DNA from: a virus
IMG/VR virus record: IMGVR_UViG_3300030107_007542
Location: 129,779 to 193,778 of that record
Length of the DNA stretch: 64,000 nucleotides
Strand: one strand, 5' to 3'
This document shows positions 1 through 64,000 of the stretch, piece after piece. Below the pieces are notes generated by a model. It was not told the origin of the DNA and made no database searches. It saw nothing but the letters and a program-made list of their open reading frames with translations. The number at the start of each line of letters is the position of its first letter. The first letter of the stretch is position 1. The translations under genes were made by a program, and so were the position numbers.

Positions 1-1121
1 TATTCACGGCCTAGTCGGCCGAGTTCATCACGCTCTTCTTGGGACTTCAAAAACATTTCCTTCATAGCGCCCACTACATCTGCTTCTGACAGCCGATCTT
101 CATAAATATATGGTACGGTTTGCGAACCAATCACCGCCTTAGATGTTGGCTCGATACCTATCCCGAAGGTGGTAGTGCCATCTGTAATCTGATCCTGCAT
201 TCCTCCTGTGAGGTTTACAATGATGGGCGTCTCGCATGCTAAAGATTCCAGTGTCGCGAGGCCGAAACCCTCCGCGTCAGAAATATTAATGGTGCAGTCG
301 ACCGCGTTGTATAGTAACGCTAGATTTGCAGCATCCATCTTTTCTCGGGAAAACAATACTTCGCCGTTTTTCAGCCCAAGCTCCGCGATGATGGCTTCCA
401 GGTCTTGACCATTGGGGTCTTTAGGTTCCGTATGCATGATAAGGACCGCCTTGTCATGACCCACTTCGTCCAAGAATTTCTTAAACCAGAAGATCAAGGT
501 TCCCGACTGTTTACGGCGAGCGTTGCGGTTGTTCCAGAAAAAATAAAACTTATCAGGATCGAAGCGACCCTTCGTAAAATCATTGAGAAGTGGTGAATCT
601 ACCTTCTTAAAAATATCCATATCTACTGCATGAGGAAGATAGGTAGAATCGACATCCGGGGCAACATTCTGAACTATGTCGTATGTAAGCTTAGAGATGC
701 ACGCGATGTGATCATTAGAATCATAATATGGCTTATTGAAATGCGGATAAGGGTAGTTGTCCCACACATGATAATAAACCATAGGGACCTGGGCACGGAT
801 TTCATTCTCGATACCCCACAACCATTCATAAAAGCGTGGATCGGTCATAAACCAGAGGATATCGGGCTTTTGCTGGCCAATCATAGCACGGACTTGGTCA
901 GGATTGCCATATCCATCAACCGGCCAAATAATCCAGTCTTCATCCCACTTCTCTGTCTTTTGTGGGTTATGGTCTGGATGAGAGATTGCACCCCCAAACG
1001 ACACAAACTGGTACTTTCCTGTTTTAAGCATGCCTTCAATCATATACTTAGTTTGAGTGCCTACCCCCGAAGGCGAAAGAGGATGGTCACTGATCGTAAA
1101 GATCTTAATTTTATCTGACAT
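1..1121 (-). CDS. Glycosyltransferase, GT4-like (3' end outside window)
   Basis: Reading the minus strand from the ATG at 1121 gives a frame open to the window edge, about 373 residues, so the C-terminus is missing. The start MSDKIKIFTISDHPLSPSGV and the segment SDAEGFGLATLESLACETPI (about residue 280) match GT-B family 4 glycosyltransferases: a Gly-rich N-terminal loop and the E-G-F-G-L-x-x-x-E donor-binding motif. It probably transfers a sugar from a nucleotide donor in the cytoplasm, for surface glycan or DNA/virion decoration. The acceptor cannot be read. The nearby heptose-type nucleotidylyltransferase (4118) and the phosphomannomutase (50835) suggest a small sugar-nucleotide set. Confidence 0.85.
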   Translation of the reverse strand, partial: MSDKIKIFTISDHPLSPSGVGTQTKYMIEGMLKTGKYQFVSFGGAISHPDHNPQKTEKWDEDWIIWPVDGYGNPDQVRAMIGQQKPDILWFMTDPRFYEWLWGIENEIRAQVPMVYYHVWDNYPYPHFNKPYYDSNDHIACISKLTYDIVQNVAPDVDSTYLPHAVDMDIFKKVDSPLLNDFTKGRFDPDKFYFFWNNRNARRKQSGTLIFWFKKFLDEVGHDKAVLIMHTEPKDPNGQDLEAIIAELGLKNGEVLFSREKMDAANLALLYNAVDCTINISDAEGFGLATLESLACETPIIVNLTGGMQDQITDGTTTFGIGIEPTSKAVIGSQTVPYIYEDRLSEADVVGAMKEMFLKSQEERDELGRLGRE

Positions 1122-1130
1122 ATGGATTCC

Positions 1131-1910
1131 TTATTTACAATGTTCGGTTTTGTAAAGTTTGCAACGATACGGTTTTTCACACGACAGCCGATTTTTAATC
1201 GAGAATCGTTTAGAAATATTATAAATTGCTTGGTATAGAAGTTTAAGAGCGTTCTCAGTTTTTTTCTCACCGCTCGTTACTTTAAATAGCTCCACGCGGT
1301 TTTTAGATGCCGTTCTTTTTAAGAGAGCAAAATGCGTTTCAACTTTTTGAGGGTCGATTTTGTGCTTTAAACAAAAGAAATGTTTATACAAAGTGAGTTG
1401 ATATGTAACTATTTTTTGACTCTTGCGTCGTGAGTCCCACCCCCATGAACATGTCTTCCAATCAAACAGATGGTACGTGTCTCCTACTTTGACAACAGCA
1501 TCAACAAAGCCCTTGAAGTGAATGTTAAAATTTTCAATAGGTACATAAAGCTTTTCCTCCGAGGAAAAAACTTCATAATCTCCAAAATAATCTTCCAAAG
1601 CACCATCGATTTCAGATAAGATTGCCGGTGCACAAGATTTCATCTGTTCTACATTCTTGGGGTTGACTTCGATGTTTTTTTCCATTAACTCTTGGAGTTG
1701 CTTGTCGAAGCCTATCTGGAACATCTCCTTCTCGTTGATATTCTCTTTTAAAAGTTTTTTCTCACAAACTTCATGCATAGCAGTACCGAAGGCGGTATGC
1801 TCATTCCCCTCAAACGGTGAAATTCTCTCGATCCAGGCTTTCTTATGATAATGGGGGCATGTGGCCCAGTCTTTTAGTTCGGAATAGGATATATGTTCAC
1901 GCGTCGTCAT
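1131..1910 (-). CDS. PD-(D/E)XK nuclease, RecB/Cas4-like
   Basis: 259 aa. The N-terminus has YSELKDWATCPHYHKKAWIE, a Cas4/RecB-type opening with a first cysteine. Then come AFGTAMHEVCE (His of motif I), FKGFVDAVV (Asp) and YHLFDWKTCS (D-x-K), followed by the Q-x-x-x-Y-type QLTLYKHF. The C-terminus carries spaced cysteines (LSCEKPYRCKLYKTEHCK) that could close an Fe-S cluster with the N-terminal Cys, as in Cas4/AddB. Similar nucleases occur in T4-like marine phages and are thought to process DNA ends in replication or recombination. The ATG at 1910 lies inside the end of the zincin gene (14-nt overlap), so translation is probably coupled. Confidence 0.8.
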   Translation of the reverse strand: MTTREHISYSELKDWATCPHYHKKAWIERISPFEGNEHTAFGTAMHEVCEKKLLKENINEKEMFQIGFDKQLQELMEKNIEVNPKNVEQMKSCAPAILSEIDGALEDYFGDYEVFSSEEKLYVPIENFNIHFKGFVDAVVKVGDTYHLFDWKTCSWGWDSRRKSQKIVTYQLTLYKHFFCLKHKIDPQKVETHFALLKRTASKNRVELFKVTSGEKKTENALKLLYQAIYNISKRFSIKNRLSCEKPYRCKLYKTEHCK

Positions 1911-2514
1911 TAAGTATATTATCAATCTTTTGGTAGAGTACGGGGCTTATCGCTTTTACAAGACCAGGGCCGTCGAGGAAAAACTTTTCAAATCCATTAG
2001 CAAAGTACTCCTGAATAGAAGTAGCCCCATATGGAGATGCAAAAAGCCCCATGGTCAAATTAAGCAACATAGGATATCCTACCACATCTGACAGGAATTC
2101 GTCAAACTTTTTATTATATTCAGTAAAATCATAGAGAAGAGGATTTATCGTAAACCCTTCTGCTTCTAAGATATCTTTTAGTCGACGGCGCTTTCCTAAG
2201 AATTCTTGTAGGAGTCTATCATCATAGATCTCCCACGCGCGATCGACCTCTAAGGAGTGAGCCACCTCATGTATAAAGTTCTCCAAGATATCAAAATTAG
2301 TGGGTTCGGACCCTGTAATATAGATGGCGCCGTTAGTAAAGGCCGCATTGCGCCCCGAGAGTTCAGCAAACGCGCCAATATAGACAACCTCGACATTTCG
2401 CAGTAGCCCGGGCGCTAAGACCCCTTCTACCTCCCGACAAAAGACAGGTATATCCACTGAAGGCAACGTTTCCGATAGTACAAAAACCGGAATATTATAA
2501 ATGTAATATTCCAT
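1897..2514 (-). CDS. Zincin-like metallopeptidase
   Basis: 205 aa. NFIHEVAHSLEVD (about residue 82) gives an H-E-x-x-H zinc site and SIQEYFANGFEKFFL near the C-terminus supplies a plausible downstream Glu ligand, an arrangement resembling the anthrax lethal factor/ATLF type of zincin. There is no signal peptide, so it should be cytoplasmic or virion-borne. The substrate is unknown. The start overlaps the stop of the upstream gene by one base, and its end overlaps the nuclease start. The peptidase fold is supported by motif; family placement is inference. Confidence 0.6.
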   Translation of the reverse strand: MEYYIYNIPVFVLSETLPSVDIPVFCREVEGVLAPGLLRNVEVVYIGAFAELSGRNAAFTNGAIYITGSEPTNFDILENFIHEVAHSLEVDRAWEIYDDRLLQEFLGKRRRLKDILEAEGFTINPLLYDFTEYNKKFDEFLSDVVGYPMLLNLTMGLFASPYGATSIQEYFANGFEKFFLDGPGLVKAISPVLYQKIDNILNDDA

Positions 2515-2762
2515 TATTCGTCTGTATTAAATTCTTCTACATCATCTAATGCTTGTGTATATCCCCGAAGGTAATTTTCCTCAGCTACTGGCAGAAGGAA
2601 TTCTGGAAAATCCGTGCTAAACACATCTACTACCATTTCCACAGTCACCTCATCATTCTCGGGCTGCAGCTTAGTTCCTACGTATTCGACAATCAATTCT
2701 TTGAGCGGATTGTTTTTTGAAACGGGGATTATCAGATTGGGGTTTTTATCTACTTTTTTCAT
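2514..2762 (-). CDS. Conserved T4-like phage protein of unknown function
   Basis: 82 aa with the ATG at 2762 (MKKVDKNPN). The core NPLKELIVEYVGTKLQPEND followed by EVTVEMVVDVFSTDFPEFLL and a C-terminal EENYLRGYTQALDDVE is a pattern I recognise from many T4-like cyanophage and marine phage genomes, where it is annotated only as hypothetical. It is acidic and probably all-helical, with no membrane segment. It lies directly downstream of the PhoH gene (7-bp gap), so the two are probably co-transcribed. Confidence 0.8.
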   Translation of the reverse strand: MKKVDKNPNLIIPVSKNNPLKELIVEYVGTKLQPENDEVTVEMVVDVFSTDFPEFLLPVAEENYLRGYTQALDDVEEFNTDE

Positions 2763-2769
2763 TTTTCTC

Positions 2770-4086
2770 TCACAAATTACTAGCGGCAAAGGTCGCGACC
2801 TTCGAGCGTTCGCCCTTATGAAGAGTCACATGTGCAGCAAGTTCAAAATCCTTAAATTTTTCTACTGCATGAGTTAAGCCGTTCGAAGTAGCATCAATAT
2901 ACACATTATCAATCTGCTCTACGTCTCCGGTTAACACAATCTTGGTACCTTCACCTACTCTAGTTATTATAGTCTTTAGTTCGTGGGTTGTCAAGTTTTG
3001 TGCTTCATCAATAATGATAAAAGCATTCGAAATTGATCGACCACGAATGTAAGTCAATGCTTCTATCTCTATTGTACCCTTTTGCATATAAATGTCAAGA
3101 GTTACTTTATCATTTCCCATTAAAAACTGTAGATTATCCTGAATTGGCATCAACCAGGGTGACATTTTCTCTTCCATGGTCCCGGGAAGAAAACCAATAT
3201 CCTTTCCAAGCGGCTGTACGGGCCGTGAAACGATTACGCGTGAATATATTTGGTTGCGCTCGTCTATCGTCTGTTCAAGCCCTGCAGCGATGGCACAGAT
3301 CGTCTTACCGCTACCTGCCTTGCCGATTGCACTTACTACTTCTATAGAAGGATCCATAAGAGCGTCGAGGAGGAATTGCTGTTCTTTGTTTCGAGGAGTA
3401 ATTCCCCATATTTTAGATTTACCCGGGAGAAGCTGTTTAAGAGGAGTGGCCTTGTTCGTGAATCGACCTAAAGCCGTTTTCTTTTCATTAGCATTAGAAA
3501 CCATCATGACGTATTGATTGGGACAAAGAGGGTGCTCATCTATATAAACATTTTTCTTCTCATAAAATTGGTCAATCTTCTGGTCATCGACCAACACTGA
3601 AGTATATCCTTCAAATATGCTTTCACTGCTATCAACAACCTGATTGTTCTGAAAGTCTTCGGAAGTCACTCCCACCGCGTCAGCAATGACTCGCATATTA
3701 ATGTCACGCGAAACTAAAATTACTTTACGGTTTTCTTGTTTGTGAAATTTTAAGGCCGTGGCAATAATGAGATGATCTGGAACTCGTACGTCCAGATCTG
3801 AGGGGAGGTCTTCGGTTATACCATGAGAACTCACCGACTTTATGATGCCATGGCCTTTTCTTAGCCGCACACCTGTATCGATGGATCCCTTGGAACGAAG
3901 CTCATCCCAAATACGAATGATTTTGCGAGCTTGTGCTCCAACAGCATCTTGGCGTTTTTTGTGTTTATCAATTTCCTCAAATACTTTTAGAGGAACATAG
4001 ATATCATTATTTTTGAAAGCATAGATGCATTCTGCATTTGTCAGGTAGACACTGGTGTCTAACACATAAATTTTTTTTCGACTCAT
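2770..4086 (-). CDS. PIN-PhoH family ATPase
   Basis: 438 aa. The N-terminal PIN domain starts with KKIYVLDTSVYL (Asp ligand) and continues with FEEIDKHKKRQD. The C-terminal PhoH ATPase has Walker A SAIGKAGSGKT (about residue 237), SRPVQPLGKDIGFLPG, the IRGRS motif, Walker B FIIIDEAQN and sensor-like VLTGDVEQID. The two-domain arrangement is that of YlaK/PhoH2 proteins, which couple RNA unwinding to RNA cleavage; PhoH is frequent in marine phages. The ATG at 4086 (MSRKKIYV) is chosen because an SD-like AGGG lies just upstream and the upstream codons overlap the next gene. A TTGACA-N16-TACAAT sequence inside the gene (3071-3098) may be an internal promoter. Confidence 0.92.
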   Translation of the reverse strand: MSRKKIYVLDTSVYLTNAECIYAFKNNDIYVPLKVFEEIDKHKKRQDAVGAQARKIIRIWDELRSKGSIDTGVRLRKGHGIIKSVSSHGITEDLPSDLDVRVPDHLIIATALKFHKQENRKVILVSRDINMRVIADAVGVTSEDFQNNQVVDSSESIFEGYTSVLVDDQKIDQFYEKKNVYIDEHPLCPNQYVMMVSNANEKKTALGRFTNKATPLKQLLPGKSKIWGITPRNKEQQFLLDALMDPSIEVVSAIGKAGSGKTICAIAAGLEQTIDERNQIYSRVIVSRPVQPLGKDIGFLPGTMEEKMSPWLMPIQDNLQFLMGNDKVTLDIYMQKGTIEIEALTYIRGRSISNAFIIIDEAQNLTTHELKTIITRVGEGTKIVLTGDVEQIDNVYIDATSNGLTHAVEKFKDFELAAHVTLHKGERSKVATFAASNL

Positions 4087-4117
4087 ATGGACCCTATACA
4101 GTAAATAGGGCTTTCTC

Positions 4118-4639
4118 CTAATAGTCCCCCTTCTTAGCCACATCTCCGGCGGCTAAGATCTCTACTCGGGACGGTTTTACTTCGATTCCATCGATTTCCT
4201 CTGGTGTTTTGTTGACCATGCCAGAGTCGTTTACTAAGGTGGAGGAGCTTTGAATTTTGCCTCCTCCAACATTCCACAACATTTCAATCCCTTCTATGTC
4301 ACATACGTTCATTTCTGGGGTGTTATCGGTCTTACGATCGCCACCATTGGCGAAATAGTCTGGCTTAATACGGCGTAGTGCCTCGCAGACGCTATTATCT
4401 GAATCTTCTACATGCGTGGTTTTTGTCACGCAACCAAAGCCTTCAAGAATCTCACAACGCTCCTTAAAAGGCATAAATATATATCCTTTTTTTCTCATGA
4501 GCCACTCATCTGAATTAACGATTACAATAAGATTTCCATGCTTGGCAGCTTCTTCCATCATCCGTAAATGACCAATGTGAACGGGATCGAATCCTCCCGA
4601 GACACAAACTGTAGTATAAGGGGTGCTAGGTGTCGGCAT
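4118..4639 (-). CDS. Cytidylyltransferase-like nucleotidylyltransferase (RfaE2/HldE C-domain type)
   Basis: 173 aa. VSGGFDPVHIGHLRMMEEA contains the nucleotidylyltransferase H-x-G-H motif, followed by IVIVNSDEWLMRKKGYIFMP and FKERCEILEG. This is the pattern of D-glycero-beta-D-manno-heptose-1-phosphate adenylyltransferase. The C-terminal GGGKIQSSSTLV resembles the S/T-containing loop that contacts the nucleotide. It probably activates a sugar or polyol phosphate with ATP or CTP. The start is the ATG at 4639, 5 nt after AGGAGG. It partners plausibly with the glycosyltransferase at the left edge, but the sugar cannot be inferred. Confidence 0.85.
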   Translation of the reverse strand: MPTPSTPYTTVCVSGGFDPVHIGHLRMMEEAAKHGNLIVIVNSDEWLMRKKGYIFMPFKERCEILEGFGCVTKTTHVEDSDNSVCEALRRIKPDYFANGGDRKTDNTPEMNVCDIEGIEMLWNVGGGKIQSSSTLVNDSGMVNKTPEEIDGIEVKPSRVEILAAGDVAKKGDY

Positions 4640-4910
4640 TGGAGCCTCCTGGGGCAAATGAAGCGGATTCTTCTTCGGTAGTCAAGAAGTGCCTTTCTAG
4701 AGCAGCCATTGCTTCCTCTGCTTCTGCTAGTTCTTTCGTAGCCGTCACTATCTCGGAAACCAAGTCAGCATGGTCTCCAATAGCTATTGGCTTATGTAAG
4801 TAGATGTCAAGAGTGGCTAAAGCTCTTTGCCTTCGAGAGTCAAATTCTGCAAGCGTGGCTCGAAGGAGCTGGGATGCTATCCGACTTTGGGTATTATGAT
4901 TATTCGACAT
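4626..4910 (-). CDS. Helical protein of unknown function
   Basis: 94 aa starting MSNNHNTQSRIASQLLRATL (ATG at 4910, right after the tRNA-Asn gene). It is predicted to be a pair of long helices (AEFDSRRQRALATLDIYLHK and VSEIVTATKELAEAEEAMAAL). Its end overlaps the start of the nucleotidylyltransferase by 14 nt. The first residues MSNNH recur in the unrelated small protein at 5777. No function recognised. Confidence 0.6.
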   Translation of the reverse strand: MSNNHNTQSRIASQLLRATLAEFDSRRQRALATLDIYLHKPIAIGDHADLVSEIVTATKELAEAEEAMAALERHFLTTEEESASFAPGGSNADT

Positions 4911-4924
4911 GGGGTTCCTTTCTG

Positions 4925-4999
4925 TGGCTGCGGCGGCGGGGCTCGAACCTGCAACCGTTCGGTTAACAGCCGAATGCTCTACCATTGAGCTACACCGCA
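4925..4999 (-). tRNA. tRNA-Asn (GTT)
   Basis: The minus strand folds into a full cloverleaf: acceptor TGCGGTG/CGCCGCA, D arm with AGCTCAATGGTAGAGC, anticodon stem TTCGG/CCGAA with loop CTGTTAA (anticodon GTT), and a T arm with TTCGAGC containing one mismatch. The discriminator is G and the CCA end is encoded at 4927-4925. Confidence 0.95.
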
Positions 5000-5263
5000 T
5001 TAATCTTCTCTTTGCAAGTATACTACATTTCCTTCTTGTTTAAAAGCTTTTATTTCATCTACTATATCTTCCATGTCCTCAACTTCCCATGGCATTGGTA
5101 TGAGGCCATGATGCGACATTCCCACTTCAAGATAATTTAAACGCTTCCATATATGTAAGTTAATTTCTTCCTGATTGTTGCGGATTTTTGTAACTCCCCA
5201 TAGAATAGCAAAGTTAAACATAAATCCTAAAGTCGCTATAAAAAAAACAAATTCTACAGTCAT
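5000..5263 (-). CDS. Small membrane-anchored protein
   Basis: 87 aa, start ATG at 5263 just after the tRNA-Thr 3' end. Residues 3-22 (VEFVFFIATLGFMFNFAILW) form one transmembrane segment. The remainder is a charged cytoplasmic tail with a helical EDMEDIVDEIKAFKQ. It is sandwiched between tRNA-Thr and tRNA-Asn with no spare bases. No family recognised. Confidence 0.6.
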   Translation of the reverse strand: MTVEFVFFIATLGFMFNFAILWGVTKIRNNQEEINLHIWKRLNYLEVGMSHHGLIPMPWEVEDMEDIVDEIKAFKQEGNVVYLQRED

Positions 5264-5270
5264 AATAATT

Positions 5271-5346
5271 TGGTGCCGGCACACGGGTTCGAACCGCGGA
5301 CCTGCTGTTTACAAGACAGCTGCTCTACCAACTGAGCTATGCCGGC
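5271..5346 (-). tRNA. tRNA-Thr (TGT)
   Basis: Complete cloverleaf on the minus strand: acceptor GCCGGCA/TGCCGGC, D arm AGCTCAGTTGGTAGAGC, anticodon stem GCTGT/ACAGC with loop CTTGTAA (anticodon TGT), T loop TTCGAAC. Discriminator A; CCA is encoded. The 5' end overlaps the stop of the gene at 5337 by ten bases. Confidence 0.96.
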
Positions 5347-5549
5347 TGCTTGATCCATACTATACTTAATGGCAAGTAATTCTCTGGAGATGTAATCTTA
5401 ACAGCTCTGTACCCTTCGAATCCAATCCATGGCATTCCTACAACTTCGAGAGCCAGTGTTGTTTCGTATTTATCCTCAAAGTTCGGATAGTAAAAATTAT
5501 AATGGCCCTTTTGTGAGCCATAACAAGTGGTTCCCTTTGGAATTATCAT
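5337..5549 (-). CDS. Small protein of unknown function
   Basis: 70 aa. It starts MIIPKGTTCYGSQKGHYNFY and ends IVWIKQPA, with the TAG stop falling within the first bases of tRNA-Thr. Aromatic-rich and probably a small beta protein. The tRNA overlap is unusual but short. No family recognised. Confidence 0.5.
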   Translation of the reverse strand: MIIPKGTTCYGSQKGHYNFYYPNFEDKYETTLALEVVGMPWIGFEGYRAVKITSPENYLPLSIVWIKQPA

Positions 5550-5563
5550 AACATTTTCTTTCT

Positions 5564-5773
5564 TTAGTCGCCTATATCTACACTATAGGAATAGGTTACG
5601 ATTACGTAATAACCCTCAAACGTGCCCGGAGCGATCTTTCGAATTATATGAGCTTTTTCTTTACTGTCTGTGTGTATGTAAAGGGTGGGGCCCAGGGTGC
5701 CATTTCTAAAGTCATAATTCCACTCAGGATCTAACTCTATGGCTGCTTTTAAAATGATCTCATCTTTTAACAA
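5564..5773 (-). CDS. Small protein of unknown function
   Basis: 69 aa from a TTG at 5773 (MLKDEIILKAAIELDPEWN), three bases after the preceding stop. It contains GPTLYIHTDSKEKAHIIRKI and a tyrosine-rich tail (YYVIVTYSYSVD). It lies in the tRNA-containing transcription unit that begins at the promoter near 6033. No function recognised. Confidence 0.5.
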   Translation of the reverse strand: MLKDEIILKAAIELDPEWNYDFRNGTLGPTLYIHTDSKEKAHIIRKIAPGTFEGYYVIVTYSYSVDIGD

Positions 5774-5776
5774 GTC

Positions 5777-5971
5777 TTACTCTTTTCGTTTGCGACGAAC
5801 TTTCTTGTGCAACTTTTCAAAAAGCAGCTTTTTCCAGAGAGTTCCTTCTATTTCCTCTTTCGGCATGTCAAGCGAATAAAGACCAGCTAGAAGTAGTCTA
5901 ATTTCCCTATTTGACAAATAGATAGTTTTAAGAAAAGCCGGTAGCTTTTTTTCATGGTGATTGTTAGACAT
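5777..5971 (-). CDS. Small basic helical protein
   Basis: 64 aa, MSNNHHEKKLPAFLKTIYLS onward, ending in a strongly basic tail (LHKKVRRKRKE). It is the first gene behind the promoter at 6033-6061. The MSNNH start resembles that of the gene at 4626. It could bind nucleic acid, judged only by charge. Confidence 0.55.
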   Translation of the reverse strand: MSNNHHEKKLPAFLKTIYLSNREIRLLLAGLYSLDMPKEEIEGTLWKKLLFEKLHKKVRRKRKE

Positions 5972-6032
5972 ACAATATTTGGCTCCGTACTAATTAGCCG
6001 GCCTCATGTGTTTCCTCTTTATTCATTTTAAC

Positions 6033-6061
6033 AGTATAAAGGAAAACTTTTCACCTGTCAA
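6033..6061 (-). promoter_or_regulatory. Sigma-70-type promoter
   Basis: Minus strand TTGACA, 17-bp spacer, TATACT. Drives the small genes and two tRNAs from 5971 to about 4118. It sits immediately downstream of the terminator at 6062, so it restarts transcription. Confidence 0.8.
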
Positions 6062-6087
6062 TAAAAAACCCCCTCCGAAGAGGGGGC
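6062..6087 (-). terminator. Rho-independent terminator
   Basis: On the minus strand CCCCCTC-TTCG-GAGGGGG followed by a T run: a seven-pair GC stem with a UUCG tetraloop. Ends the transcript of the structural-type gene at 6113. Confidence 0.92.
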
Positions 6088-6112
6088 AAAATATAGAATA
6101 TTTTATTTTAAA

Positions 6113-6619
6113 CTAAGCCAGTCGATAGACAACATAAGCCTCTGAGCCAGAAGTTACGTTTGTAAACCGCATGCGGAACAGGCCAGAGCCTGATCCACGA
6201 ATACCAGCGACCAATTGACTGTCAACAACCATAAGACCAACGGCGCTGCCGCCGGTGCCCACTGCGACTGTGATTTTTTCATCAGCTGCACTGGTAGCAT
6301 CATTAATAACCACAAAGTCAATGCAATCGTTCACTGCAACGTTGTTCACTCCAGCAACCGCAAGAGCGGCCGTTGGAAGAGTCCAAGTGGCGTTCCCCTC
6401 AGGATCATCATGAAGAATTCCTGTCACAATCTCAGCAATAGTAATTGTCTGAGCTGAAGCGCCTGGTGTGGCGGGGGCCGGATACTTTACAACCAGCCCT
6501 GGGGCGGTGGTAGCGTTCCCACGGGCAAATATTGTTCCGGATGTGGTAGCCTTACGAACTACCAGATCCATTGCAGGGCCCATCTGCTTTCTTAGTAAAT
6601 TTACTGCTCTTTTACTCAT
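6113..6619 (-). CDS. Putative virion structural (head decoration/fibre-type) protein
   Basis: 168 aa, rich in Ala, Gly, Thr and Val. The segment starting ITIAEIVTGILHDDPEGNAT and continuing WTLPTAALAVA, then IDFVVINDATSAADEKITVA and VGTGGSAVG, matches a beta-rich repeat type I associate with phage surface or head-decoration proteins (threonine-leucine-proline-threonine-alanine core). It has a strong SD (AGGAGG) and its own terminator, consistent with high expression. The structural role is inferred from composition. Confidence 0.6.
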   Translation of the reverse strand: MSKRAVNLLRKQMGPAMDLVVRKATTSGTIFARGNATTAPGLVVKYPAPATPGASAQTITIAEIVTGILHDDPEGNATWTLPTAALAVAGVNNVAVNDCIDFVVINDATSAADEKITVAVGTGGSAVGLMVVDSQLVAGIRGSGSGLFRMRFTNVTSGSEAYVVYRLA

Positions 6620-6738
6620 TTTATTCCCTCCTATAGGTTTTGTTTTGTAATAATTATTATCTATAAAATCCCCGGAGGTCCGGTTCTTATACGTTATATT
6701 TAGTGAGGGAAGCTGTCTTTAGACTAAATTTTATCTTC

Positions 6739-6999
6739 CTAATGAATAAGCCTTGCGATGACCAAATAATGAGGCCCTCGCTTAACAACTTTGGTTTCCA
6801 TTAAAACGTTACATACGGTGTCTGTGCATTGTTCTCTGTGATCCAACCATTGCTTAAGATATTCGGTAGCTGGTTTCTTTGTTTTAAAGACAAAAGGCGC
6901 CATCCAATCCCAACCAGGAACTGTCTTTTGAATTTTCTCCATCTCCTCCAAGTCCTCAATAACTGTGGATAGGCGAGGATTTTCCGTAATATTAAACAT
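6739..6999 (-). CDS. Small protein of unknown function
   Basis: 86 aa. It starts MFNITENPRLSTVIEDLEEM and has tryptophan-rich central residues (GWDWMAPFVF). The start codon overlaps the stop of the gene upstream, so it belongs to the 6739-8527 co-directional run. The 119 bases between it and 6619 hold no gene. No family recognised. Confidence 0.5.
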   Translation of the reverse strand: MFNITENPRLSTVIEDLEEMEKIQKTVPGWDWMAPFVFKTKKPATEYLKQWLDHREQCTDTVCNVLMETKVVKRGPHYLVIARLIH

Positions 7000-7241
7000 T
7001 ACCTCTTTTTCCTTTTGTTTTTCTTAGGAGACTCTGGTGATGTTTTAGCCGGATCCAGGCGAGTTTTGACAGCAAAAAACTGGCTATTGCGAGGGCCCAT
7101 TACATGTACCTTAACTTGCATTGTATCAGTTTCAGTCAATAATCCATTTCGGTGAAGATCAGCCTCCGCATACGTCTTGCAACGACGTACGATTTTCCAA
7201 CGAGGACCTTCAGTGTGTTTCGTTTCTTCTGTTTGAGTCAT
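6999..7241 (-). CDS. Small basic protein of unknown function
   Basis: 80 aa from the ATG at 7241 (MTQTEETKHTEGPRWKIVRR), preceded by GGAGTCAGC as SD. It ends in a lysine/arginine tail (SPKKNKRKKR). The start sits in an ATGA overlap with the upstream gene. The core EADLHRNGLL and MQVKVHVMGP suggests a small alpha/beta fold. Confidence 0.55.
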   Translation of the reverse strand: MTQTEETKHTEGPRWKIVRRCKTYAEADLHRNGLLTETDTMQVKVHVMGPRNSQFFAVKTRLDPAKTSPESPKKNKRKKR

Positions 7242-7468
7242 GCTGACTCCTTCCATAGTATAGTGGCGTCTTCTGGCCAATAAATTTGTTCACCAGTGCC
7301 TACTACCAATATTTTATATACTGTAATTGATTTGTCAAGAACTAATCCAATAAATCTTTTGGGCTTATGAGCTATGTGATCAAAACGCCGAGCTTCATCG
7401 ACACATATCACTAGATCTCCTACCGTCGCTGCCTTAGACCTTCCGTATCCCAACCGCCCATCATCCAC
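7238..7468 (-). CDS. GDLV-domain protein (start uncertain)
   Basis: Up to 76 aa. TVGDLVICVDEARRFDH, then FIGLVLDKSITVYKILVVG and IYWPEDATILW, reproduce the G-D-L-V / G-x-V / V-x-V-x-x / W order of the paralogous family amplified at 36-41 kb. The frame begins inside the end of the matrixin gene. The true start may be a weak codon near the GDLV motif, because the only ATG is 48 nt inside the upstream gene. Function unknown. Confidence 0.5.
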   Translation of the reverse strand: MDDGRLGYGRSKAATVGDLVICVDEARRFDHIAHKPKRFIGLVLDKSITVYKILVVGTGEQIYWPEDATILWKESA

Positions 7469-8001
7469 TTTTCATTCATGAGGTGATTAATTTTATTATA
7501 ATGAAGAAACCCTAAAGCATGCCCTAACTCGTGCTCCAAAACAGTTTCTCTTACGTCGGGCCTTAAATAGATGACTGCGTATTCCACCTGATTTGTCGCG
7601 TTATCAATAAAGAAATGTGTCTGTGCTAAGGCTGTTTCTTCCATTTTTATGCCCAAGGTTACCATGTGAATTATAATATAACCTTTGGGGTTCTCGCTTA
7701 AGCATTTATTCATTGGATCGTGCTTATACTGAGTATTGTAGAAACGATAACCTAGGTCTTTCCAGAATCTTACGGCCTTATCTACTTCGGTCTTTTTTAC
7801 TGGTGCATGTTCACAAACAATCACTGTAGGGGTCAGTCCCCAGCGCGCGGCCTGCGGTGGCTTATCATTAACAAGAGGTATTCTGTCGTAGTTGCTAATG
7901 TAAGGTCCTGCGGTAACTGGCTTCGATGATAAAACAACAATCAAACTGAAGCAAACAACATAGATTAAGGCTGCGCAGCCTATCCGTATAGTATCACTCA
8001 T
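7420..8001 (-). CDS. Exported matrixin-like metalloprotease
   Basis: 193 aa. The N-terminus IRIGCAALIYVVCFSLIVVL is a signal peptide or membrane anchor. VLEHELGHALGFLHYNK contains the metzincin H-E-x-x-H-x-x-G-x-x-H zinc motif and NHLMNEKWMM looks like the Met-turn. The preceding FFIDNATNQVEYAVIYLRPD fits a matrixin catalytic domain. It is predicted to act in the periplasm or outside the cell, perhaps on cell-surface protein during exit or entry. The ATG lies directly downstream of the lipoprotein gene at 8009. A secreted metzincin is rare in phages. Confidence 0.8.
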   Translation of the reverse strand: MSDTIRIGCAALIYVVCFSLIVVLSSKPVTAGPYISNYDRIPLVNDKPPQAARWGLTPTVIVCEHAPVKKTEVDKAVRFWKDLGYRFYNTQYKHDPMNKCLSENPKGYIIIHMVTLGIKMEETALAQTHFFIDNATNQVEYAVIYLRPDVRETVLEHELGHALGFLHYNKINHLMNEKWMMGGWDTEGLRQRR

Positions 8002-8008
8002 ATAATAT

Positions 8009-8527
8009 TTAGTTGAAAAAACCAGTTTTGTAATAAATGGTGCCCAAAACTCGCACAGATTCTCCTTCTGGGGGTGGTAAATAAAGAGTTAGTGCTTTAT
8101 GTACCTCGTCTGGCGGGCGCCAAATTATTTGAAGGACCGATGCGGCGGAATTCCAGTTTGTATCAAACTCATTACCCAGTTGGTTTTCATAGTGCTCATG
8201 ACAAGCATATTTATTATTGGTGAGAATAGCGATGAGATTATCGTGAAGATCATAACCTGAATTAAGAACGATATCTCTTCCGCAAATTGTAAAATAATTC
8301 TCCTCATCGTCATCGCGAAGCATCGCAAAGGCTACTTGTCCTGAAATAAGATCAGTCTCTAGATTATCTGCGCAGTTAAAAATAAAGGTGTCGGGCCCGG
8401 TATTGCGACTCCACCAACAATCCATCGATGTGTAATAATCACCATATTCCTCGACTCTTAAGTCTTCTTCGATCAAGTTAGCACATGAAGACAAGAACAA
8501 AAATAGTAGAAATATTAGTTTATACAC
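8009..8527 (-). CDS. Lipoprotein of unknown function
   Basis: 172 aa. MYKLIFLLFLFLSSCANLIE is a lipoprotein signal with a lipobox ending at Cys15. The mature part has four or more cysteines (MDCWWSRN, IFNCADN, FTICGRD, KYACHEH), consistent with periplasmic disulphides. It is paired with the exported matrixin gene downstream. No family recognised. A TTAATTATATTATAATAATA stretch upstream is AT-rich and may contain a -10 box. Confidence 0.7.
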   Translation of the reverse strand: MYKLIFLLFLFLSSCANLIEEDLRVEEYGDYYTSMDCWWSRNTGPDTFIFNCADNLETDLISGQVAFAMLRDDDEENYFTICGRDIVLNSGYDLHDNLIAILTNNKYACHEHYENQLGNEFDTNWNSAASVLQIIWRPPDEVHKALTLYLPPPEGESVRVLGTIYYKTGFFN

Positions 8528-8586
8528 CTTATATTAATTATATTATAATAATATTAATTGTAGTATACAAGCAAAAAGTATATTTT

Positions 8587-8898
8587 TCATTCGCAACAGT
8601 TTATATCGTCATGAGTGTCAGGTTTGTTGGTCACCTTAAGCCACAAGCCCCACAGAATCGGAATCGCTAGCCAATGAAAACATAGAACTAAAGATGCTGG
8701 AATTCCAGCGAAAAACGCTGGATGTACATAGTTGCCTAAGATCCCAAATATAATTGGGAAAACAACATCCTCAACAATCTCCCACCCAACAAAGATGATG
8801 ACAAATGCTAGTCCATTTTTCTTAAGAAAGGCCTTCAGCTTTTCAATAGAAAAGTTGCTTAGTTTATGAGAGATTCTGGATTTTAGCCAACTAATCAT
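8587..8898 (-). CDS. Integral membrane protein
   Basis: 103 aa. The amphipathic basic N-terminus is followed by two transmembrane segments, GLAFVIIFVGWEIVEDVVFP and PASLVLCFHWLAIPILWGLW. The E-x-V-E-D-V-V-F-P motif inside the first segment is a pattern I have seen in small marine phage membrane proteins of unknown function. It lies immediately downstream of the tmRNA-like gene. Confidence 0.6.
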   Translation of the reverse strand: MISWLKSRISHKLSNFSIEKLKAFLKKNGLAFVIIFVGWEIVEDVVFPIIFGILGNYVHPAFFAGIPASLVLCFHWLAIPILWGLWLKVTNKPDTHDDINCCE

Positions 8899-8906
8899 AA
8901 GTTTTT

Positions 8907-8988
8907 TGGTGGAGGTGCGCGGAATCGAACCGCGGTCCTGAGACTACCATTGCAGGTTTTAATCCCAGTCGAAACCAGAGCCACCCCC
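8907..8988 (-). ncRNA. Minimal tmRNA-like RNA (tRNA-like domain only)
   Basis: 82 nt on the minus strand. The 5' end GGGGGTG pairs with CACCTCC (one G-T) as a seven-base acceptor stem. It is followed by TGGTTTCGACTGGG, matching the tmRNA 5' signature TGG-x-TTCGAC-GGG. The 3' part has GGAC then a T arm CGCGG-TTCGATT-CCGCG, discriminator A and encoded CCA (8909-8907). There is no D or anticodon arm of tRNA type. Only about 28 nt separate the two halves, where normal tmRNAs hold about 300 nt of pseudoknots and tag frame. It could be a reduced tmRNA, a decoy for alanyl-tRNA synthetase/SmpB/EF-Tu, or a remnant. Confidence 0.7.
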
Positions 8989-9022
8989 TCATGTTTTTTC
9001 TTGACATTCATGTTTATATAAG

Positions 9023-9385
9023 TTATTCTAAATCATTCTTATAGGAGTTCTTAATGTCATATTTACGTTTCAAAGCTTTAAAGGTCTGCTCACTAATTCC
9101 TAAGATTCTAGTAGCCCCCTTATTGGTATCAGTTATACTAATCACTGCATTATATAGCGCTTCCTTCGTAATATCAACCACATTCGACCAAAGATTAAAT
9201 CCATATAGTTTCCCCCCAGTTAGTCGACTGGAGCATTCTAATTTAAGGCCTATTAGTTCTTCCAAGGTTAATGTGGAGAGCATGATTTCAAATGCCTCGT
9301 TAGATTTGTTTTCGTCTCTCAACTTTTTAGAGAGAGAAAGATCTTTACAAAAACCCTGCGAACTTCGTCGCGGAGGTTTGTTCAT
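9023..9385 (-). CDS. FIS-like helix-turn-helix protein
   Basis: 120 aa. The middle LSTLTLEELIGLKLECSSRL followed by LYGFNLWSNVVDITKEAL matches a T4-like marine phage protein type. The C-terminal NKGATRILGISEQTFKALKR is a FIS/NtrC-type helix-turn-helix. It is probably a DNA-binding regulator or an accessory of DNA metabolism. The stop-start spacing to 9386 is one base. Confidence 0.6.
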   Translation of the reverse strand: MNKPPRRSSQGFCKDLSLSKKLRDENKSNEAFEIMLSTLTLEELIGLKLECSSRLTGGKLYGFNLWSNVVDITKEALYNAVISITDTNKGATRILGISEQTFKALKRKYDIKNSYKNDLE

Positions 9386-10213
9386 TTATAATAAATTTTT
9401 AATAATGTCGTCTACATCAAGGTGCTTAAGCAGCTCTTGCAGTTCTAATCCAACTTCTTCTTCCGCCGCAGCCGGCTCATCAATTGCGTCTTCCTCGGCA
9501 TCCACAGCCTCTTCAGGCTCGGGAACATCAGCTGGTAATTCGGACTCATACTTATCGAAATATAAGGCCAGATTTTTAATAAGATATTCTTCGAACATCT
9601 TAAGATCCTCAGGATCGTCGAGATCATCGTACGCCCGGAGGATTACTTTCGAGATAGTTTGGAAGTCAGTATACGCCTTATTTCGGCCGGTTTTGTCTTC
9701 CCCGGAGATTGCAAATTCTTCCTTTTCAACTTCTCCATCAGATTTTACAACTTCTTTTTCTTCCACATCAATAAAGTCTGGATCATCTTCTGGATTATCA
9801 ACACTGATATTGATATCCTCATCTAGAGGACCACCTTCTACACTGGCAGAGGCCTCAATGGTGTCATCGGCTTCTTTTCGGGACTCTTCAGGTGCAAGTG
9901 ATTTTTCAACTGCAACTAGAACATGGTTTCTGTAAGACATCCTCTGTTCTTTGGCAGTCGTGAGGGATTTATACCCCTTTTCCAAAACGGAGAGAATGTT
10001 AGAATTCTTAAGAAGATCTTCTAATACGTTAATACCAGTGTTGGCGTGCTTGGCAGTTGTGGTAACAGCGGTTTGACCTTCGCGAATCAAGTCACGAACG
10101 AGTTCTCGCAATTGACGCTCGTCGCTTGTATGTCGCGACTGGACCACTCGGATCGCTCGTCGCACGGTTTCGCGCAATTTCAATTCTTCTGCAAATTCTT
10201 CTCTGTTTATCAT
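9386..10213 (-). CDS. Putative virion core/scaffold-associated acidic protein
   Basis: 275 aa. The N-terminal helix FAEELKLRETVRRAIRVVQS is followed by ERQLRELVRDLIREGQTAV, then a long acidic linker (GGPLDEDINISVDNPEDDPD) and a C-terminal helical domain (LKMFEEYLIKNLALYFDKYE) ending in an alanine/glutamate tail. The plan (helical N-terminus with an I-R-E-G site, acidic middle, no enzymatic motif) resembles proteins of the T4-like prohead core. It is coupled to the genes on both sides. The role is inference. Confidence 0.5.
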   Translation of the reverse strand: MINREEFAEELKLRETVRRAIRVVQSRHTSDERQLRELVRDLIREGQTAVTTTAKHANTGINVLEDLLKNSNILSVLEKGYKSLTTAKEQRMSYRNHVLVAVEKSLAPEESRKEADDTIEASASVEGGPLDEDINISVDNPEDDPDFIDVEEKEVVKSDGEVEKEEFAISGEDKTGRNKAYTDFQTISKVILRAYDDLDDPEDLKMFEEYLIKNLALYFDKYESELPADVPEPEEAVDAEEDAIDEPAAAEEEVGLELQELLKHLDVDDIIKNLL

Positions 10214-10215
10214 AG

Positions 10216-12072
10216 TTAGCCCACCGATATACCTAATAAATAGTCCATTACTTCGTTAACCAACCCTTCATCTGTCTTCTTGCGCTTTTGTTTGCGTTGT
10301 GGTCGACGCCGCAAAGGTTTTCCTAGGCCTCCGACCCCAATGGCCGCAGATCCGGCGCCCATAGCGGAAACTTCATCGAGTTCCTCTAGAGGCTCTTCTC
10401 CCAGTAAGGTTAAGATATCATGAATTTCTTGCTGATTTAAGGAGCCAGGCAACCCGGCGACAAAATCATCTGTGTCGTCACTCCACAGCGCTTGTCGCAT
10501 CTGAGTTGCTGAGATCCCTCCGGCCTGCGGTGGAACAGGAATTTGATTAACCCCAATTCCTCGGGCAGACCCGCGCTGGTCGGCTGCAGCATAGCGGCCG
10601 TCAGCAAGATCTTTTTCACCCAGGATTAAGTTAAGAATATCGCCTTCTTGGGCTTCATTATCCAGATAGTCATAAACAGAACGAACTGGGGAAATATCAC
10701 CAATTCGAATTTCAACATCTCCGGGCAAATAAGGCTTATATATTTCCCATATGGCCTTCGCTTGATCAGGACCTATTCCCTCATGAGGTCTGGGTGAAAT
10801 ATAAATGATAAGCTTGTTAACATTCGGCTTATTTAAGATTTCTTTAGCTACATCAAAGTGGCCACCATGAGGAGGCTTAAACTTTCCGGGGTACAGAGCT
10901 ATGCTGTGCCCCTTCTGTTCACTTAAAGATTGCTTGGAACGATCGCCGTGGGTAGAAGCAAGTCCTTGAACAATAAAATCACCAGTTAACTTAACTAAGA
11001 AATCTTCCATTCCTCTTAGGACCACACCCTCGTGGCTTCCTACGCTTCCAGCTTGACTTGTAAGAGCACGTTTCACCGCCTGACCCAAAAGGCGCGTTCC
11101 ATGATACAGGATCGCTCCATTTATTGCGTCTTTTACATCTTCTTGTGAGTCTAAATACTGACTCAGGGGCTGTCCCCCTTCTGTTGCGCTATTTAAAACA
11201 GCCATATAAACATCTTTGCTAAGCGCTCCGACGCTTTTTCCGTCGGCTCTTGTGACTTTGCGTTCTTGTGGATGTTCCACCATGCCGAGCCACTCCCGCA
11301 GTGTATTAGTAGCAATACCTCCAGGAGTAATCTGTACAGAAATGGGTGTTTCGAGTACAGCGTCCAAATCTAAATTGACCTCAGGGTCAAACTCGACAGG
11401 AACATCTCCGAAAACTTCAAAGCCGTACTTTGCCGCAAGTGGACGCACTTTTTCAATAAGACTCAATAAGGCATCCTTATCATAAGGTACTTCGATTCCA
11501 CCTGCTTTCGTGGGTTTGTCCGTATTGGGATCAATAGGCCTTTCAAGGCCCGGGCGATCCATAGATGTGCCTTTGCGAATAGCATGAGGTTGAGCTTTTT
11601 TAGCGTAAAATTGGTTAATTCCGTGAATAGCCAAAATGTTCTGATCATACTCTTGAACATTGGACTTTCCTTCAATATACTCAGTATTGAAATACTTGGT
11701 AGGATTATCCCACATTCCTAATTTTTTAAGATCTGGTTCAATTTCTGGGATTGTGGCATTAAAGATTTTTAGAAGCTTGGCAACTGCGCCAGCCATTCCA
11801 TGTTCGGGCCCCCACTTCTCTAGAGCCGCTTCGGCATCGAGGCCTATAACTGAATCGATGTGGTTGGTTCCCCGATCCATGCGAAACTCTTTTTCACCAT
11901 CGTCATTTGTGATGAGTTTAAAACTGGTATTAATACCGTCCCATTTAACGCTGCCATCAATCTCTTGATTTTGAAGACGCAATACAGCATCATTGATATA
12001 ATCAATTAAATCCTGCCCGGTTTTAACCCTCTCTACATCAAAAGGGTGCGCCATATGGCCTGGGGTACCCAT
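10216..12072 (-). CDS. Ligase-like KxDG domain fused to cytidylyltransferase-like domain
   Basis: 618 aa. The N-terminal half has EIDGSVKWDGINTSFKL, a K-x-D-G motif as in the covalent nucleotidyltransferase (DNA/RNA ligase, capping) superfamily, then FRMDRGTNHID and YFNTEYIEGKSNVQEYDQN. SHEGVVLRGMEDFLVKLTGD (about residue 335) is a plausible motif IV-V (E-G-x-V, x-K-L). The C-terminal half, from IALYPGKFKPPHGGHFDVAK, has H-G-G-H and later GGISATQMRQAL, the H-x-G-H and ISATxxR motifs of NadM/cytidylyltransferase enzymes. The likely chemistry is adenylate transfer in NAD or RNA-end metabolism. Confidence 0.75.
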   Translation of the reverse strand: MGTPGHMAHPFDVERVKTGQDLIDYINDAVLRLQNQEIDGSVKWDGINTSFKLITNDDGEKEFRMDRGTNHIDSVIGLDAEAALEKWGPEHGMAGAVAKLLKIFNATIPEIEPDLKKLGMWDNPTKYFNTEYIEGKSNVQEYDQNILAIHGINQFYAKKAQPHAIRKGTSMDRPGLERPIDPNTDKPTKAGGIEVPYDKDALLSLIEKVRPLAAKYGFEVFGDVPVEFDPEVNLDLDAVLETPISVQITPGGIATNTLREWLGMVEHPQERKVTRADGKSVGALSKDVYMAVLNSATEGGQPLSQYLDSQEDVKDAINGAILYHGTRLLGQAVKRALTSQAGSVGSHEGVVLRGMEDFLVKLTGDFIVQGLASTHGDRSKQSLSEQKGHSIALYPGKFKPPHGGHFDVAKEILNKPNVNKLIIYISPRPHEGIGPDQAKAIWEIYKPYLPGDVEIRIGDISPVRSVYDYLDNEAQEGDILNLILGEKDLADGRYAAADQRGSARGIGVNQIPVPPQAGGISATQMRQALWSDDTDDFVAGLPGSLNQQEIHDILTLLGEEPLEELDEVSAMGAGSAAIGVGGLGKPLRRRPQRKQKRKKTDEGLVNEVMDYLLGISVG

Positions 12073-12075
12073 TAG

Positions 12076-12324
12076 TTACTCCTTGCTTTCTTCTAGAACC
12101 TTCACTTGCTCTTCTAGAACATTAACTCGCTCTTGCAGTCTGCGAGAGTGTCGACGCACTTCCTTAAGGTTAGCTTTAGCTACTTCGATTCGTCGTTCAT
12201 CTGTGCGCGTACGAGGAGAAATTGAGTTAAGAACTTCAGAAACAGACTGAATATAGCTAGCCAAACTGGGGGCTTTGCCCTCGCCCATCAAGAACTCGCG
12301 AGTCATGCGTCGTAAGTCGGTCAT
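12076..12324 (-). CDS. Coiled-coil protein, possible virion-packaged type
   Basis: 82 aa. MTDLRRMTREFLMGEGKAPS opens with a short amphipathic segment ending FLMGEG, similar to the shared N-termini in this region. The rest is a long heptad coiled coil (VRRHSRRLQERVNVLEEQVK). ATG at 12324 overlaps the preceding TAA (TAATG), indicating coupled translation. Confidence 0.6.
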   Translation of the reverse strand: MTDLRRMTREFLMGEGKAPSLASYIQSVSEVLNSISPRTRTDERRIEVAKANLKEVRRHSRRLQERVNVLEEQVKVLEESKE

Positions 12325-12467
12325 TACTTTTCACTAGATTTGGTAGTAGTACTCGAAGACTTCTTACGTGGTTTCTTGGGAGCGGCTACTTTCGGTTTTG
12401 AAACCTCAGGCTCTTCTACCTTTTCAACCGCCGGCTTAGGCGGGGTGATAATCCATGGAGCAGCCAT
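12324..12467 (-). CDS. Small Pro/Lys-rich protein
   Basis: 47 aa: MAAPWIITPPKPAVEKVEEP, then lysine, proline and serine repeats (KPRKKSSSTTTKSSEK). Starts two bases after the preceding gene's stop and ends in a TAATG overlap with the next. Low complexity and basic; perhaps a DNA- or core-binding tail. Confidence 0.6.
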   Translation of the reverse strand: MAAPWIITPPKPAVEKVEEPEVSKPKVAAPKKPRKKSSSTTTKSSEK

Positions 12468-12469
12468 TT

Positions 12470-12766
12470 TTACTTCTCCTCTTTCTTGGTTCTGGAACCC
12501 CTTCGGGTTCTCTTCGGTGTGGACTCAGCCACGGGTTCGGCTTTTTTGGCTTTAGCTTTTTCCTCAGCCTTAGCAGCTTCAGCAGCAACCCGCGCTTCTT
12601 CTTTCGCTCTTGCCTCAGCTTTAACCTTTTCTGCTTCGGCTCGTGCTTTTTGAGCAACGTCAGCCTGTCGAACCGTCTCTTCAGCTTGGGCCCTGAGAGC
12701 TTCGGCGGCTTCTTCTGCCGCGGCAAGGGCTGCCAGCCTCCTTCGTTTAACGTTTGGTGCTACCAT
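12470..12766 (-). CDS. Alanine-rich coiled-coil protein
   Basis: 98 aa. Almost the whole length is an Ala/Glu/Lys helix (AALAAAEEAAEALRAQAEET), ending in a basic PKRTRRGSRTKKEEK tail. Composition resembles scaffold or DNA-condensing proteins. The alternative frames here are open only because of the biased composition. Confidence 0.6.
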   Translation of the reverse strand: MVAPNVKRRRLAALAAAEEAAEALRAQAEETVRQADVAQKARAEAEKVKAEARAKEEARVAAEAAKAEEKAKAKKAEPVAESTPKRTRRGSRTKKEEK

Positions 12767-12767
12767 C

Positions 12768-13757
12768 TTATTTGCCTTCCTTTCTGATACGCTCGATAAT
12801 GCGTCGAGTGATCTCTTTGGCTTCCTTTACGGAGATTTTACCTGAGGTGTTCTCGCTCATTTTCTTGGCCATACCATATTGATTACCACGCATATCACTG
12901 CTTTCGGGATTCACCTTATCCAGGCAAGTCTTGGTTTCTTCATCCCAATCAACACAGTCATCGTCGCGATACATCATTTCAGAAACGGGGTGATCCTCAC
13001 CCGGATGTGCTTCGTCGCAACTTTGTCCAGGATGTCCAGCGCCTTCGTCCATGTGGTCATCTTCACGATGCTGATCAACACCCATATCATGTCGCAGGGC
13101 GTCCAGATGATGCTCGATGCTGTCGAGATGATGCTCTAGGCGATCTTCTTCGCGCTTGTCGGCACTCTCATCTTCTCCATAGTGCTCGCTTTCTTCTTCT
13201 TTGGAGTCTTCCTGAAGTTGGTCTTTAGACTCCTTAAGAAGTCCCCACTTCTTCATCAAGAGCGTGTTAAGCTCGTTATCTTTCCATTCTTTAAGTGACA
13301 TCTGTGGTTCTCCTGAATCTTTAAAATTGATATCTATGGTAATCTTACCTCTCTTAATTAGGTCCTCAAAGTCCCTAAAGATCAAATTACCTTTGGTATA
13401 CGCTTCGCGCTCCATTTTTCGTAAGTGTGGATCACGCTGTGCGTATCCGGGGCTTGTGTCATCCGAGCCATCAAAATCTCCGCGGCAATTCTGGGCGTGA
13501 TGTACTAACTCATGAGAGAGTGACCTCATAATATCTTTAGGATGACGTTTATCCGTGAAGAGATAAACTTCAAAAGTCTCAGGGTTATAATGAGCAGTTT
13601 TTCCCAAAAGTACATCAGCATTGCTAGGATCAGATTGAAATACAATTTTCACTGGCTGGTCAAATCCAAGCTGTTGTTGGGAATATGGAAGAAAGCCCTT
13701 CACCATCTGTTCTAAATGGGAAATATTGCCTCCGGTATTGTTCTGACAACTGTGCAT
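12768..13757 (-). CDS. Phage metallopeptidase (HELVHHAQ type)
   Basis: 329 aa. DIMRSLSHELVHHAQNCRGD (about residue 80) gives H-E-x-x-H. KTAHYNPETFEVYLFTDKRH before it and REAYTKGNLIFRDFEDLIK (Glu ligand) after it complete the metallopeptidase I know from T4-like cyanophages and other marine phages. The C-terminal half is His/Asp/Glu-rich (EHHLDSIEHHLDALRHDMG). It ends in a helix with KEAKEITRRIIERIRKEGK. The peptidase may act in virion maturation; the substrate is unknown. The start could instead be the internal Met at 13706 (MVKGFLPYSQQQ). Confidence 0.85.
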   Translation of the reverse strand: MHSCQNNTGGNISHLEQMVKGFLPYSQQQLGFDQPVKIVFQSDPSNADVLLGKTAHYNPETFEVYLFTDKRHPKDIMRSLSHELVHHAQNCRGDFDGSDDTSPGYAQRDPHLRKMEREAYTKGNLIFRDFEDLIKRGKITIDINFKDSGEPQMSLKEWKDNELNTLLMKKWGLLKESKDQLQEDSKEEESEHYGEDESADKREEDRLEHHLDSIEHHLDALRHDMGVDQHREDDHMDEGAGHPGQSCDEAHPGEDHPVSEMMYRDDDCVDWDEETKTCLDKVNPESSDMRGNQYGMAKKMSENTSGKISVKEAKEITRRIIERIRKEGK

Positions 13758-13771
13758 ACGTAATAAATAGT

Positions 13772-14086
13772 TTAAAATACTAGAAATAGCACTCCTGTTA
13801 TGTGCCAGCTAAAAACTCCCACATATACAAGATTAAGGCCAAAAAGAGTATAGAATATAAATTTCTTAAAGCGTCGCTTGAACTTTAACAGTATTGAAAG
13901 GCTTGCAAAACTAATGAATAGCTTAACAAATGCAAAAAGTGCGATAGAGTGCTTAAGGTAGTAGTTCATGATCGGATTAGCCTCGGTGGCTAGTCCGCTA
14001 GAAATCCAGTAGACTGTAGCTAGAAGATCAGATAATATAAGAAAGATGAGTAAATAAGAAAGAATATGGATCTTCCTTATTGTCAC
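13772..14086 (-). CDS. Three-helix membrane protein, DUF5658-like
   Basis: 104 aa. Hydrophobic segments ILSYLLIFLILSDLLATVYW, SIALFAFVKLFISFASLSIL and FYTLFGLNLVYVGVFSWHIT. The motif D-L-L-A-T plus ATEANPIMNYYLK between the first two segments is the signature of the DUF5658 family of small membrane proteins, function unknown. Confidence 0.65.
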   Translation of the reverse strand: MTIRKIHILSYLLIFLILSDLLATVYWISSGLATEANPIMNYYLKHSIALFAFVKLFISFASLSILLKFKRRFKKFIFYTLFGLNLVYVGVFSWHITGVLFLVF

Positions 14087-14089
14087 ATT

Positions 14090-14404
14090 TTATTCCTTGA
14101 CGTGTCCAGGATGCTTTTTGTACATCATATGATCGAAAATAGAACTCATCATCGCAGAGGCCTTTGTAATTTTAGCTTGTACCCATGGCTCTAAGTTTTC
14201 GTCCTCCATTATAATATCATGGAGTTGTTGTGCCTTCTGGCCCATGTGAAAAAGTTCCCGCTTTGCCATATTACCTTCATAACCATCGGGGTCCTTCTCA
14301 TAAGGTCGATCCTCGGGGTTCTGTGGGGATTCGAGTAATACGGAGTGTTGCTCGCTGACAGCCTCTTGAATTAAACGTTGAAGTTCGTTTCGTGTGATTT
14401 TCAT
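14090..14404 (-). CDS. Conserved phage protein with packaging-type N-terminus
   Basis: 104 aa. It begins MKITRNELQRLIQEAVSEQ, one of the recurrent amphipathic starts ending hydrophobic-x-Glu. The C-terminal DENLEPWVQAKITKASAMMS is a conserved motif I recognise from T4-like marine phage proteins (E-x-W-V-Q-x-K-I-T-K-A). It is probably a virion-internal component; inference only. Confidence 0.65.
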   Translation of the reverse strand: MKITRNELQRLIQEAVSEQHSVLLESPQNPEDRPYEKDPDGYEGNMAKRELFHMGQKAQQLHDIIMEDENLEPWVQAKITKASAMMSSIFDHMMYKKHPGHVKE

Positions 14405-14439
14405 TTTTTACCTTCCTCCGGAGGGTCTTCGTGATCTGG

Positions 14440-14874
14440 TCATTTCCCGCCCTCTTCAAGTTCACCACCAGGCGAAAAAGTCATGGGCATATGACCTCCA
14501 GCACCAAAATACTTTTGTCGATCGGGAGGCGGCGCGACCACGCGCTGATCGGGCATCGGATAAGCTCCCTCGCCCTCCAGGGTGTTAAGTACCCTACGAA
14601 GCGACGCAGAGGCCTTAAAGGCGTGTTCGTAAGCGTCATCATAGACAGGGTCATCAAGAGCTTCTATAAGCTCCTCAGTGGCCTCTCTGGCCTTAAGGGC
14701 GATCTCATACATCTTGTTGGACTTTTTATCGCCCATGTCTTGCATACTAACATCATTATCCGCCGCCGGTTCCCTATGGGGGACGCCCTTCGGCGCCGAA
14801 GGAGTATTAATGCCCCCTCCGGTGAACATTGCCTCTCTGACGAAGGCTTTAAGTTGATCGAAATCAATACTCAT
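14440..14874 (-). CDS. Putative virion-internal protein
   Basis: 144 aa starting MSIDFDQLKAFVREAMFTGG, with FVREA as a possible prohead-protease site. A central helix (YEIALKAREATEELIEALDD) is followed by a Pro/Gly-rich tail. No enzymatic motif. Directly precedes 14090 in the same operon. Confidence 0.55.
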   Translation of the reverse strand: MSIDFDQLKAFVREAMFTGGGINTPSAPKGVPHREPAADNDVSMQDMGDKKSNKMYEIALKAREATEELIEALDDPVYDDAYEHAFKASASLRRVLNTLEGEGAYPMPDQRVVAPPPDRQKYFGAGGHMPMTFSPGGELEEGGK

Positions 14875-14876
14875 GA

Positions 14877-15560
14877 TTAGTCTTTTCCTTGCTCGATATC
14901 AGGATACTTCCTCTTCACTGCAGCGCGAACCTTAGCTTTTTCCTCTGAAGTGCCATGCTGTGCTACCAAGCTCAGAGCTGATCTTGCCCTGTTCTCAGTA
15001 TCAATGGGATAAGAGCCGGCCTGCTTGCCCTTTGGGCCCTCTCCCTTTCCTGGAAGTGCAAAATCACTATCGGGAAGCGCCCTTCTTTCCGCAGCGGAAA
15101 GGTCTTTTTCATTTAAGCGCTCTTCCCAAACGGAGCTTCGTTTCGGCGCCGCATCTTTTCGGCTAGCTTGGCGCAACTTAGCTGTGAGGGCGCTAATTTC
15201 GGCAGGGTCCGTTGGGAGTCCTAATGCTGGAAATATGACCTTTAAGATCATTTCGCTCTTCATAGCAGGGGTCGTTGCTTTAGCAAGTTCTCGACGAATT
15301 AATTTTAATGGTTGCATCATTCCGCTTTTGTCGAACTGCTTCTGTGCGCGCTTCTCTCGACCTCGAAGGTCAGGCTTACCCGCCTGCGCTTGCTCCTCGG
15401 GGGAAATGGCAGGCATCGACATCTCCTCTCGGGATCCCTCTTTCATCATCTCATCTAGAAGTTTTGAGGGGTCTAAGTCAAAGAATTCGATGGCCTCATT
15501 ATTCGTTAAAATAACTTCAACCTCTTCTTTAATAATTTTCAAAAGTTGTGTTTTTGTCAT
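14877..15560 (-). CDS. Conserved phage protein, packaging-type N-terminus
   Basis: 227 aa. It starts MTKTQLLKIIKEEVEVIL. The C-terminal third (RRALPDSDFALPGKGEGPKG, then SYPIDTENRARSALSLVAQH and KVRAAVKRKYPDIEQ) matches a short domain often found in phage-encoded proteins and at the ends of prohead proteases: L-P-x-S-x-F-A-x-P-G-K, Y-P-I, A-R-x-A-L, V-x-x-A-V-x-x-K-Y-P. Role unknown; I infer a virion or prohead association. Confidence 0.6.
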   Translation of the reverse strand: MTKTQLLKIIKEEVEVILTNNEAIEFFDLDPSKLLDEMMKEGSREEMSMPAISPEEQAQAGKPDLRGREKRAQKQFDKSGMMQPLKLIRRELAKATTPAMKSEMILKVIFPALGLPTDPAEISALTAKLRQASRKDAAPKRSSVWEERLNEKDLSAAERRALPDSDFALPGKGEGPKGKQAGSYPIDTENRARSALSLVAQHGTSEEKAKVRAAVKRKYPDIEQGKD

Positions 15561-15591
15561 GCTAGCAATCTCCGGCGTACTATTAATTAGT

Positions 15592-16089
15592 TTAGTCTTC
15601 GCTCTTTGCCATATGATCTAACCATTTATCTCGTAAACGATTCGTAATTCCATCTTCGGTGGGGACTAGCTCTGCCTCAATTCCCGCTCGCTCAGCAGCT
15701 GTGACTTCATCTTCGTCATCATCCCAATGCTTAACAACTCCTAGTTCTGTGAGTTTGTCTGCTTTGAGATCTCCAAATGTATAGTAGACTTCTTCGACTG
15801 GCAAATTAAACATTTCAATTGCCTCCTCGGGCGTCGGAGCTAGGTCCCACACATGCTTAGGACGACTTAGTTTAGATCGGGAAGTGACAATTATAACTTT
15901 ATGTCCTTCTGCTGCCAAATCTTTAAGGAGCTGAATGTTCTCATCATGAGGACCAAGATATTCGACGTCTCCATCTTCGAGAGTTTCATATCGAATTAGT
16001 GTGTTATCAAAGTCAAATGAGTAAATGTTTTGTTCTAAGTTATCTTCTTCGGCGATAAACTTCCGCCATTCTTTTAATATCTGTTTCAT
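15592..16089 (-). CDS. HAD-superfamily phosphatase with packaging-type N-terminus
   Basis: 165 aa. MKQILKEWRKFIAEEDN precedes the catalytic motif IYSFDFDNTLIRYE (D-x-D). KVIIVTSRSK gives motif II, and FGDLKADKLTEL then VVKHWDDDEDE motifs III/IV. It is probably a small polynucleotide or sugar-phosphate phosphatase, or the 3'-phosphatase half of a Pnk-type repair system. The N-terminal 15 residues resemble those of the kinase-like gene upstream. Expressed from the promoter at 16120. Confidence 0.8.
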   Translation of the reverse strand: MKQILKEWRKFIAEEDNLEQNIYSFDFDNTLIRYETLEDGDVEYLGPHDENIQLLKDLAAEGHKVIIVTSRSKLSRPKHVWDLAPTPEEAIEMFNLPVEEVYYTFGDLKADKLTELGVVKHWDDDEDEVTAAERAGIEAELVPTEDGITNRLRDKWLDHMAKSED

Positions 16090-16119
16090 TGTTATAAATA
16101 TACCTTTTCATTCATTTAT

Positions 16120-16147
16120 AGTATATCAAATATAAAAAGGGTGTCAA
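16120..16147 (-). promoter_or_regulatory. Sigma-70-type promoter
   Basis: Minus strand TTGACA, 16-bp AT-rich spacer, TATACT; about 30 nt upstream of the HAD gene start at 16089. Confidence 0.8.
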
Positions 16148-16350
16148 GAATTAATTTTATTACGTTGTGTTAAGCGCTGGAGACACTCTATCTTGCTTGA
16201 GACCGCGGTCGTAAACAGAAATGGTAGAAAAGAGTGTACAAGGCACTTAAAGCTTAATACTTTTAACATCCAAACAATCTTCCAAGCTCCTATCATGTGC
16301 TGGAAGTACGTCTCATTTTGAGCATCTAGGTGTTCTAGTAGATTTTTCAC
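16144..16350 (-). CDS. Small membrane protein, DUF6356-like
   Basis: 68 aa. NETYFQHMIGAWKIVWMLKV and HSFLPFLFTTAVSSKIECLQ reproduce the order of the DUF6356 family: E-x-Y-x-x-H, then a hydrophobic stretch with H-x-x-x-P-x-x-F-T-T-x-x-S. One or two membrane segments. Function unknown; frequent in phages and proteobacteria. Starts four bases before the end of the kinase-like gene. Confidence 0.65.
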   Translation of the reverse strand: MKNLLEHLDAQNETYFQHMIGAWKIVWMLKVLSFKCLVHSFLPFLFTTAVSSKIECLQRLTQRNKINS

Positions 16351-17075
16351 CAGCTATCCTCCTCAGGATCAGAACTAAATACGGAAGAATCAATAATCTT
16401 GAAGTTATTCTCACTATCGGCGCCAACATTGCCTCTTCCAATCTCATATTTATCAATCTCAAACTCGTGCATTGCCTTACTTAATTCTTGGTAGGCAGGA
16501 CCAGCTACACGGGACAGGAGGACTCCGAGTTCTTGAGCAATCTCGGCACTTTTAGACTCGTCATCAGCCGGATCTTCGGTTCGATCATACCGGAAGGATC
16601 CCAGAATCGTCTTCAAGATATGAAAAGGGTCGGCAGGATTGATATCTGCCTCACGACGCCATTGCAATATGGCTTCTTTCTCTGCGGGGAAAGACTTATC
16701 AAGGGCTTTGTCCATATCCTCCATATAGTAGATCTGGGGGATATTCTCCATCACAACCCACGAGAAATCATCAGCATGCGCGTACGCACGGGGGAAGATA
16801 AGAGGATAGCGCTTGGCGGTGTTGAAATCGTCTTCGTTCATCTGCATTTTGTAATCATCGGGTTCATGGATCATTTTAATAACGTGGTCCGGATCTCCAA
16901 CAGGCTGGTATACAGTGCGGAACATGCCTCTACCAAGTTTCTTGAACCGATCGGACTCTAGAATCTCGTGAATCTCATCGAAGTCGTCGGTGGCTTGGAT
17001 TTCTTTGAGCCAAGGGAAATATTCGGCCTCGCCTTCTGCAAGGTACTTCCGCCAGTTTTCAAGCAGGAGCTTCAT
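16347..17075 (-). CDS. Protein-kinase-like protein with packaging-type N-terminus
   Basis: 242 aa from ATG 17075 (MKLLLENWRKYLAEGE). FKKLGRGMFRTVYQP (about residue 47) is a glycine-rich loop, VIKMI (about 66) the VAIK-like lysine, and WVVMENI (about 106) a hinge. GRGNVGADSENNFKIIDSS near the C-terminus resembles a catalytic-loop Asn followed by a D-F-G-like I-D-S. The usual H-R-D aspartate is not obvious, so it may be a pseudokinase. It may be packaged in the head and injected. A second, larger kinase-like gene lies at 47076. Confidence 0.65.
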   Translation of the reverse strand: MKLLLENWRKYLAEGEAEYFPWLKEIQATDDFDEIHEILESDRFKKLGRGMFRTVYQPVGDPDHVIKMIHEPDDYKMQMNEDDFNTAKRYPLIFPRAYAHADDFSWVVMENIPQIYYMEDMDKALDKSFPAEKEAILQWRREADINPADPFHILKTILGSFRYDRTEDPADDESKSAEIAQELGVLLSRVAGPAYQELSKAMHEFEIDKYEIGRGNVGADSENNFKIIDSSVFSSDPEEDSW

Positions 17076-17160
17076 TCTTCGGAATTCCAGCAACCACAAT
17101 TAGAGCAGCACCGCCCGATTGTAAGGTCTGCAAGCTTTCTAAGATATTTGATTATAAGAT

Positions 17161-17445
17161 TCATTCTTTACCCTTTCCTTGCATCCTAAGTAGTCGATCT
17201 TCGGCATATTTGGCCCTCATATCGCCCAAACCACGGTCAATCTTCTCTAGCGCTTGCGCCAGCATCTTTTCCTGATTGGCTAATTTAGAAACAATCATTT
17301 CTTGATGATATTGGCGCGCCTCCTTAGCGGCCGCCTCCTCTTCTTTTTTATCCTTACGTTGCTGCCAGTTCATAAACAACAAAGAAGCAGTCCACAATCC
17401 TAGGACGCCATACTGCGCTAAACCTTTTATTATTTCGAGTTCCAC
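17161..17445 (-). CDS. Holin-like membrane protein with coiled-coil tail
   Basis: 94 aa from a GTG at 17445. One N-terminal transmembrane segment (IIKGLAQYGVLGLWTASLLF) is followed by a long charged coiled coil (RKDKKEEEAAAKEARQYHQE). This plan resembles BhlA/holin-like phage proteins. The endolysin gene is about 0.9 kb upstream in the same orientation, so a lysis role is plausible but unproven. Confidence 0.55.
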   Translation of the reverse strand: MELEIIKGLAQYGVLGLWTASLLFMNWQQRKDKKEEEAAAKEARQYHQEMIVSKLANQEKMLAQALEKIDRGLGDMRAKYAEDRLLRMQGKGKE

Positions 17446-17461
17446 TCAATAAGTAGTGATA

Positions 17462-18121
17462 CTATAGCGTCAATAGCCACTCAATTGAATGGATAACTTC
17501 TTCTGCGTTATAACCGCGGTCTATATCTCTCAATACCATCTCTCGGTCGATGTAATAAAAAGTTGGCCACCCTGTAAGGGGCCATGGCCCGCCCGAGCTT
17601 TCTAGAATTGCTCGACTTGCACCGATTACCAAGGAATCGCTAAGACCATACTCCGCTCCCCATGCTGCTACATCAGCTTGGGTAGGAATATCTCCGTTTG
17701 CCGTCTCAATGAGAACTGTTATATATAGGAGGCCCGTGTCGGCATATAGATCCTGGACCTCTTCGGCATGCGCGGCTGCCAGTCTACAGGGTCCACACCA
17801 TCCAGTGGAGAAATCCAGGACAATCGGGCGCCCAAATTGAGCATACAATCCGAAGTTGTCTCCATTTTGGTCGGGCCCTGTGAGGTTGCAGGGGTGATCA
17901 CCCTCTACTCCAGAACAAGTGCTCCAAGTTATTGGACTTGGGGGCAGTAAGTCAAGTGGGTTGGTATCATGAATTGCTTCAAGAGTGGATAAAAAGACAT
18001 CATTTTCCACATTTGTCGGCGAAATATCCTTTTGTGGATCGATGGTTTTAAAATTATTGGCTTCTGGTGGCGTACAAGCGCTCGCGAGCAAACAAAATGC
18101 TGCTAAAAGTGTTCGTAACAT
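17462..18121 (-). CDS. TlpA/thioredoxin-like periplasmic lipoprotein
   Basis: 219 aa. MLRTLLAAFCLLASACTPPE is a lipoprotein signal with Cys16. VLDFSTGWCGPCRLAAAHA carries the thioredoxin W-C-G-P-C active site, and WPLTGWPTFYYID supplies the cis-Pro loop. It should reduce or isomerise disulphides in the periplasm. It sits between the holin-like gene and the endolysin, so it could act on envelope proteins at lysis or mature the Cys-rich lipoproteins in this phage. The SGVEGDHPCNLTGPDQNGDN prelude is typical of secreted TlpA-like proteins of marine Deltaproteobacteria. Confidence 0.85.
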   Translation of the reverse strand: MLRTLLAAFCLLASACTPPEANNFKTIDPQKDISPTNVENDVFLSTLEAIHDTNPLDLLPPSPITWSTCSGVEGDHPCNLTGPDQNGDNFGLYAQFGRPIVLDFSTGWCGPCRLAAAHAEEVQDLYADTGLLYITVLIETANGDIPTQADVAAWGAEYGLSDSLVIGASRAILESSGGPWPLTGWPTFYYIDREMVLRDIDRGYNAEEVIHSIEWLLTL

Positions 18122-18170
18122 TATGAAATACCTCCTCTATTTAACTAGGGCGGTCAGTGAAGGGAACACT

Positions 18171-18338
18171 TTATCTTTTCGATTCTTTCTTTTTTATTGC
18201 TGGTTTAGCCTCAAAACAGCCGGTTGTTTCACACAATTTTTCCACTTTTTCTTTAATTGTATCAATTTTAGCCGTTAAGTCAGCCAACAAAGACGCTACA
18301 GACTCTGTATTCCTTTCTTTTTCCAATTTAGGGTCCAT
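18171..18338 (-). CDS. Small coiled-coil protein
   Basis: 55 aa from ATG 18338 (MDPKLEKERNTESVASLLAD). A heptad-like helix, TAKIDTIKEKVEKLCETTG, is followed by a lysine-rich tail. It starts directly after the endolysin stop. A spanin-like or regulatory role cannot be shown. Confidence 0.5.
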   Translation of the reverse strand: MDPKLEKERNTESVASLLADLTAKIDTIKEKVEKLCETTGCFEAKPAIKKKESKR

Positions 18339-18339
18339 T

Positions 18340-19284
18340 TTATAGGTGCTCCAATGAGTTTTTAGTTTCTTCAAGTAAATTAGGCAAATCAAGACCAGCG
18401 CAATCTATTTTACTTTTAATAAAATTATAATGATTGCAAAATCCATGAAATTTACCATGCTGACATTCCTTGTTGACACTTGTATCAACAAATCCCTCGG
18501 TATTCTTAGGATATTCTAAGGGTATGCCGATTCCTAGGTGAACTGCCTCCCATAAAGCCTTCAGTGCTTGAATTTGAACGGGATAAAAGTCCAAAAACGG
18601 TTTTAAGGTTTGGCCGTGAACATATCCATGTTCTTGTAGAGGTCTTTCACCGAATCCTTGTTGTACATACCAGGATTGATACTTAGGATAATAGGCATTA
18701 CTAATTTCAACACCGATTCCTTTGGTATTTCCTCCTTCATATCGGGGAATCCCCGCATGCCACGCTTTATGTTGTGTATCCAAAGTTTGAAAGATTGTAC
18801 CATCGTTGTCGATGAGAAAATGAACAGAGATCCCCCTCTTGTTGAGAACACGAGAACATGACTCGGAAGACAAGCAAACATCCCAATGGTTAACAAACAT
18901 AGTCGGATTTCGATCAGTCTTGCCCGAATAATTCGTATAAGTACCGGGATTAGCCTTTAGACCCCCCTCTTCGTCCCAAAGTCGCACTTGCTTCCACTTA
19001 ATGGGGATAAAATTGCCATTATGAACAATATATTTGTCATCAGCCTTAAAAGGGCATCTTTTTGTCGGTATTTTATCCAACCAGTCGGAAATTTGAGATT
19101 CTCGTTCCGTCCAGACACGTCGATATGTCATAGGACCCACTAAGCCGTCAGCAGTAAGGTGATGTTGGCGTTGCCATTTCTTGACGGCATTTACCAAGTC
19201 ATTATCAAACTCTATGCATCCAAACCACGTAGGATCCCAGCCTAGGCTGTCAGCAGAGCTTTTATTATAAAAGTGTTTGTCCAT
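18340..19284 (-). CDS. Endolysin: peptidoglycan-binding domain plus N-acetylmuramoyl-L-alanine amidase
   Basis: 314 aa. The N-terminal VKKWQRQHHLTADGLVGPMT is a PG_binding_1 repeat. The amidase_2 domain has MFVNHWDVCLSS (zinc His), SVHFLIDNDGTIFQ, KAWHAGIPRYEGGNTKGIGV and a late CNHYNFIKSKIDC (second zinc His region). It cleaves the bond between muramic acid and the peptide stem at lysis. There is no signal peptide, so it needs a holin or similar. The SD GAGGGACCCC precedes the ATG at 19284. Confidence 0.93.
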   Translation of the reverse strand: MDKHFYNKSSADSLGWDPTWFGCIEFDNDLVNAVKKWQRQHHLTADGLVGPMTYRRVWTERESQISDWLDKIPTKRCPFKADDKYIVHNGNFIPIKWKQVRLWDEEGGLKANPGTYTNYSGKTDRNPTMFVNHWDVCLSSESCSRVLNKRGISVHFLIDNDGTIFQTLDTQHKAWHAGIPRYEGGNTKGIGVEISNAYYPKYQSWYVQQGFGERPLQEHGYVHGQTLKPFLDFYPVQIQALKALWEAVHLGIGIPLEYPKNTEGFVDTSVNKECQHGKFHGFCNHYNFIKSKIDCAGLDLPNLLEETKNSLEHL

Positions 19285-19319
19285 GGGGTCCCTCTTCTAC
19301 AATAAATAGAACTAGGGGG

Positions 19320-19820
19320 TTATAAGTACTCTTTCCATTTGAGATTCACCTCACCTATGCGTTTTTTAATAATAGAACGATAGGTAGGTTTTTTTGGACG
19401 CTGAATTAGGGAAACTGGAGCATTTTCAACAAGATAATCACGTTTTTTCTGGTTGCAGGGCTTGCATGCGGCTACTAGATTGTTCCATTGTGATATACCG
19501 CCTTTAGATTTAGGAATGACATGATCAAGGGTTAGATCTGCTTCACGAAAGTACTTGGCGCAATATTGGCATCGATTTTCGTCTCTGGCGAGAATATTTT
19601 TTCGTGTACAAGGTAAAGTAAAGAATTTTTCATCAATAAAGCGCTTTAAAACAATAACAGAAGGGATTTGGAATGCTCTTGTGGCAGAATGAACCCATTT
19701 ATCGGTATATTCGACAGCCCAGGCCTTTTTAAGCCATGTTAGGACAACTGCTTCCTCCCAGCTAATGACTTCGATGGGTTTGAACGACGAATCGAGTTTT
19801 AGGACTGTGATGTTGTCCAT
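19320..19820 (-). CDS. HNH endonuclease
   Basis: 166 aa. CQYCAKYFREADLTLDHVIP then KSKGGISQWNNLVAACKPCN is a complete HNH_5 motif with four zinc cysteines (C-x2-C and C-x2-C), the D-H catalytic pair and the N-N-L-V. The N-terminus VLKLDSSFKPIEVISWEEAV matches the common stand-alone bacterial and phage form. It may act in packaging or as a homing-type nuclease. The SD TAGGAG lies nine bases upstream of the ATG at 19820. Confidence 0.9.
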   Translation of the reverse strand: MDNITVLKLDSSFKPIEVISWEEAVVLTWLKKAWAVEYTDKWVHSATRAFQIPSVIVLKRFIDEKFFTLPCTRKNILARDENRCQYCAKYFREADLTLDHVIPKSKGGISQWNNLVAACKPCNQKKRDYLVENAPVSLIQRPKKPTYRSIIKKRIGEVNLKWKEYL

Positions 19821-19931
19821 TTTACTCCTAAAAATTATTAACGAGGGGTGCTCTCTTTATAAATAGAGGATATTTTGTCGATAAACATGAATAGATGTCG
19901 CCCCGCGCACGGAAAATATTAAGAAAAGGGC

Positions 19932-19960
19932 TTGCAATCTTGCCATAAGTCGATTATAAT
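19932..19960 (+). promoter_or_regulatory. Sigma-70-type promoter for the plus-strand operon
   Basis: TTGCAA, 17-bp spacer, TATAAT on the plus strand, 52 bases before the ATG of the YeaH/YhbH gene. It lies in the 192-bp divergent gap with the HNH gene and is the clearest candidate promoter serving the plus-strand genes. Confidence 0.75.
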
Positions 19961-20012
19961 ATGAAAGAGATTAAAACTAAACAGTTTTGTCGGGTATCAA
20001 GGTAATTAGTGT

Positions 20013-21257
20013 ATGAGCGTCTTCCGTAAACACAAATCCATCGTCGATCGCGCCGCATCCGATCGGACGCGTCACAAAAAAAAGATTGACAAGGCAATTA
20101 AAGAGTCAATTAAAGATGTGGTGGCCGAAGAATCCATTATTGGACAAAATGGCAAGAAAAAGATCCGTATTCCGGTAAAAGGGATCAAAGAATATCGTTT
20201 TATCTACGGAAATAACGAAAAAAACCAGTCTGTTGGCTCTGGAGGGGATCATACTCTTAAAAGAGGTCAGAAAATCGGTGGCAAACGCGCCAAGAAGGGC
20301 CAAGGCCAAGGCCAAGGGAAAGCTAGCAATGAGCGCGGCGAGGAGTACTACGACGTAGAGATTACCCTAGAGGAATTAGCTGAATACCTCTTCAATGACC
20401 TTAATTTGCCCGATTTGGAGAAAAAACAGTTCCGTTTCATCACACAAGAGTCTATAAAGCGCAAAGGATACCGCTTTCAGGGCATTCGGCCGCGGCTCTC
20501 TAAAAAAGAGACCATTAAAAGGAAGATTCGACGTCGAAAACGCGCTGAAAAGGCCGGTACCTATGATCCAGAGGGTGACGAGCGCTTTCCTTTTCACAAA
20601 GATGACCTGAAATATCACCATATTAAGCCCAAATCGAAAGAAAACAGTGCAGCAGTCATCTTTTTTCTCATGGACGTGTCGGGATCTATGTCTCAGGACC
20701 GAAAATTCCTTGCAAGGAGCTTCTTTTTCCTCTTATATCAGTTTCTAAACCATAAATACGAGAAATTAGATGTTGTTTTCATCTCTCACAGTACATATGC
20801 AGAGCGTGTTAACGAAAATGACTTCTTTCGGGTGGCCTCAAACGGCGGAACTCTGATTTCAAGCGCTTTGGACAAAGAATTAGAAATAATTGACAAAGAA
20901 TATCACCCAAATGCCTGGAATATTTATACTTTTTACTGTGGCGATGGTGAAAATTGGGCATCTGACAACGAAAAAGCTGTTGATGACTTTAAAAAGATTA
21001 AAGAGGTTAACCAATTGGTAGGATATTGTGAAATTAATGAAAATTATTCGGGACTTGCGGACACAGATGACAATCCCTCCACCTGGACGGGGCTCCCATG
21101 GGGTACTTTTTCGGCATGGAAAAACGAAGAGCCCGATAATCTATGGTCCAATTTAAATCCTATATGTGACAGCTCATTCAAACGAATTATGATTGGAAGC
21201 ACGGACCATATATGGCAAGCCTTTACATATCTATTTGGAGGAGGCTCTAATGAGTAA
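20013..21257 (+). CDS. yeaH: YeaH/YhbH family (DUF444) VWA-domain protein
   Basis: 414 aa, near the usual ~420-430. The N-terminus FRKHKSIVDRAASDRTRHKK followed by GQKIGGKRAKKGQGQGQGKA is the basic, Gly-rich DUF444 start. IFFLMDVSGSMSQDRKFLAR is a VWA MIDAS site (D-x-S-x-S), with NGGTLISSAL and YTFYCGDGENW as later MIDAS loops. In bacteria YeaH works with the PrkA kinase (YeaG) and SpoVR in starvation and stress responses and sporulation. It is the first gene of the only plus-strand operon, overlapping the SpoVR start by 8 bp. Confidence 0.92.
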   Translation: MSVFRKHKSIVDRAASDRTRHKKKIDKAIKESIKDVVAEESIIGQNGKKKIRIPVKGIKEYRFIYGNNEKNQSVGSGGDHTLKRGQKIGGKRAKKGQGQGQGKASNERGEEYYDVEITLEELAEYLFNDLNLPDLEKKQFRFITQESIKRKGYRFQGIRPRLSKKETIKRKIRRRKRAEKAGTYDPEGDERFPFHKDDLKYHHIKPKSKENSAAVIFFLMDVSGSMSQDRKFLARSFFFLLYQFLNHKYEKLDVVFISHSTYAERVNENDFFRVASNGGTLISSALDKELEIIDKEYHPNAWNIYTFYCGDGENWASDNEKAVDDFKKIKEVNQLVGYCEINENYSGLADTDDNPSTWTGLPWGTFSAWKNEEPDNLWSNLNPICDSSFKRIMIGSTDHIWQAFTYLFGGGSNE

Positions 21258-22557
21258 TTGGACAGTTGGCGACCTGGAGATGTGGGACAACAAAATATGC
21301 AAGGTTGCTACAGATTTTGATCTAGATTGGTTCCCCATCGACTATGAAATCATAGATTATCAAGAAATGCTGGGAGCTATGGCTTATACTGGTATTCCGA
21401 CCCACTACCGCCACTGGTCCTATGGAAAAGAATACGAGCGCACACATACTCTTTATAACATGGGGCAGACTGGTCTTCCCTATGAGATGATCATCAATTC
21501 TAACCCGAGTATTGCATACCTGATGCGTGAAAATCCTTTGTACATTCACGTACTGACGATGGCACACTGTGTGGGACATAGTGACTTTTTTAAACAAAAT
21601 CGCATGTTTGCCCACACCAATCCCGACAACGTCATGAGTACTTTTAAGGCAGCTGCAAAGTATGTTAGGCAGCTTATTGAGGATCCTTCAATTGGAATTG
21701 AAAAGGTTGAGCGCATTCTGGATGCTGCACATGCCATTAAATACCAGGTCCCGCGCTATCCTGGGATCACTTATAAAACAAGAGAAGAGTGGGTGGCGAT
21801 CGAGCGTAAAAAACAACAGAAAGATCCCACCTATCAAGTAGATCTAAAAAAATACCCTCATGAGCCAGAGTATAACCTACTGCTTTTTATAGCCAACAAT
21901 AGTCGAAACCTTGAAGACTGGGAACGAAACTTATTGATGATCGTAGAAGAAAACTCACAGTATTTCATTCCTCAGGCACTTACGAAGATAATGAATGAGG
22001 GGTGGGCTTGCACTATTCATCAAAAGATTATCAATGAATTGAATCTTCCGGACAAGCTATATTTACCCTTTATTAAATTACACAACCAAGTGGTACGCCC
22101 CCACTTGGGTACTGTCAATCCTTACCATTTAGGGTTTGAATTATTCAAGAAGATTATCGAAGAGCACGGTTTTGAAGAAGCGATGCTAATTCGCGAAACA
22201 CATAATGATATTACCTTTTTGAGAACCTATTTAGATCAAGAGTTTCTTATGGATCAAAATCTTTTTAGTTATTCATTTAAATCGGCTTACAAATCAAGTA
22301 CAATTGATGATATATCAGATGAAGGTGGCTGGGAGCGCATCAGGGATGCTCTTATCTCTAACGTAGGGTTGAACCGCGTACCTGTTGTGTTTGTAATGGA
22401 AATGAATAAGGATCACAAATTAACCTTAGTTCATGAACATGATGGTAGAGATCTAGATGTGCCTTATGCACAAAAAGTTTTTGATTACATAAAAGACCTT
22501 TGGGGAGATGAGATAGTACTTCTCTCTCAGATAGAGGGCGAAACATGGGAGTTTTAG
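21250..22557 (+). CDS. spoVR: SpoVR family protein
   Basis: 435 aa from ATG 21250, with SD GAGGAGG overlapping the end of the YeaH gene. DLDWFPIDYEIIDYQEMLGA, IPTHYRHWSYGKEYERTHTL and NPSIAYLMRENPLYIHVLTM followed by AHCVGHSDFFKQN are hallmark SpoVR sequences. The length is somewhat below the bacterial norm of about 500. Biochemical activity is unknown; in B. subtilis SpoVR affects spore cortex formation and in enterics (YcgB) it is a stress gene. It is tightly coupled to its neighbours. Confidence 0.94.
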   Translation: MSNWTVGDLEMWDNKICKVATDFDLDWFPIDYEIIDYQEMLGAMAYTGIPTHYRHWSYGKEYERTHTLYNMGQTGLPYEMIINSNPSIAYLMRENPLYIHVLTMAHCVGHSDFFKQNRMFAHTNPDNVMSTFKAAAKYVRQLIEDPSIGIEKVERILDAAHAIKYQVPRYPGITYKTREEWVAIERKKQQKDPTYQVDLKKYPHEPEYNLLLFIANNSRNLEDWERNLLMIVEENSQYFIPQALTKIMNEGWACTIHQKIINELNLPDKLYLPFIKLHNQVVRPHLGTVNPYHLGFELFKKIIEEHGFEEAMLIRETHNDITFLRTYLDQEFLMDQNLFSYSFKSAYKSSTIDDISDEGGWERIRDALISNVGLNRVPVVFVMEMNKDHKLTLVHEHDGRDLDVPYAQKVFDYIKDLWGDEIVLLSQIEGETWEF

Positions 22558-22558
22558 C

Positions 22559-24493
22559 ATGGGAGTAACAAACAAGTTTCTGGAAACGATCCAGGCACAC
22601 AAGGAGGGCGCCAAAAAAGAAAAGTTTGATGGCCTTCTCCAAGATTACTTAGAACTTATTGAAAACGGCGACGTCAAGCCGGTATTGGCTCACAAGCGCC
22701 TGTACGATGGCATCCTCTCGTATGGCATGGAGACGCTAGACGAGTCTGACAGTCGATGCAATAAGATCTTCGACGGCGAGCCAGTGCGTATTTATGATTA
22801 TTTTGCATCTCAATTCTTTGGCATGGAGCGCTCTTTAGAGAAAGTAATGCGATTCCTCCATTCTGCTGCCATGAAGGGAGAGGAAAGTCGACAGGTCTTG
22901 CTACTTCTGGGCCCTGTAGGCGCCGGAAAGTCAGCTCTCGTAGAACACATCAAGAGCGCCCTGGAGAAGCTTGACCCGGTTTATACTCTCAAGGGTTGTC
23001 CAATTCAAGAAGAGCCGCTCCACTTGATCCCTCGCTCTCTAAGAGCAGAGTTTGAGGAGTTGTACAACGTCAAGATTGAAGGAGACCTTTGCCCGGTCTG
23101 TCGACACCGACTTTTAAAAGAATACGAGGGGGACTACACACGATTTCCCATTACTGAGGTCTCATTCTCAATTCGCGGCCGTAAGGGTGTCGGCGTCGTG
23201 CCTCCCATGGATCCGAACACTCAAGACACAAGCCTCCTCATTGGCTCCGAAGATATTTCAAAACTAGATCTCTATCCGGAGGACGACCCCCGCGTACTTA
23301 GCCTTAATGGTGCTTTTAATGTAGGTAATCGAGGTATCGTCGAGTTTGTCGAGGTCTTTAAAAACGAAATTGAATTCCTTCATACCATGATCACAGCCAC
23401 GCAGGAAAAGAGTGTTCCATCGCCAGGCAAACAGGCTATGATTTATTTTGATGGCGTCATTCTAGCTCACTGTAATGAAGCAGAGTGGAACAAGTTTAAA
23501 TCTGAACATACCAACGAAGCTATCCTGGATCGAATTGTGAGGGTGAATGTTCCTTACTGTTTAGAGTACGAGCAGGAAGTAAAGATTTATGAAAAGCTCC
23601 TTGGCCGCTCAGATTATCGGTGTCATATCGCGCCGCACACACTAGAGGTAGCCGCAATGTTCGCTGTTCTGTCGCGACTACACTCCTCCAATAAAGCTGA
23701 CCCCTTGACCAAGATGAAAATCTACAACGGTGAGGAAATCATTGAAAAGGGTCTCATTCGTAAAATTGATATTAAAGATCTTCGTGAAGAAGTAGAAGAC
23801 GAAGGAATGACAGGAATCTCTACTCGCTTTATCATGAAAGCCATTGATGCCGCACTAGCCGACTCCACTAAAGATATGATCACTCCCATATCGATTCGGG
23901 ATGCTCTGATTAAACAGGTAAAAGAACAGATTACCAATTCGGACGCCAAGAAGACATATCTCTCATATCTTCAGAAAACACTTCATGAGGAATATCTAAC
24001 AATCCTTGAGAAGGAAATTACCAAGGCATTTGTTACAGCTTATGAAGAGCAAGCTGAGTCCCTCTTTAACAACTACCTTGATCACGCCGAGGCCTATGTT
24101 AATAACACCAAGGTAAAGGATAAAGTTACCAGCGAAGACATGGAACCCGATGAGAAGTTCCTCCAATCAATTGAGGAGCAGATCGGCATTAAGGGTTCTG
24201 CCAAGAACAACTTCCGAGCTGACATTACCTCCTACATGTTTTCAAAGTTGCGGCGAGGAGAAGCAATTGACTGGCGTTCTTATGGTCCTCTAAGGGAGGC
24301 GATTGAAACAAAGCTTGTTGCATCGGTGCGAGACATTTCTCGAATTATCACAAAGTCTAAGTCGCGCGATACCAAGCAGCAACGTAAGTTCAGCTCAATG
24401 GTTCAGACCTTAATTGACAATTATGGTTATAATGAAGATTCAGCCGAAGAAGTGATAAAGTTTGCTAGCAACAATCTTTGGAGAGACTCTTAA
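22559..24493 (+). CDS. prkA: PrkA-type serine protein kinase with AAA+ domain
   Basis: 644 aa, the family's usual length. RIYDYFASQFFGMERSLEKV leads into Walker A LLLLGPVGAGKSALVEHI (about residue 115). Then LCPVCRHRLLKEYEGDYTRF and the VGVVPPMDPNTQDTSLLIGS region follow. AMIYFDGVILAHCNEAEW and LDRIVRVNVPYCLEYEQEVK are typical of the PrkA AAA core. The C-terminal third is the PrkA domain, proposed to phosphorylate serine residues, with a protease activity suggested for some members. It completes a YeaH-SpoVR-PrkA set. The stop overlaps the convergent thioesterase by 4 bp. Confidence 0.94.
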   Translation: MGVTNKFLETIQAHKEGAKKEKFDGLLQDYLELIENGDVKPVLAHKRLYDGILSYGMETLDESDSRCNKIFDGEPVRIYDYFASQFFGMERSLEKVMRFLHSAAMKGEESRQVLLLLGPVGAGKSALVEHIKSALEKLDPVYTLKGCPIQEEPLHLIPRSLRAEFEELYNVKIEGDLCPVCRHRLLKEYEGDYTRFPITEVSFSIRGRKGVGVVPPMDPNTQDTSLLIGSEDISKLDLYPEDDPRVLSLNGAFNVGNRGIVEFVEVFKNEIEFLHTMITATQEKSVPSPGKQAMIYFDGVILAHCNEAEWNKFKSEHTNEAILDRIVRVNVPYCLEYEQEVKIYEKLLGRSDYRCHIAPHTLEVAAMFAVLSRLHSSNKADPLTKMKIYNGEEIIEKGLIRKIDIKDLREEVEDEGMTGISTRFIMKAIDAALADSTKDMITPISIRDALIKQVKEQITNSDAKKTYLSYLQKTLHEEYLTILEKEITKAFVTAYEEQAESLFNNYLDHAEAYVNNTKVKDKVTSEDMEPDEKFLQSIEEQIGIKGSAKNNFRADITSYMFSKLRRGEAIDWRSYGPLREAIETKLVASVRDISRIITKSKSRDTKQQRKFSSMVQTLIDNYGYNEDSAEEVIKFASNNLWRDS

Positions 24494-24894
24494 GAGAAAT
24501 CGGCGGTTTGTTTGCGATACTTCTGTCGCACCTTTTGCGAAATGGGAATAGCTTCCCCGTCACCATCAATTCGTACAAAGGTCATTTGCGTACTAACCAC
24601 AGAGCGTTGTGTACCATTATACACCGAATGCCTTCTGGCTTCCATGTTTAATGTAAGAGAAGTTTTCCCCACCTTAGCAACCTCTCCGTAGATTTTAATA
24701 ATCTGTCCTGGTCGACATGGCTTTTCAAAGGTAAGACTACCAATGTGCTTAGTAACCATTCTAGGGGTATCGGCCGCCTGAGCTGCAAAAGCCGCGGCAG
24801 CCTCATCAAGCCACGCAAGCATTACTCCGCCAAAAAGGTTTCCATGGTACCCTACGTCTTGAGTCTTAACAAAGTGTGTTGAAATTAGTTCCAT
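24490..24894 (-). CDS. Acyl-CoA thioesterase (hotdog fold, YciA-like)
   Basis: 134 aa. GNLFGGVMLAWLDEAAAAFA is the hotdog-fold catalytic segment (N-x-F-G-G-x-x-L-x-W-x-D-E-A), and SLTFEKPCRPGQIIKIYGEV and TSLTLNMEARR complete the fold. It hydrolyses acyl-CoA to free CoA and fatty acid in the cytoplasm. It is uncommon as a phage gene and probably alters host lipid or CoA pools. It faces the PrkA gene tail-to-tail with a 4-bp overlap and is followed by a GDLV protein. Confidence 0.88.
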   Translation of the reverse strand: MELISTHFVKTQDVGYHGNLFGGVMLAWLDEAAAAFAAQAADTPRMVTKHIGSLTFEKPCRPGQIIKIYGEVAKVGKTSLTLNMEARRHSVYNGTQRSVVSTQMTFVRIDGDGEAIPISQKVRQKYRKQTADFS

Positions 24895-25086
24895 TTAGCT
24901 AGTCGTTTCTGGATTCTTGCCTAATACAATAAGGCCTGAGCGCTTACTCCACTCATATGAATGGTGAGGCGCGGTCCAACGAACCCGAATCCATGGGTCC
25001 TTCGGATCGAGATCGCCGAAAATATCGACAACAAATCCTATCCTTTTTTCAAATCGTGTTGATTGCACAAGGTCGCCTATCTGCAT
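24895..25086 (-). CDS. GDLV-family small protein
   Basis: 63 aa, MQIGDLVQSTRFEKRIGFVV, then PWIRVRWTAPHHSYEWSKRS and LIVLG. Shares the M-x-x-G-D-L-V start, the G-x-V-V strand and the V-R-W strand of the family amplified at 36-41 kb, but lies alone here. No SD is visible upstream of the ATG at 25086; its stop abuts the thioesterase start. Confidence 0.75.
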   Translation of the reverse strand: MQIGDLVQSTRFEKRIGFVVDIFGDLDPKDPWIRVRWTAPHHSYEWSKRSGLIVLGKNPETTS

Positions 25087-25110
25087 ACACTAAATAGCTA
25101 CATCGAGTCG

Positions 25111-25545
25111 TTAATGGAAAGTATTATCATCAGAGTCCGTATTAAAAAGATCTGTCATGAGAGAGGCTGAGGGATCCGACGAAGGAACATCAGAATCGTT
25201 TAGCGCCAAGACAAGATCTTGAGTATTGACATCGACGTAAACCGCCACATAAGATGCTTTATCGAGCGTTTCGAAATCGTGAGAAGTAAGACGAACGGCC
25301 CCCATCTTTTTAATAAGGACAGTTACAATGGTAGCCAACAGGGCCGGCTCAGCCAGTAGATCCGAAACATCCGGACTCGGTAATTTTTTTGCGGTAGTTT
25401 TTTTGAGAGTAGCTAAGCTTTTGTCTAATTCTTCTCCCACTTCCACCAAAAGGGCCCGTTGACGATTGAATTGTATCGCTCGGACGCAGAAGAAAAGAAT
25501 TGATAGGACTAAGAAAACAAGAAGTCCGACATTGATGGCAGTCAC
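25111..25545 (-). CDS. Membrane-anchored protein of unknown function
   Basis: 144 aa from a GTG at 25545. Residues 5-25 (NVGLLVFLVLSILFFCVRAI) form a transmembrane anchor. A helical stretch (VEVGEELDKSLATLKKTTAK) and a small alpha/beta domain with AVYVDVNTQDLVLALND follow. The C-terminal tail is acidic and Ser/Asp-rich. No family recognised. Confidence 0.6.
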   Translation of the reverse strand: MTAINVGLLVFLVLSILFFCVRAIQFNRQRALLVEVGEELDKSLATLKKTTAKKLPSPDVSDLLAEPALLATIVTVLIKKMGAVRLTSHDFETLDKASYVAVYVDVNTQDLVLALNDSDVPSSDPSASLMTDLFNTDSDDNTFH

Positions 25546-25631
25546 AGTGGTGCTCCTAAAGGTACATAGTCAAAAATCCGCGATTTTTTTATCGCAAAAT
25601 TTTTCCCCACCCGCATTCACAGTATACCGGA

Positions 25632-25796
25632 TTAATACCGGTGATTAAAGTGAATACCAGCACATATCTCCCAGAATAAGATATAAACCGACACAGTGTA
25701 GATGGTTGTCCCAAACATGTTTTGACCGCCAAGACTAAAAAGAATACCTAAGTTCACTTGGGCGCCCTTAGAGACAGACAGGAAAGGGCGTATCAT
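25632..25796 (-). CDS. Small hydrophobic protein
   Basis: 54 aa: MIRPFLSVSKGAQVNLGILF, then QNMFGTTIYTVSVYILFWEI with one likely membrane segment. ATG at 25796 is three bases after the stop of the 38-residue frame upstream. Supported by orientation, spacing and hydrophobicity only. Confidence 0.5.
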   Translation of the reverse strand: MIRPFLSVSKGAQVNLGILFSLGGQNMFGTTIYTVSVYILFWEICAGIHFNHRY

Positions 25797-25799
25797 CGT

Positions 25800-25916
25800 C
25801 TAAAAAAGCACAGTAAGTATGCGCGCCCCAGATCCAACAATAATGGCACAGCAGAGCCAGAACACAACGTAAGTAACATCTTCATGTGATTTCAAGAATG
25901 CGCGCATAACAGACAT
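25800..25916 (-). CDS. Very small membrane protein
   Basis: 38 aa: MSVMRAFLKSHEDVTYVVFW then LCCAIIVGSGARILTVLF, one transmembrane helix. An extended -10 box TG-T-TATAAT lies about 20 bases upstream with only a weak -35. No family recognised. Confidence 0.5.
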   Translation of the reverse strand: MSVMRAFLKSHEDVTYVVFWLCCAIIVGSGARILTVLF

Positions 25917-26000
25917 AAGTAGGCGTTATTATAACATATCACCCAATTAATGTGTTGTGGAGATATGCACGAGTTGTGCCAAAATCACGAAAAGGCGAAA

Positions 26001-26294
26001 TTAGTCCCCAGAATCCTTACGCCGGCGAGTTCTGAATCGGTCTAGGCGCGTTCTCCTGCTTTGCGCGCGGAGGGATTGCTTAGGATACATGCTGAAGAAT
26101 GCTTCCCGGGCCTCGTCGACAGTTGGTAGCTCAGCTGGAAACTCCCCTAATTGATCAGAATCGTCGTTTTGATTAGGGTTCGCCTTAGGGGAGGTAACCT
26201 TCCTAGCCGCTCTCCACGCAAAGTAGACCAGTAGGCCTCCCGGTATCAGTACCGCGGCGATAAACGCTAGTGTGTGGACGACCGGATTCGTCAT
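26001..26294 (-). CDS. Small membrane protein with basic tail
   Basis: 97 aa. One N-terminal membrane helix (HTLAFIAAVLIPGGLLVYFA) is followed by a Ser/Asn/Asp linker and a C-terminus rich in arginine (RRTRLDRFRTRRRKDSGD). It follows the 48-residue membrane protein at 26306. Function unknown. Confidence 0.55.
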   Translation of the reverse strand: MTNPVVHTLAFIAAVLIPGGLLVYFAWRAARKVTSPKANPNQNDDSDQLGEFPAELPTVDEAREAFFSMYPKQSLRAQSRRTRLDRFRTRRRKDSGD

Positions 26295-26305
26295 TGCGTC
26301 TCATT

Positions 26306-26452
26306 CTACCCCCGCTTCTTCACCTGCTCGACTAGTGGCTCTATGACTGTGGTCCATCCCACTTGCATCATGCCTGCTATAGCGAAGATCCATAGGATGC
26401 TTAAGCCCGTCATACCGGCCACGATCAGTACTTCCTGTAATATGTCTGTCAT
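26306..26452 (-). CDS. Very small membrane protein
   Basis: 48 aa: MTDILQEVLIVAGMTGLSIL then WIFAIAGMMQVGWTTVIEPL, one or two short helices, basic end (VEQVKKRG). SD-like AGGAT precedes the ATG at 26452. It is the last gene before the repeat-rich gap to its right. Confidence 0.55.
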   Translation of the reverse strand: MTDILQEVLIVAGMTGLSILWIFAIAGMMQVGWTTVIEPLVEQVKKRG

Positions 26453-26749
26453 ATCCTAATTATGGCGCTATCAAGCTTAATTTTGCTTATTTTCGAAAAA
26501 GTCTCAAAAAATGGGCCGCGTATCATGAACGTACTTAGGGCATTACTTACGACCCGGTTAGTTGCATGGCACATACATTGGGGGCACCAGGGGGGAGGGG
26601 GGGTCCCCCCTATATGTCAAGAAGTTGTCATGTGATTATTTATATCTTTTGACACTCACACTGTGAGTTGTTTGTGTGTGCGTAGTAACTCACGCGAATA
26701 CAAAAAAGCCCCGGACAATGCCGGGGCAATCTTGCGCGTGACTCACGGG
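26453..26749. repeat. Gene-free repeat region, left part
   Basis: About 300 bases with no convincing gene. It holds a TTGCATGGCACA element (26562-26573) and G runs of 5, 6 and 7 (26580-26603) followed by a C run, which could form a G-quadruplex or a hairpin. It also holds a near-perfect 15-bp palindrome (26654-26668, arms ACTCACA/TGTGAGT), further ACTCAC copies near 26688 and 26741, and the terminator at 26702. Similar elements recur at 27454-27520, on the other side of the gene at 26750. Confidence 0.6.
26702..26727 (-). terminator. Rho-independent terminator
   Basis: Minus strand GCCCCGG-CATTGT-CCGGGGC followed by TTTTTT; ends the transcript of the gene at 26750. Confidence 0.93.
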
Positions 26750-27163
26750 CTACTTGTTGTAGCCTCGCTTGTGCAGGACCATAGCGCGGATGTTAAGCTC
26801 GACAGACGCGACCTCATCAGCCGCGAGAAGCTGGGCATTCTCCACGCACTGGCGAAGCTCCTGGACCTTAGCGACGTTCGACGGGTCAACGCCAACGAGC
26901 GCACAAGCCGCGATTGCACCGTCCAGCTTAGACTGAGCAGCCGCAACCTGCGAAGCTGCATCAGCACCGGACGCGGTGAAGTCCAGGTCACGGCGCACGG
27001 AAGCCTTGACGGCTTTGACGGTCGCGGGCTTGCCGTTAAGCATGAGCGCGGAACCCTCGGGGTTCAAGTCGGCGTGGGAGTCTTGAATAAAAGTGAACGC
27101 CGTTCCGATGTTGGAGAATGCGAGGGTCATGTCGGCGGCGGTTGCAAGAAAAATCGTGGTCAT
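26750..27163 (-). CDS. Small soluble protein of unknown function
   Basis: 137 aa from ATG 27163 (MTTIFLATAADMTLAFSNIG). Central residues ALMLNGKPATVKAVKASVRR are followed by an Ala-rich helical region (ASQVAAAQSKLDGAIAACAL) and a last helix. It has its own promoter (27219), a 5' hairpin and a terminator, so it is a monocistronic, probably well-expressed early gene flanked on both sides by repeats. I associate the start with a small protein seen in marine phages; function unknown. Confidence 0.7.
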   Translation of the reverse strand: MTTIFLATAADMTLAFSNIGTAFTFIQDSHADLNPEGSALMLNGKPATVKAVKASVRRDLDFTASGADAASQVAAAQSKLDGAIAACALVGVDPSNVAKVQELRQCVENAQLLAADEVASVELNIRAMVLHKRGYNK

Positions 27164-27189
27164 TTTATTGTGTCCTTTCAAGACAGTTG

Positions 27190-27206
27190 GAGCATTCAGC
27201 GCCCCT
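27190..27206 (-). promoter_or_regulatory. 5' UTR hairpin
   Basis: In the leader of the 26750 gene GGGGC-GCTGAAT-GCTCC can fold just after the transcription start. Similar GC hairpins occur in the leaders at 29423 and 33509. Confidence 0.5.
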
Positions 27207-27218
27207 TCATTGTTTATA

Positions 27219-27247
27219 TAATACCTGACAGAGCCGGGAAAGTCAAC
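27219..27247 (-). promoter_or_regulatory. Sigma-70-type promoter
   Basis: Minus strand TTGACT, 17-bp spacer, TATTAT; drives the gene at 26750. Confidence 0.85.
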
Positions 27248-27550
27248 ACTTTTCTTGTCAAGAGTTTGCAAACTGTTTGTCAGCCCCTTGCGCGTGTTGT
27301 TGTTGTGTCGTTCCCTCATCGTCATACAAGTATTGTACCCGAAAAAATCCCTTTTGTATCGGGCATTATTGTGCCCGGTTGATTGGGGTCGCGGATACTT
27401 GTGGGATGCAAGCACCGTGAGCTTTTGATTAGTTGTATGTTGCAACCGTAACAATTGCATGGCGCAAGCAACTCACAAACAGTTGATTGCATGCCGCATA
27501 TAACTCACAAAACTCACGGGTTGACATCCGAGGATTGCGCCTGTACTATA
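27248..27550. repeat. Repeat-bearing intergenic region, right part
   Basis: No gene seen in about 300 bases. Two direct repeats of 27 bp with a 32-bp period (27454-27480 and 27486-27512) each read ATTGCATG-x-CGCA-xxx-AACTCACAAA. A further ACTCACGGG abuts a plus-strand promoter-like sequence at 27521. It could be an operator or replication element. Confidence 0.6.
27521..27549 (+). promoter_or_regulatory. Plus-strand promoter-like sequence (antisense)
   Basis: TTGACA, 17-bp spacer, TACTAT on the plus strand immediately after the direct repeats. It points toward genes that are all on the minus strand, so it would make an antisense RNA, if active. Confidence 0.45.
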
Positions 27551-27631
27551 TCATGACATTCGCATACCCACCATTTCCCACATTGATAGCACCACGATAG
27601 CAGCGTAAGGTACTAAATACAATTCCATCAT
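27551..27631 (-). CDS. Very small membrane peptide
   Basis: 26 aa, MMELYLVPYAAIVVLSMWEM plus six residues: a single hydrophobic helix. SD AGGGGGA precedes the ATG at 27631 by four bases, right behind the stop of the 27638 gene. One of several tiny membrane peptides embedded in this genome region. Confidence 0.5.
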   Translation of the reverse strand: MMELYLVPYAAIVVLSMWEMVGMRMS

Positions 27632-27637
27632 ATCCCC

Positions 27638-28441
27638 CTAAGCCGCTTCTGCCCATTCAACACTACGGGACAATACCTTGATTCGCAGTACATGCCGACT
27701 CACTGTACTATAGTGATTGGTAAAGGGCAAGTCGTAGGATTCCAGGTTGCTTGTGTTAGCAGTCCAGTTTACATTTACTCTACCGTCTCCCGTTACACTC
27801 ATCACAATACCCAGGACCTTTCCTGTGTAATCTTCCTTAAACTGATCCAGCTCAATCCTCTCTATTGACACGAGATCTCCTGGCAAGATTTCTGCAACGA
27901 TTTTCTGTGCCTTTTTCTGTGACTTTTTTCCTACCCTTTTATTGAGCGGATAAGTTCTATGGTTTTTTGGTGTAACCTTCTGAGGATTTTTCTGTTGTGC
28001 TGTCGGAGACTTTTTCTGAGTGGTTTTCTTTGTTGTGTTCTGCGACTTTTTCTTGCCGCCCCATGTTGTCCAACACGCATTGGCGCAAACGACGTTGCCG
28101 CTCTTTGCTGTAAACTTCTTCGCCTTGCAATGCTTGCATGTCTTTACAAACTTTTCGGCGGCTTCCTGTGCTTTGATTGTCTTGACAAGGCCGGTGTTGG
28201 TTGTGAAGATTTGTGTTGTTATCTCGCGCCATGACTTCTGACGATTTACGAAGCAGAGCTTTATCCCAACCTTTCCGACAACTTTTCCTGTCTTGCTGTC
28301 AATGCCGGAATCCACAACCACGCGCACAAACTTTGCTGTTGGGTGCTTGCGGCTATAAATGATGGTTGTGCCTTTGGCGTTCTTCTTGTGTGGAAAGAAG
28401 CCTTCGGCCTTCAACATTGCTTTTCTTTGTACAACTGACAT
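27638..28441 (-). CDS. Zinc-ribbon protein with C-terminal GDLV domain
   Basis: 267 aa. The N-terminal alpha/beta part (TTIIYSRKHPTAKFVRVVVD) is followed by a zinc ribbon CKHCKAKKFTAKSG-x-x-VCANAC, then about 50 Lys/Thr/Gln-rich residues. From about residue 190, LPGDLVSIERIELDQF, KVLGIVMSVTGDGRVNVNWT and the aromatic tail reproduce the GDLV family fold. The fusion suggests that the GDLV domain acts with a nucleic-acid-binding module. Function unknown. Confidence 0.7.
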   Translation of the reverse strand: MSVVQRKAMLKAEGFFPHKKNAKGTTIIYSRKHPTAKFVRVVVDSGIDSKTGKVVGKVGIKLCFVNRQKSWREITTQIFTTNTGLVKTIKAQEAAEKFVKTCKHCKAKKFTAKSGNVVCANACWTTWGGKKKSQNTTKKTTQKKSPTAQQKNPQKVTPKNHRTYPLNKRVGKKSQKKAQKIVAEILPGDLVSIERIELDQFKEDYTGKVLGIVMSVTGDGRVNVNWTANTSNLESYDLPFTNHYSTVSRHVLRIKVLSRSVEWAEAA

Positions 28442-28442
28442 T

Positions 28443-28670
28443 TTATACCTCGCTCATAAGTTCAAGTTCGCTGACGTATTCTTCTGTTGTTCGCTGGCCG
28501 TCTCTTGTTTGCCATGTGAACCATTGGACTGCAACTACATGCGCGCCATTTGCGTTTACCTGAAGAATCTTTACTACTGTTCCGGGATCATTGTCTTGAT
28601 GGATAACGTGGGTTCTGACCACATCGCCAACCTTCAAAATGGGCTGTCCCCATGCGTCTTTTTTTCTCAT
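28443..28670 (-). CDS. GDLV-family protein (GDVV variant)
   Basis: 75 aa from ATG 28670. ILKVGDVVRTHVIHQDNDPG, TVVKILQVNANG and VVAVQWFTWQ follow the family order, ending VSELELMSEV. Start and upstream stop overlap as ATGA. It directly precedes the zinc-ribbon GDLV fusion, so two family domains are adjacent. Confidence 0.75.
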   Translation of the reverse strand: MRKKDAWGQPILKVGDVVRTHVIHQDNDPGTVVKILQVNANGAHVVAVQWFTWQTRDGQRTTEEYVSELELMSEV

Positions 28671-28936
28671 CCTATGCTTCCCTTGTCTTTCCAAATCTCT
28701 TCCGCGAATCGCTTGGCGAAACGGAGACTGAAGCCGGTTCCGTCAACTTCCTCTTCCTTTCGGGCGGCATGCGCGAAGTTGCGGAGGTGCTTGATGAACT
28801 CAATTTTGCCAAAAGCTCGCTTGTTGGCTCGATGGAGGTTTTGACCCATGTATTGGGCGGAAAGGTGTTCTACTATTTTGATGGTGTTTTCCATTCCCTC
28901 CCGGTCTTCGGTATCAAAGACGATAACCATCTTCAC
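28667..28936 (-). CDS. Conserved small phage protein
   Basis: 89 aa. MKMVIVFDTEDREGMENTIK, then FGKIEFIKHLRNFAHAARKE and SLRFAKRFAEEIWKDK match a hypothetical protein type widespread in marine podoviruses and myoviruses (F-D-T-E-D-x-x-G start, G-K-I-x-F-I-K, L-R-F-A-K). Cytoplasmic; function unknown. Confidence 0.75.
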   Translation of the reverse strand: MKMVIVFDTEDREGMENTIKIVEHLSAQYMGQNLHRANKRAFGKIEFIKHLRNFAHAARKEEEVDGTGFSLRFAKRFAEEIWKDKGSIG

Positions 28937-28937
28937 T

Positions 28938-29402
28938 TTAGTTGTCTCCGAAAGCGGTGATGAGGTCTGCCTCGGTCATCCCGAGTTCGGCTAAGGCGGC
29001 TTCCCGTCGAAGCTGCTTCTGAGACTTCGCCTGGACCTTCGGGGTCGGCTTTGCCTTCTTTGGCTTCGGCTTCGGAGCGGGCTTGTCGAGGAAAGAGGGA
29101 ATGTGGCCGGTGAACGTGCTGGCTTTTCTCTGCTTTGCACGAACACGAGCAAAGCGCATGCGGCGCTCTGCGCCTGGAATGCCATTCGCGAACTCCTGGT
29201 CGCGAGCGTTTGCGCGGGAGTGGTTATTTGCTCCCCCGTGATGCTCGCACAACCAGTAGTTTTCGTGCTTCTTGCTAATGTTCGCATCGAACACACGGCA
29301 GCCACCTGCATGAGTGCAAGTGACCCCGTGTGTCGAATCGGCGGCTAGTCGATTTCCGTGTGCGAGGGCGAAAGCATTGTTACCTTTGGGAGTTCGTGCC
29401 AT
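28938..29402 (-). CDS. Basic putative zinc-binding protein
   Basis: 154 aa. CTHAGGCRVFDANISKKHEN followed by YWLCEHHGGAN offers a Cys/His zinc site. The C-terminal half is a basic Lys/Pro-rich linker (KPAPKPKPKKAKPTPKVQAK) and a short helix (EAALAELGMTEADLITAFGD). Preceded by a leader with a GC hairpin and the promoter at 29453. Confidence 0.6.
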   Translation of the reverse strand: MARTPKGNNAFALAHGNRLAADSTHGVTCTHAGGCRVFDANISKKHENYWLCEHHGGANNHSRANARDQEFANGIPGAERRMRFARVRAKQRKASTFTGHIPSFLDKPAPKPKPKKAKPTPKVQAKSQKQLRREAALAELGMTEADLITAFGDN

Positions 29403-29422
29403 TCTGTGGCTCCTGGCTTTGT

Positions 29423-29443
29423 GTGGGCTTCATCGCCCCCCAC
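29423..29443 (-). promoter_or_regulatory. 5' UTR hairpin
   Basis: GTGGG...CCCAC stem with GATGAA loop directly after the promoter at 29453 on the minus strand. Confidence 0.45.
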
Positions 29444-29452
29444 TGTCTTTAT

Positions 29453-29481
29453 ATAATAGCACGCCCTGATGCGCCTGTCAA
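29453..29481 (-). promoter_or_regulatory. Sigma-70-type promoter
   Basis: Minus strand TTGACA, 17-bp spacer, TATTAT, then ATAAAGACA; drives 29402 and downstream genes to 27551. Confidence 0.9.
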
Positions 29482-29489
29482 GCAAAAAA

Positions 29490-30110
29490 TTACCGCGAAT
29501 CGGCGCTTTCGCGCTTTGTGATCTCCGCGACCTTCAACATTGCCTGCTGGCGGAGGGTCTCAAAATCATCCGTATAGTATCGGCGTGAACTTTCCGGCGT
29601 CTTGATGGTGCCAAGTCTGAGAGCAAGGTCAAGCGTGCAATTCGGATGATCCACGAATCGGCGCAAAGTATAAGTCCGCGTTGCTTCCTCTTCGGGCAAA
29701 TCGGCGTAGATTTCCTCAAGCAGTGCGCCTGGGGTCTTGCTGGGTCCATTGTTCGACGCCCAATAAGGTCGAGCGAGGAATGCTTGCTGCATTCGCCAGA
29801 TGGAACGATGATTGTTCTTGAAATACTTTCGATAAGTATCAAAGTATTCCTGTTCGGTCAACTCGATGTTTCCACTCGCCAGCATCGTTGCCTTCAAGAC
29901 GTAACCTCGATGAGCCCACAATTCGCGGGCTGCCTCCTGGGTTAGATTACTGTTTCCGGCCAAATACTCCTTTCCCAGTCTGTACCAATGCTTTGCAATC
30001 GCCATCTGGGTTTCAGCATCAGTAAATCGGTTCTTTGCGAGTCCGACAACTTCGCTGTTGTGCATCTTGCTAATGTTGTTCGCATAAGGCGAGCCATAAA
30101 CTTGTGTCAT
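29490..30110 (-). CDS. Helical protein of unknown function
   Basis: 206 aa from ATG 30110 (MTQVYGSPYANNISKMHNSE). It is predicted all-helical with repeated motifs of the type L-A-x-N/H-P/S-N (SNLTQEAARELWAHRGYVLK, and VDHPNCTLDLALRLGTIKTP), suggesting HEAT- or leucine-rich-variant repeats as in proteins that read D-H-P-N-x-x. The only promoter between it and its neighbours is downstream. No enzymatic motif. Confidence 0.6.
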   Translation of the reverse strand: MTQVYGSPYANNISKMHNSEVVGLAKNRFTDAETQMAIAKHWYRLGKEYLAGNSNLTQEAARELWAHRGYVLKATMLASGNIELTEQEYFDTYRKYFKNNHRSIWRMQQAFLARPYWASNNGPSKTPGALLEEIYADLPEEEATRTYTLRRFVDHPNCTLDLALRLGTIKTPESSRRYYTDDFETLRQQAMLKVAEITKRESADSR

Positions 30111-30111
30111 T

Positions 30112-30384
30112 TTAGTATTCCAATCCCTTGAAGTCAAAAGGGTCTACGTCCGTAGAATTACGGGGGTTTTCGGGTTCGCCTTCGCCCACTGCGTCGGCAA
30201 CTGAGTTTCGGAACTGTTCCTGTGCGTAAAACAACTTCTGCCAGCACCATTCTGCTGAACCTGCTTCCTGCTGGGATTCCACGTTTGTTGGGTGCTCCAT
30301 AAAATCCCTTTCCTGTTGCTCTCGATAGTTGTCTAGAGCAATCAGGATGGTGGTCGCTTCGTCGTCTGTTAGTTCAATCTTCAT
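30112..30384 (-). CDS. Small acidic protein
   Basis: 90 aa, MKIELTDDEATTILIALDNY onward, helical N-terminal half and an acidic Pro/Asn-rich end. Start and upstream stop overlap by 4 bp. This type of start (L-T-D-x-E-A) is common in small phage proteins; function unknown. Confidence 0.6.
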   Translation of the reverse strand: MKIELTDDEATTILIALDNYREQQERDFMEHPTNVESQQEAGSAEWCWQKLFYAQEQFRNSVADAVGEGEPENPRNSTDVDPFDFKGLEY

Positions 30385-30653
30385 TCTGGGAACTCCGAAT
30401 TCTCGAAAACTGCCGGGTGCATAACGTGACAGGCAATCCCTCGCGCCTCCCCAACATGGGTGGAAGTCGTCATCGACCGAAAGCCGCCACCGGGTGAAGT
30501 GTAATCTCCCACAATGGTCGCACCTGTCTTAGCACGATAACCAATCCTGAGATTGTACGAATACAGGTTCACTCCGTCTGTGCGAAGTGCTCCGTTGTGG
30601 GAACTGGCGGCAACGCCGCGCGTCCAACTGTTAATAACAAGTTCGTTTTTCAT
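30381..30653 (-). CDS. Small protein of unknown function
   Basis: 90 aa from ATG 30653 (MKNELVINSWTRGVAASSHN). Mostly beta: NLYSYNLRIGYRAKTGATIV and GDYTSPGGGFRSMTTSTHVG. The alternative ATG three codons upstream at 30662 cannot be excluded. Follows the tiny hydrophobic peptide at 30667. Confidence 0.6.
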   Translation of the reverse strand: MKNELVINSWTRGVAASSHNGALRTDGVNLYSYNLRIGYRAKTGATIVGDYTSPGGGFRSMTTSTHVGEARGIACHVMHPAVFENSEFPE

Positions 30654-30666
30654 TCTACTCATTGTT

Positions 30667-30726
30667 TTAGTCTCCTATCGCGGCGACCATCGCCAGGGTG
30701 GCGCACACAAATGCAAAAGCAATCAT
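30667..30726 (-). CDS. 19-residue hydrophobic peptide
   Basis: MIAFAFVCATLAMVAAIGD. SD GAGGAAACG precedes the ATG, and the ATG overlaps the upstream stop (ATGA). A single short membrane-inserting helix. Evidence is coupling and SD; too short for homology. Confidence 0.45.
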   Translation of the reverse strand: MIAFAFVCATLAMVAAIGD

Positions 30727-30833
30727 TGATTCGTTTCCTCTTCTTCTGAAGTGTCTTCGTCATCGAAGACGGGTGAATCGTAGTTCTCATCGAATCCATA
30801 TCGAAGAGAGTGACAAATGTTCCATGGATCCAT
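30723..30833 (-). CDS. 36-residue acidic peptide
   Basis: MDPWNICHSLRYGFDENYDS then PVFDDEDTSEEEETNQ, very acidic. Its ATG overlaps the TAA of the basic protein upstream, and its TGA overlaps the next ATG. A basic and an acidic peptide in immediate tandem suggest a charge-paired complex (inference). Confidence 0.5.
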   Translation of the reverse strand: MDPWNICHSLRYGFDENYDSPVFDDEDTSEEEETNQ

Positions 30834-30976
30834 TACCAGTTCTTTCTATTCTTGTGTTTTGGCTTGCGGGAGCGTCCCTTTGAAACGTCCCGATTGCGAT
30901 TGTGATGCTTGCCTGCACCGCCTCTTTGAAAGGCGGCGACTGCAATCCAGTTTCGAGTTTTGTTCTTGTTTGACAC
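30833..30976 (-). CDS. Small basic phage protein
   Basis: 47 aa from a GTG at 30976 (VSNKNKTRNWIAVAAFQRGG), ending KGRSRKPKHKNRKNW. SD GAAGGGG precedes it. The K-T-R-N-W-I-A-V-x-A-x-x-R-x-G-A-G-K-H pattern is common among small basic phage proteins, possibly nucleic-acid binding. The GTG is chosen because an earlier start would precede the transcription start expected from the promoter at 31003. Confidence 0.65.
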   Translation of the reverse strand: MSNKNKTRNWIAVAAFQRGGAGKHHNRNRDVSKGRSRKPKHKNRKNW

Positions 30977-31002
30977 TCTGGGCACCCCTTCCAACTGTCT
31001 AT

Positions 31003-31031
31003 ATAATAGCAGAAGGGGCACCCATTGTCAA
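31003..31031 (-). promoter_or_regulatory. Sigma-70-type promoter
   Basis: Minus strand TTGACA, 17-bp spacer, TATTAT; drives the coupled small-gene chain starting at 30976. Confidence 0.9.
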
Positions 31032-31043
31032 GAGAAATAATCC

Positions 31044-32336
31044 TTACTTTTCTTGTGGAACGACAACCATTCGTTCCGGCTTTGGGTTAAAGTAAGGTCG
31101 GTTGCCGTGGTACTCATCAGTGATCCACATCCTCTGGACACTGCATCGAACCGGCTTCGGTGCTTCCATGTCGGTGCAGATGATAAGACCATCGAACCCT
31201 CCGGTTTCATTGACAAACTTCGTCGGAGCGTCGAAGCAAGTTCCACCGTACATGGTCCGCTCTCGCTTGCGCGTCTGCCCCTTCTTCCAAATCCAGTTCT
31301 TCTCGGGGTCCACGCGAGTGTCGAATGGAATCACCGTGAACTCGGCCAGCTTTGCCAGGGAGTTCAACTCCGCGAAGAAGGCAGCAAGCATCTGGTCCGA
31401 AACGGAACCCGACTGGTCGATTGCAATCGCAATCTTTGCTTGTCGAGTTGCCTTCTTGCCAGGGTGCATGTAAGGATAACGCTTATTGATCTTGCGAACG
31501 GTCGAACGCTTGTTAGCCTTCTGACTCTGCTTCACAAAGTAGCGAAGCACCTTGCGCCAATCAACCTTTGTTGAGATAGAGGCAATGATTTCCTTGCGAT
31601 AGTCGGCGGGAACACTTCCCCATCCTCGGCTGGAAGAGTTTGCCTCTTCAACAGCGTCCTTGATGAACTCCTTGACTCGCTCCTCAGCAATCTGCTTTGT
31701 CTGCTCGTCCATTTCGTCCCAGCCGGAGTGGTCATCGAAAGAGTCCATTCCGTCCAGGGGGTTTCCGTTGCCCTGACCTTCGCCGGGAGTTCCACCTTCG
31801 CCGGGACATTGGCCTTGTCCATTGCCTTCCCCCTCGGGCGGGTCCTTCTGCATCTTGCGAAGTTCTCGGAGATAGTGCTCGGCGCTCTTGTGTGGTTCCA
31901 GATGCTCAAATGGTCCCCTTCCAGGCATGCATGCCATTTCGGGAAGGTTCGGCAGGTTGCCGTTGATTGCGAGGTCCATCGCAATGTTGTGAATCTTCCG
32001 TTCATTTGGAGCCATGTCTCGGAAGGACAGAAAGCGCCCGCCAGTAACGTGCTGAAACACGATATGATAGAACTCATGCTTTAGAATGTCCTTGCGCGTC
32101 TCATCACTCATGTTGGCGAAGAACTTTGGATTGTAGAGCATCTGCAACTTGCCCTCTTCGGTCACGGTCACACCGGCAGTCGGAATCGCGTTGCTTGCAC
32201 GCTTATCCATCCGGCGCGAAAGCGCAGCGAAGAAGGGTTCGTCCATGAGCAGACGGTGAACGTGAATGTTCAGGTCGAAAGCGGACACATCCACTTCCTC
32301 GGTTTCAGGTGTCTCGGCTTTGGCTGGCTCAGTCAT
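31044..32336 (-). CDS. Metallopeptidase-like plus VWA-like protein (DUF2201 type)
   Basis: 430 aa from ATG 32336, after SD ATGGAGGAA. DILKHEFYHIVFQHVTGGRF (about residue 90) has H-E-x-x-H and MDLAINGNLPNLP follows, as in the putative metallopeptidase domain of DUF2201. A Gly/Glu/Gln linker (GEGNGQGQCPGEGGTPGEGQ) leads to the VWA-like domain IAIAIDQSGSVSDQMLAAFF (D-x-S-x-S MIDAS) and MYGGTCFDAPTKFV. In bacteria such proteins pair with MoxR AAA ATPases, as here with 32431. Role probably protein remodelling or metal-dependent assembly. Confidence 0.85.
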   Translation of the reverse strand: MTEPAKAETPETEEVDVSAFDLNIHVHRLLMDEPFFAALSRRMDKRASNAIPTAGVTVTEEGKLQMLYNPKFFANMSDETRKDILKHEFYHIVFQHVTGGRFLSFRDMAPNERKIHNIAMDLAINGNLPNLPEMACMPGRGPFEHLEPHKSAEHYLRELRKMQKDPPEGEGNGQGQCPGEGGTPGEGQGNGNPLDGMDSFDDHSGWDEMDEQTKQIAEERVKEFIKDAVEEANSSSRGWGSVPADYRKEIIASISTKVDWRKVLRYFVKQSQKANKRSTVRKINKRYPYMHPGKKATRQAKIAIAIDQSGSVSDQMLAAFFAELNSLAKLAEFTVIPFDTRVDPEKNWIWKKGQTRKRERTMYGGTCFDAPTKFVNETGGFDGLIICTDMEAPKPVRCSVQRMWITDEYHGNRPYFNPKPERMVVVPQEK

Positions 32337-32360
32337 TGAGTGTTCCTCCATTGTCTTTAT

Positions 32361-32389
32361 AGTATAGCAGAAAAGTGGTGGCCTGTCAA
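32361..32389 (-). promoter_or_regulatory. Sigma-70-type promoter
   Basis: Minus strand TTGACA, 17-bp spacer, TATACT, then AAAGACAATGGAGG which supplies the SD for the VWA gene. Confidence 0.92.
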
Positions 32390-32430
32390 GCTATGAAAGG
32401 ATAAGTTCACTTGACAGGCCCCCCACAATC

Positions 32431-33492
32431 CTACACCTTGTCGCCAGTCAGAATTTCGACAAGGTAGTTGCCGACCTTGCGACCGTCAGCCGCCGAAGTC
32501 GAGTGGAAGGAAATGGCGTTGTCCTGATTCGCCTGACCAATGACAGTCCAGAGCTTCATTGCAGGCTCGGACGGAAGCGACATGAAGTACGCTGCCAGAT
32601 TCGTCAGTTCACCCTCGTTCAGAGGGTTGGCGAATCGGTCACTGGCACCCATCTTGTCAATGAGAGCACAGTGCGCGTTCAGGTCAATGTCTGGGGTCAT
32701 TCCCTTATCGAGAATGTCCGAAATGGTAACAACCTTGCTGTAGTTCGCAACGAAGTCGTTGAAAGCAACCGCAGCCTCAAAACCAAGGTAAGCGGAAGCC
32801 AGAGCAAACACAGCCGGGTTTGACTGTCCAGATTCCAGAATCCCCGCACTGGAAACAGTGTCAGAGAATCGGGACCACGAACGGCGCGAAGGATAAACCT
32901 TGTTCGGCTCGGGGTCGTCGTTGTGCTCAAGATGCTCGGTGTTGTTCCGAATAAAGTCGGTCACGAGAGCATCGCAGTTCGTTGCAGCCCATGCAACCCA
33001 GTCATCAATGGAGGGCTCAACATCGAACACAGTGTAGCGGTCGAGTTCAGCCGGGTCCATTTCACCGACCTGATAGGAAGCCGCTCCCGCATGTGTTCCA
33101 CCATTCACCGCTGCGAAAATGAGAGTGTCAGGGTGAAGTGCATGACCTGCCAGCTTGCGCGAGTCGCACAACTCAAAGATGCCCTGTCGGACTTCCAGGG
33201 TTGCACGGTCAACCTCATCGAGGAAGAGGACCACGCCATTATCGCAGGCAGTCGCAAACCAGTCTGGAGGACAAAAGGCAGTCACGCCTTCGTCTACAGT
33301 CGGCAGACCCAAAAGGTCGCCTTCCGTCATCTGGCTTGCGCGGCGTTCGACCACCGGCATGCCGAGAGTTTCGGCGTACTGGTAAACAACACTGGACTTG
33401 CCAATGCCATGCCGACCGCGCAGCAGGACAGGGTGATTCGCACTTGTAACGTGCGGGAGGACGAGGAGAAGATTCTTGAAGTCAATTGCCAT
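32431..33492 (-). CDS. MoxR-type AAA+ ATPase
   Basis: 353 aa. VLLRGRHGIGKSSVVYQYAE is Walker A. MTEGDLLGLP and GVVLFLDEVDRATLEVRQGI (Walker B plus sensor region), IFAAVNGGTHAG (sensor 1) and YPSRRSWSRFSD (sensor 2 arginine) define a MoxR/AAA_5 ATPase. It should energise the partner VWA/metallopeptidase downstream. Each gene of the pair has its own promoter. Confidence 0.9.
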   Translation of the reverse strand: MAIDFKNLLLVLPHVTSANHPVLLRGRHGIGKSSVVYQYAETLGMPVVERRASQMTEGDLLGLPTVDEGVTAFCPPDWFATACDNGVVLFLDEVDRATLEVRQGIFELCDSRKLAGHALHPDTLIFAAVNGGTHAGAASYQVGEMDPAELDRYTVFDVEPSIDDWVAWAATNCDALVTDFIRNNTEHLEHNDDPEPNKVYPSRRSWSRFSDTVSSAGILESGQSNPAVFALASAYLGFEAAVAFNDFVANYSKVVTISDILDKGMTPDIDLNAHCALIDKMGASDRFANPLNEGELTNLAAYFMSLPSEPAMKLWTVIGQANQDNAISFHSTSAADGRKVGNYLVEILTGDKV

Positions 33493-33508
33493 GTTTTTTC
33501 CTAGTTGT

Positions 33509-33524
33509 GGGGCTTACTCGCCCC
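33509..33524 (-). promoter_or_regulatory. 5' UTR hairpin
   Basis: Minus strand GGGGCGAGTAAGCCCC hairpin between the promoter at 33538 and the MoxR gene start. Confidence 0.5.
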
Positions 33525-33537
33525 GTCCATTATCTAT

Positions 33538-33566
33538 ATAGTACCACAGGGAGACGCTGCTGTCAA
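33538..33566 (-). promoter_or_regulatory. Sigma-70-type promoter
   Basis: Minus strand TTGACA, 17-bp spacer, TACTAT; drives the MoxR ATPase. Confidence 0.85.
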
Positions 33567-33590
33567 CCCTAAAATTGTTCACTTTCTATA

Positions 33591-34448
33591 CTAACTATCA
33601 TCCTGCGGAACTTCGGGATCTTTCATTTGAGAAAGTTCAATCTCACCATTTACATATTGCTGAAGCTGCCTCCTTTGGAAGTCATCGAACGTCTTGAAAG
33701 CGCGCTCAGTTTGTTCCTGCTGGGCAGCGAAATGTCGCTTCGTGGCCCTCTTCAGGTCCTTGGGGGAAAGGAAACTATCATTAGCAAAGTCAGTCTGTCC
33801 CGCAGAAACCACTTCCCAGTCCATATTCTGGTTTCGGTCATCGCGATCAGTATTCTCGCTCCCATAATATCCTTTTCCGTAGCGCGGCACGATGCCGGGA
33901 ATGCTCGGAAGTGCACAACCAATGGTCCTGCGGTATGCCATTTCGCCGTCCGGTGCCCCAATGTACTCAAAGGAAATGAGAGTCGGAGCAGAGCGCCAAT
34001 CACCACTATTCATAATCCCATTGTAGTGGGTCAAGTCCTGGTTGGGATGACACATTACCATTCCCACGGGAGGAACGTAACCCTCTTCCTGGGGATACAT
34101 GTAATCGCCGCCCCGATAATAGGAGGCGCTATTATTTCGCACCAATGCGCCAATACCGAGTCCAGTGTCATTCGTCCACTTCACCAGCGCCTTGCGCCAG
34201 AGATTCAGGTCCATCTGGAATTGTGCCTTGTGCTTCTTGGCAACATCACAACCAGCGCGGGTGTGTCCCGTTGTGTCGCAATAACTGCAAATCTTTGGCT
34301 TTGCCTTGCGGTCAAGGATTCTCTGCCATTGGCGACCCTGGTAACTTGTGGGGTCTTGCTCCCACGCTTTCCTCAGTGTGGGGCAACTCGTTTTGTTGTG
34401 CCCGCTTTCGTAGCAAATACTACATCGGACTGTTCCGCTCCAACTCAT
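33591..34448 (-). CDS. Two-zinc-knuckle protein with GDLV-like domain
   Basis: 285 aa. Two CCHC zinc knuckles, CSICYESGHNKTSC and CSYCDTTGHTRAGC, lie within the first 70 residues (C-x2-C-x4-H-x4-C). A segment GLGIGALVRNNSASYYRGGD ... VPPVGMVMCHPNQDL then APTLISFEYIG resembles the GDLV fold. The C-terminal helix is Gln/Glu-rich. CCHC knuckles bind single-stranded nucleic acid and are common in retroviral Gag but rare in phages. Probably an RNA- or ssDNA-binding protein. Confidence 0.75.
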   Translation of the reverse strand: MSWSGTVRCSICYESGHNKTSCPTLRKAWEQDPTSYQGRQWQRILDRKAKPKICSYCDTTGHTRAGCDVAKKHKAQFQMDLNLWRKALVKWTNDTGLGIGALVRNNSASYYRGGDYMYPQEEGYVPPVGMVMCHPNQDLTHYNGIMNSGDWRSAPTLISFEYIGAPDGEMAYRRTIGCALPSIPGIVPRYGKGYYGSENTDRDDRNQNMDWEVVSAGQTDFANDSFLSPKDLKRATKRHFAAQQEQTERAFKTFDDFQRRQLQQYVNGEIELSQMKDPEVPQDDS

Positions 34449-34492
34449 TTTTTCTGTCTTTCAGTTGGGGTTATTCTCTAGCTTCTGATTAT

Positions 34493-34521
34493 ATCATAGC
34501 ATCTTTTGGGTCTGCTGTCAA
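34493..34521 (-). promoter_or_regulatory. Sigma-70-type promoter
   Basis: Minus strand TTGACA, 17-bp spacer, TATGAT; drives the zinc-knuckle gene. Confidence 0.88.
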
Positions 34522-34560
34522 CCACTATCTATCATTTAATAAAAGGGGGGCAACCGCTTT

Positions 34561-34662
34561 TCAGGTGTTGCTACCTAGACAACTTTCAACTACTTTACAC
34601 TCTTGCCAAATTAATCGTTGGCCTCGGTGCTGGTATTCACGATTGTCATTGAATACCCACAT
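34561..34662 (-). CDS. Possible 33-residue protein
   Basis: MWVFNDNREYQHRGQRLIWQ then ECKVVESCLGSNT. An ATG follows GGGGTGAATAAAC. It is the only plausible frame in the 190 bases between 34521 and 34712. Weak support. Confidence 0.3.
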   Translation of the reverse strand: MWVFNDNREYQHRGQRLIWQECKVVESCLGSNT

Positions 34663-34686
34663 TTAGTTTATTCACCCCTTATATCG

Positions 34687-34711
34687 TCTGGCTCTATAAT
34701 AAAGCCAGACT
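34687..34711. repeat. Inverted repeat (3' hairpin)
   Basis: GTCTGGCT/AGCCAGAC arms separated by nine bases, directly after the stop of the 34712 gene. There is no T run on the minus strand, so it may protect the 3' end or terminate weakly. On the plus strand it is followed by TTTACTTT. Confidence 0.6.
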
Positions 34712-35320
34712 TTACTTTCTCTTCTTGGCCTTCTTCAGCCATCGTTCTTCCGTCCAAATCGGAGCGGCTGCCCCAATGGGCAATACCTGAATTGGCTTTG
34801 CCCCTTTCGCATGGGAAGTCACATGCTCGCAGTTGCCGTGCTTTAGAATCACACAGGTTTGCCCGTGATAAGCCCGCGCGGCGCTCCGAAATACAGCAGT
34901 GCCTCCCACCGGAAACTTGCTCTCTGCTTGAACGTTCCGAATCACACCAGCCGCATACTTGTTAAGTACGAGCTTGTTATATTCCTTCTCCGAAGGACTC
35001 CCCGCGCAGCGATCCCCGGCAGTTGTGAGATACTTGTAAACAATGTTACCGTAGTATCCGGTCTTTTGGTAATACCGCAGAGCAATCATAAACGTCGCTT
35101 CTTTGTCTTCGTCCCAATCATCTGCCCAGGTTGCGCGGGACTTCAGAGCCTCATCAGACCAGCGTCCTTCAACCTGTTGCAAGACCTCTTCTTGCCGAGG
35201 CGACAACTTGCCACGCTTCGTCAACTGTTCTTCAAGAGATTCCATGAACCCAAAATCCCAGGAACTTTCGTCCCCAGCAATCAGGATTCGACCCTTAACA
35301 TTATTGATTCGTTCTAGCAT
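34712..35320 (-). CDS. Conserved phage protein of unknown function
   Basis: 202 aa from ATG 35320 (MLERINNVKGRILIAGDESS), SD GGAGGAAGG. FMESLEEQLTKRGKLSPRQE, FMIALRYYQKTGYYGNIVYK and the C-terminal AKGAKPIQVLPIGAAAPIWT then EERWLKK form a pattern I recognise from many marine phages: a helical N-terminal half that begins F-x-x-S-L-x-x-Q and a small C-terminal beta domain. Function unknown; possibly an RNA polymerase- or replication-associated protein. Confidence 0.7.
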   Translation of the reverse strand: MLERINNVKGRILIAGDESSWDFGFMESLEEQLTKRGKLSPRQEEVLQQVEGRWSDEALKSRATWADDWDEDKEATFMIALRYYQKTGYYGNIVYKYLTTAGDRCAGSPSEKEYNKLVLNKYAAGVIRNVQAESKFPVGGTAVFRSAARAYHGQTCVILKHGNCEHVTSHAKGAKPIQVLPIGAAAPIWTEERWLKKAKKRK

Positions 35321-35347
35321 CGTGGTGCCTTCCTCCATCGTCTGTAT

Positions 35348-35376
35348 ATAATAGCAGACCGGAGCGGGTTTGTCAA
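35348..35376 (-). promoter_or_regulatory. Sigma-70-type promoter
   Basis: Minus strand TTGACA, 17-bp spacer, TATTAT, then ACAGACGATGGAGG. It overlaps the last codons of the gene at 35373. Confidence 0.92.
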
Positions 35377-35711
35377 CCCTCAAGTAGGATTTTGAGGTTT
35401 TGGATGTGCTTGCAATCCTGTCGAAACTGGAAGCCTCGACATTCACATTTCCAACTGCGGCCAGTCTTGGTTACAGTATACTTCTGTCCCTTTGAACCCT
35501 TGACCTCAATCTTCTTAACATCTTCCGAGACAGCAGGCTTCCCAAAGTTACGAGCCTCTGTCCCCCAACAAAACAAACCCTGAGCATCTGCCAGGGTAGT
35601 GTCATCGGGAACCTCAATCCAAACGCCAGCAGACACAGCATAAAACTTATCTCCCTGTCCCTTGAAAACTGTTGGAGGCCACGGAACGATGTATCGTCCA
35701 TCAGGCGTCAT
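35373..35711 (-). CDS. SWIM-zinc-finger protein
   Basis: 112 aa (start at ATG 35711; 35723 is an alternative). The N-terminal part FYAVSAGVWIEVPDDTTLAD is beta-rich; the C-terminus SWKCECRGFQFRQDCKHIQN is a SWIM motif (C-x-C-xn-C-x-H). SWIM domains bind DNA or protein partners. Common among phages as a stand-alone domain. Overlaps the previous gene's stop by 11 bases. Confidence 0.8.
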   Translation of the reverse strand: MTPDGRYIVPWPPTVFKGQGDKFYAVSAGVWIEVPDDTTLADAQGLFCWGTEARNFGKPAVSEDVKKIEVKGSKGQKYTVTKTGRSWKCECRGFQFRQDCKHIQNLKILLEG

Positions 35712-35949
35712 TTTGTGAGGCATACTCTTCGGCCAATCGCTCAAAGGTTTCACGCTGGAAAGCGTCGATGCTGAAGTACTCCTGATTGAGAGTATCCCAG
35801 TAAACACCGGCTTCAAAAAGCATTTCCTCAACTTCTGGTCCGAGACTGCCCGAGGCTAATCTGTCTTCTGTAAGCCGCTCCAAGGCGGCCTTTTCCAAAC
35901 TTAGGATTTCAGGGATCATTTCGTCTTCCTCCGGGGGTTGCTCATTCAT
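35701..35949 (-). CDS. Small acidic helical protein
   Basis: 82 aa, MNEQPPEEDEMIPEILSLEK onward, acidic and helical with LNQEYFSIDAFQRETFERLA near the end. Its ATG sits in a 4-bp overlap with the upstream stop. No family recognised. Confidence 0.6.
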   Translation of the reverse strand: MNEQPPEEDEMIPEILSLEKAALERLTEDRLASGSLGPEVEEMLFEAGVYWDTLNQEYFSIDAFQRETFERLAEEYASQNDA

Positions 35950-36245
35950 TCTACGTCTACTATAGCACCAATGACCTGAGTTGTCAAGTCTTTTTCCTCA
36001 TTCCAGCCATCGAGTTCCTCAAAGTAATCGTCAATGGCATCATGGACATAAACGCGGTTTTTCGGTCCCCTAATGGTGATAGGGATTACCTGGCGAGTCA
36101 TGGTGGAGTCTCGTAAATCATACACTTCGATGGCCCAGCCTCCATCCCAAACACAGAGATAACGATCCCTTTCAATACTAACTAGCTCTGCACCCTCAAC
36201 AACGTTCAAAACATCGAGCGCATTCCATGTAACATGTTCAAGCAT
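35946..36245 (-). CDS. Small beta-rich protein
   Basis: 99 aa from ATG 36245 (MLEHVTWNALDVLNVVEGAE). It shows alternating strands (YLCVWDGGWAIEVYDLRDST, RQVIPITIRGPKNRVYVHDA), then an acidic helix. Its last 13 codons encode the promoter at 35959. Not obviously a GDLV member. It borders the array. Confidence 0.6.
   Translation of the reverse strand: MLEHVTWNALDVLNVVEGAELVSIERDRYLCVWDGGWAIEVYDLRDSTMTRQVIPITIRGPKNRVYVHDAIDDYFEELDGWNEEKDLTTQVIGAIVDVE
35959..35987 (-). promoter_or_regulatory. Sigma-70-type promoter inside a gene end
   Basis: Minus strand TTGACA, 17-bp spacer, TATAGT, embedded in the 3' end of 35946; drives the 35701 and 35373 genes. Confidence 0.85.
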
Positions 36246-36441
36246 TAGAATTCTCCTTCTTCGCGGGCACAAAATGCCCCTTCTCTGTAAATATGTATCT
36301 CTCAGGGTTATTTCCCCCGAGCATCTTTACTACACAATGTCTTTCAAAAACATCACGCACCTCAAAGCAGTATTCCCGATAGTATGGCAACCAGTCTTCT
36401 GGTGCACTGGGTGAAATCCTAACAATATCACCCGACTTCAT
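36238..36441 (-). CDS. GDLV-array protein (last member of the array)
   Basis: 67 aa from ATG 36441: MKSGDIVRISPSAPEDWLPY, CFEVRDVFERHCVVKMLGGN, then YIFTEKGHFVPAKKE. It keeps the K-x-G-D-x-V start, but the second half diverges from the W-containing consensus. Overlaps the preceding member by 14 bases and ends the uninterrupted array. Confidence 0.75.
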   Translation of the reverse strand: MKSGDIVRISPSAPEDWLPYYREYCFEVRDVFERHCVVKMLGGNNPERYIFTEKGHFVPAKKENSNA

Positions 36442-36622
36442 CGGCAATTTCCAAATTGGCTTTACCGATAATCCACACCCACTCGGGACGCGAACCAACC
36501 ATCATTAATTCGACAGCCGTTTCCGTAGGAAAATCAAGGACTTGAAAGGTCTTGTCCCTGTAGTCTTCCATCCAATCCAGGGCTGGTTTTTCAATCAACT
36601 TTACAACATCACCGATCTTCAT
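36428..36622 (-). CDS. GDLV-array protein
   Basis: 64 aa, MKIGDVVKLIEKPALDWMED, then KTFQVLDFPTETAVELMMVG and EWVWIIGKANLEIADEVG. Resembles its neighbour at 36238 (DWLPYYRE versus DWMEDYRD), suggesting recent duplication of that pair. Both ends overlap neighbours by 14 bases. Confidence 0.8.
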   Translation of the reverse strand: MKIGDVVKLIEKPALDWMEDYRDKTFQVLDFPTETAVELMMVGSRPEWVWIIGKANLEIADEVG

Positions 36623-36803
36623 TTACTAACTCCAAATCTCTCGCCCTGTACGAGCCACGATCTCTACCTTTATTTTGGTGGACCCATTCTATAACTTTGA
36701 TTTCATCCGTGCCGGGGATTTCCCGCACGATTATTCCCAGCCAGCCGCCCCAGTCATCGTGATGGGTGGAAGTCCGATACCTTACCAAGTCACCGACCTT
36801 CAC
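36609..36803 (-). CDS. GDLV-array protein
   Basis: 64 aa from a GTG at 36803: MKVGDLVRYRTSTHHDDWGG, WLGIIVREIPGTDEIKVIEW, then RARDLELVNEDR. Consensus features: G-D-L-V-R, L-G-I-I-V, V-x-E-W and the C-terminal L-E-L-V-N-E-D-R that encodes the next gene's SD and start. Confidence 0.85.
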   Translation of the reverse strand: MKVGDLVRYRTSTHHDDWGGWLGIIVREIPGTDEIKVIEWVHQNKGRDRGSYRARDLELVNEDR

Positions 36804-36990
36804 TTATCACCTCCAGTAAGTCTATCTTGCTCGGCATCACGCTCTCGATACCACTCCACTTCACTAGGGCGGTTGGGACAACTCGATAATGAATCCCCAC
36901 CACGATACCCACGCGCTTACTCTCATTGAGCCACGCGGTTCCCTTCGGATACATCTTTTCGCCATACTTTACCAAGTCACCGACTTTCAT
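36790..36990 (-). CDS. GDLV-array protein
   Basis: 66 aa: MKVGDLVKYGEKMYPKGTAW, RVGIVVGIHYRVVPTALVKW, ending IDLLEVISEGR. The codons for LEVISEG contain GGAGGTGATAAGTGAAG, the SD and GTG start of the next gene. ATG overlaps the stop of the 29-residue membrane peptide. Confidence 0.88.
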   Translation of the reverse strand: MKVGDLVKYGEKMYPKGTAWLNESKRVGIVVGIHYRVVPTALVKWSGIESVMPSKIDLLEVISEGR

Positions 36991-37076
36991 TTTTCATCCT
37001 TCGGTGGAGCACCTAAAAACCAAACCAAACCATAAAATACAACTGTGACGGCCCAACTTATTAAGTTGTGCTTCAT
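36987..37076 (-). CDS. 29-residue membrane peptide within the array
   Basis: MKHNLISWAVTVVFYGLVWF then LGAPPKDEK: one transmembrane helix. Both ends are ATGA overlaps with array genes, so its translation is coupled on both sides, which makes a chance frame less likely. Confidence 0.6.
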   Translation of the reverse strand: MKHNLISWAVTVVFYGLVWFLGAPPKDEK

Positions 37077-37291
37077 CGTATAATCTCTATCTGTCGTTGA
37101 TACAAAGATTCCTCAATCATTTCAGGGCTGTGATGAGTTACAGTGTTGGTGATGCTCCACGCAATATAGTAGTAAGCACTAGCTTCATGGATCTGAACAA
37201 CAATTCCTAGTTCGTCAATGTCGGCACCCTCGGTATCATCCCCGTTCCACCGGACCAATGTTCCAATTCTAAAATCAGCGTGAGTTTGCAC
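37073..37291 (-). CDS. GDLV-array protein (GTLV variant)
   Basis: 72 aa from a GTG at 37291 (VQTHADFRIGTLVRWNGDDT), with SD TGGAGA upstream. DELGIVVQIHEASAYYYIAW and EESLYQRQIEIIR follow the family order. The aspartate of G-D-L-V is Thr here. Confidence 0.75.
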   Translation of the reverse strand: MQTHADFRIGTLVRWNGDDTEGADIDELGIVVQIHEASAYYYIAWSITNTVTHHSPEMIEESLYQRQIEIIR

Positions 37292-37475
37292 GGGACAGAA
37301 TCTCCAAAGTATCGCGCCGGGTGTAAACATCCCAACGGTCGCCATCTTCCAGTTTGCTATCATCAAAAAAGCGCACCCAAACGTGGATGCCTTCTTTGCC
37401 TACAATATATCCCGCTGCGCCCTCGGACACTCGGGACTTTACAACGTCTCCAATTTGTGGTGATTTCCTAGCCAC
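37275..37475 (-). CDS. GDLV-array protein
   Basis: 66 aa: MARKSPQIGDVVKSRVSEGA, GYIVGKEGIHVWVRFFDDSK and YTRRDTLEILSRANSR. Carries a six-residue N-terminal extension before I-G-D-V-V. Overlaps its downstream partner by 17 bases and its upstream one by 8. Confidence 0.8.
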   Translation of the reverse strand: MARKSPQIGDVVKSRVSEGAAGYIVGKEGIHVWVRFFDDSKLEDGDRWDVYTRRDTLEILSRANSR

Positions 37476-37698
37476 GTTTCACCTCGATGGTTCCTGCTTT
37501 TTCCCACTCTTGTAACTCTAGGTCGAAGTAATGATACTCATTGGTGCTGTAAGGGAATCCCACGAGCACAGCCGGGTTCATCATGTCGTCGCAGTCACGA
37601 CGAACAATCCAGCCGAACTCTCTCGGCGTCTCGGCCCATTTTTCGTGACCGTGCAAAAACACAATAAGATCGCCGGGTTTGTAGTCGTCTTGATTCAC
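37468..37698 (-). CDS. GDLV-array protein
   Basis: 76 aa from a GTG at 37698 (VNQDDYKPGDLIVFLHGHEK). PREFGWIVRRDCDDMMNPAV and a Y/F-rich strand follow, ending EWEKAGTIEVKRG. The GTG is preferred because GGAGG lies eight bases upstream, and the upstream ATG overlaps the transcription start expected from 37723. Confidence 0.75.
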   Translation of the reverse strand: MNQDDYKPGDLIVFLHGHEKWAETPREFGWIVRRDCDDMMNPAVLVGFPYSTNEYHYFDLELQEWEKAGTIEVKRG

Positions 37699-37722
37699 AG
37701 TCCGTACCTCCATCGTGCTTAC

Positions 37723-37750
37723 AGTATAGCACACAGGGCGCAAAAGTCAA
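37723..37750 (-). promoter_or_regulatory. Sigma-70-type promoter inside the array
   Basis: Minus strand TTGACT, 16-bp spacer, TATACT, then CACGATGGAGG; re-initiates transcription for the array genes from 37698 down. Confidence 0.85.
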
Positions 37751-37753
37751 TAG

Positions 37754-37960
37754 CTAATCAGGAATCCGCAGATCGTTTACATGTTCCCAACTGTGTTTGT
37801 TGTCCGTAGTATAAACTCTCACCTCCAGGGTGCCATCAACAAAGCCTCGGGTGTCTGTGATAACACCCAGGCAATCAGTAAAAACCCATTTGGGCTTACC
37901 TGTTTGCGGGGCAAAGTTGTACCTTCCTTTTCTCACTATCACTACATCACCGAGCTTCAC
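37754..37960 (-). CDS. GDLV-array protein
   Basis: 68 aa from a GTG at 37960: MKLGDVVIVRKGRYNFAPQT, then VFTDCLGVITDTRGFVDGTL and EVRVYTTDNKHSWEHVNDLR. Matches the family order. Unlike most members it lacks the E-x-R C-terminus, as expected because a promoter rather than another array start follows. Confidence 0.82.
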   Translation of the reverse strand: MKLGDVVIVRKGRYNFAPQTGKPKWVFTDCLGVITDTRGFVDGTLEVRVYTTDNKHSWEHVNDLRIPD

Positions 37961-38147
37961 TTATCACCTCGAAATACCTTTTGGGAACCCACAGGTTCTC
38001 TTTATTACAAACTTTAATAGTTCCGCTAGGCGCCGGATTGCCGGCATCCAGCACCAAGAGAGGACTAAGAGTTCTAGCCCACTCGCGGGTTGGCTCATAC
38101 TTCCAGGCAAAGCCGCGCTTTACTCTCACCAAATCACCGACCTTCAC
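37947..38147 (-). CDS. GDLV-array protein
   Basis: 66 aa, GTG start at 38147: MKVGDLVRVKRGFAWKYEPT, LLVLDAGNPAPSGTIKVCNK, then RYFEVISEAR. Its C-terminal EVISEAR encodes the next gene's SD and GTG. 14-base overlaps at both ends. Confidence 0.85.
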   Translation of the reverse strand: MKVGDLVRVKRGFAWKYEPTREWARTLSPLLVLDAGNPAPSGTIKVCNKENLWVPKRYFEVISEAR

Positions 38148-38346
38148 TTACAACCTCCCACCATGCTCTCGGCAACGTAAAGGGGCAGCGGTCAGCGTAA
38201 TATGCAATATCGTCACGGGCTCCATCAATCAACCATTCTACAACGATTGCCCACGCATCTGCCTGCACCACCATTGCAAGGTCCCCCCGAATGCCTGGAA
38301 AGTCTCCCGTAACATCCTTGAACTTCACTAGGTCACCGACCTTCAC
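38134..38346 (-). CDS. GDLV-array protein
   Basis: 70 aa, GTG at 38346: MKVGDLVKFKDVTGDFPGIR, DLAMVVQADAWAIVVEWLID, then RAWWEVVSEGR. Consensus member with the 14-base overlaps. Confidence 0.87.
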   Translation of the reverse strand: MKVGDLVKFKDVTGDFPGIRGDLAMVVQADAWAIVVEWLIDGARDDIAYYADRCPFTLPRAWWEVVSEGR

Positions 38347-38536
38347 TTACAGCCTCCAAGTCTTTCCGCCTTACCCAGCTAACATCCTTGCCGCCATCAT
38401 CGAACCACCGAACACGCACTTCGCTATATGGTTGTGCCACAGCGACAGAGTTCAGGTGAAATTCCTCTATGATCATTCCCACCCCACCCGGAAGCGATGC
38501 TCCGAAGCGCAGTTTTACCAAGTCACCGATTTTCAC
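38333..38536 (-). CDS. GDLV-array protein
   Basis: 67 aa, GTG at 38536: MKIGDLVKLRFGASLPGGVG, MIIEEFHLNSVAVAQPYSEV, RVRWFDDGGKDVSWVRRKDL and EAVSEGR. Shows the full consensus G-D-L-V, G-x-I-I, V-R-W-F-D and W-x-x-x-x-D-L-E-x-V-S-E-G-R. Confidence 0.88.
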   Translation of the reverse strand: MKIGDLVKLRFGASLPGGVGMIIEEFHLNSVAVAQPYSEVRVRWFDDGGKDVSWVRRKDLEAVSEGR

Positions 38537-38708
38537 TTACAATGTCCAAAAACTCTGCGAGTTCGCAGGAGAATTCGCGGCCCACCGTGTGGGAGTCGAA
38601 CCACTGAACACTTACCGCCTTCTCCCCGTTGAAGCCAATAACCACCCCCAGGCAATTTCCCAAACCACTCAGCTCTATATTATACTTTACTAAATCACCG
38701 ATTTTCAT
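38523..38708 (-). CDS. GDLV-array protein
   Basis: 61 aa from ATG 38708: MKIGDLVKYNIELSGLGNCL, GVVIGFNGEKAVSVQWFDSH, ending AEFLDIVSENR. The start overlaps the preceding member's stop by four bases (not 14), so this junction differs from most. Confidence 0.87.
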   Translation of the reverse strand: MKIGDLVKYNIELSGLGNCLGVVIGFNGEKAVSVQWFDSHTVGREFSCELAEFLDIVSENR

Positions 38709-38902
38709 TGTGCAGGCTCCAAGTCTTTCTTTGACCACCATACTTTATTACCGCTCCCATACCAATAAACTTCGCAGCCATAGTCATCAGGGTTTTTCCA
38801 GGCTGTCTCCATGTCAACAATGATACCGAGACGACCCCAGGGACACGGAAACTCTTGCAAGTCTTCGCGCTGCTTATAAGTTACCAAGTCACCAATTTTC
38901 AC
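38705..38902 (-). CDS. GDLV-array protein
   Basis: 65 aa, GTG at 38902: MKIGDLVTYKQREDLQEFPC, PWGRLGIIVDMETAWKNPDD, YGCEVYWYGSGNKVWWSKKD then LEPAQ. The aromatic W-W-S-K-K-D-L block is typical of the family. Confidence 0.87.
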   Translation of the reverse strand: MKIGDLVTYKQREDLQEFPCPWGRLGIIVDMETAWKNPDDYGCEVYWYGSGNKVWWSKKDLEPAQ

Positions 38903-39125
38903 TGATCAATCTCATTTCGTCTACATAACACCAGTTGGACTCATCCAACTCCGGCCAATGAACCCACACAATTCCACCCGCTTCGTACTCTTCCCGTACA
39001 TACGGGGCACTTTCAAGAAAACTGCGAGGAAAGGGAACTACAATTCCCAGAGCAAACTTCCCGTTGACCGGAGCACAACAGTCAATCTCCGCAACCAAGT
39101 CACCGATTTTCAGGTCGATTTTCAT
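38889..39125 (-). CDS. GDLV-array protein
   Basis: 78 aa: MKIDLKIGDLVAEIDCCAPV, FALGIVVPFPRSFLESAPYV, GGIVWVHWPELDESNWCYVD then EMRLISENW. Longer than most members because of an insertion between the second and third strands. Confidence 0.85.
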   Translation of the reverse strand: MKIDLKIGDLVAEIDCCAPVNGKFALGIVVPFPRSFLESAPYVREEYEAGGIVWVHWPELDESNWCYVDEMRLISENW

Positions 39126-39303
39126 TTCTGCTTACCACCTTCCAGTTCTTAGGACTAACCATTTCGGGGCGGTCAGACTTCACAAACTGAATCTGCATCC
39201 GGTTGAACATTGATATACACTCAGTGCTTATCACAATAGCAAGTGGAGCACCGGGGTGGCAGTATTGAACCAAATCGCCAGCTTGAAAGCCGTGGTGTTG
39301 CAT
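39100..39303 (-). CDS. GDLV-array protein
   Basis: 67 aa: MQHHGFQAGDLVQYCHPGAP, LAIVISTECISMFNRMQIQF, VSPKNWKVVSRNENRPENR. The C-terminus has a duplicated N-E-N-R-P-E-N-R. The ATG overlaps the upstream TGA (TGATG). Confidence 0.8.
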   Translation of the reverse strand: MQHHGFQAGDLVQYCHPGAPLAIVISTECISMFNRMQIQFVKSDRPEMVSPKNWKVVSRNENRPENR

Positions 39304-39479
39304 CAGTCTTCCGTTGAAAGGATTTCAAAACTGTCCAAAGGATACCACGCGGATTCATGATCTCCTGCGAACTGGATATACTCCCCTCGATTGCTACACT
39401 TGTATCCTGTAACAATCTTCATAATCATTGAGCAGTCGCGAACCAACGCGCCGATCATTGTCATTCCACGAAGTTTCAT
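39303..39479 (-). CDS. GDLV-array protein (GALV variant)
   Basis: 58 aa: MKLRGMTMIGALVRDCSMIM, KIVTGYKCSNRGEYIQFAGD, then WYPLDSFEILSTED. Ala replaces Asp in G-D-L-V. Coupled to both neighbours by overlapping stop/start codons. Confidence 0.7.
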   Translation of the reverse strand: MKLRGMTMIGALVRDCSMIMKIVTGYKCSNRGEYIQFAGDHESAWYPLDSFEILSTED

Positions 39480-39538
39480 TTACTTAGTGCCTTCCAAATA
39501 TAGATTATGCAGGCAGTTCCAATTAAAATCTCTAACAT
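39476..39538 (-). CDS. 20-residue membrane peptide within the array
   Basis: MLEILIGTACIIYIWKALSK, one hydrophobic helix with a basic end. Its ATG overlaps the end of the array gene at 39532 and its TGA overlaps the ATG of the next (ATGA). Confidence 0.5.
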   Translation of the reverse strand: MLEILIGTACIIYIWKALSK

Positions 39539-39696
39539 TCTATTACTTTCAAAAAGTGGGGGCTTTCCCAGCAGGACTTCGTGGGCCACTTGACCCAGAA
39601 ATGATTAGTTGTCTTGTCGTATTTTATCACGAGCCCAATCTTAGGAAGGGTAGTGGGTCCGACTTTGATTTGGACCAGATCGCCTTTGTTCGGCAT
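39532..39696 (-). CDS. GDLV-array protein
   Basis: 54 aa, the shortest member: MPNKGDLVQIKVGPTTLPKI, GLVIKYDKTTNHFWVKWPTK then SPHFLKVIEC. It gives the minimal family core: G-D-L-V, I-G-L-V-I, F-W-V-K-W, L-x-V-I. SD TAGGAG lies nine bases upstream of the ATG. Confidence 0.82.
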   Translation of the reverse strand: MPNKGDLVQIKVGPTTLPKIGLVIKYDKTTNHFWVKWPTKSCWESPHFLKVIEC

Positions 39697-39705
39697 CTTG
39701 TACTC

Positions 39706-40086
39706 CTAGTAGCAAATGTTAGTGGTAGGGTAAATATCCCAGAAGCCGCAACCGCGACTTTCAATGTCGGTGTCTTCCTCGCCAACTCTCACAAACTTGA
39801 TGTGTTCACTGGAGCTTTGTATTACCCCATCAACCTCAAACTGATATTCATCGGACTCCGCCTCCACAATGAACCTCTCAAGTGTTTGGATACACTCGTA
39901 GGAGTCGTACCACTTGACACCATCCCAGCGAATAAGCCAGGATTTCTCGTTTTCGTAGTTGCGCTCAAAGTAATCGGCATCCTTGAATACCAAGGCTTGC
40001 GCTGCGGCATTTTGCGAACACGCGAGCGTCAAAAAGGGTGTTAGATGTTTACTGATTGCTAGAACAACTTGAGAGCGATAGCCCAT
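39706..40086 (-). CDS. Conserved phage protein (MGYRSQV type)
   Basis: 126 aa. The start MGYRSQVVLAISKHLTPFLT and KSWLIRWDGVKWYDSYECIQ, then EYQFEVDGVIQSSSEHIKFV are characteristic of a small protein found in many phages and some bacteria, always beginning M-G-Y-R-S. Function unknown. It interrupts the GDLV array and starts the transcript from the 40109 promoter, with SD GGAGG. Confidence 0.8.
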   Translation of the reverse strand: MGYRSQVVLAISKHLTPFLTLACSQNAAAQALVFKDADYFERNYENEKSWLIRWDGVKWYDSYECIQTLERFIVEAESDEYQFEVDGVIQSSSEHIKFVRVGEEDTDIESRGCGFWDIYPTTNICY

Positions 40087-40108
40087 TACATACCTCCATT
40101 GTGACTAC

Positions 40109-40137
40109 AGTATACCACCGAATGCGGCTCTTGTCAA
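40109..40137 (-). promoter_or_regulatory. Sigma-70-type promoter inside the array
   Basis: Minus strand TTGACA, 17-bp spacer, TATACT, then GTCACAATGGAGG. Confidence 0.93.
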
Positions 40138-40140
40138 CAG

Positions 40141-40344
40141 TTATTCTGCAATCTGAAAGTCGTAGGGCTCGTGCGGAATGATGGAGAGGGCTTCGCGCCT
40201 TTCCCATGAATCCCGGTGCGGGGCCAAGTCATCTTCCCACTGCACACACAACTGCTGAAATGGTGTCTCCACCTCATAGCTGCTATCAATTACGGTTCCA
40301 ACCGAACCTGTCCCAAAGTGTTGTACTTTATCGCCAATATCCAT
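40141..40344 (-). CDS. GDLV-array protein (GDKV variant)
   Basis: 67 aa: MDIGDKVQHFGTGSVGTVID, PFQQLCVQWEDDLAPHRDSW, ERREALSIIPHEPYD. Retains I-G-D-x-V, G-T-V-I and C-V-Q-W. Followed by the 40109 promoter, hence no E-x-R end. Confidence 0.8.
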   Translation of the reverse strand: MDIGDKVQHFGTGSVGTVIDSSYEVETPFQQLCVQWEDDLAPHRDSWERREALSIIPHEPYDFQIAE

Positions 40345-40346
40345 TT

Positions 40347-40538
40347 CTAGTTTCCTTTCTTTACTAGATGTAGTTCTTCTTCATAAGCCCAATAAGGCTC
40401 TGTGTTATCCATGAACAACACCCACCACGCGGGGTCGCCGTCCCAGTTTTCTTTACAATCGTCGTCATTATAATATTGTAGTTTACGAAGCGTAAGCCCT
40501 GTTGAGCCTCCGTACCGTACCAAATCACCGGTTTTCAT
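40347..40538 (-). CDS. GDLV-array protein
   Basis: 63 aa: MKTGDLVRYGGSTGLTLRKL, QYYNDDDCKENWDGDPAWWV, LFMDNTEPYWAYEEELHLVK. Consensus start and aromatic-rich strands. Confidence 0.85.
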   Translation of the reverse strand: MKTGDLVRYGGSTGLTLRKLQYYNDDDCKENWDGDPAWWVLFMDNTEPYWAYEEELHLVKKGN

Positions 40539-40731
40539 TTGCTACCTCCACATACTCTTCGCCTACAATGAAGTTTTCCCCATCACCGTGGAGTTCTATA
40601 CGGTTGGCTTTGTGCGAGTGTCGCCGCGGCTGGATAATGCGAACAACCACACCAGCCAAAGAGCCAGCTTCAGGTCCTCTGCTCCACTCTGAAGCGTACT
40701 TTGTCCAAACTGCCAAATCACCAGTTTTCAT
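40525..40731 (-). CDS. GDLV-array protein
   Basis: 68 aa: MKTGDLAVWTKYASEWSRGP, SLAGVVVRIIQPRRHSHKAN, then FIVGEEYVEVANENR. The C-terminal VEVANENR encodes GGAGGTAGCAAATGAAAAC, the next SD and ATG. Confidence 0.86.
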   Translation of the reverse strand: MKTGDLAVWTKYASEWSRGPEAGSLAGVVVRIIQPRRHSHKANRIELHGDGENFIVGEEYVEVANENR

Positions 40732-40912
40732 TTACAACCTCAAGGTCTGTCGAGCGAGTTGAATAGGGAATCTCGTCGCGGGCGAATTGCACCGTGACGA
40801 GGTGGTACGTCTCGCAGAGAAGCTCCACATTCATAACAACCCCAAGAGGACGATCCTCCAAAGGAGTTCCCCACGCTTCGGGGGAGAATGTTACTAGGTC
40901 ACCGATTTTCAT
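40718..40912 (-). CDS. GDLV-array protein
   Basis: 64 aa: MKIGDLVTFSPEAWGTPLED, RPLGVVMNVELLCETYHLVT, VQFARDEIPYSTRSTDLEVV then NENW. Consensus member with a 14-base downstream overlap. Confidence 0.87.
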   Translation of the reverse strand: MKIGDLVTFSPEAWGTPLEDRPLGVVMNVELLCETYHLVTVQFARDEIPYSTRSTDLEVVNENW

Positions 40913-41094
40913 ATTTTACTTACCACCCTCAAACAACGCTTGCTCCACCAACCTTCATTACCAGCAGTGTGCCAGACAACATAATAATGGTCCTCGGACT
41001 CCGCGTGGTCGGCCCTTGTAATTGTTCCCAGTTCGTTGGGGTCGAGCTTATTGCCGCACGAGTCTACATATTCTACCAAATCACCGACGTTCAT
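40909..41094 (-). CDS. GDLV-array protein
   Basis: 61 aa: MNVGDLVEYVDSCGNKLDPN, ELGTITRADHAESEDHYYVV, WHTAGNEGWWSKRCLRVVSK. Starts inside the last 14 bases of the 40-residue membrane protein. Confidence 0.86.
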   Translation of the reverse strand: MNVGDLVEYVDSCGNKLDPNELGTITRADHAESEDHYYVVWHTAGNEGWWSKRCLRVVSKI

Positions 41095-41203
41095 TTCTTT
41101 TCCTGATTATAGATTCATATTCTAGAAGAGCCAGAGCAAAAATGGCGACACCAAGCATCACCCCTTCTTCTGCCCATTGCTTAAACCGGGATGTAATATT
41201 CAT
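41081..41203 (-). CDS. 40-residue membrane protein within the array
   Basis: MNITSRFKQWAEEGVMLGVA then IFALALLEYESIIRKRNERR. One membrane helix with a basic C-terminus. The terminal N-E-R-R is encoded by the SD/start region of the next array gene, the same overlap geometry that GDLV members use. Confidence 0.6.
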   Translation of the reverse strand: MNITSRFKQWAEEGVMLGVAIFALALLEYESIIRKRNERR

Positions 41204-41384
41204 TTTCAAGCTTCTCCAGCTCAAAAGACAGGGCTATGATAGTGTGCCCCGTAAAGGTTTGTACTTCATAATGAAAGCCTTGTCTGTAAGTGTTGCCTTC
41301 GACATACCGGACAATTATGCCCTTATGCCCGTGGAACGTATCGTCGGTTGCTCTGAACCGTACTAGATCTCCTACCTTCATCAT
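41181..41384 (-). CDS. GDLV-array protein (first member of the main array)
   Basis: 67 aa: MMKVGDLVRFRATDDTFHGH, KGIIVRYVEGNTYRQGFHYE, VQTFTGHTIIALSFELEKLE. It is only seven bases after the expected -10 element of the promoter at 41391, so the transcript may be nearly leaderless. Confidence 0.85.
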   Translation of the reverse strand: MMKVGDLVRFRATDDTFHGHKGIIVRYVEGNTYRQGFHYEVQTFTGHTIIALSFELEKLENEYYIPV

Positions 41385-41390
41385 ACTTAC

Positions 41391-41419
41391 AGCATAGCAC
41401 GGCTAGGGGGCGCTGTCAA
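41391..41419 (-). promoter_or_regulatory. Sigma-70-type promoter heading the main array
   Basis: Minus strand TTGACA, 17-bp spacer, TATGCT, followed by GTAAGTATGATG. Confidence 0.92.
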
Positions 41420-41440
41420 GAGGCAATCTCGTATGTTCAC

Positions 41441-41578
41441 TTAGTCAGTGACGGTACCAACCACAGTAGAAACCAGTGTCTCAATCTTCATGATGAGTTT
41501 GCCAGCCGTATGAGGATTTTTGGTCGCCCACCATACTGACAAAACTACAATCAAAAGTATTACTAATAAATCTCTCAT
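41441..41578 (-). CDS. 45-residue membrane protein
   Basis: MRDLLVILLIVVLSVWWATK then NPHTAGKLIMKIETLVSTVV and GTVTD. One strong N-terminal transmembrane helix. ATG overlaps the upstream TAA (TAATG), so translation is coupled. Confidence 0.6.
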   Translation of the reverse strand: MRDLLVILLIVVLSVWWATKNPHTAGKLIMKIETLVSTVVGTVTD

Positions 41579-41763
41579 TACAAACTATCTTTCTTATCCC
41601 ACTTATAGAGCCAAGCATCTTCACACTTTCCTCTGTGGCCCAATCGTTCGATACAATCTGTATTATGGCGGCTGATGTTCCTACAGCGTCTCAGTTCCCC
41701 ACCCGGAAGGCGGGTCAGGATCTTCGTTATGAGATTGTTCAGTTTTTTCTTCACATCTTTCAT
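41578..41763 (-). CDS. Small basic Cys-containing protein
   Basis: 61 aa, MKDVKKKLNNLITKILTRLP, then RRCRNISRHNTDCIERLGHR and GKCEDAWLYKWDKKDSL. The Cys/His spacing (C, C, G-H-x-G-K-C) suggests a small zinc site. Overlaps the gene at 41681 by 83 bases, so it is less secure than its neighbours. Confidence 0.5.
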   Translation of the reverse strand: MKDVKKKLNNLITKILTRLPGGELRRCRNISRHNTDCIERLGHRGKCEDAWLYKWDKKDSL

Positions 41764-41926
41764 AATGTTTGGCCTCGACGAGAATCCGACGGTTGGCTCC
41801 CATCGGCTCTATTTCTATATAGCCGTCAAGCTGCAAAGCCGTAACTTTACTTATTCCCACGGGCACACCCATTTCTCTAGCGAGAATGGGGGTGATCATA
41901 TCGCCCAACTTAAACTTGAAACTCAT
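41681..41926 (-). CDS. GDLV-family protein (GDMI variant)
   Basis: 81 aa from ATG 41926: MSFKFKLGDMITPILAREMG, VPVGISKVTALQLDGYIEIE, NRRILVEAKHYERCEEKTEQ. The start follows L-G-D-M-I, with a longer charged tail than array members. Confidence 0.6.
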   Translation of the reverse strand: MSFKFKLGDMITPILAREMGVPVGISKVTALQLDGYIEIEPMGANRRILVEAKHYERCEEKTEQSHNEDPDPPSGWGTETL

Positions 41927-42213
41927 ACCGGCTCCACATGTCGCCACGCATCCGGCCACATCCAACACACTGTTCCCTCAATAGAGACTTCCCGTACATT
42001 GAAGAAGCCTCCGTAGTAACTGGGGTCTGCCATTTTTTTCTGCCCTAAATAAATCATTAGAGGTTGCCCAAGTTGGACCCACTTTAGGGTCTGGTTTTTA
42101 TGGGGGGTGCTGGTGTCGAGCCAGCACTCATCCCCGCTGTCGCGTAAATACTTATAAATTCGTGGCTCCTTGAATCTCAGGAGCATTCCTGGTTTTAGTT
42201 CGCTTACTTTCAT
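41923..42213 (-). CDS. GDLV-like protein (PGMLL variant)
   Basis: 96 aa from ATG 42213: MKVSELKPGMLLRFKEPRIY, KYLRDSGDECWLDTSTPHKN, VQLGQPLMIYLGQKKMADPS. The strand order resembles the GDLV family with P-G-M-L-L replacing G-D-L-V. Overlaps the membrane-protein gene upstream by 62 bases; promoter at 42284. Confidence 0.6.
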   Translation of the reverse strand: MKVSELKPGMLLRFKEPRIYKYLRDSGDECWLDTSTPHKNQTLKWVQLGQPLMIYLGQKKMADPSYYGGFFNVREVSIEGTVCWMWPDAWRHVEPV

Positions 42214-42532
42214 TTTCGAAACATTTCTCCGCATATGCAGTGTCGTAGAGCTTTGTCACCTTCTGTCTTAGCTCACTCTCTGTAGTATGCCATACGGCGA
42301 GGGTGCTGTCAAGACTTTTTTTGTCCAGTTCACCGCGCTCGTATCTTTCTATCATTTGATCAGCGCCAAAGCGGAGGATTTCCCGAAGCTTCTGAGTCTC
42401 CATTATCTCGGCGAAATACTGGAGGCATGTCTCTTCGTTTCTTTCCTGGGCTAGCGGCAAGGATGTATAAACACATAAGACACCAACCAAGCATAGCAAG
42501 AACAAACACCATTCCTTTCTAATTAGTTTCAT
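42152..42532 (-). CDS. Exported or membrane-anchored helical protein
   Basis: 126 aa. Residues 8-25 (WCLFLLCLVGVLCVYTSLPL) form a signal/anchor, followed by helices (TCLQYFAEIMETQKLREILR, MIERYERGELDKKSL). Contains the 42284 promoter within its coding sequence. No family recognised. Confidence 0.6.
   Translation of the reverse strand: MKLIRKEWCLFLLCLVGVLCVYTSLPLAQERNEETCLQYFAEIMETQKLREILRFGADQMIERYERGELDKKSLDSTLAVWHTTESELRQKVTKLYDTAYAEKCFENESKRTKTRNAPEIQGATNL
42284..42312 (-). promoter_or_regulatory. Sigma-70-type promoter inside a gene
   Basis: Minus strand TTGACA, 17-bp spacer, CATACT, within 42152; would drive 41923 and downstream genes. Confidence 0.8.
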
Positions 42533-42756
42533 GATTCCCCGTATTCATCAAGAGATCGCAAGGGTGTTTCCACTTTGTCCCAATAGTCCTGATTGGTGTA
42601 TCGCGTTTCACCCACGGTTTCTGGGTAGGAAGAATCAAGAACAATGACCACTTCGCACACTTCAGCCCCGCTATTAGTAGTGTGTGTCATGACTACAATA
42701 CCAAATCTACACGGATCTTGCTGGTATTGAACCAGATCGCCAACTTGAAGTTCCAC
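42529..42756 (-). CDS. GDLV-family protein
   Basis: 75 aa: MELQVGDLVQYQQDPCRFGI, VVMTHTTNSGAEVCEVVIVL, YTNQDYWDKVETPLRSLDEY. Clear family start, separated from the main array by about 1 kb. ATGA overlap with the gene downstream. Confidence 0.82.
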   Translation of the reverse strand: MELQVGDLVQYQQDPCRFGIVVMTHTTNSGAEVCEVVIVLDSSYPETVGETRYTNQDYWDKVETPLRSLDEYGES

Positions 42757-42782
42757 GTACTAACTAGTAGAGGACTCCCCAC

Positions 42783-43214
42783 TTACCACCAAACTGTAAC
42801 GCTGTGGCTGTCACCATAATCTGTGGTCACCACCAAGTCAAACGTGTAGGATGAATAGCAATGATAGTAGCCGCTCTCAAACATACGATACCACTCTCCG
42901 TAGTACCCTTGATTAGTCCAAAACCAATCCCATGTGTCGATATAAAATCCTACCTCTAATTCATCTGGATAATAAAAATACGAGGAGCCCGTGTATATCT
43001 CTATATACCATCTAGACTCATTTGAATAAGAGTCGTATTCACATTCAATGTAATAATCATCTATCCAAACATCACTGCTCCCATGATGGTGGCCTCCTTG
43101 AGACTCGTGGTAGTAGCCCGAATCACCGTGTGAATGGTTCCTGGGGGTTGGTTCCACCACATAAATACACCCTGTCAGGCTAAACAACAGAAGAAGAAAG
43201 AGATTTTTATTCAT
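42783..43214 (-). CDS. Tyr/Trp/His-rich lipoprotein
   Basis: 143 aa. MNKNLFLLLLFSLTGCIYVV is a lipoprotein signal (Cys16). The mature part opens with HSHGDSGYYHESQGGHHHGS, possibly metal-binding, and is then very aromatic (ESRWYIEIYTGSSYFYYPDE). DVWIDDYYIE resembles DVWIDSFEQP in the VWA lipoprotein at 52052, hinting at related secreted modules. Outer- or inner-membrane anchored; function unknown. Confidence 0.75.
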   Translation of the reverse strand: MNKNLFLLLLFSLTGCIYVVEPTPRNHSHGDSGYYHESQGGHHHGSSDVWIDDYYIECEYDSYSNESRWYIEIYTGSSYFYYPDELEVGFYIDTWDWFWTNQGYYGEWYRMFESGYYHCYSSYTFDLVVTTDYGDSHSVTVWW

Positions 43215-43509
43215 GCGGAGGTACCGCGATCACCCCAGGGGGCACTTCGCCCTCGACCATTCCGCCGTGCTTTACGATAACATTCGTAACAACATCGACA
43301 GGAACAAAGCCGTAGACGGTGCCGGTGGGGTCGTCTTGGTCTTCGGCCCAGGGCAAAATCAACGCTTCCGTCTGAGACGGAAAGCCAACTTCTACCAAAC
43401 TATATTTCTGTGCCGCGTCTTTGCGCGGGTCGCAATAGGCTCCATCGTGAGCCTGGACAGACATATTAAATCCATCGGCGCAAACAACCATCTTATTTCT
43501 TTTGAACAT
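43207..43509 (-). CDS. Conserved phage protein of unknown function
   Basis: 100 aa. MVVCADGFNMSVQAHDGAYC followed by YSLVEVGFPSQTEALILPWA, then GTVYGFVPVDVVTNVIVKHG is a widely conserved phage sequence type (C-A-D-G-F-x-M-S-V-Q-A, V-E-V-G-F-P-S, K-H-G-G). Function unknown. SD AAGGAGAG precedes the ATG. Confidence 0.8.
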   Translation of the reverse strand: MFKRNKMVVCADGFNMSVQAHDGAYCDPRKDAAQKYSLVEVGFPSQTEALILPWAEDQDDPTGTVYGFVPVDVVTNVIVKHGGMVEGEVPPGVIAVPPHE

Positions 43510-43600
43510 TTTCTCTCCTTAAAATTGGTAGTGGGCAGCGGTGCCAGGGGGATCCCCCCACAACATGCTCCAATTGTTCCTCGGTCAATTGGCCCGAAAT

Positions 43601-43677
43601 TGGTAGGGCAGGCGGGACTTGAACCCGCGACCGGCGCTTTATAAGAACGCTACTCTGACCTCCTGAGTTACTGCCCC
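43601..43677 (-). tRNA. tRNA-Ile (TAT)
   Basis: Acceptor GGGGCAG/CTGCCCT, anticodon stem GCGTT/AGCGC with loop CTTATAA (anticodon TAT), T loop TTCAAGT, discriminator A and encoded CCA. Reads the rare codon AUA directly without the lysidine-modified CAT tRNA. Confidence 0.92.
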
Positions 43678-43732
43678 GCACTATGCGGTAGTAGGTCATT
43701 GTGAGTATCCTCCTAAGTTCGTGAAGCACCGT

Positions 43733-43954
43733 CTAACTCTTGTTCTTTTTACCCCGATAAGTGCGCTGTGGCGGGGGCCAACAAATCTTTAGTTCGATCA
43801 GCTCGGTAGCGGTTTGCTGGAACCAGTCATCCATGTGTCTGATGTGGTGCCTGTCAATCAAAAACTGCCACGCTGCTTGGATGATCCGATGATCATCGTA
43901 TTCTATGATTCCTTCCGCGATATCGCGGGCTTCTCTAAAGGTCATGCCTTTCAT
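43733..43954 (-). CDS. Conserved small phage protein (AWQxLID type)
   Basis: 73 aa: MKGMTFREARDIAEGIIEYD, IIQAAWQFLIDRHHIRHMDD, WFQQTATELIELKICWPPPQ. The Q-A-A-W-Q-F-L-I-D ... W-F-x-x-T-A-x-x-L-I motif is widespread in marine phages; function unknown. Transcribed from 43961, ahead of tRNA-Ile. Confidence 0.8.
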   Translation of the reverse strand: MKGMTFREARDIAEGIIEYDDHRIIQAAWQFLIDRHHIRHMDDWFQQTATELIELKICWPPPQRTYRGKKNKS

Positions 43955-43960
43955 TATTCT

Positions 43961-43989
43961 ATTCTACATCCTTGTGCGCACTTCGTCAA
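43961..43989 (-). promoter_or_regulatory. Sigma-70-type promoter inside a gene end
   Basis: Minus strand TTGACG, 17-bp spacer, TAGAAT, within the last codons of 43964. Confidence 0.75.
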
Positions 43990-44125
43990 GTGCTTTTTTA
44001 AAAATTAAACGTATAAATTTCTCCGAGGCTTTCAAATCTCGAATTCCTTCAACTTCCTGTAACATCTCAAGTACCACTTCAATGCTGTTTTCTTCCAAAT
44101 TTACATAAGTGCGTCTGGGTAGCAT
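43964..44125 (-). CDS. Small helical protein
   Basis: 53 aa: MLPRRTYVNLEENSIEVVLE, MLQEVEGIRDLKASEKFIRL, IFKKALDEVRTRM. SD AGGAGG six bases upstream. Follows tRNA-Leu. No family recognised. Confidence 0.6.
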   Translation of the reverse strand: MLPRRTYVNLEENSIEVVLEMLQEVEGIRDLKASEKFIRLIFKKALDEVRTRM

Positions 44126-44140
44126 GTTCTCCTCCTAGTT

Positions 44141-44226
44141 TGGTAGCGCGAGCGGGACTCGAACCCGCAAGGTCTAAGACCGGCAGATTTTAAGTCTGCT
44201 GTGTATACCGATTCCACCACCGCGCC
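44141..44226 (-). tRNA. tRNA-Leu (TAA)
   Basis: Acceptor GGCGCGG/TCGCGCT with terminal wobbles, typical TGGTGGAATCGGTA D arm, anticodon stem GCAGA/TCTGC with loop CTTAAAA (anticodon TAA), a long class II variable arm, T arm GCGGG-TTCGAGT-CCCGC, discriminator A, encoded CCA. Confidence 0.95.
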
Positions 44227-44234
44227 GCTTGTTC

Positions 44235-44339
44235 TCATTTATTTCTGGGGTCTTTGCCTAATTGAATCTGATAAAATGCGTAGGCCGAAACACCAGCCGC
44301 GCACAACATTAGTCCAACAATTTCAATAAAATCTATCAT
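44235..44339 (-). CDS. 34-residue membrane protein
   Basis: MIDFIEIVGLMLCAAGVSAY then AFYQIQLGKDPRNK. One transmembrane helix with a charged end. ATG overlaps the upstream TGA (ATGA). Confidence 0.6.
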   Translation of the reverse strand: MIDFIEIVGLMLCAAGVSAYAFYQIQLGKDPRNK

Positions 44340-44428
44340 CGTCTCTTCTTCATAGGCCGACACGATAGCCAAAAGGCCAATCCTATCGAGCCCACAATGC
44401 TCACAAAATATACTAAGTTCCAAATCAT
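44336..44428 (-). CDS. 30-residue membrane protein
   Basis: MIWNLVYFVSIVGSIGLAFW then LSCRPMKKRR. Single transmembrane helix with a basic end. Lies between tRNA-Lys and the 34-residue membrane protein, to which it is coupled. SD-like GGTGG is only weak. Confidence 0.5.
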   Translation of the reverse strand: MIWNLVYFVSIVGSIGLAFWLSCRPMKKRR

Positions 44429-44437
44429 AATTAAAGG

Positions 44438-44513
44438 TGGTGAGCCGTCAGGGACTCGAACCCTGAACCTAAAGATTAAAAGTCTTTTGCTCTGCCTGTT
44501 GAGCTAACGGCCC
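44438..44513 (-). tRNA. tRNA-Lys (TTT)
   Basis: Acceptor GGGCCGT/ACGGCTC (one G-T), D arm AGCTCAACAGGCAGAGC, anticodon stem AAAGA/TCTTT with loop CTTTTAA (anticodon TTT), T arm CAGGG-TTCGAGT-CCCTG, discriminator A, encoded CCA. Directly behind the promoter at 44537. Confidence 0.95.
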
Positions 44514-44536
44514 TCTGAAACCTCCATCGTGCTTAT

Positions 44537-44565
44537 AGCATAGCACAGAAGTGGGGTGCTGTCAA
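44537..44565 (-). promoter_or_regulatory. Sigma-70-type promoter for the tRNA-Lys unit
   Basis: Minus strand TTGACA, 17-bp spacer, TATGCT, then AAGCACGATGGAGG; the -35 overlaps the end of 44562. Confidence 0.92.
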
Positions 44566-44801
44566 CGCCTTCCTTTCAAACCGCGAGTCAGCCACACAGG
44601 CCCCCACCCCAATAGCAGGATGAGCATAACAATACCAAAGCCCGTCTCGTATGTAACATACGCATCGAGCCGCAAGTCATTTACGACTTGGGTCATTACG
44701 ACACTATTGATAATCACATAAGCACCCATTGCGGCTAGTAAAACTAGGCACATAAATACGTCAATACAACGCATTAAAAATCTCTTCATTCGTTCATACA
44801 T
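44562..44801 (-). CDS. Two-helix membrane protein
   Basis: 79 aa: transmembrane segments CIDVFMCLVLLAAMGAYVII and ETGFGIVMLILLLGWGPVWL joined by a short polar loop, with basic ends (MYERMKRFLMR; TRGLKGRR). Resembles small phage holin or superinfection-exclusion proteins in size, without recognisable family. Confidence 0.65.
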   Translation of the reverse strand: MYERMKRFLMRCIDVFMCLVLLAAMGAYVIINSVVMTQVVNDLRLDAYVTYETGFGIVMLILLLGWGPVWLTRGLKGRR

Positions 44802-44818
44802 AATTTATTCCTTTTGCT

Positions 44819-45181
44819 CTACTGAGCATAATGTGTTTTAAGCCAGCGATTGATCATCCCCACCACATGATCGTAGCGAGGGTCATCGCCGGGGTCGTCT
44901 AACAAAAGCTCCCGCGCTTCTTCAATCACATGAATCTGCGGTAGGGGGATTGCCATGTCGAGCCTAAGTGCATCATTATGCACCGCAAAGTGCATAAAGG
45001 TTTCGCCGCGGCGACGTACATAACGATCAGAATTCTGCCACTCCCACTTATAGCCTAGATGCCAGAGAGTGTTCCAAATCTCTTCCCACTCTTCAATGGC
45101 CGCGGGACTCCAACTAAAATTTCGAAGCCCGGTTCGGTTCGGGTAAGGGTCCGCTACCATTTCTTCCAAAGTTGCTATCAC
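44819..45181 (-). CDS. Soluble protein of unknown function
   Basis: 120 aa, MIATLEEMVADPYPNRTGLR, then SWSPAAIEEWEEIWNTLWHL and GETFMHFAVHNDALRLDMAI. Acidic/aromatic alpha-beta protein. Overlaps the upstream stop by 4 bases. No family recognised. Confidence 0.6.
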   Translation of the reverse strand: MIATLEEMVADPYPNRTGLRNFSWSPAAIEEWEEIWNTLWHLGYKWEWQNSDRYVRRRGETFMHFAVHNDALRLDMAIPLPQIHVIEEARELLLDDPGDDPRYDHVVGMINRWLKTHYAQ

Positions 45182-45438
45182 TTTTTCCTCACAAGTTTAA
45201 TCTGGTTCTTTGTCATCTCGACCTGCCCATTTCCACGGCGGAAATAGTACGAATCCACACTTCCTGGCTTTTCAAACCAGTGAACCGTGAACCATGGTTG
45301 GGGATCCTCAAGATCACGGTATCGTCCGTACGCTTTTGTATCCATTGTGGGGCCTCTGACAATCATGCCAAAGCCCTTTCCATATTTGCTGCTCCGCGCC
45401 TCTACTAGAGCGCCCGGAATGTATCTAGCTCTTGCCAC
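45178..45438 (-). CDS. GDLV-like protein (PGALV variant)
   Basis: 86 aa from a GTG at 45438: MARARYIPGALVEARSSKYG, KGFGMIVRGPTMDTKAYGRY, PQPWFTVHWFEKPGSVDSYY. The G-A-L-V, G-M-I-V and W-F-x-V-x-W-F strands follow the family order. SD GGAGG five bases before the start comes from the 45461 promoter cassette. Confidence 0.72.
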   Translation of the reverse strand: MARARYIPGALVEARSSKYGKGFGMIVRGPTMDTKAYGRYRDLEDPQPWFTVHWFEKPGSVDSYYFRRGNGQVEMTKNQIKLVRKK

Positions 45439-45658
45439 TTATTGCCTCCATTGTAGCTACAGTATACCCTCCGAGTAGGACATTGTCAAGGTCTATTTCT
45501 CTTTCTTCTAATTCGCGCTCCAGGCGTAACTCTCGAAGGCGTTTCTTAGTATATTCCTCCACAAAGGGATCCAGAGTCTCCTTTTCAGGTTCTTCCCCGC
45601 GCAACTGTCGCATGCGCCGGCGTGTATATCTTTCTACATCTTTATCTAACTTTTTCAA
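45425..45658 (-). CDS. Charged helical protein with internal duplication
   Basis: 77 aa. Two related segments, DVERYTRRRMRQLRGEEPEK and FVEEYTKKRLRELRLERELE, form highly charged helices. The last 20 codons encode the 45461 promoter and SD. No family recognised. Confidence 0.6.
   Translation of the reverse strand: MKKLDKDVERYTRRRMRQLRGEEPEKETLDPFVEEYTKKRLRELRLERELEEREIDLDNVLLGGYTVATMEAISGKS
45461..45489 (-). promoter_or_regulatory. Sigma-70-type promoter inside a gene end
   Basis: Minus strand TTGACA, 17-bp spacer, TATACT, then GTAGCTACAATGGAGG. Confidence 0.93.
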
Positions 45659-45863
45659 GGTAATCTCCGTGAAATTCTATGGTTCTTCCGAACCGGGTAA
45701 AATAAACATTATATCTATTGCCCGCAATCTTATCATCAGCATAGGTAGGATAATCCTCTTCCGGAATATGCTTCCCCACACCTGTTACAACCCCCAAACC
45801 GTAGGTGTACTCTCCATTGTTTAATTTGTCGCGGACTAAGTCTCCAACTTTTAAATCTTTCAT
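45642..45863 (-). CDS. GDLV-family protein
   Basis: 73 aa: MKDLKVGDLVRDKLNNGEYT, YGLGVVTGVGKHIPEEDYPT, RYNVYFTRFGRTIEFHGDYL. Clear member outside the main array. Starts one base from the preceding gene's stop. Confidence 0.82.
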   Translation of the reverse strand: MKDLKVGDLVRDKLNNGEYTYGLGVVTGVGKHIPEEDYPTYADDKIAGNRYNVYFTRFGRTIEFHGDYLEKVR

Positions 45864-46333
45864 TATCTTTTTACTACCATCACATCAGGCGCTCTACGAG
45901 GCCTCTTACCACGTTTAGTGGTCTTCTGCTTCTTACTCCCTTCTGCCCGACGCAAACAGCGCCCACAGGCAATGTGGCCCTTGGTAGGGCCTTTTCCTTG
46001 TCTAAGGAATGCTGGCGTGTACGCACAGTATTCACAGGTCAGCCTTGACTGTTCGGTCGCAGCCGTAACGATATCAGCGATGGGCGGTGTAATATTGCGG
46101 ACCTCAACATGTAGCGTGCCGTCTTCGTGTCGCGAAACCAGCGAAATTGCTGGGGCGTGTTCCCCGTTGGCCGAGATCTTAGCAATCTTTTTAGACATTT
46201 CATAAATTATCTTATACCATCCATCCTCACACTGAAATCCCCACGGCATATGTGAACTCTCCAGCGGTGCTGTTCGTTCGCGATATAGGTGAGGAAACTT
46301 TTCATAAAGTTCATTCGTTTTATGACTATCCAT
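45863..46333 (-). CDS. Conserved phage protein with zinc-ribbon end
   Basis: 156 aa from ATG 46333 (MDSHKTNELYEKFPHLYRER). The N-terminal pattern L-Y-x-K-x-P-x-L-Y ... M-P-W-G-F-Q-C-E-D-G-W-Y-x-I-I is a common phage domain of unknown function. CEYCAYTPAFLRQGKGPTKG then HIACGRCLRRA adds a C-x2-C...C-x2-C zinc site, and the end is basic. SD AGGAGG precedes the start. Confidence 0.78.
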   Translation of the reverse strand: MDSHKTNELYEKFPHLYRERTAPLESSHMPWGFQCEDGWYKIIYEMSKKIAKISANGEHAPAISLVSRHEDGTLHVEVRNITPPIADIVTAATEQSRLTCEYCAYTPAFLRQGKGPTKGHIACGRCLRRAEGSKKQKTTKRGKRPRRAPDVMVVKR

Positions 46334-46354
46334 AACATAGCCTCCTACTCTCTT

Positions 46355-46383
46355 AGTGTAACAGAGTGTCAAGGCTGTGTCAA
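46355..46383 (-). promoter_or_regulatory. Sigma-70-type promoter
   Basis: Minus strand TTGACA, 17-bp spacer, TACACT. A second TTGACA starts 11 bases further along (46367-46372). Confidence 0.85.
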
Positions 46384-46387
46384 GGAT

Positions 46388-46621
46388 TTATCGTGCTCTG
46401 CTGGAAAAATAACCGTGCTTGATGGCCGCTTCCTCAGTGGCAAAGCAAGACTCGGCTTTGGTGCGATGATAATAGGGCGTGCCCGGAAGGTGATAACGAT
46501 AGGAGTCAGCATTCCCTTTAATGGGAAACTCCTCTGGGCACTCGCCATTGTTGTAGGCGAAGCGCATGTGGACGCAGCCGCTCACCATGAGCGCCGCGAT
46601 TACTAAAATAATATTTCTCAA
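46388..46621 (-). CDS. Sunset-domain lipoprotein
   Basis: 77 aa. MRNIILVIAALMVSGCVHMR is a lipoprotein signal (Cys16). FPIKGNADSYRYHLPGTPYY followed by HRTKAESCFATEEAAIKHGY is the sunset domain (I-K-G-N, Y-H-x-P-G, E-x-x-C-F-x-T-x-x-x-A), often found next to secreted nucleases and cell-surface proteins. Function of the domain is unclear. Confidence 0.82.
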   Translation of the reverse strand: MRNIILVIAALMVSGCVHMRFAYNNGECPEEFPIKGNADSYRYHLPGTPYYHRTKAESCFATEEAAIKHGYFSSRAR

Positions 46622-46827
46622 TTCTTTCTACTTTCTACGGAATTTACAAGTTCAAAAGCCTCGTCAGGAAAAGTAAAAGCCTTACCTTCAACAACCGCCG
46701 ACACAGCAGTATACTTTACTCCTGACTGATCATGGGTGAGGGATTTTATCTCGGTCACTATGCCAAGAGGCTTTCCCAGCCAATCGTTTCCTTTAATTCT
46801 TACTAGATCTCCGACTTTTATTTCCAT
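46618..46827 (-). CDS. GDLV-family protein
   Basis: 69 aa: MEIKVGDLVRIKGNDWLGKP, LGIVTEIKSLTHDQSGVKYT, AVSAVVEGKAFTFPDEAFEL. Clear member, ATGA overlap with the lipoprotein. Confidence 0.83.
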   Translation of the reverse strand: MEIKVGDLVRIKGNDWLGKPLGIVTEIKSLTHDQSGVKYTAVSAVVEGKAFTFPDEAFELVNSVESRKN

Positions 46828-47015
46828 TCTGCAAGTGTGGGGACCGCATGGATCCGGTGAATTCTGTCGTCTGAGATTTCGTGTGCTTCCATCCAGCGAG
46901 TCTTGGCATCTTCGGAATCAATACCCGTCATATAACCAAGAAGCTGGGAACGCCAATCGTCTTCTCTTTTTTCGTATATTTCAAAATCTACTTCGTAATC
47001 GCCATGAAAAACCAT
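46818..47015 (-). CDS. Small acidic protein
   Basis: 65 aa, MVFHGDYEVDFEIYEKREDD, WRSQLLGYMTGIDSEDAKTR. SD GGGAGA upstream; first gene of the transcript from 47039. The D-A-K-x-x-W-x-E-x-H pattern is seen in small phage proteins; function unknown. Confidence 0.6.
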   Translation of the reverse strand: MVFHGDYEVDFEIYEKREDDWRSQLLGYMTGIDSEDAKTRWMEAHEISDDRIHRIHAVPTLAEWK

Positions 47016-47038
47016 GCTGATCTCCCTACTATCCTCCT

Positions 47039-47067
47039 ACTATAACACGACACCCGAGCAGTGTCAA
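47039..47067 (-). promoter_or_regulatory. Sigma-70-type promoter
   Basis: Minus strand TTGACA, 17-bp spacer, TATAGT, then AGGAGG. Confidence 0.9.
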
Positions 47068-47075
47068 GAGTTTTT

Positions 47076-48779
47076 TTATATCAAGCCCGCTAGGCGCCTG
47101 AACCTTTCGGCGAGGGAGCCAGCGTAGCCTCGGGACCCTTGAGGGCCGAACATGAAGAGGCCCACATCAGCCACCACTAAGTCGCCATTATCGCGCATCA
47201 TCACGTTGTTAGCATGCACATCGCCGTACTGTGCGTCCCACTTCTCTAGTTTTTTCAACCGATTATAAAAATTCTTTCCTACTCTCGTTTGAAGCTCGCT
47301 GGGGGGGATGATCGCAGAGCGTAGGCCGGGCGACTTGGCAATCGCTTCCGGATCATATTGAGGCAATCGCGCATTGGCTGCCATTTTGGCCGGAAGCGCC
47401 CAGCCCGCAGAGGACTCCAGTTGTCCCACCAAATTTTCATCCTCAATATACTTCGCGAAAATCCGAGAGATTTGAGTAGCTAAAATCTGGTGAATATCTT
47501 TCAGTGCAAAGAAGTGGTTTTCGGCTGGGGCATCAAGATAGGCCTTACGCAACTTAGGTAGAACCTTGTCGATCTCGCGAAAAGGAGGAAATGCTCGCTC
47601 GTCCTTAAGAGGGAGAGATCCTCGACTTTGAGCCTCATCAAGCGGCTCGACGGCTGTCGAGGGAAGATCCTCAGGAAGTCCTTCGGGTTCGATAGCCGCA
47701 AGCACCTTTTCCCAACGCATCTCCCCCATTAGGCTTTCTAAAGAAGAATAAATATTTTCAATGGTAAGATACTCATCTACAAATCTCTTGCGTACTTCAG
47801 GGGGATACTCGTCCATGGGTGCGGGCCCAAAAATATCCGAACGGATATTGGGATCGAGCTTCTCCAGGCGCTCCATCTGTATTACAAATACTTTATAGAC
47901 CTGACCGGATTCCTTCTCGATGAACCGGCCCGGACGGATTTCTCCTTCGGGGCCGATAGGTGGAGAGCGCAAGGTGCGTACATCCAAAATAGTGGGAAGA
48001 ACATTCCCCGCAGCCGGGTCGCGTGACTCTAAGCCATCTTTAAGTCTCTTAATATTGCGGTAAGCATTGACTTCTTGTCCAGAGAGCGTAAGTTTTACGG
48101 CGACCGGACCATATTCAGGGTTCTCCCCAGGATAAACTATTCCAAATTCTCCTGAGCCTAATGGAGTATCGTCAATGGAAATATCACTTTGTTCAGCGTA
48201 GTCCTGTAGAAGCTTATCGCGAACATCGGTATCAAAATCCACTATCGAAATACGCTTAGGATCTCCGAGTTGACGATGGGTTGCCTGTTTAGGGATCATG
48301 GCATCTTCGGCGCCTCGGGCGGCTAGCTGTTCCGGTGAGCGGGCGATGGTTTTATCAGGATCAACATCGGCCGCGGCAGTTTTAGTAACCATTTCATCAT
48401 CGCCAAAAAACTTTTCTACGGCACCTCGGTCTCGGTCGCGTTTCTGTTTACGCTCCCATTCCCCTGGCTTCATGGCAACCGTGCCCCCTCGGGCTGCATC
48501 TGCAGCTGCCAGATTCTTCTGATAGCGCTTCCACTGAGCATCGGGGTCGCGTACGTTCTTCGCTCTCTTACGGGGGCGCGGTGGCTGCTGTGGCTCGGCG
48601 GTTTTGGTGTCTGGTTCCGTCAGGCCAGCGTCTGTCCCAAAAAAATCTTTCTCTAACTCTCGCGATCGGGCGCGCTTCTTGCGCCGCCGCTGCTGATACA
48701 TGTCGATAGTGTCGGCTTCCCGAATTTGTTTCAGTTCTTCCCTAAGAATCTGTCGAAGTTTCGCTCTGCGTATTTTCAT
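47076..48779 (-). CDS. Protein-kinase-like protein with packaging-type N-terminus
   Basis: 567 aa from ATG 48779 (MKIRRAKLRQILREELKQIR). A basic low-complexity region of about 190 residues precedes the kinase fold. Glycine-rich loop TPLGSGEFGIVYPG (about 205), PVAVKLT (about 225), a hinge near FVIQMERLEKL, catalytic-loop-like YGDVHANNVMMRDNG (about 518) and LVVADVGLF in place of D-F-G. The catalytic Asp (G-D-V-H) and metal-binding Asn are present, so it may be active. Possibly packaged and injected to phosphorylate host proteins; inference. Confidence 0.75.
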   Translation of the reverse strand: MKIRRAKLRQILREELKQIREADTIDMYQQRRRKKRARSRELEKDFFGTDAGLTEPDTKTAEPQQPPRPRKRAKNVRDPDAQWKRYQKNLAAADAARGGTVAMKPGEWERKQKRDRDRGAVEKFFGDDEMVTKTAAADVDPDKTIARSPEQLAARGAEDAMIPKQATHRQLGDPKRISIVDFDTDVRDKLLQDYAEQSDISIDDTPLGSGEFGIVYPGENPEYGPVAVKLTLSGQEVNAYRNIKRLKDGLESRDPAAGNVLPTILDVRTLRSPPIGPEGEIRPGRFIEKESGQVYKVFVIQMERLEKLDPNIRSDIFGPAPMDEYPPEVRKRFVDEYLTIENIYSSLESLMGEMRWEKVLAAIEPEGLPEDLPSTAVEPLDEAQSRGSLPLKDERAFPPFREIDKVLPKLRKAYLDAPAENHFFALKDIHQILATQISRIFAKYIEDENLVGQLESSAGWALPAKMAANARLPQYDPEAIAKSPGLRSAIIPPSELQTRVGKNFYNRLKKLEKWDAQYGDVHANNVMMRDNGDLVVADVGLFMFGPQGSRGYAGSLAERFRRLAGLI

Positions 48780-49125
48780 CGTCGCGGTTCTCCTCCTCTG
48801 TAAATAGTCCAAATAACTCTTGTTCTCCGTCGTCATAGGTAATGATGGTACGATTAGACGGGTGAGGTTTGATGTGGACTTTGATGAAATCATTCATGGA
48901 ATCAAAGATAGCTATGCCGCCGCGAGGTGGGGGGTATAACCAGTGAACGACACACTGCCCCGTAGCCAGAGTTACTCCTTCGATAACAACTCCCTCGCCC
49001 GACACACCCGTTTCGTCATACTGCCGTGCAACCGTAAAGGTACGAATTCCCTCCGGAGCAAGGCGCGGGGGCTTCTTTGGTTTCAGTTCTTGTACAGGCT
49101 CTTCTTTTGGTTCTTCGTTATCCAT
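48742..49125 (-). CDS. Conserved small protein of unknown function
   Basis: 127 aa. A proline/lysine-rich start (KEEPVQELKPKKPPRLAPEG) is followed by a beta-rich core (RTFTVARQYDETGVSGEGVV, QCVVHWLYPPPRGGIAIFDS, MNDFIKVHIKPHPSNRTIIT) and an acidic tail. The core pattern F-x-V-x-R-x-x-D-x-T-G-V-S-G-x-G recalls a small protein seen in marine phages. Overlaps the kinase start by 38 bases. Confidence 0.65.
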   Translation of the reverse strand: MDNEEPKEEPVQELKPKKPPRLAPEGIRTFTVARQYDETGVSGEGVVIEGVTLATGQCVVHWLYPPPRGGIAIFDSMNDFIKVHIKPHPSNRTIITYDDGEQELFGLFTEEENRDDENTQSETSTDS

Positions 49126-49486
49126 GCTTAGATGCTCCCCGACAAATCTCTACGACATTGGGTGCCAGATCATATTGGGATAGGTCTGCGTCTGGAACCC
49201 AGGCCCACTCACTATGCTCATGATCAATGTCAACCTCCCCCTCATAAGCTCCGGCTAAAAATGCTTGCACCAAATCAAATCTGCCTAGGTCTTTAATATC
49301 TAGCACATCCAAGCTTGTCTCTTCCTTCGTCTCGCGAACTGCTGCTTGCAAAGGCGTTTCTCCTTCTTCTATCTTCCCTCCGGGGAAGCCCCATTTTTCC
49401 GGGGCAAACCGGGACTCCGGTGCCCTCTTAAGCAAAAGAATGCTTCCGTCGTCGTTGCGTACGACTACCACTGCTCCTCGTAACAT
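49118..49486 (-). CDS. Nudix hydrolase
   Basis: 122 aa from ATG 49486 (MLRGAVVVVRNDDGSILLLK), SD AGAGAGGT. GKIEEGETPLQAAVRETKEE then TSLDV is a Nudix box (G-x5-E-x7-R-E-x-x-E-E-x). Hydrolyses nucleoside diphosphate-linked compounds (oxidised dNTPs, NADH, sugar nucleotides or mRNA caps); the substrate is not readable. Start overlaps the end of the nucleotidyltransferase gene region. Confidence 0.92.
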   Translation of the reverse strand: MLRGAVVVVRNDDGSILLLKRAPESRFAPEKWGFPGGKIEEGETPLQAAVRETKEETSLDVLDIKDLGRFDLVQAFLAGAYEGEVDIDHEHSEWAWVPDADLSQYDLAPNVVEICRGASKHG

Positions 49487-49496
49487 AGTACCTCTC

Positions 49497-50834
49497 TTAA
49501 TCTTTATCTTTATCATCGGAGGATTCATCCAAGCTCAACACCGCATCGTAGGCCCCCGTGAAAGCTGTGAAAAGCTTTTCTATGTGGCCGGAGCGGCGTA
49601 GCATTTTAAAGGCGAGATTCTCAGGAGCAAAAAGACCTGTCCGTGCAAGTCCTGCACGACGCATCTTCTTTATCTTATCCTTGAGAATTTGGGCTCGGTT
49701 CAATACCTCCTCATACATACTATTATTATACAAAGAGGAGATTTTGTCAATCTCTCTTTCTAATTCTCTTGCTTTTTTTCGAGCAGTACCCTTATCTATA
49801 CGAGGCTCTACGCGCTTGGGCTTAACGATCCACTCATCTTTTAATATAGAGTAAACCCCGGTGGAGATATGAGGTTCCCCCTCAGCTTGCACATAGATCT
49901 CTACCTCATGATTCTTTACTTTGATATCGTGTAGCTTATTCCAATTCGACTTAACAGCATCAAAAAACTTACGCACCAGCGATGTGTTGTCACTAATATC
50001 AGCGAAATCTACAATAAGGTGCATGTCGATATCGGAAAACTTTGACCAATTATAGTTCGCCAAAGAACCAGTAAAGGTGATGTCCTTAACATCTTCTTCC
50101 AGCTCTGTCTCGTCAATAAACTGTTGAGCAATGTCCAATAAAGCCTCGCGCACATCGGGGTGAAGTTTGGTATCCCCTTCCCAGATCTGTTGATTTAGCT
50201 CGTCCTGAATATCAAAGGCCAGCATCCTATCAAGGTGGGGCTTGAGACGAATTGTAATCTCTTCTTCGAGGCCGCCGACTGCGCCCGGTGGGGCGCTCTC
50301 CCAATCGGGGTCATCGTTATTAGACTGATTGAAGGGGGCACCTCCTTTCCCTTTCTTCTTCCCTGACTTGGTGGTGAGTGCGGCGGTGTCAGACTTTAAC
50401 TCTTTCTTGTGTGCGTCAGATTGATAATAATCGCCCTCAGTAATACTCAGAGTACCATGGAAGGGCGTACGCCGGGGCTTTGGTTTGCGCTCCTGGTAGC
50501 GAAGTACACTCACACCTTTAAGCCCATCTATTTGGTTGACGAGGGCCTTCATCATGATTTTTTTATTAACATTCTTGGGAAGCCGTACGTGTAGTTTCAA
50601 AGAAGTAAGGTACTTGGTACCAATGTCTCTCTGTATACCACCCTTCTCCGGCTCGATCAACGTAACCGTCAAGACTTCGGGAAATGCACGGATGTCGTTT
50701 TTGGTTTCGTCGCGAGAACCGCCCTTATCCTTAAGCATGGAAATAAGAACAGTAAAGTAAAAGGTCTCCTGATAATAGGCAGGATCAGCCGCCTCTTGCA
50801 AGAAAGCGTCGAAGGAGTGTAAATAGTTCTTCAT
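49497..50834 (-). CDS. Nucleotidyltransferase-fold protein with packaging-type N-terminus
   Basis: 445 aa. MKNYLHSFDAFLQEAADPAY gives the F-L-Q-E-A start signal. A first domain (about 25-110) resembles a small alpha/beta fold. From about residue 255, ITFTGSLANYNWSKFSDIDM then HLIVDFADIS is a polymerase-beta-type nucleotidyltransferase motif (G-S-x-x-x...S-D-I-D), with KNHEVEIYVQAE as third Asp/Glu strand. The C-terminal helices include ARKKARELEREIDKISSLYN. Frequent in marine T4-like phages; may modify RNA or protein ends. Confidence 0.75.
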   Translation of the reverse strand: MKNYLHSFDAFLQEAADPAYYQETFYFTVLISMLKDKGGSRDETKNDIRAFPEVLTVTLIEPEKGGIQRDIGTKYLTSLKLHVRLPKNVNKKIMMKALVNQIDGLKGVSVLRYQERKPKPRRTPFHGTLSITEGDYYQSDAHKKELKSDTAALTTKSGKKKGKGGAPFNQSNNDDPDWESAPPGAVGGLEEEITIRLKPHLDRMLAFDIQDELNQQIWEGDTKLHPDVREALLDIAQQFIDETELEEDVKDITFTGSLANYNWSKFSDIDMHLIVDFADISDNTSLVRKFFDAVKSNWNKLHDIKVKNHEVEIYVQAEGEPHISTGVYSILKDEWIVKPKRVEPRIDKGTARKKARELEREIDKISSLYNNSMYEEVLNRAQILKDKIKKMRRAGLARTGLFAPENLAFKMLRRSGHIEKLFTAFTGAYDAVLSLDESSDDKDKD

Positions 50835-51575
50835 CTAAGTAAATAGTTCGCTATGCTCAATAAGGGCGCGTGTTTCCTCATAACTATGAACCTGGTACCA
50901 CTCACTTCCCTCAATGGGGTCCAGGCGCTGGGCGAGAGGCCAATCATTTCCGCCCGGAACATTACGGTCCCCCACAAAAATCATCTCCACATCATCTCCA
51001 TGCATCTCTTGAATTTTTTCTACAACTTGCGCCTTATTTTTGCCAACAGGATAAATGTCAACTGAGATTTGCCCTCCTATCGAGACTTCAAATTCTGGAT
51101 ACAGGTTTGTTATATACTCCACAATATCTTCTCTTTCGAGCGCATCCCTATCCCACCTATAATAAGCCTCGCGGAGATTAGGCGAAGCCTCACGGCCGAC
51201 AGTACTAAAATTAACCATGCCGGGGCGGATCTCAATGTGCGTGCCTGTCTTGCGGCGCCAGGTGGTGCCCTCCTGTAAGTAAAGGTTTAGGTCCTCAATA
51301 AATCCCTCGGGTAACTCCAGCTTGTTTTCATATATCTTGCGCCCTTTACTAAAGAATTGGTTTCCCGAGCAGGTAAAGATACCCTCACACTGATCAATGA
51401 AAGCCTTGAATACTTGCTTTGTTGTTTTCTCAATATTGGATCCCGTCACAAGATATACTTTTTTCTTCTTTTCGTGAATCCACGTCAAGAACACATCAGC
51501 AAACTCCTCATCGATTTCAGCTAAGGGATGGGTGAGGGTTCCGTCAACATCAAAAAGATAAACTCGGTCAGGCAT
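50835..51575 (-). CDS. Phosphomannomutase, eukaryotic PMM-type HAD
   Basis: 246 aa, the normal PMM length. YLFDVDGTLTHPLAEIDEEF is the HAD nucleophile motif (D-V-D-G-T-L-T). Then VTGSNIEKTTKQ, THIEIRPGMVNFSTVGREAS with the W-D strand, FEVSIGGQISVDIYPVGKNK (G-G-Q-I-S-x-D) and FVGDRNVPGGNDWPLA (G-D-x-x-x-P-G-G-N-D) all match the PMM1/PMM2/Sec53 family. It interconverts mannose-6- and mannose-1-phosphate for GDP-mannose. Unusual in a phage. Confidence 0.9.
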   Translation of the reverse strand: MPDRVYLFDVDGTLTHPLAEIDEEFADVFLTWIHEKKKKVYLVTGSNIEKTTKQVFKAFIDQCEGIFTCSGNQFFSKGRKIYENKLELPEGFIEDLNLYLQEGTTWRRKTGTHIEIRPGMVNFSTVGREASPNLREAYYRWDRDALEREDIVEYITNLYPEFEVSIGGQISVDIYPVGKNKAQVVEKIQEMHGDDVEMIFVGDRNVPGGNDWPLAQRLDPIEGSEWYQVHSYEETRALIEHSELFT

Positions 51576-51834
51576 CGCCTTGAGTTTTCATCCGGCGAAG
51601 CATCATGTCTGAAATCTCCGTCTGGAATTCCTCTGCTGAACCGACGAACACTTCGTCCATTTCTTTTTGTTCATCTAGGAACTGCCACAACGACTCATTC
51701 TCGTCTGCTAGCTTTTCGAATCTTTCTAGTTTTTTATCGATTTCAGCCAATCTGGCTTCAATATCGAGCACTCGCTTACATACGGTTTCGAATAATCGTG
51801 CCGCGTGGAGTGCCTTCTGGATTAAAGAGAACAT
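51568..51834 (-). CDS. Coiled-coil protein
   Basis: 88 aa: MFSLIQKALHAARLFETVCK then RVLDIEARLAEIDKKLERFE, a long heptad coiled coil with an acidic end. SD AGGAGT precedes the ATG; overlaps the previous gene by 59 bases. Ends in an overlap with the PMM start. Confidence 0.55.
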   Translation of the reverse strand: MFSLIQKALHAARLFETVCKRVLDIEARLAEIDKKLERFEKLADENESLWQFLDEQKEMDEVFVGSAEEFQTEISDMMLRRMKTQGDA

Positions 51835-52045
51835 TTATCAACTCCTGTCTAGTAATTATACCTGACTTCCGGTTGTAGATTAATTCTAATAATCTTTTTT
51901 GTGCATCTAATGTAAGCGGGAAGGGTGAATCCATGTAAATATCGGGCGACACCTCCGTCATCTCAATTGCGCGGGCCTCCGGAACGTCCGTCGCATTTGT
52001 ATTCCATTTATCTTTCAAAACAATTACCTCTTTTTTCGTACTCAT
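51776..52045 (-). CDS. Small protein of unknown function
   Basis: 89 aa: MSTKKEVIVLKDKWNTNATD, VPEARAIEMTEVSPDIYMDS and LTLDAQKRLLELIYNRKSGI. AGGGAG acts as SD. ACTATTTATG at the start is one instance of the recurrent CTATTTA motif. No family recognised. Confidence 0.55.
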   Translation of the reverse strand: MSTKKEVIVLKDKWNTNATDVPEARAIEMTEVSPDIYMDSPFPLTLDAQKRLLELIYNRKSGIITRQELINVLFNPEGTPRGTIIRNRM

Positions 52046-52051
52046 AAATAG

Positions 52052-53107
52052 TTAGCTCCCTGCTGAATCGTCATCGTCTCCAGCACTGTCGTCGTCATCA
52101 CCCTCAGGGTGATCTATCACATAGCCGATCTCTACAAGTGATCCCTCAGGGGGAATAGTAGTGAATTCTACACTATTGGTGACAGGGTTGTAAGTCCAAT
52201 CATGAAACTCCACAAAATCTACAAAAACAATCAACGTGTCCACAAGAGGTGCGTAGGTTAGCGGCCACTCTGTGTGGGGTTGAGCTTGAGCAGTTGCGGC
52301 TTGAACTCCGGGGGCCCAGTCTTCGGAGCAGATATCTACCACCACGCCTCCAAAAGCATTTGTGGCATCCCTATAACGATCTCCCACATACAAGGCCGGA
52401 ACACCCCAGCTGCAGTCGTTCTGCGTTTCATGAATGTTGATAATGCTCGCCAAGAAAACCGAATTCCGCTGGTTACCGTACCAGTTGATGAAATCTTGGA
52501 GGCCGCTGGGGGTAGAAGTAAAATCTCGGCTGCTTTGCTCGTCTTCGTCGCTCACGAAAACAACTAGCAGGCCAGCGTCTTGTCGAAGCCACGATTGATT
52601 ATAAGTATTCTCGACAAGGTAGGCGTAAAGCGCATCGAAGCCGGCCTCTAGACCATTGTTCCCTATATTATTATAAGCATCCCAGGCATCCTGGACACCA
52701 TCCCCAGGAACAAGGGGAAATTCTTGCGTTGCGGCTGCATCTGACCACGCGGTGGTCGTGATTCCCAAGCGCCAGCCAGCAGGGGGAAGGGCCAACATCA
52801 TTTGCTCAATCCCTGCTATGACGGCAGGATCGTGCTGCCACATCGAACCCGAGCGATCAATAAGCCACACAATATCAATGCCGTCCATCGTGAAGGGCTG
52901 CTCGAACGAATCAATCCAAACGTCACCTCCGTCGCCAGGGACCTCGACGGGAACTTCTACCGGGACCTCAACTGGGACCTCAACAATAACTTCAGTGGGA
53001 ACTTCTACATAAACAACTTCAGGAGGATGCATATCATAAATCGTATAATCACCCTCGCATCCTACCATCACTCCAAATAATAAAAGAAAGGCTAAGTAAC
53101 GTTTCAT
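52052..53107 (-). CDS. VWA-domain lipoprotein with VEVP repeats
   Basis: 351 aa. MKRYLAFLLLFGVMVGCEGD is a lipoprotein signal (Cys17). A stalk of V-E-V-P repeats (residues 32-58) leads into a von Willebrand A domain with IDIVWLIDRSGSMWQHDPAV (D-x-S-x-S MIDAS) and LVVFVSDEDEQSSRDF (later Asp). The C-terminus is acidic DDDDSAGDDDDSAG. The lipoprotein architecture matches surface adhesion-type proteins of marine Deltaproteobacteria, suggesting acquisition from the host; it would place an adhesive domain on the infected cell or modify its surface. Confidence 0.88.
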   Translation of the reverse strand: MKRYLAFLLLFGVMVGCEGDYTIYDMHPPEVVYVEVPTEVIVEVPVEVPVEVPVEVPGDGGDVWIDSFEQPFTMDGIDIVWLIDRSGSMWQHDPAVIAGIEQMMLALPPAGWRLGITTTAWSDAAATQEFPLVPGDGVQDAWDAYNNIGNNGLEAGFDALYAYLVENTYNQSWLRQDAGLLVVFVSDEDEQSSRDFTSTPSGLQDFINWYGNQRNSVFLASIINIHETQNDCSWGVPALYVGDRYRDATNAFGGVVVDICSEDWAPGVQAATAQAQPHTEWPLTYAPLVDTLIVFVDFVEFHDWTYNPVTNSVEFTTIPPEGSLVEIGYVIDHPEGDDDDSAGDDDDSAGS

Positions 53108-53111
53108 GACT

Positions 53112-53957
53112 TCAGTCCCTCAATCCCCCCCTTCTCGGTGCGGCTGCTCCGGGGAAGGCTTTAATGGTTGCCGGGGGCAATGGCACCTCAGCGGTTATGA
53201 TCCTACTTTTTAAAACTTCATGGTCAATCTGACTAACGGGTGCAATCCAAACAATCTCTTCCAGGGGTACCCGCAACCCAAACCCAAAGCGGCCCACATC
53301 AATACCCGACACACAACCGACGTAGCGACCATGCTGGTCGAACACTCCAGAGCCGGATGATCCAAACCAGGCAAACATGTTACTAACAACCATGTTGTGC
53401 TTTAGAGACGCGATGTATCCTCGAATAGTAAGGAGGTCGTGGTGTGAAGGAAACCCTGTGTAGGTAAGATCCGTCCCGATCAAGCGCTCATCATAGCGGC
53501 CCTGTGGACGGTAGCGAATAGCCGTGCGAGTTTCCATCTCAGGCACGACTAGAAATGCGAGATCTACATCCTGGTCTACAAAAATAACCTTGCCTATGAC
53601 CGTCTCGCCGTCTCGACCATCGATAGCCATCGTGCTCTCGCTCCGGACAACGTGAGCAGCCGTGGCGACAACGCGACGGCCATAGGCGACCATGTAGGTT
53701 CCCGAACCGTGACCGCCTTCCAAAAGTGAGCGCACTTTTACGGCAGCCTTACGGGCTCGCTGTTCTGATAATGTAAGATTGGGTACGTCGAATACTTCAA
53801 AAACTTCCCCAAGAACGCTCTTGACTTCGACGGTTTGTTGTGTGTGAATGATGTCCAGGTCAACTTCGCTGGACGATGATGCAGGCAATACAGGGCTATT
53901 ACAACTTACTAAAAGTAAAGAAGCCAGTACTATAAAGTTTTTACTCCACCTTGGCAC
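53112..53957 (-). CDS. Trypsin-like serine protease lipoprotein
   Basis: 281 aa. The N-terminus WSKNFIVLASLLLVSCNSPV is a lipoprotein signal (Cys19). VVATAAHVV gives the catalytic His, QDVDLAFLVV the Asp and FAWFGSSGSGVFDQHGRYVG the Ser (G-x-S-G-S-G), the full S1/DegP-like triad, with no PDZ domain visible. It should act in the periplasm or at the surface. Four bases before the VWA lipoprotein gene in the same direction, suggesting a two-protein envelope module. Confidence 0.88.
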   Translation of the reverse strand: MPRWSKNFIVLASLLLVSCNSPVLPASSSSEVDLDIIHTQQTVEVKSVLGEVFEVFDVPNLTLSEQRARKAAVKVRSLLEGGHGSGTYMVAYGRRVVATAAHVVRSESTMAIDGRDGETVIGKVIFVDQDVDLAFLVVPEMETRTAIRYRPQGRYDERLIGTDLTYTGFPSHHDLLTIRGYIASLKHNMVVSNMFAWFGSSGSGVFDQHGRYVGCVSGIDVGRFGFGLRVPLEEIVWIAPVSQIDHEVLKSRIITAEVPLPPATIKAFPGAAAPRRGGLRD

Positions 53958-54131
53958 GAATTCTCCTCCGTGTTAGGCTATTTCATCACTATCTCAACGT
54001 ATATTTACCTGCAAACTCCTTATGGGACGCAAAATTTAGCATACTACCTGAGTCCTTTCTAACCCATTAATCTATAAGTAACTAGAAGGCCAAAGAGCTT
54101 TGACGGGTAGAGGGATGATTTTATTCTGTTT

Positions 54132-55775
54132 TTATTGAATTATTTTGGACCAGCGCTGTATAATGCGCTGCTCTTGGAGGGGGAGATCCATCTGTCCTGA
54201 GCGGTCTCGCTCTTCCTCTGCGTCGATCTCTCCCGCCAGGTCACGGTAAACGCCGTACTCCTCTAGTCTCTTCTGGACTCTCTCGTGGAACCCGTTATAA
54301 TCGAACTCTTGCTCTGGGGACGCGGCGGTGGTACTTACCAGCAATGCCGAGACATCCTGCATCTCGTCCAAGAACACGGTGAGGCGCCCTAGTTCAGCCT
54401 TCACCTCTTCTGCGTCCTCGGTGTCGGTGGGTTCAAAGTTGTCTTCCCAAACCATCTCGACGCGGATCATCGCTGCTTGTGAATCCTGCACGCCCTTTGC
54501 AAATACATCGACGGTGGTAATGCGAGGGTTAGGATAGAGAGTGTCGTCGGCAATGCTCTGTGCATCCTGCCGGATCTCCCAGCGCAAGCGGTTGGTGTCT
54601 TCGTCTACAATGATATCCTTGACCGGCCAGAAGGCTTGGTGGAGCACTTTAAAGTTCACGGATTCATCCCCTAGCGAGGGCCAATCAACTTCCTGAGATG
54701 TTTGACTGTCCGACTCCATCGTGGGGGCGAACTGCTCCAGTAACTCGGTGGCTTCATCAACCCATGAGTCCTCGAACTTAACATCTGGATGCTTCTCTTT
54801 GAGATATTCACGCATCTCAAAGAAGCCTACACCGTCGGAACTATGCATTCCTGTTTCCAGGATTCTCTTTACATCTGCATTCTCAATGAACCAATCAATA
54901 TAGGTCCAGAGGTCTTTCTTTGGTGCCTCGTTAGCTTTCCCTTTGATCTGATAGACGTTGCGATCTTCGTCCATCTCTAGGGTGACCATCGGTTTGATCT
55001 CGCGACGCTTCTCTCCGCTGCGAAGGGAATAGAGTTGCCCTCGATCGCCTCGACCACAGTGTCCCATCTTCTTTCCTTCAAAGTCGCATGCGTGGCTCTG
55101 GATGTCGTACCAGAAGTATCCGTTATCAAAGGTGTGGAGCACTTGGTCTTCTGCTTTCGCGGGGTTGGCCAAAGTATCTTTGGCTATTTGGCTAGCAATA
55201 CGGAGTGCTCGATCTGGCTCTTGGCGGGCTGCGACAATCTCTTCGCGGAGTTCATCGTAGAAGGCAGGATCTTCAGCCAGCAGCTGCATAATGGGAACAA
55301 AGTATCCCTTCAGTGCTCGAACCCCCTGGACTGTTCTGTATTCTAAATACGAATCTAATTGTTTAATCATGGCGTCGGGGGCGCGGCGCTTTGTCAGCAT
55401 CTTCCGGGCGCTCTTCCTCAGAGCTTTGAGGTCCCCAAGACTGGGGAGCCCTCGATGGCCCGTGTGATCGATATACCACTCATTGAAGAAGCCAACGGCA
55501 TTAGCCCAATCTTCCTCTGCTTCGGGAGTGGCTGGCCAGTTGCCGCGGCCGATGATATCTTCAATGATCGTCTTGTGCACGCCGGGGTCATAGAGGTTTC
55601 GACTCTTCATCGCTTTGATAAGAGTACCAATCCAAGTCAGTTGCTTGTTGGTGACGGGTCCGTAGTGTTCGTTAGTTCCGCGCAGATACTTTGCAACTTC
55701 AGGAGGAAGACCGATATCCTCGATCCCCTCCTGAAGCACATAGTCTTTCCATTTATTTGATTGACGCAGATACAT
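54132..55775 (-). CDS. PcfJ-like protein with packaging-type N-terminus
   Basis: 547 aa from ATG 55775 (MYLRQSNKWKDYVLQEGIED). KMGHCGRGDRGQLYSLRSGE then REIKPMVTLEMDEDRNVYQI and KGKANEAPKKDLW (about residues 235-290) is the PcfJ core: H-C, Y-S-L-R, T-L-E, Q-I-K-G-K-x-N-x-x-P. The rest is helical and acidic. PcfJ proteins occur on conjugative plasmids and phages; function unknown. The start signal Y-V-L-Q-E-G suggests head packaging. CAACTA/TAGTTG palindrome lies just upstream. Confidence 0.7.
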   Translation of the reverse strand: MYLRQSNKWKDYVLQEGIEDIGLPPEVAKYLRGTNEHYGPVTNKQLTWIGTLIKAMKSRNLYDPGVHKTIIEDIIGRGNWPATPEAEEDWANAVGFFNEWYIDHTGHRGLPSLGDLKALRKSARKMLTKRRAPDAMIKQLDSYLEYRTVQGVRALKGYFVPIMQLLAEDPAFYDELREEIVAARQEPDRALRIASQIAKDTLANPAKAEDQVLHTFDNGYFWYDIQSHACDFEGKKMGHCGRGDRGQLYSLRSGEKRREIKPMVTLEMDEDRNVYQIKGKANEAPKKDLWTYIDWFIENADVKRILETGMHSSDGVGFFEMREYLKEKHPDVKFEDSWVDEATELLEQFAPTMESDSQTSQEVDWPSLGDESVNFKVLHQAFWPVKDIIVDEDTNRLRWEIRQDAQSIADDTLYPNPRITTVDVFAKGVQDSQAAMIRVEMVWEDNFEPTDTEDAEEVKAELGRLTVFLDEMQDVSALLVSTTAASPEQEFDYNGFHERVQKRLEEYGVYRDLAGEIDAEEERDRSGQMDLPLQEQRIIQRWSKIIQ

Positions 55776-55797
55776 CAACTATAAATAGTTGTGTAAT

Positions 55798-56208
55798 TTA
55801 CTTAATGTCAATTTCAATGGAGTTGGACACAGGGGCTTCGCGGGGAACGAAGAGGGAAAGAATGCCCTGCTTGTAGTCGGCGCGGATGGAGGTCGGGTCC
55901 ACATCAGACGGGAGCTTCCAAAACCGGGTGAACGAACGATAATAAACTCGCTCGGTCTTATCAGTATTCTCGTTATCATAAGAAACATGAAGCTGGTTGT
56001 TTTCAACCTTCACACTCATGTCGCTCTTGTCGAGACCCGGAGCAACGATATCAATACGATACTCCTCATCAGTGGTGGACACGTTAGTGCGCACCGAATA
56101 ATCATCAATCACAGCCGAGGTGGGTGTGCTGAAAAAGTCCTCACCGAACAGGGTGTCGATCAGGTTGCGCTGGTTTCGCAGCAGGTTGTTACTAAGAACG
56201 GGGTACAT
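55798..56208 (-). CDS. Small heat shock protein (Hsp20/IbpA type)
   Basis: 136 aa. YRIDIVAPGLDKSDMSVKVE and NNQLHVSYDNE, RFWKLPSDVDPTSIRADYKQ then GILSLFVPRE form the alpha-crystallin domain with the terminal G-I-L-x-L motif. ATP-independent holdase preventing aggregation. T4-like cyanophages often carry an Hsp20. Own promoter at 56251 and a leader with SD AAGGAG. Confidence 0.93.
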   Translation of the reverse strand: MYPVLSNNLLRNQRNLIDTLFGEDFFSTPTSAVIDDYSVRTNVSTTDEEYRIDIVAPGLDKSDMSVKVENNQLHVSYDNENTDKTERVYYRSFTRFWKLPSDVDPTSIRADYKQGILSLFVPREAPVSNSIEIDIK

Positions 56209-56250
56209 ATTTTTCTCCTTAAATGGTAAGCTGTACCGCTTACAATGTGT

Positions 56251-56278
56251 ATTATAACACCGGAGATTTACTTGTCAA
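56251..56278 (-). promoter_or_regulatory. Sigma-70-type promoter of the Hsp20 gene
   Basis: Minus strand TTGACA, 16-bp spacer, perfect TATAAT. Confidence 0.92.
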
Positions 56279-56282
56279 GTAA

Positions 56283-56684
56283 TTATTTTTCGCTTTGTGG
56301 CCAGCTAGAAGGAAGTTGGGTGATGCGACGATAGTCATCTTCTAGGCGAACCGAATCTTGAGGGCCAGCGTCCGACAACTCAAGCAACACAACAGGGCCT
56401 TCGTCAGCACAAAAACGATGAATGGTATTACAATCCAAAAAATAAGCCTCGGGGGCCTGGAGTTGTACTACCTCTACCTCTCCTCCATGAGTATGAGGTC
56501 CAACCTCTAGAGTGAGTGCGCCTTCCAAAATACGAATACGATGGCGTTTTACTTTATGATACTTCCGGGAAAGACGATGCCCTCCCTTAATGGTGAGAAT
56601 CTTGCCGACGCTATGGTGGTTCTCAGCCCACACCTCCTCCGTGCCCCATGGCTTTATCCTAACGCGTGTTGATTTTTGTCCCAT
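56283..56684 (-). CDS. Cupin, mannose-6-phosphate isomerase type II-like
   Basis: 133 aa. RIKPWGTEEVWAENHHSVGK, ILTIKGGHRLSRKYHKVKRH, RIRILEGALTLEVGPHTHGG, then YFLDCNTIHRFCADEG are cupin strands with metal-binding His/Glu positions. The K-P-W-G-x-E-E-x-W start is that of the isomerase domain of GDP-mannose pyrophosphorylase-type enzymes. It could supply mannose-6-phosphate to the phosphomannomutase at 50835. Confidence 0.85.
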   Translation of the reverse strand: MGQKSTRVRIKPWGTEEVWAENHHSVGKILTIKGGHRLSRKYHKVKRHRIRILEGALTLEVGPHTHGGEVEVVQLQAPEAYFLDCNTIHRFCADEGPVVLLELSDAGPQDSVRLEDDYRRITQLPSSWPQSEK

Positions 56685-56690
56685 TCTCTT

Positions 56691-56999
56691 CTAACCTTTC
56701 AATAGGGTTCCTTTTTCATGACTCAGTTTTTTGGCCACTGTGTTCAAATCTCCCACCACCACATATACTTCCTGTACGCCGCCGGTAAGCGTTGTAACAG
56801 CTGTGAACTCATGTTGCTCATTTAATTGTGAAGGGAGTTGACCTTCGCTGAGGAGACGATCATAACCCGTTGCCCGCCTCAGATTAACAACATGTGTTTC
56901 ATTAATCCACAACTCCTCTAGTGTAAAGCGCGGGGAAGCGGTGCGTTCGTGACGATAATTAAATTCTGTACCATTTACTACTTCTATAAGTCTTACCAT
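56691..56999 (-). CDS. Small protein of unknown function
   Basis: 102 aa: MVRLIEVVNGTEFNYRHERT, RFTLEELWINETHVVNLRRA and EFTAVTTLTGGVQEVYVVVG. Beta-rich; the L-E-E-x-W-I-N-x-x-x-V-V core recalls small proteins I associate with marine phages. Function unknown. Confidence 0.55.
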   Translation of the reverse strand: MVRLIEVVNGTEFNYRHERTASPRFTLEELWINETHVVNLRRATGYDRLLSEGQLPSQLNEQHEFTAVTTLTGGVQEVYVVVGDLNTVAKKLSHEKGTLLKG

Positions 57000-57008
57000 G
57001 ATATATCC

Positions 57009-57251
57009 TTACTGTTCGATGGGATAGAGGTGATCATTGCGTACGGCCCAAAAGGCGCCGTCGCACAGCACGCGAGTATAAGAACCCGCAGACGAAACCT
57101 CAGTAATAACCCCCACCTTGGGGCCCTGAGTTACCTCAACCCGCAGAGGGATAGTGAGCTGAGGATCATCTGTGATGGCTTGATCACAATCTATAAGTTC
57201 AACTGCTTGTGGAATGTGGACCAAGTCGCCCACCTGACAACGAGATGTCAT
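57009..57251 (-). CDS. GDLV-family protein
   Basis: 80 aa: MTSRCQVGDLVHIPQAVELI, then PLRVEVTQGPKVGVITEVSS and RVLCDGAFWAVRNDHLYPIE. Has V-G-D-L-V, V-G-V-I and F-W-A-V strands. Overlaps the upstream stop by 4 bases; a family outlier among the late-type genes. Confidence 0.75.
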   Translation of the reverse strand: MTSRCQVGDLVHIPQAVELIDCDQAITDDPQLTIPLRVEVTQGPKVGVITEVSSAGSYTRVLCDGAFWAVRNDHLYPIEQ

Positions 57252-57550
57252 TCTTCGGGGCTCTCTGCTGCGGCTTCTTCAACCTCAGCACTGGCTGCAT
57301 ACCCCTCAAGCCAGCGAGTCATTTCGTGAAGGCGCACGTCCACCTTAAGGAGTGCGCGCCGAAACTTGGCGATCTTATCCAGAAGTGCCGCGGTATCAAC
57401 CTCGTCGTCCTCTGTGTTCTCTAGGTCTCGTTGGATGGCTTGAAATAAGTCTACCATCACCTGCAAATCCGGGCCGCGGTGGCCAAGGAGCTTAGAAAGC
57501 TCCGGATGAAAATCTTCCTCGTCAATTGTGAATGTTAACGAAACTGTCAT
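57248..57550 (-). CDS. Helical protein of unknown function
   Basis: 100 aa: MTVSLTFTIDEEDFHPELSK, DLQVMVDLFQAIQRDLENTE and FRRALLKVDVRLHEMTRWLE, with an acidic end. No family recognised. Confidence 0.55.
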   Translation of the reverse strand: MTVSLTFTIDEEDFHPELSKLLGHRGPDLQVMVDLFQAIQRDLENTEDDEVDTAALLDKIAKFRRALLKVDVRLHEMTRWLEGYAASAEVEEAAAESPEE

Positions 57551-57568
57551 TTTACTCTTCCTTTTCTA

Positions 57569-57862
57569 CTAAAATAGGGACGCCCACACCGTTTGAACCA
57601 ATAGACCAAGAGTGGATACGACGACGACCCACAAAACTTTAGTGTTGGTATCTTTCCACCTCTCGACTGCTTGTAAACGATTATCTAACTCCCTCAATCG
57701 AGCATACAAGCCCTGATCAGGATTGTATACTGCTTCTTTAATTTTTGCAATGTTCTCGGCTAACTCTTCCTGCTTGTCTAAGATTATCTGCATTTTAGCA
57801 GATATCTCAGCCATCATTAAAGCTAATTTCCCTTCTTCGTCCATGGGGGCGCCCTCCGACAT
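57569..57862 (-). CDS. Tail-anchored coiled-coil membrane protein
   Basis: 97 aa. A coiled coil (MMAEISAKMQIILDKQEELA then ENIAKIKEAV, later RELDNRLQAVERWKD) ends in one C-terminal transmembrane helix (VLWVVVVSTLGLLVQTVWAS). This layout matches holin/XhlA-type phage proteins, so it is a second holin candidate. Confidence 0.6.
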   Translation of the reverse strand: MSEGAPMDEEGKLALMMAEISAKMQIILDKQEELAENIAKIKEAVYNPDQGLYARLRELDNRLQAVERWKDTNTKVLWVVVVSTLGLLVQTVWASLF

Positions 57863-57874
57863 TTCTAAATAGCC

Positions 57875-59446
57875 TTAAATTTCTATAATTGCATGTGAAG
57901 TGGTAATTAAAGTGCCCGCCGCTGATGCAGCATTTTGGAGAGCAGTCCTCGTTACCTTCAAAGGATCAATGATTCCAGCTTCATACATATCTACCATGCA
58001 AAAGTCTCGAAAATTGTGGCCGCAATTTTCTTCGGCGTTTCGGATTTGAGACTCAATAAGATCTGGGGACAGGCCACAGTTCGTCGCCATCTGTCGCAGG
58101 GGCGCAGCAGAAGCTGCCTGCACAATATCCACCCCATACTGCTGATCCTCATTCTCCACCGTCACATTAAGACTTTCACTAGCTCGGAGTAGGGCGACAC
58201 CTCCGCCTGGAAGGGTACCCTCCTGTTGTGCCGACCGGACGGCTTCCAAAGCATCTTCAATGCGGTGCTTCTTTTCAATCATTTCCACATCCGTTGCGGC
58301 GCCGACGTTAATGACTGCAACACCAGCGGCCAACTTGGTAATCCGCTCTTGAATCTTGTCGCAATCATGAAGCTCTTCTGTGTTCTTTAGTTCTACCTTT
58401 AATAGTTCAATGCGACGATCGATTTCCTCCGCATCCCCCTTGCCGCCGATGACGGTTGTGTTAAACTTGGTAATGTCAATGGACCGGCACTGACCAAAGT
58501 GCTGCAACTTAACATCGCGCAATCGAATCGTAGAGTCACTTGAAATAAACTCTGCCCCTGTCGACAAAGCCAAGTCGGCAAGCATCTGCTTACGTCGTTC
58601 TCCATAGAAAGGAGCCTTGACGGCTGCGATCTTCATAGAGCCGCGCACGGTGTTCATGATAAGAGCAGCGAGAGCTTGACCCTCGATCTCTTCGGCTACA
58701 ATCACGAGCGGTCGTGCGTCTCTGGCAACCAGTTCTAGGGCCGGGAGAATCTGTTCAACACTGTCGATCTTTTGGTCTGTAATTAGAAGCAACGGGGCGT
58801 CATAGTGACAGGCTGCCCTCCGCTCATCAGTTACAAATGCGTTGGCTGCATAGCCAGCCTCTAAACGAAACCCCTCAATCACATCGAGGCTTGTATCTAC
58901 TACTTTAGATTCCTCAATTGTGATGGCGCCGTCTTTGCCAGCTTTATCAACAGCTGTTGCCACCAGCTTACCTATTGTAGCATCGTTGTTCGCTGAAATG
59001 GTGGCGATATTTTCAACATCATCAAGAGTCTCCACATGAGAGGCCATGTCCTTAAGATTATTAACAATTTCCTCCACAGCTAAATCAATGCCGCGCTTGA
59101 TTTCAACAGGCGAAGCACCAGCGGTGATGTACCGTTGGGACTGAACGATGATTTCGCGCGCCAAAACGGTAGCCGTGGTGGTGCCATCGCCGGCCATACT
59201 ATTGGTCTGAGCAGTCGCCTGCTTCAGAATCTGTGCGGCGGCGTTTTCAAATTCATCGTCTACATGAACGAATTCACTAACCGTTACACCATCCTTGGTA
59301 ATGATAGGGTCTTTGCCCTTCTGATGGAGAATAACATTTCGCCCCTTGGGGCCTAGGGTGGCTGCTACATTGTCAGCTAGAATGTTTACTCCGCGTAATA
59401 CTTTTGCATTTAATTCAGTACGAGACTCAAATTTACACTTGGGCAC
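57875..59446 (-). CDS. groEL: GroEL-type chaperonin (Hsp60)
   Basis: 523 aa, near the usual ~545. NILADNVAATLGPKGRNVIL, then ITKDGVTVSEF and AGDGTTTATVLAREI (ATP site), IATISANNDATIGKLV, ITIEESKVVDTSLDVIEGF, INVGAATDVEMIEKK and QEGTLPGGGVALLRA are all present. The C-terminus ends ITTSHAIIEI and lacks the GGM repeat tail. No GroES/gp31 gene lies in the window. T4 encodes only a co-chaperonin; full GroEL genes are found mainly in large phages and assist capsid or enzyme folding. Own promoter at 59473. Confidence 0.95.
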   Translation of the reverse strand: MPKCKFESRTELNAKVLRGVNILADNVAATLGPKGRNVILHQKGKDPIITKDGVTVSEFVHVDDEFENAAAQILKQATAQTNSMAGDGTTTATVLAREIIVQSQRYITAGASPVEIKRGIDLAVEEIVNNLKDMASHVETLDDVENIATISANNDATIGKLVATAVDKAGKDGAITIEESKVVDTSLDVIEGFRLEAGYAANAFVTDERRAACHYDAPLLLITDQKIDSVEQILPALELVARDARPLVIVAEEIEGQALAALIMNTVRGSMKIAAVKAPFYGERRKQMLADLALSTGAEFISSDSTIRLRDVKLQHFGQCRSIDITKFNTTVIGGKGDAEEIDRRIELLKVELKNTEELHDCDKIQERITKLAAGVAVINVGAATDVEMIEKKHRIEDALEAVRSAQQEGTLPGGGVALLRASESLNVTVENEDQQYGVDIVQAASAAPLRQMATNCGLSPDLIESQIRNAEENCGHNFRDFCMVDMYEAGIIDPLKVTRTALQNAASAAGTLITTSHAIIEI

Positions 59447-59472
59447 ACGTCACCTCTCTTTCAGTTATGTTT

Positions 59473-59500
59473 ATTATAACACACAAGTTTGAAATGTCAA
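59473..59500 (-). promoter_or_regulatory. Sigma-70-type promoter of the chaperonin gene
   Basis: Minus strand TTGACA, 16-bp spacer, perfect TATAAT. Confidence 0.92.
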
Positions 59501-59509
59501 ACTATTTTA

Positions 59510-61114
59510 TTATTCTTCGTGGATACGATGCCGCGGAGTCAGACGGATAGGTTCTTCACCACTGTAGGTGTCCTGATCGAAGGAATCAATAGTTCCGTCA
59601 TCATCAGAGTCCCTCAGGGAAGGTCCGATGCGAGCGTCAACAACTGTCTTAAGAGTTTCTGCATTCTCTATAGCATCCTTCCCGGCTGCGGATCGTTGCT
59701 TAACATCATTTTCTTTACACTCTTCTGAGGTGCCGCCGGGGTCGCCGCAATCAATTAAGAAAAACTTAGCTACATTCCCTACCAACGCACTTAAGGCATT
59801 AAACATCGCAGTTAAGTCGCCGCCAATTTGCTCGGCAGCTTTTTGAAATGCCCTCGTCATGAGCTTAGGCTCGATGCTGATCGTTCCCAGGTCCTCTGCC
59901 GTCTTTGCAATCGCTTCGTAAGATGCGCTGATTTCAAACTGCTTATTTTTGACATACCCTACTGCGCCTTTTGGCGCAAACTCCGGCTGCTGGCTGGACT
60001 TGCCTTGCGCCATCTTCCAGAACTCCTTCATCGTACCGTTCTGCAAAGCCTCTTGCCACAGGCTATACCAAGCAGCATAAGTGTCAGGGTCGCCCCAAAG
60101 ATGTTCCGCATTCGCTGACAACTGAGCCCCCGGTCCTGCTGCAGCTGGAGCGTAAACTGCCTTCTGTACGACGACCTGCACCACGTCGCCGGCTGGGAGG
60201 CGGCCGCGAAGGGGATTACCCTCGGCGTCTAGGATTTGAGAAACCTTGGAGCCCGCAATGTATTCGCGCTGGGCCCACTCTTCCGTCTTCCGTAGGGCGT
60301 TTTTGAGCTTCCCCACTGCTATGTCTTGCGGCAATTCGTACGGCCACACATCCTCTTCGAATTCTTTAATTCGCTTGGGGTGTCCAATATACTCGAAAAA
60401 CGTTTCCTCTGAAATTGGGAACTGCATAAACTTCATCTCGGTTTTCACCTTCTCGTCGCCAAGCTTGCGAATCACCACATAAATCATAGATTGTCCAGGG
60501 TTCTTCGCGAAATGATCAACAAGATCGGTAAAGCTTCCGCCTACCTGGCCGTCCTCGCGCAAAATCTTCAGACTAACCCGCTGTGTCTCGCGGCCCGGGA
60601 TTTGGTCTAGCTTTACATCGGCAATATCCCCTTCCTCCGTGTGCACCTGGACAGATCTGCCTCCGAACATCGCCGCAAGGAACGGCTCCCACAAGAAACC
60701 GGCAACCGAAGCATTAAATTCTCTAAGCATGTATGAAAAAGTCTGGAGGAACATCGCGTACGATAAAGCCTCAGCAACAGTTCCCGAGCCAGCCGCGGAG
60801 TCAGGATCTTTAATCCATGTTTCAAGAAGCTTAATCTTGTCTCCTAAACTAGCGCCGCTGCCACCAATCTTAGACATCCATAGCTCGAAGATCTCGCGGT
60901 CGCGGCTTTCTTCATCAGCCGTGTACTGTCCCACGCTTTGCTCGGCAGGAACCAGAATAGGAAAGCGGAGTACCCTTTCTTCACGCTCCTTTGAAGGCGC
61001 TGGGCCGCGGGGGTTCTTCTCGCCCTCCAGTAAAAACTGCAGCACTTCATTTATTAGCCTACTGTTCTTGTCTTCTTTCTTGTAGAAGTTCTCTACCAAT
61101 GTATCAAGATTCAT
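59510..61114 (-). CDS. Large protein with nuclease-like core and packaging-type N-terminus
   Basis: 534 aa. It starts MNLDTLVENFYKKEDKNSRL and reaches VLQFLLEGEKNPRG, a possible L-L-E-G cleavage site. GFLWEPFLAAMFGGRSVQVH, DIADVKLDQIP and QRVSLKILRE resemble a PD-(D/E)XK core (E, D, x-L-K). The remainder is helical, ending FDQDTYSGEEPIRLTPRHRI. The nuclease suggestion is weak. Probably a virion protein by its N-terminus and operon position next to ClpP. Confidence 0.55.
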   Translation of the reverse strand: MNLDTLVENFYKKEDKNSRLINEVLQFLLEGEKNPRGPAPSKEREERVLRFPILVPAEQSVGQYTADEESRDREIFELWMSKIGGSGASLGDKIKLLETWIKDPDSAAGSGTVAEALSYAMFLQTFSYMLREFNASVAGFLWEPFLAAMFGGRSVQVHTEEGDIADVKLDQIPGRETQRVSLKILREDGQVGGSFTDLVDHFAKNPGQSMIYVVIRKLGDEKVKTEMKFMQFPISEETFFEYIGHPKRIKEFEEDVWPYELPQDIAVGKLKNALRKTEEWAQREYIAGSKVSQILDAEGNPLRGRLPAGDVVQVVVQKAVYAPAAAGPGAQLSANAEHLWGDPDTYAAWYSLWQEALQNGTMKEFWKMAQGKSSQQPEFAPKGAVGYVKNKQFEISASYEAIAKTAEDLGTISIEPKLMTRAFQKAAEQIGGDLTAMFNALSALVGNVAKFFLIDCGDPGGTSEECKENDVKQRSAAGKDAIENAETLKTVVDARIGPSLRDSDDDGTIDSFDQDTYSGEEPIRLTPRHRIHEE

Positions 61115-61141
61115 GGGGTATCCTCGTAAAACTATTACTAA

Positions 61142-61756
61142 TTAGATGATTTCGTCAACAAAACCCATTTCTAATGCTTCCTCAGCAGAGAAATATTCAT
61201 CTGTGTTTTTAGAAAAGATATTGTAAATCTCTCCCACGGTCAGATTGGAGTTGTCGGCGAGCGCCTGTATCATCATCTCTTCGACTTGGGCGGCTTCTTT
61301 ATAAACTGTTTTTAAATTAGGGACGGGGCCCTGCTCGGCTGCAGAGCAGTGGTGAATCATGAGCCGGGTGTTTTTAGAAATGTATCTCTTACCAGGTGTG
61401 CCGGCAGAAAGCAAGACAACAGCGGCGGAAGACACTTTCCCAAAACCATAGGTGCGGATGTCTCGATTCTTTTTAACTATCCGCATCAAGTCATACACCG
61501 CGAACATGTCTCCGACGGATCCTCCGTTGGAAGAAATAAAGAACTCAATGTCATCATCATCTTCAAACTCCTCGGGATCAACATTAAGGATCCTACTATG
61601 GTTGGCTGTAATAAGGGCAAGAGATAACTCTTGCAACGCTCCTTCGTTTACGTCGCCACAGAGGCCCAACAGCGATGGGACTTCTTCGCCATCATATAGT
61701 GTCGAGCCCTCTTCCAATTCCTCCTCGTACTCCATCTCTTCATCTTCTTCACTCAT
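61142..61756 (-). CDS. ClpP-like serine protease
   Basis: 204 aa. IEFFISSNGGSVGDMFAVYD (G-G-S oxyanion region), RTYGFGKVSSAAVVLLSAGT (catalytic Ser in S-S-A-A), NTRLMIHHCSAAEQGPVPNL (catalytic His) and KNTDEYFSAEEALEMGFVDE (Asp) define a ClpP/S14 peptidase. The N-terminus is acidic. In T4-like phages ClpP-like proteins can act as prohead protease or, as here next to chaperones, in proteolysis. No Clp ATPase is in the window. Own internal promoter at 61858. Confidence 0.9.
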   Translation of the reverse strand: MSEEDEEMEYEEELEEGSTLYDGEEVPSLLGLCGDVNEGALQELSLALITANHSRILNVDPEEFEDDDDIEFFISSNGGSVGDMFAVYDLMRIVKKNRDIRTYGFGKVSSAAVVLLSAGTPGKRYISKNTRLMIHHCSAAEQGPVPNLKTVYKEAAQVEEMMIQALADNSNLTVGEIYNIFSKNTDEYFSAEEALEMGFVDEII

Positions 61757-62153
61757 TGTTGCCTCGTCTTTCTTGATCTAAAAATTTCATGGCACCCTTC
61801 CAATCATCAAAGGGCATCATGCTCCGGAAGTGCGGAGGAGCTTTACTCACTGTAGCTAGTATAACTGAGTCTTTCCAGTTTGTCAAGTTCTCCTCCCATA
61901 CTTCTTGGAAGTCTGCGATTTGTTTGTCCGTAAAGTCTGCCTCATGCATGGCCTTCACCTTCAAGGTATTTAAGAATTCTACATTCTCTAGAATGGTCAA
62001 ACACATCCATAGCAAATGGGCGATGACCTGTCGAAGGAGGCGCCACATGTGGATAATTTCAAAGAGGCGCCCCAGATAATAGGCGGCAAAGACACCACAA
62101 CTGAAACCAAGAACAACAAATATCATAAGTTCCTGTGTTGTTAGTTCAAGCAT
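61749..62153 (-). CDS. Membrane-anchored helical protein
   Basis: 134 aa. N-terminal transmembrane helix (LMIFVVLGFSCGVFAAYYLG), then helices including IIHMWRLLRQVIAHLLWMCL and FQEVWEENLTNWKDSVILAT. D-x-x-K-A-M-x-x-L ends it. A common plan in T4-like marine phages near ClpP-like genes (from memory). The 61858 promoter lies within it. Confidence 0.6.
   Translation of the reverse strand: MLELTTQELMIFVVLGFSCGVFAAYYLGRLFEIIHMWRLLRQVIAHLLWMCLTILENVEFLNTLKVKAMHEADFTDKQIADFQEVWEENLTNWKDSVILATVSKAPPHFRSMMPFDDWKGAMKFLDQERRGNNE
61858..61886 (-). promoter_or_regulatory. Sigma-70-type promoter inside the membrane-protein gene
   Basis: Minus strand TTGACA, 17-bp spacer, TATACT; drives ClpP. Confidence 0.88.
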
Positions 62154-62164
62154 ACAAGCTCCAA

Positions 62165-62192
62165 ATAGAAAAGGCCGTGATCTCTCACAGCC
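62165..62192 (-). terminator. Rho-independent terminator overlapping a promoter start
   Basis: GGCTGTGA-GAGA-TCACGGCC stem on the minus strand followed by TTTTCTATTT. It ends the 62224 transcript. New transcripts from the promoter at 62195 would start inside the stem and escape it. Confidence 0.8.
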
Positions 62193-62194
62193 TT

Positions 62195-62223
62195 ATTCTA
62201 TCAAATTAGAAATTCCTTGTCAA
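62195..62223 (-). promoter_or_regulatory. Sigma-70-type promoter
   Basis: Minus strand TTGACA, 17-bp spacer, TAGAAT; the -35 touches the 62224 stop codon. Drives 61749 and ClpP. Confidence 0.85.
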
Positions 62224-63000
62224 CTACTTTTTCAGTGCGCTCTTAAGAATTCGTGCGGCGACGCGCTTGGTGATCTGCTCCACAAGGTCGTCGGTGGCAT
62301 CCGTGGACTCGTTCTTCTTCTTGCGGGCGTCAGCGCGAGCAACCTTGCGGCGACCCTTCTCTGACATATCCTTGTCGGCTTCCTTGCCGTCTTCCATGCC
62401 AAGGCTCTCGTCCTCTTCGGCGTCGGAGCCCTTTGTAACAGCCTCTTCGAGTTCGACTTCTTCCTCAGCATCCATTGCGACCTCTTCATCTTCGGGTCCC
62501 ATTTCAACTTCGGCATCCATCTCTACTTCTTCGTCGCCCATGTCGTCGGAGTCAATCTCAACCTCATCACCAATGGCATCTTCAAGGGCGCTCTCCAGAG
62601 CGGCCAGGAAGTCATCAACAGAGACCATGCGACCTTCGCCACCTTCGGGCTCCATCTCGGCATCAATCTCTTCTTCATCAGCGACGGCCTCTTCGTCACC
62701 TTCAAGGCTATCGTCACCCAAATCATGTGCGATATCGCCTTCCAGTTCGGCGGGGTCTTCTTCCTCAAACAAAGCGCCGCTGGCCGCTTCGCCCTGACCA
62801 CGGCCGTGGCCGGGATTTGCCGTACCATCCTTGGGTCCCAGAGCACCGGTGCGGCCGGTGCGAAGCTCGTCCAGCTCCTCGGTGTCCGCGGTGGTCTCGG
62901 TGAGCCCATCTACAAAACCCTGCGTGAGGGGAGTGAGCTTTGCCAGCTTCATAAACTGTCGAACTTGCGCTTCATTCAGAAGGTTCTTCTTGCTTGACAT
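62224..63000 (-). CDS. Acidic virion core/scaffold-type protein
   Basis: 258 aa. LLNEAQVRQFMKLAKLTPLT then QGFVDGL opens with a helix shared with prohead-core-like proteins of marine T4-like phages. The middle 120 residues are extremely acidic (EGDIAHDLGDDSLEGDEEAV and similar) and the end (LVEQITKRVAARILKSALKK) is basic and helical. The polarity resembles scaffold/core proteins that bind the shell through the C-terminus. Role is inference. Confidence 0.6.
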   Translation of the reverse strand: MSSKKNLLNEAQVRQFMKLAKLTPLTQGFVDGLTETTADTEELDELRTGRTGALGPKDGTANPGHGRGQGEAASGALFEEEDPAELEGDIAHDLGDDSLEGDEEAVADEEEIDAEMEPEGGEGRMVSVDDFLAALESALEDAIGDEVEIDSDDMGDEEVEMDAEVEMGPEDEEVAMDAEEEVELEEAVTKGSDAEEDESLGMEDGKEADKDMSEKGRRKVARADARKKKNESTDATDDLVEQITKRVAARILKSALKK

Positions 63001-63038
63001 AATTGGTTTCTCCTACAACATATTGCAATATGCTACTC

Positions 63039-63281
63039 TTAAATAGTATTTTCTTTCACTAATGTCTTTTTTAATTTTACTAGAGTTGCGTCTAGAATTT
63101 GTTTGGCCCGGACAGTACTTATGTGATGTCGCTTTCCAATTTCTTCAAGTGTCATAGGGCCGTGTTTTTCTAAAGCGACCAACGTACAATTCAAGTCTTC
63201 TTCGTACTCGATAAATAGTCGACACTTCTCATTTTGGCACTCGACTCGGGCGATATAGCATTCTGCTGCACATTTTTTCAT
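63039..63281 (-). CDS. Small sigma-70 region 4-like helix-turn-helix protein
   Basis: 80 aa. MKKCAAECYIARVECQNEKC supplies Cys pairs (possible zinc site). HGPMTLEEIGKRHHISTVRA followed by KQILDATLVKLKK matches sigma region 4 (E-I-G-x-x-x-x-I-S-x-x-R-x-x-Q-I). Without region 2 it cannot be a full sigma factor, so it may be an anti-sigma, an accessory DNA-binding factor or half of a split factor. Confidence 0.65.
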   Translation of the reverse strand: MKKCAAECYIARVECQNEKCRLFIEYEEDLNCTLVALEKHGPMTLEEIGKRHHISTVRAKQILDATLVKLKKTLVKENTI

Positions 63282-63610
63282 AGCTCTGGTAAATCCTCTT
63301 CTAGTATATCAAATATATATTCCACATCTGATGGAGTTAGGGCGAGGTCTTCGAGGAGTTTCTCTCCCTGTTTCCGAAGTCTCGCGGACTTGGCCACTTT
63401 GGCCTTTGCCTGTACTTGTTTGTTAACTTTATAATCATCTAAGAAATTCATGAACAGCCCATCCTGCTCCAGATACGACTCCACACATACCCGAAAGAAC
63501 TCACTCTGAGTTTTAATCTGATCGTAGTATAACCTGATTTTGAGGTTCTCGTGGAGCTTGGCATCCAACGAGAACGACAGCACAGAGTGTCCTTCGGGAA
63601 GCTTCTTCAT
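63278..63610 (-). CDS. Helical protein of unknown function
   Basis: 110 aa: VLSFSLDAKLHENLKIRLYY, DQIKTQSEFFRVCVESYLEQ then basic KQVQAKAKVAKSARLRKQGE and acidic end. The first half (strand then two helices) resembles a ribbon-helix-helix DNA-binding domain. Overlaps both neighbours by 4 bases. Confidence 0.6.
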   Translation of the reverse strand: MKKLPEGHSVLSFSLDAKLHENLKIRLYYDQIKTQSEFFRVCVESYLEQDGLFMNFLDDYKVNKQVQAKAKVAKSARLRKQGEKLLEDLALTPSDVEYIFDILEEDLPEL

Positions 63611-64000
63611 CGTAAGATATGGGTTCCGCTTTCTGTCTGTCCGCTGGATGTCTGCTGAATGAATTGGGCTTTAGCCTGCAACTCACTAATAGTCCGCGCT
63701 CCTGAATAAGATAGGCCGCTACGGATACCTCGGTCCAACTGACTTAGCACTTCTCCTACCGGGCCCTTACATGGGACTGTGGTGGCAATACCCTCCAGCG
63801 ACGCAGTTCTTCCACGCCACTCTATCTGGGCATCTTTGCTAGCCATTCCGCGATAGGACTTAAACTTGCCCTCTCGCGTATTGATTACATCGCCAGGAGT
63901 TTCATCAGTACCTGACAGGAGAGAGCCAAGCATAACAAAGTCAGCCCCAGCTGCCAAAGCTTTGACAATATCTCCCGAGTTACGGATTCCCCCGTCAGCA
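63607..64000 (-). CDS. IMP dehydrogenase / GMP reductase family (5' end outside window)
   Basis: About 131 C-terminal residues; the frame is open to the right edge. [20 protein letters not shown] then [16 protein letters not shown] is the phosphate-binding loop of [24 protein letters not shown] (flap), [35 protein letters not shown] and the end [13 protein letters not shown] follow. It makes or interconverts purine nucleotides. The catalytic Cys is not in the window, so IMPDH and GMPR cannot be separated. Confidence 0.9.

Follow-up and report, generated by a model that had tools for sequence, protein, structure and literature searches.

Modular exchange of small genes in T4-like phages has been described for composite promoter-terminator stem-loops (promoter early stem-loops, PeSLs), which, in the work of Arbiol et al. 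(2010, doi 10.1093/gbe/evq006) and Comeau et al. (2014, doi 10.1093/gbe/evu129) as related in PMC4503421 and PMC3950731, shuffle unrelated genes. As far as those accounts describe such systems, the locus examined here resembles them in having short conserved sequences between small, presumably early genes and in its modular shuffling, small genes being exchanged among related T4-like phages. It lies in IMG/VR record IMGVR_UViG_3300030107_007542 (193,778 bases), of which positions 129,779-193,778 make up the 64,000-nt stretch termed the window; all coordinates refer to it. The record encodes the gp23 major capsid protein (PF07068, E 2.9e-60), in agreement with the T4-like phage proposed in the first-pass annotation, and gp23 was found in 30 of 36 array-bearing records.

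The first-pass annotation had reported a tandem array of 23 small paralogues, all on the minus strand, between positions 36238 and 41384. These frames exist, with some starts having been set too far upstream. Using an iterated profile seeded with 15 array frames and a membership cut-off of E <= 1e-3, 19 of the 23 scored as one family, and the remaining four (36238, 37468, 39303 and 40141) were weak, at E 0.03-1.5. The profile matched no reversed or shuffled decoy ORFs and no copy in the remaining 130 kb of the record. Homology of the core was independent of the sequence at the gene junctions, as a core-only profile built on profile columns matched 428 of 594 held-out cores vs 5 shuffled ones. 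Among ten further copies claimed outside the array, six were borne out, all on the minus strand: 7238..7453 (E 2e-4), 24895..25086 (E 2.5e-8), 28443..28637 (E 3e-8), 42529..42756 (E 1e-4), 45642..45863 (E 1e-8) and 46618..46827 (E 3e-7). Those at 45178 and 57009 scored marginally (E 0.03-0.2), as did the C-terminus of a zinc-ribbon protein (27638..28441, minus strand, E 0.03), and the profile search detected no domain at 41681, at 41923 or in the CCHC protein at 33591, which had also been thought to contain it. A search for several family domains fused within one protein found none.

The array, described here from its head on the minus strand, is preceded by an extended -10 sigma70-like promoter (TTGACA-17-TATGCT, 41391..41419) just upstream of cassette 1 (41181..41381, 66 aa, E 1.1e-8; cluster c131), which is 92% identical to its copy in the related locus L104. 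Cassette 2 (40909..41094, 61 aa, E 4e-12) overlaps the next gene by 4 nt, and cassettes 3 (40718..40912, 64 aa, E 1e-10) and 4 (40525..40731, 68 aa, E 1e-7) do so by 14 nt; cassette 5 (40347..40538, 63 aa, E 5e-8) and a weak copy (40141..40344, 67 aa, E 0.03) follow. The array is then split by an unrelated conserved gene of 126 aa (39706..40086), which has its own promoter of the same type upstream (TTGACA-17-TATACT, 40109..40137) and no Pfam match; 29 of the 110 array loci carry a relative of it. Beyond it lie a 54-aa cassette (39532..39696, E 1e-8; cluster c130), 96% identical to an L104 copy that sits in a different order, a very weak copy (39303..39479, 58 aa, E 1.5) and a cassette (39100..39303, 67 aa, E 2e-4) whose end, ...NENRPENR*, carries a doubled junction, possibly a recombination scar. 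Next are cassettes at 38889..39125 (78 aa counted from ATG, E 7e-8), 38705..38902 (65 aa, E 3e-14), 38523..38708 (61 aa, E 6e-11), 38333..38536 (67 aa, E 2.5e-16, weakly resembling DUF2158), 38134..38346 (70 aa, E 3e-9), 37947..38147 (66 aa, E 3e-10) and 37754..37960 (68 aa, E 1.8e-5), those at 38523, 38134 and 37947 overlapping the next by 14 nt. At the weak copy 37468..37713 (E 0.16), the upstream TTG is covered by a promoter-like site (37750-37723), which makes an internal ATG the likely start. Cassettes at 37275..37475 (66 aa, E 1e-3), 37073..37291 (72 aa, E 2.6e-5), 36790..36990 (66 aa, E 3e-12; 14-nt overlap with the next), 36609..36803 (64 aa, E 6e-15; cluster c8, with a different upstream cassette in L104) and 36428..36622 (64 aa, E 6e-4; cluster c172) lead to the last copy (36238..36441, 67 aa, beginning MKSGDIV, E 0.46), which is joined to its neighbour by a 14-nt junction.

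The conserved tail LEV-I-S/N-E-x-R, earlier taken for a fourth protein motif, proved to come from reading, in a different frame, the Shine-Dalgarno sequence and start that belong to the following gene: it marks a DNA junction with an exact 14-nt overlap. This junction of about 33 nt comprises the last codons of a cassette, the next Shine-Dalgarno sequence, the stop, and the next start with its first seven codons, and therefore any cassette connects to any other. At 36784..36815 (minus strand), for example, the Shine-Dalgarno GGAGGTGATAA and the 14-nt overlap GTGAAGGTCGGTGA are followed by the next cassette's start. With up to three mismatches allowed, 14 such sites were found in the window vs none in shuffles. 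Across more than 110 IMG/VR loci (1,168 family copies), the exact overlap was present in 562 of 1,057 consecutive pairs, a share enriched by selection since the loci were fetched by junction sequence, and many of the pairs of loci cannot count as independent. The 14-nt peak was seen again in a second locus set (202/548). This junction is lacking between about half of adjacent cassettes. The S/N-E-x-R tail accompanied 439 of the 562 copies with a 14-nt overlap vs 1 of 131 that overlap by another length and 25 of 364 that do not overlap. The codon for Val-3 is GTC at 82% of cassette starts vs 19% in interiors, and that for Gly-4 is GGT at 72% even of non-junction starts vs 30% in interiors, a constraint at the DNA level. 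Exact identity runs between unrelated junctions are short (median 9 nt; 10% at least 17 nt, 3% at least 21 nt and 0.13% at least 27 nt). The signature GGAGGT..T.ARTGAAAGTCGGTGA can serve for finding such arrays.

As the end of each gene holds the start signal of the next, cassettes are exchangeable like beads, and comparison of related viruses revealed cassettes swapped, added and dropped across loci. Near-identical cassettes occur in different phages in scrambled order; of 478 comparisons between cassettes at least 80% alike in different loci, 243 showed unrelated neighbours, and about 13 precise indels of one to four cassettes were found. In 55 and 45 switch pairs, DNA identity of about 0.88 gave way to about 0.26 (random) across a switch located -12 to +22 relative to the start codon, and exchanged cassettes have their breakpoints inside the junction at either end. 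Phages whose gp23 proteins are just 69-70% identical have common cassettes that are 89-96% identical in DNA. The conserved flank (31044..36300, minus strand), with VWA/DUF2201, AAA_5 ATPase, CCHC and other genes, belongs to a stretch (31057-36809) collinear with loci L056 and L104 at 78-80%, whereas the adjoining array is rearranged: the block 40891-41383 of the window directly precedes the 36609 cassette in L104.

Eight of the nine sigma70-like extended -10 promoters in the genome fall at 32-47 kb of the window. On the array strand there were 163 vs 1 on the other across the array loci, and 64 vs 1 in the second locus set. They sit at the heads of sub-operons, a promoter lying within 90 nt of just 9 of 728 coupled cassettes. 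This crowding on the array strand is of host-type, early-type promoters and suggests that the array is expressed early; no T4 late promoters (TATAAATA) were found near the array on its strand. A search with Rfam over 34-48 kb returned tRNAs only.

AlphaFold2 models of the cassettes at 38705 (pLDDT 86.5) and 36428 (pLDDT 84) share one topology, with five strands each, as expected of the SH3-like barrel with its RT-loop, n-Src, distal loop and 3-10 turn order. Foldseek gave a probability of 1.0 to PWWP/Tudor/SH3-like chains (TM 0.55-0.69), with every E-value 0.001 or higher, and the matches of the family profile were nearly all SH3-like barrels, the best in the PDB being uL14, PWWP and NusG-KOW, again with weak E-values. 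The small SH3-like beta barrel put forward earlier is thus the predicted fold, in which the frame is conserved and the loops vary greatly. Membership in DUF2158 (PF09926) was rejected, the best member (1 of 80) reaching 20.5 bits (E 4e-4) against a gathering cut-off of 22.3.

The carriers are uncultured T4-like phages, mostly with 10-30 copies each, and arrays of 10-38 copies are common among them. The expansion itself is therefore not the novelty it had been taken for: the array is real, yet neither peculiar to this genome nor unusual in its phage group. The view that it is without characterised relatives stood, there being no match in Pfam, PHROGs, PADLOC (a library of defence, not anti-defence, proteins) or INPHARED, the last searched by megablast of the region and by tblastn of the family consensus and of concatenated cassettes (876 residues). 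The domain was absent from all five named relatives. Among gp23-sampled contigs, mostly short fragments, 2 of 36 matched and one (107 kb) held an array. MAG contigs with the junction include a Halobacteriovorax bin and a Deltaproteobacteria bin, binning alone being no proof of host.

Were the junction a translational-coupling signal only, in arrays differing by ordinary gene gain and loss, its strong Shine-Dalgarno sequence at good spacing would be accounted for, as would the start codon preferences seen also at non-overlapping copies. Breakpoints inside the junction at each end of exchanged cassettes, near-identical cassettes beside new neighbours and precise cassette indels nevertheless speak for a role in recombination, as does the excess of GTC and GGT over interior usage, part of which may reflect selection on survivors; we regard this explanation as unlikely. 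Growth by local tandem duplication, with an arms race driving the paralogues apart by positive selection, fits the one common fold, the tandem layout and a few near-copies within one array (c1 and c58 twice in locus L126). It would be at odds with the median pairwise identity of window cassettes (27%), with best identities that are mostly undetectable or <40% within a locus but often >80-95% across loci, and with a dN/dS of 0.17 for close cassette pairs, 2% of which exceed 1. Purifying selection thus acts within cassettes. The copies of an array did not arise by recent duplication, and their diversity stems from whole-cassette exchange between phages rather than from the positive selection that the first-pass annotation had envisaged. 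Duplication must have occurred at some ancient point; recent tandem duplication under positive selection is largely refuted by these patterns, and as the origin of the array it is highly improbable. All array relatives are metagenome assemblies or MAGs, in which the repeated junction might have led assemblers to fuse unrelated contigs. The exact runs are, however, below usual final k-mers, so that k-mer chimaeras are unlikely as the main cause, the flanks are syntenic, and more than 100 contigs, drawn from many samples, contain arrays, leaving such an artefact scarcely credible.

We consider it probable that the array is an early operon of exchangeable single-domain SH3-like cassettes shuffled by recombination at the coding junction. 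Each cassette would encode one small SH3-like barrel, and recombination at the junction would insert, delete or swap whole cassettes, genes and translation staying intact because both sides of the junction read properly in both frames. Homologous recombination may well be the agent, probably by means of UvsX/RecA-type machinery that the phage itself supplies in mixed infections; RecA/UvsX was present in 16 of 16 records. Identity between junctions is short for homologous recombination to be efficient, and many exchanges may therefore be illegitimate events that selection for working junctions has possibly filtered. The proteins could form a repertoire of small binders acting on host or competitor proteins, for host takeover or counter-defence; the analysis turned up no partner, toxic effect or tie to defence, and PADLOC gave no match. 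A bolder form of this proposal, possible if somewhat doubtful, is a "binder library" in uncultured T4-like phages. In it, one early operon would encode 10-40 single-domain SH3-like proteins whose loops are hypervariable, each neutralising or redirecting a different host or competitor protein, and the junction would have evolved as a standard connector for trading cassettes between phages, with every combination being translated. The best PDB matches, being nucleic-acid- or chromatin-binding barrels, would suit RNA- or ribosome-directed regulators (KOW/NusG/uL14-like) that tune phage or host expression instead of inhibitors or anti-defence proteins. Such a role appears rather unlikely: the fold is promiscuous, every E-value is weak, and variable loops and exchangeable repertoires would be odd in a conserved regulator.

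Shuffling of cassettes accounts for "ORFan" regions that look random between close relatives. If the proteins do bind host targets, abundant aquatic phages would offer, in these arrays, a natural collection of proteins that inhibit the host or counter its defences.

Among known systems, DUF2158 (YodC; PF09926), DUF1918, DUF4314, MSSS, KOW and PWWP/Tudor are alike in size and fold, but the array set as a whole falls within no family of Pfam or PHROGs. Anti-CRISPR and anti-defence clusters (for example Nat Commun 2020, PMC7648647) are likewise tiny, diverse, horizontally exchanged phage genes; known ones mix unrelated folds, and no connection with defence emerged for the array. Diversity-generating retroelements share the conserved scaffold with variable loops, yet reverse transcriptase was found in 0 of 16 records and variation here comes by whole-cassette exchange. 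Integrons, with attC recombination sites between their genes, also hold trains of small promoter-poor cassettes that come and go and change their order; here, in contrast, tyrosine integrase was found in 0 of 16 records, the cassettes overlap, are translationally coupled and are all of one fold, and the 14-nt overlaps leave no intergenic space at those junctions. Between PeSL modules, as the cited accounts describe them, lies a promoter and terminator stem-loop, for which the overlap leaves no room and of which the promoter is rare next to coupled cassettes (the 9 of 728 above). Whereas PeSL modules are unrelated genes, the modules here belong to one hypervariable protein family, and they are linked by overlapping coding sequence (Shine-Dalgarno, stop, start and seven codons) that serves two frames and a ribosome-binding site, which makes for a reorderable operon built without a recombinase.

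The array of small GDLV-type genes at 36238-41384 (minus strand) lies in the final 64 kb of an IMG/VR record of 193,778 bases. It was examined with a family profile built on 15 array copies and then iterated. The 23 frames that the first-pass annotation had read as a tandem array are present, and 19 of them reach E ≤ 1e-3 with the iterated profile while the rest do not; six of the ten outlying copies proposed also hold, the named copies at 41681, 41923 and 33591 (a CCHC zinc-knuckle protein) being undetected. The profile gave zero matches to 11,334 reversed and 11,334 shuffled ORFs, and none in the other 130 kb of the record. Median pairwise identity among array copies is 27%. A non-family gene of 126 aa without a Pfam match (39706-40086, minus strand) interrupts the array; relatives of this gene occur in 29 of the 110 array loci. 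Flanking the array are genes for a VWA/DUF2201 protein and a MoxR-like ATPase of the AAA_5 type (31044-33492, minus strand), which are found next to arrays in about 20 further loci as well. This T4-like phage also carries a complete YeaH (DUF444)-SpoVR-PrkA set (20013-24493, plus strand; Pfam E 1e-104 to 1e-141), on the strand opposed to almost all other genes. GroEL-like and ClpP-like genes were read from the sequence at 57875-59446 and 61142-61756; a TPP enzyme (three Pfam domains) and DegT aminotransferases are encoded elsewhere in the genome (L007:6209-7996).

The tail LEV(I/V)(S/N)ExR had been taken for a protein motif, a reading that did not survive comparison of gene ends with the next starts: together they form a junction, TTGGAGGTgATCAGTGAAAGTCGGTGA, comprising a Shine-Dalgarno site followed by the start codon and four codons of the next gene, read out of frame. 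The stop codon of the tail is the TGA within GGT-GAT of that gene. In the window, 10-11 neighbouring pairs show the exact 14-nt overlap, and 14 junction-like sites were found, versus 0 in shuffles. Across 111 loci (1,168 copies), which were picked by junction sequence, are partly redundant in their pairs and are all metagenomic, the overlap was exact in 562 of 1,057 consecutive pairs. The S/N-E-x-R tail accompanies it in 439 of these 562, compared with 1 of the 131 pairs that overlap by some other length and 25 of the 364 that do not overlap at all. The codons at cassette starts are fixed at silent sites too: Val-3 is GTC in 82% (19% in interiors), and Gly-4 is GGT in 72% of non-overlapping starts (30% in interiors).

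The domain is real independently of the junction. A core-only profile (columns 9-55, trained on half of the loci, cut-off E ≤ 1) matched 428 of 594 held-out cores; its background was 5 of 594 among shuffled cores and 19 of 2,703 among other ORFs. GDLV, G-(I/V)-(V/I)-V and V-x-W are conserved and the intervening stretches variable. The SH3-like fold suggested earlier was supported by AlphaFold2 models of two copies, with five strands (pLDDT 86.5 and 84.0), by Foldseek matches to PWWP, Tudor and other SH3-like barrels (probability near 1, yet E-values of 0.015 and up) and by profile matches to PDB sequences of uL14 (E 9e-4), PWWP, NusG and SH3 chains. Neither Pfam nor PHROGs holds a family for the domain. 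In three loci (L064:1422-1940, L068:2504-3037 and L110:12738-13253) the domain occurs as a C-terminal fusion in a conserved protein about 175 aa long. The BFVD matches A0A516M7Q8, M7P8, M732, M778, M7A1, M791 and M735 form a close UniProt accession block, which suggests one deposited virus with many small SH3-like proteins.

Alike copies are rare within a locus, and many array copies have a counterpart of >80-95% identity in another locus; for such pairs the neighbours were unrelated in 243 of 478 comparisons. Order strings showed the same cassettes in scrambled order, with 14-nt junctions retained, in five loci (L029, L049, L108, L111 and L126), and one to four whole cassettes were present or missing between the same neighbours in 16 cases (about 13 independent). 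At cassette switches, 55 of them downstream and 45 upstream, DNA identity drops from about 0.88 on the side in common to 0.26 on the other, as in random pairs, and it does so within positions -12 to +22 relative to the start codon. Cassettes are up to 89-96% identical in DNA between phages whose major capsid protein gp23 is only 69-70% identical. Window positions 31057-36809 are collinear with loci L056 and L104 at about 78-80%, and beyond them the array is rearranged, the block 40891-41383 directly preceding the 36609 cassette in L104. Assembler chimaeras could in principle yield scrambled orders, but are unlikely as a general cause because exact runs common to unrelated junctions are too short (median 9 nt; 0.13% reach 27). 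A doubled junction, ATGAAAATCGACCTGAAAATCGGTGA (39094-39116), where cassette 39100-39303 ends, resembles a scar left by recombination.

Positive selection, for which a check had been proposed, was not borne out: in the interiors of 180 close cassette pairs dN/dS was 0.17, with 2% above 1. The proteins are therefore kept, and their diversity does not visibly stem from a point-mutation arms race. Nor is the expansion itself novel, as had been supposed, since comparable arrays occur in other IMG/VR records, the large array-bearing ones holding 1-32 family copies and this record 16 by one profile. The junction pattern was found in at least 119 and at least 120 IMG/VR stretches in two scans, and in only 9 stretches across bacterial and archaeal genomes totalling 257 Gb. 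We regard the large array-bearing records as T4-like because 30 of 36 carry gp23. The domain is absent from the five named records nearest by gp23, including Flavobacterium phage immuto, Microcystis phage Mel-JY01 and Rhodothermus phage RM378, and tblastn against INPHARED gave no family match. A WOR-3 MAG chromosome of 2.8 Mb (CP070664.1, locus L134) holds four family copies with the junction, representing either a provirus or a binning or assembly error.

RecA/UvsX was encoded in all 16 records tested, and a tyrosine integrase or reverse transcriptase in none of the 16, which makes the phage's own homologous recombination, acting between cassettes at the junction, the most economical agent of exchange; illegitimate joining followed by selection for a working junction is a possible alternative. 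Nine strict extended -10 sigma70-like promoters (TTGACN-16/17-TGNTATRNT) were found in the genome, eight of them at 32389-47067 on the minus strand of the array, one immediately upstream of the first cassette and some sharing the tail TGCTATACTRTAAGCACGATGGAGGT. In other array loci, 163 lay on the array strand versus 1 opposite (64 versus 1 in a second set). As T4 early genes are transcribed by host RNA polymerase, early expression of the array is likely. We infer that the array is a repertoire aimed at host or competitor proteins, since variable loops on a binding fold, probable early expression and inter-phage exchange fit this reading; its main functional rival is regulation by the array proteins, acting on ribosome, RNA or polymerase.

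No published account of the cassette system was found in a literature search reaching few subscription journals. The nearest known system is the shuffling mediated by promoter early stem-loops (PeSLs) in T4-like phages, as cited in PMC4503421 and PMC3950731. In that system intergenic promoter-terminator stem-loops serve as connectors; in the present array a coding overlap takes this part, and a single protein family supplies the modules.
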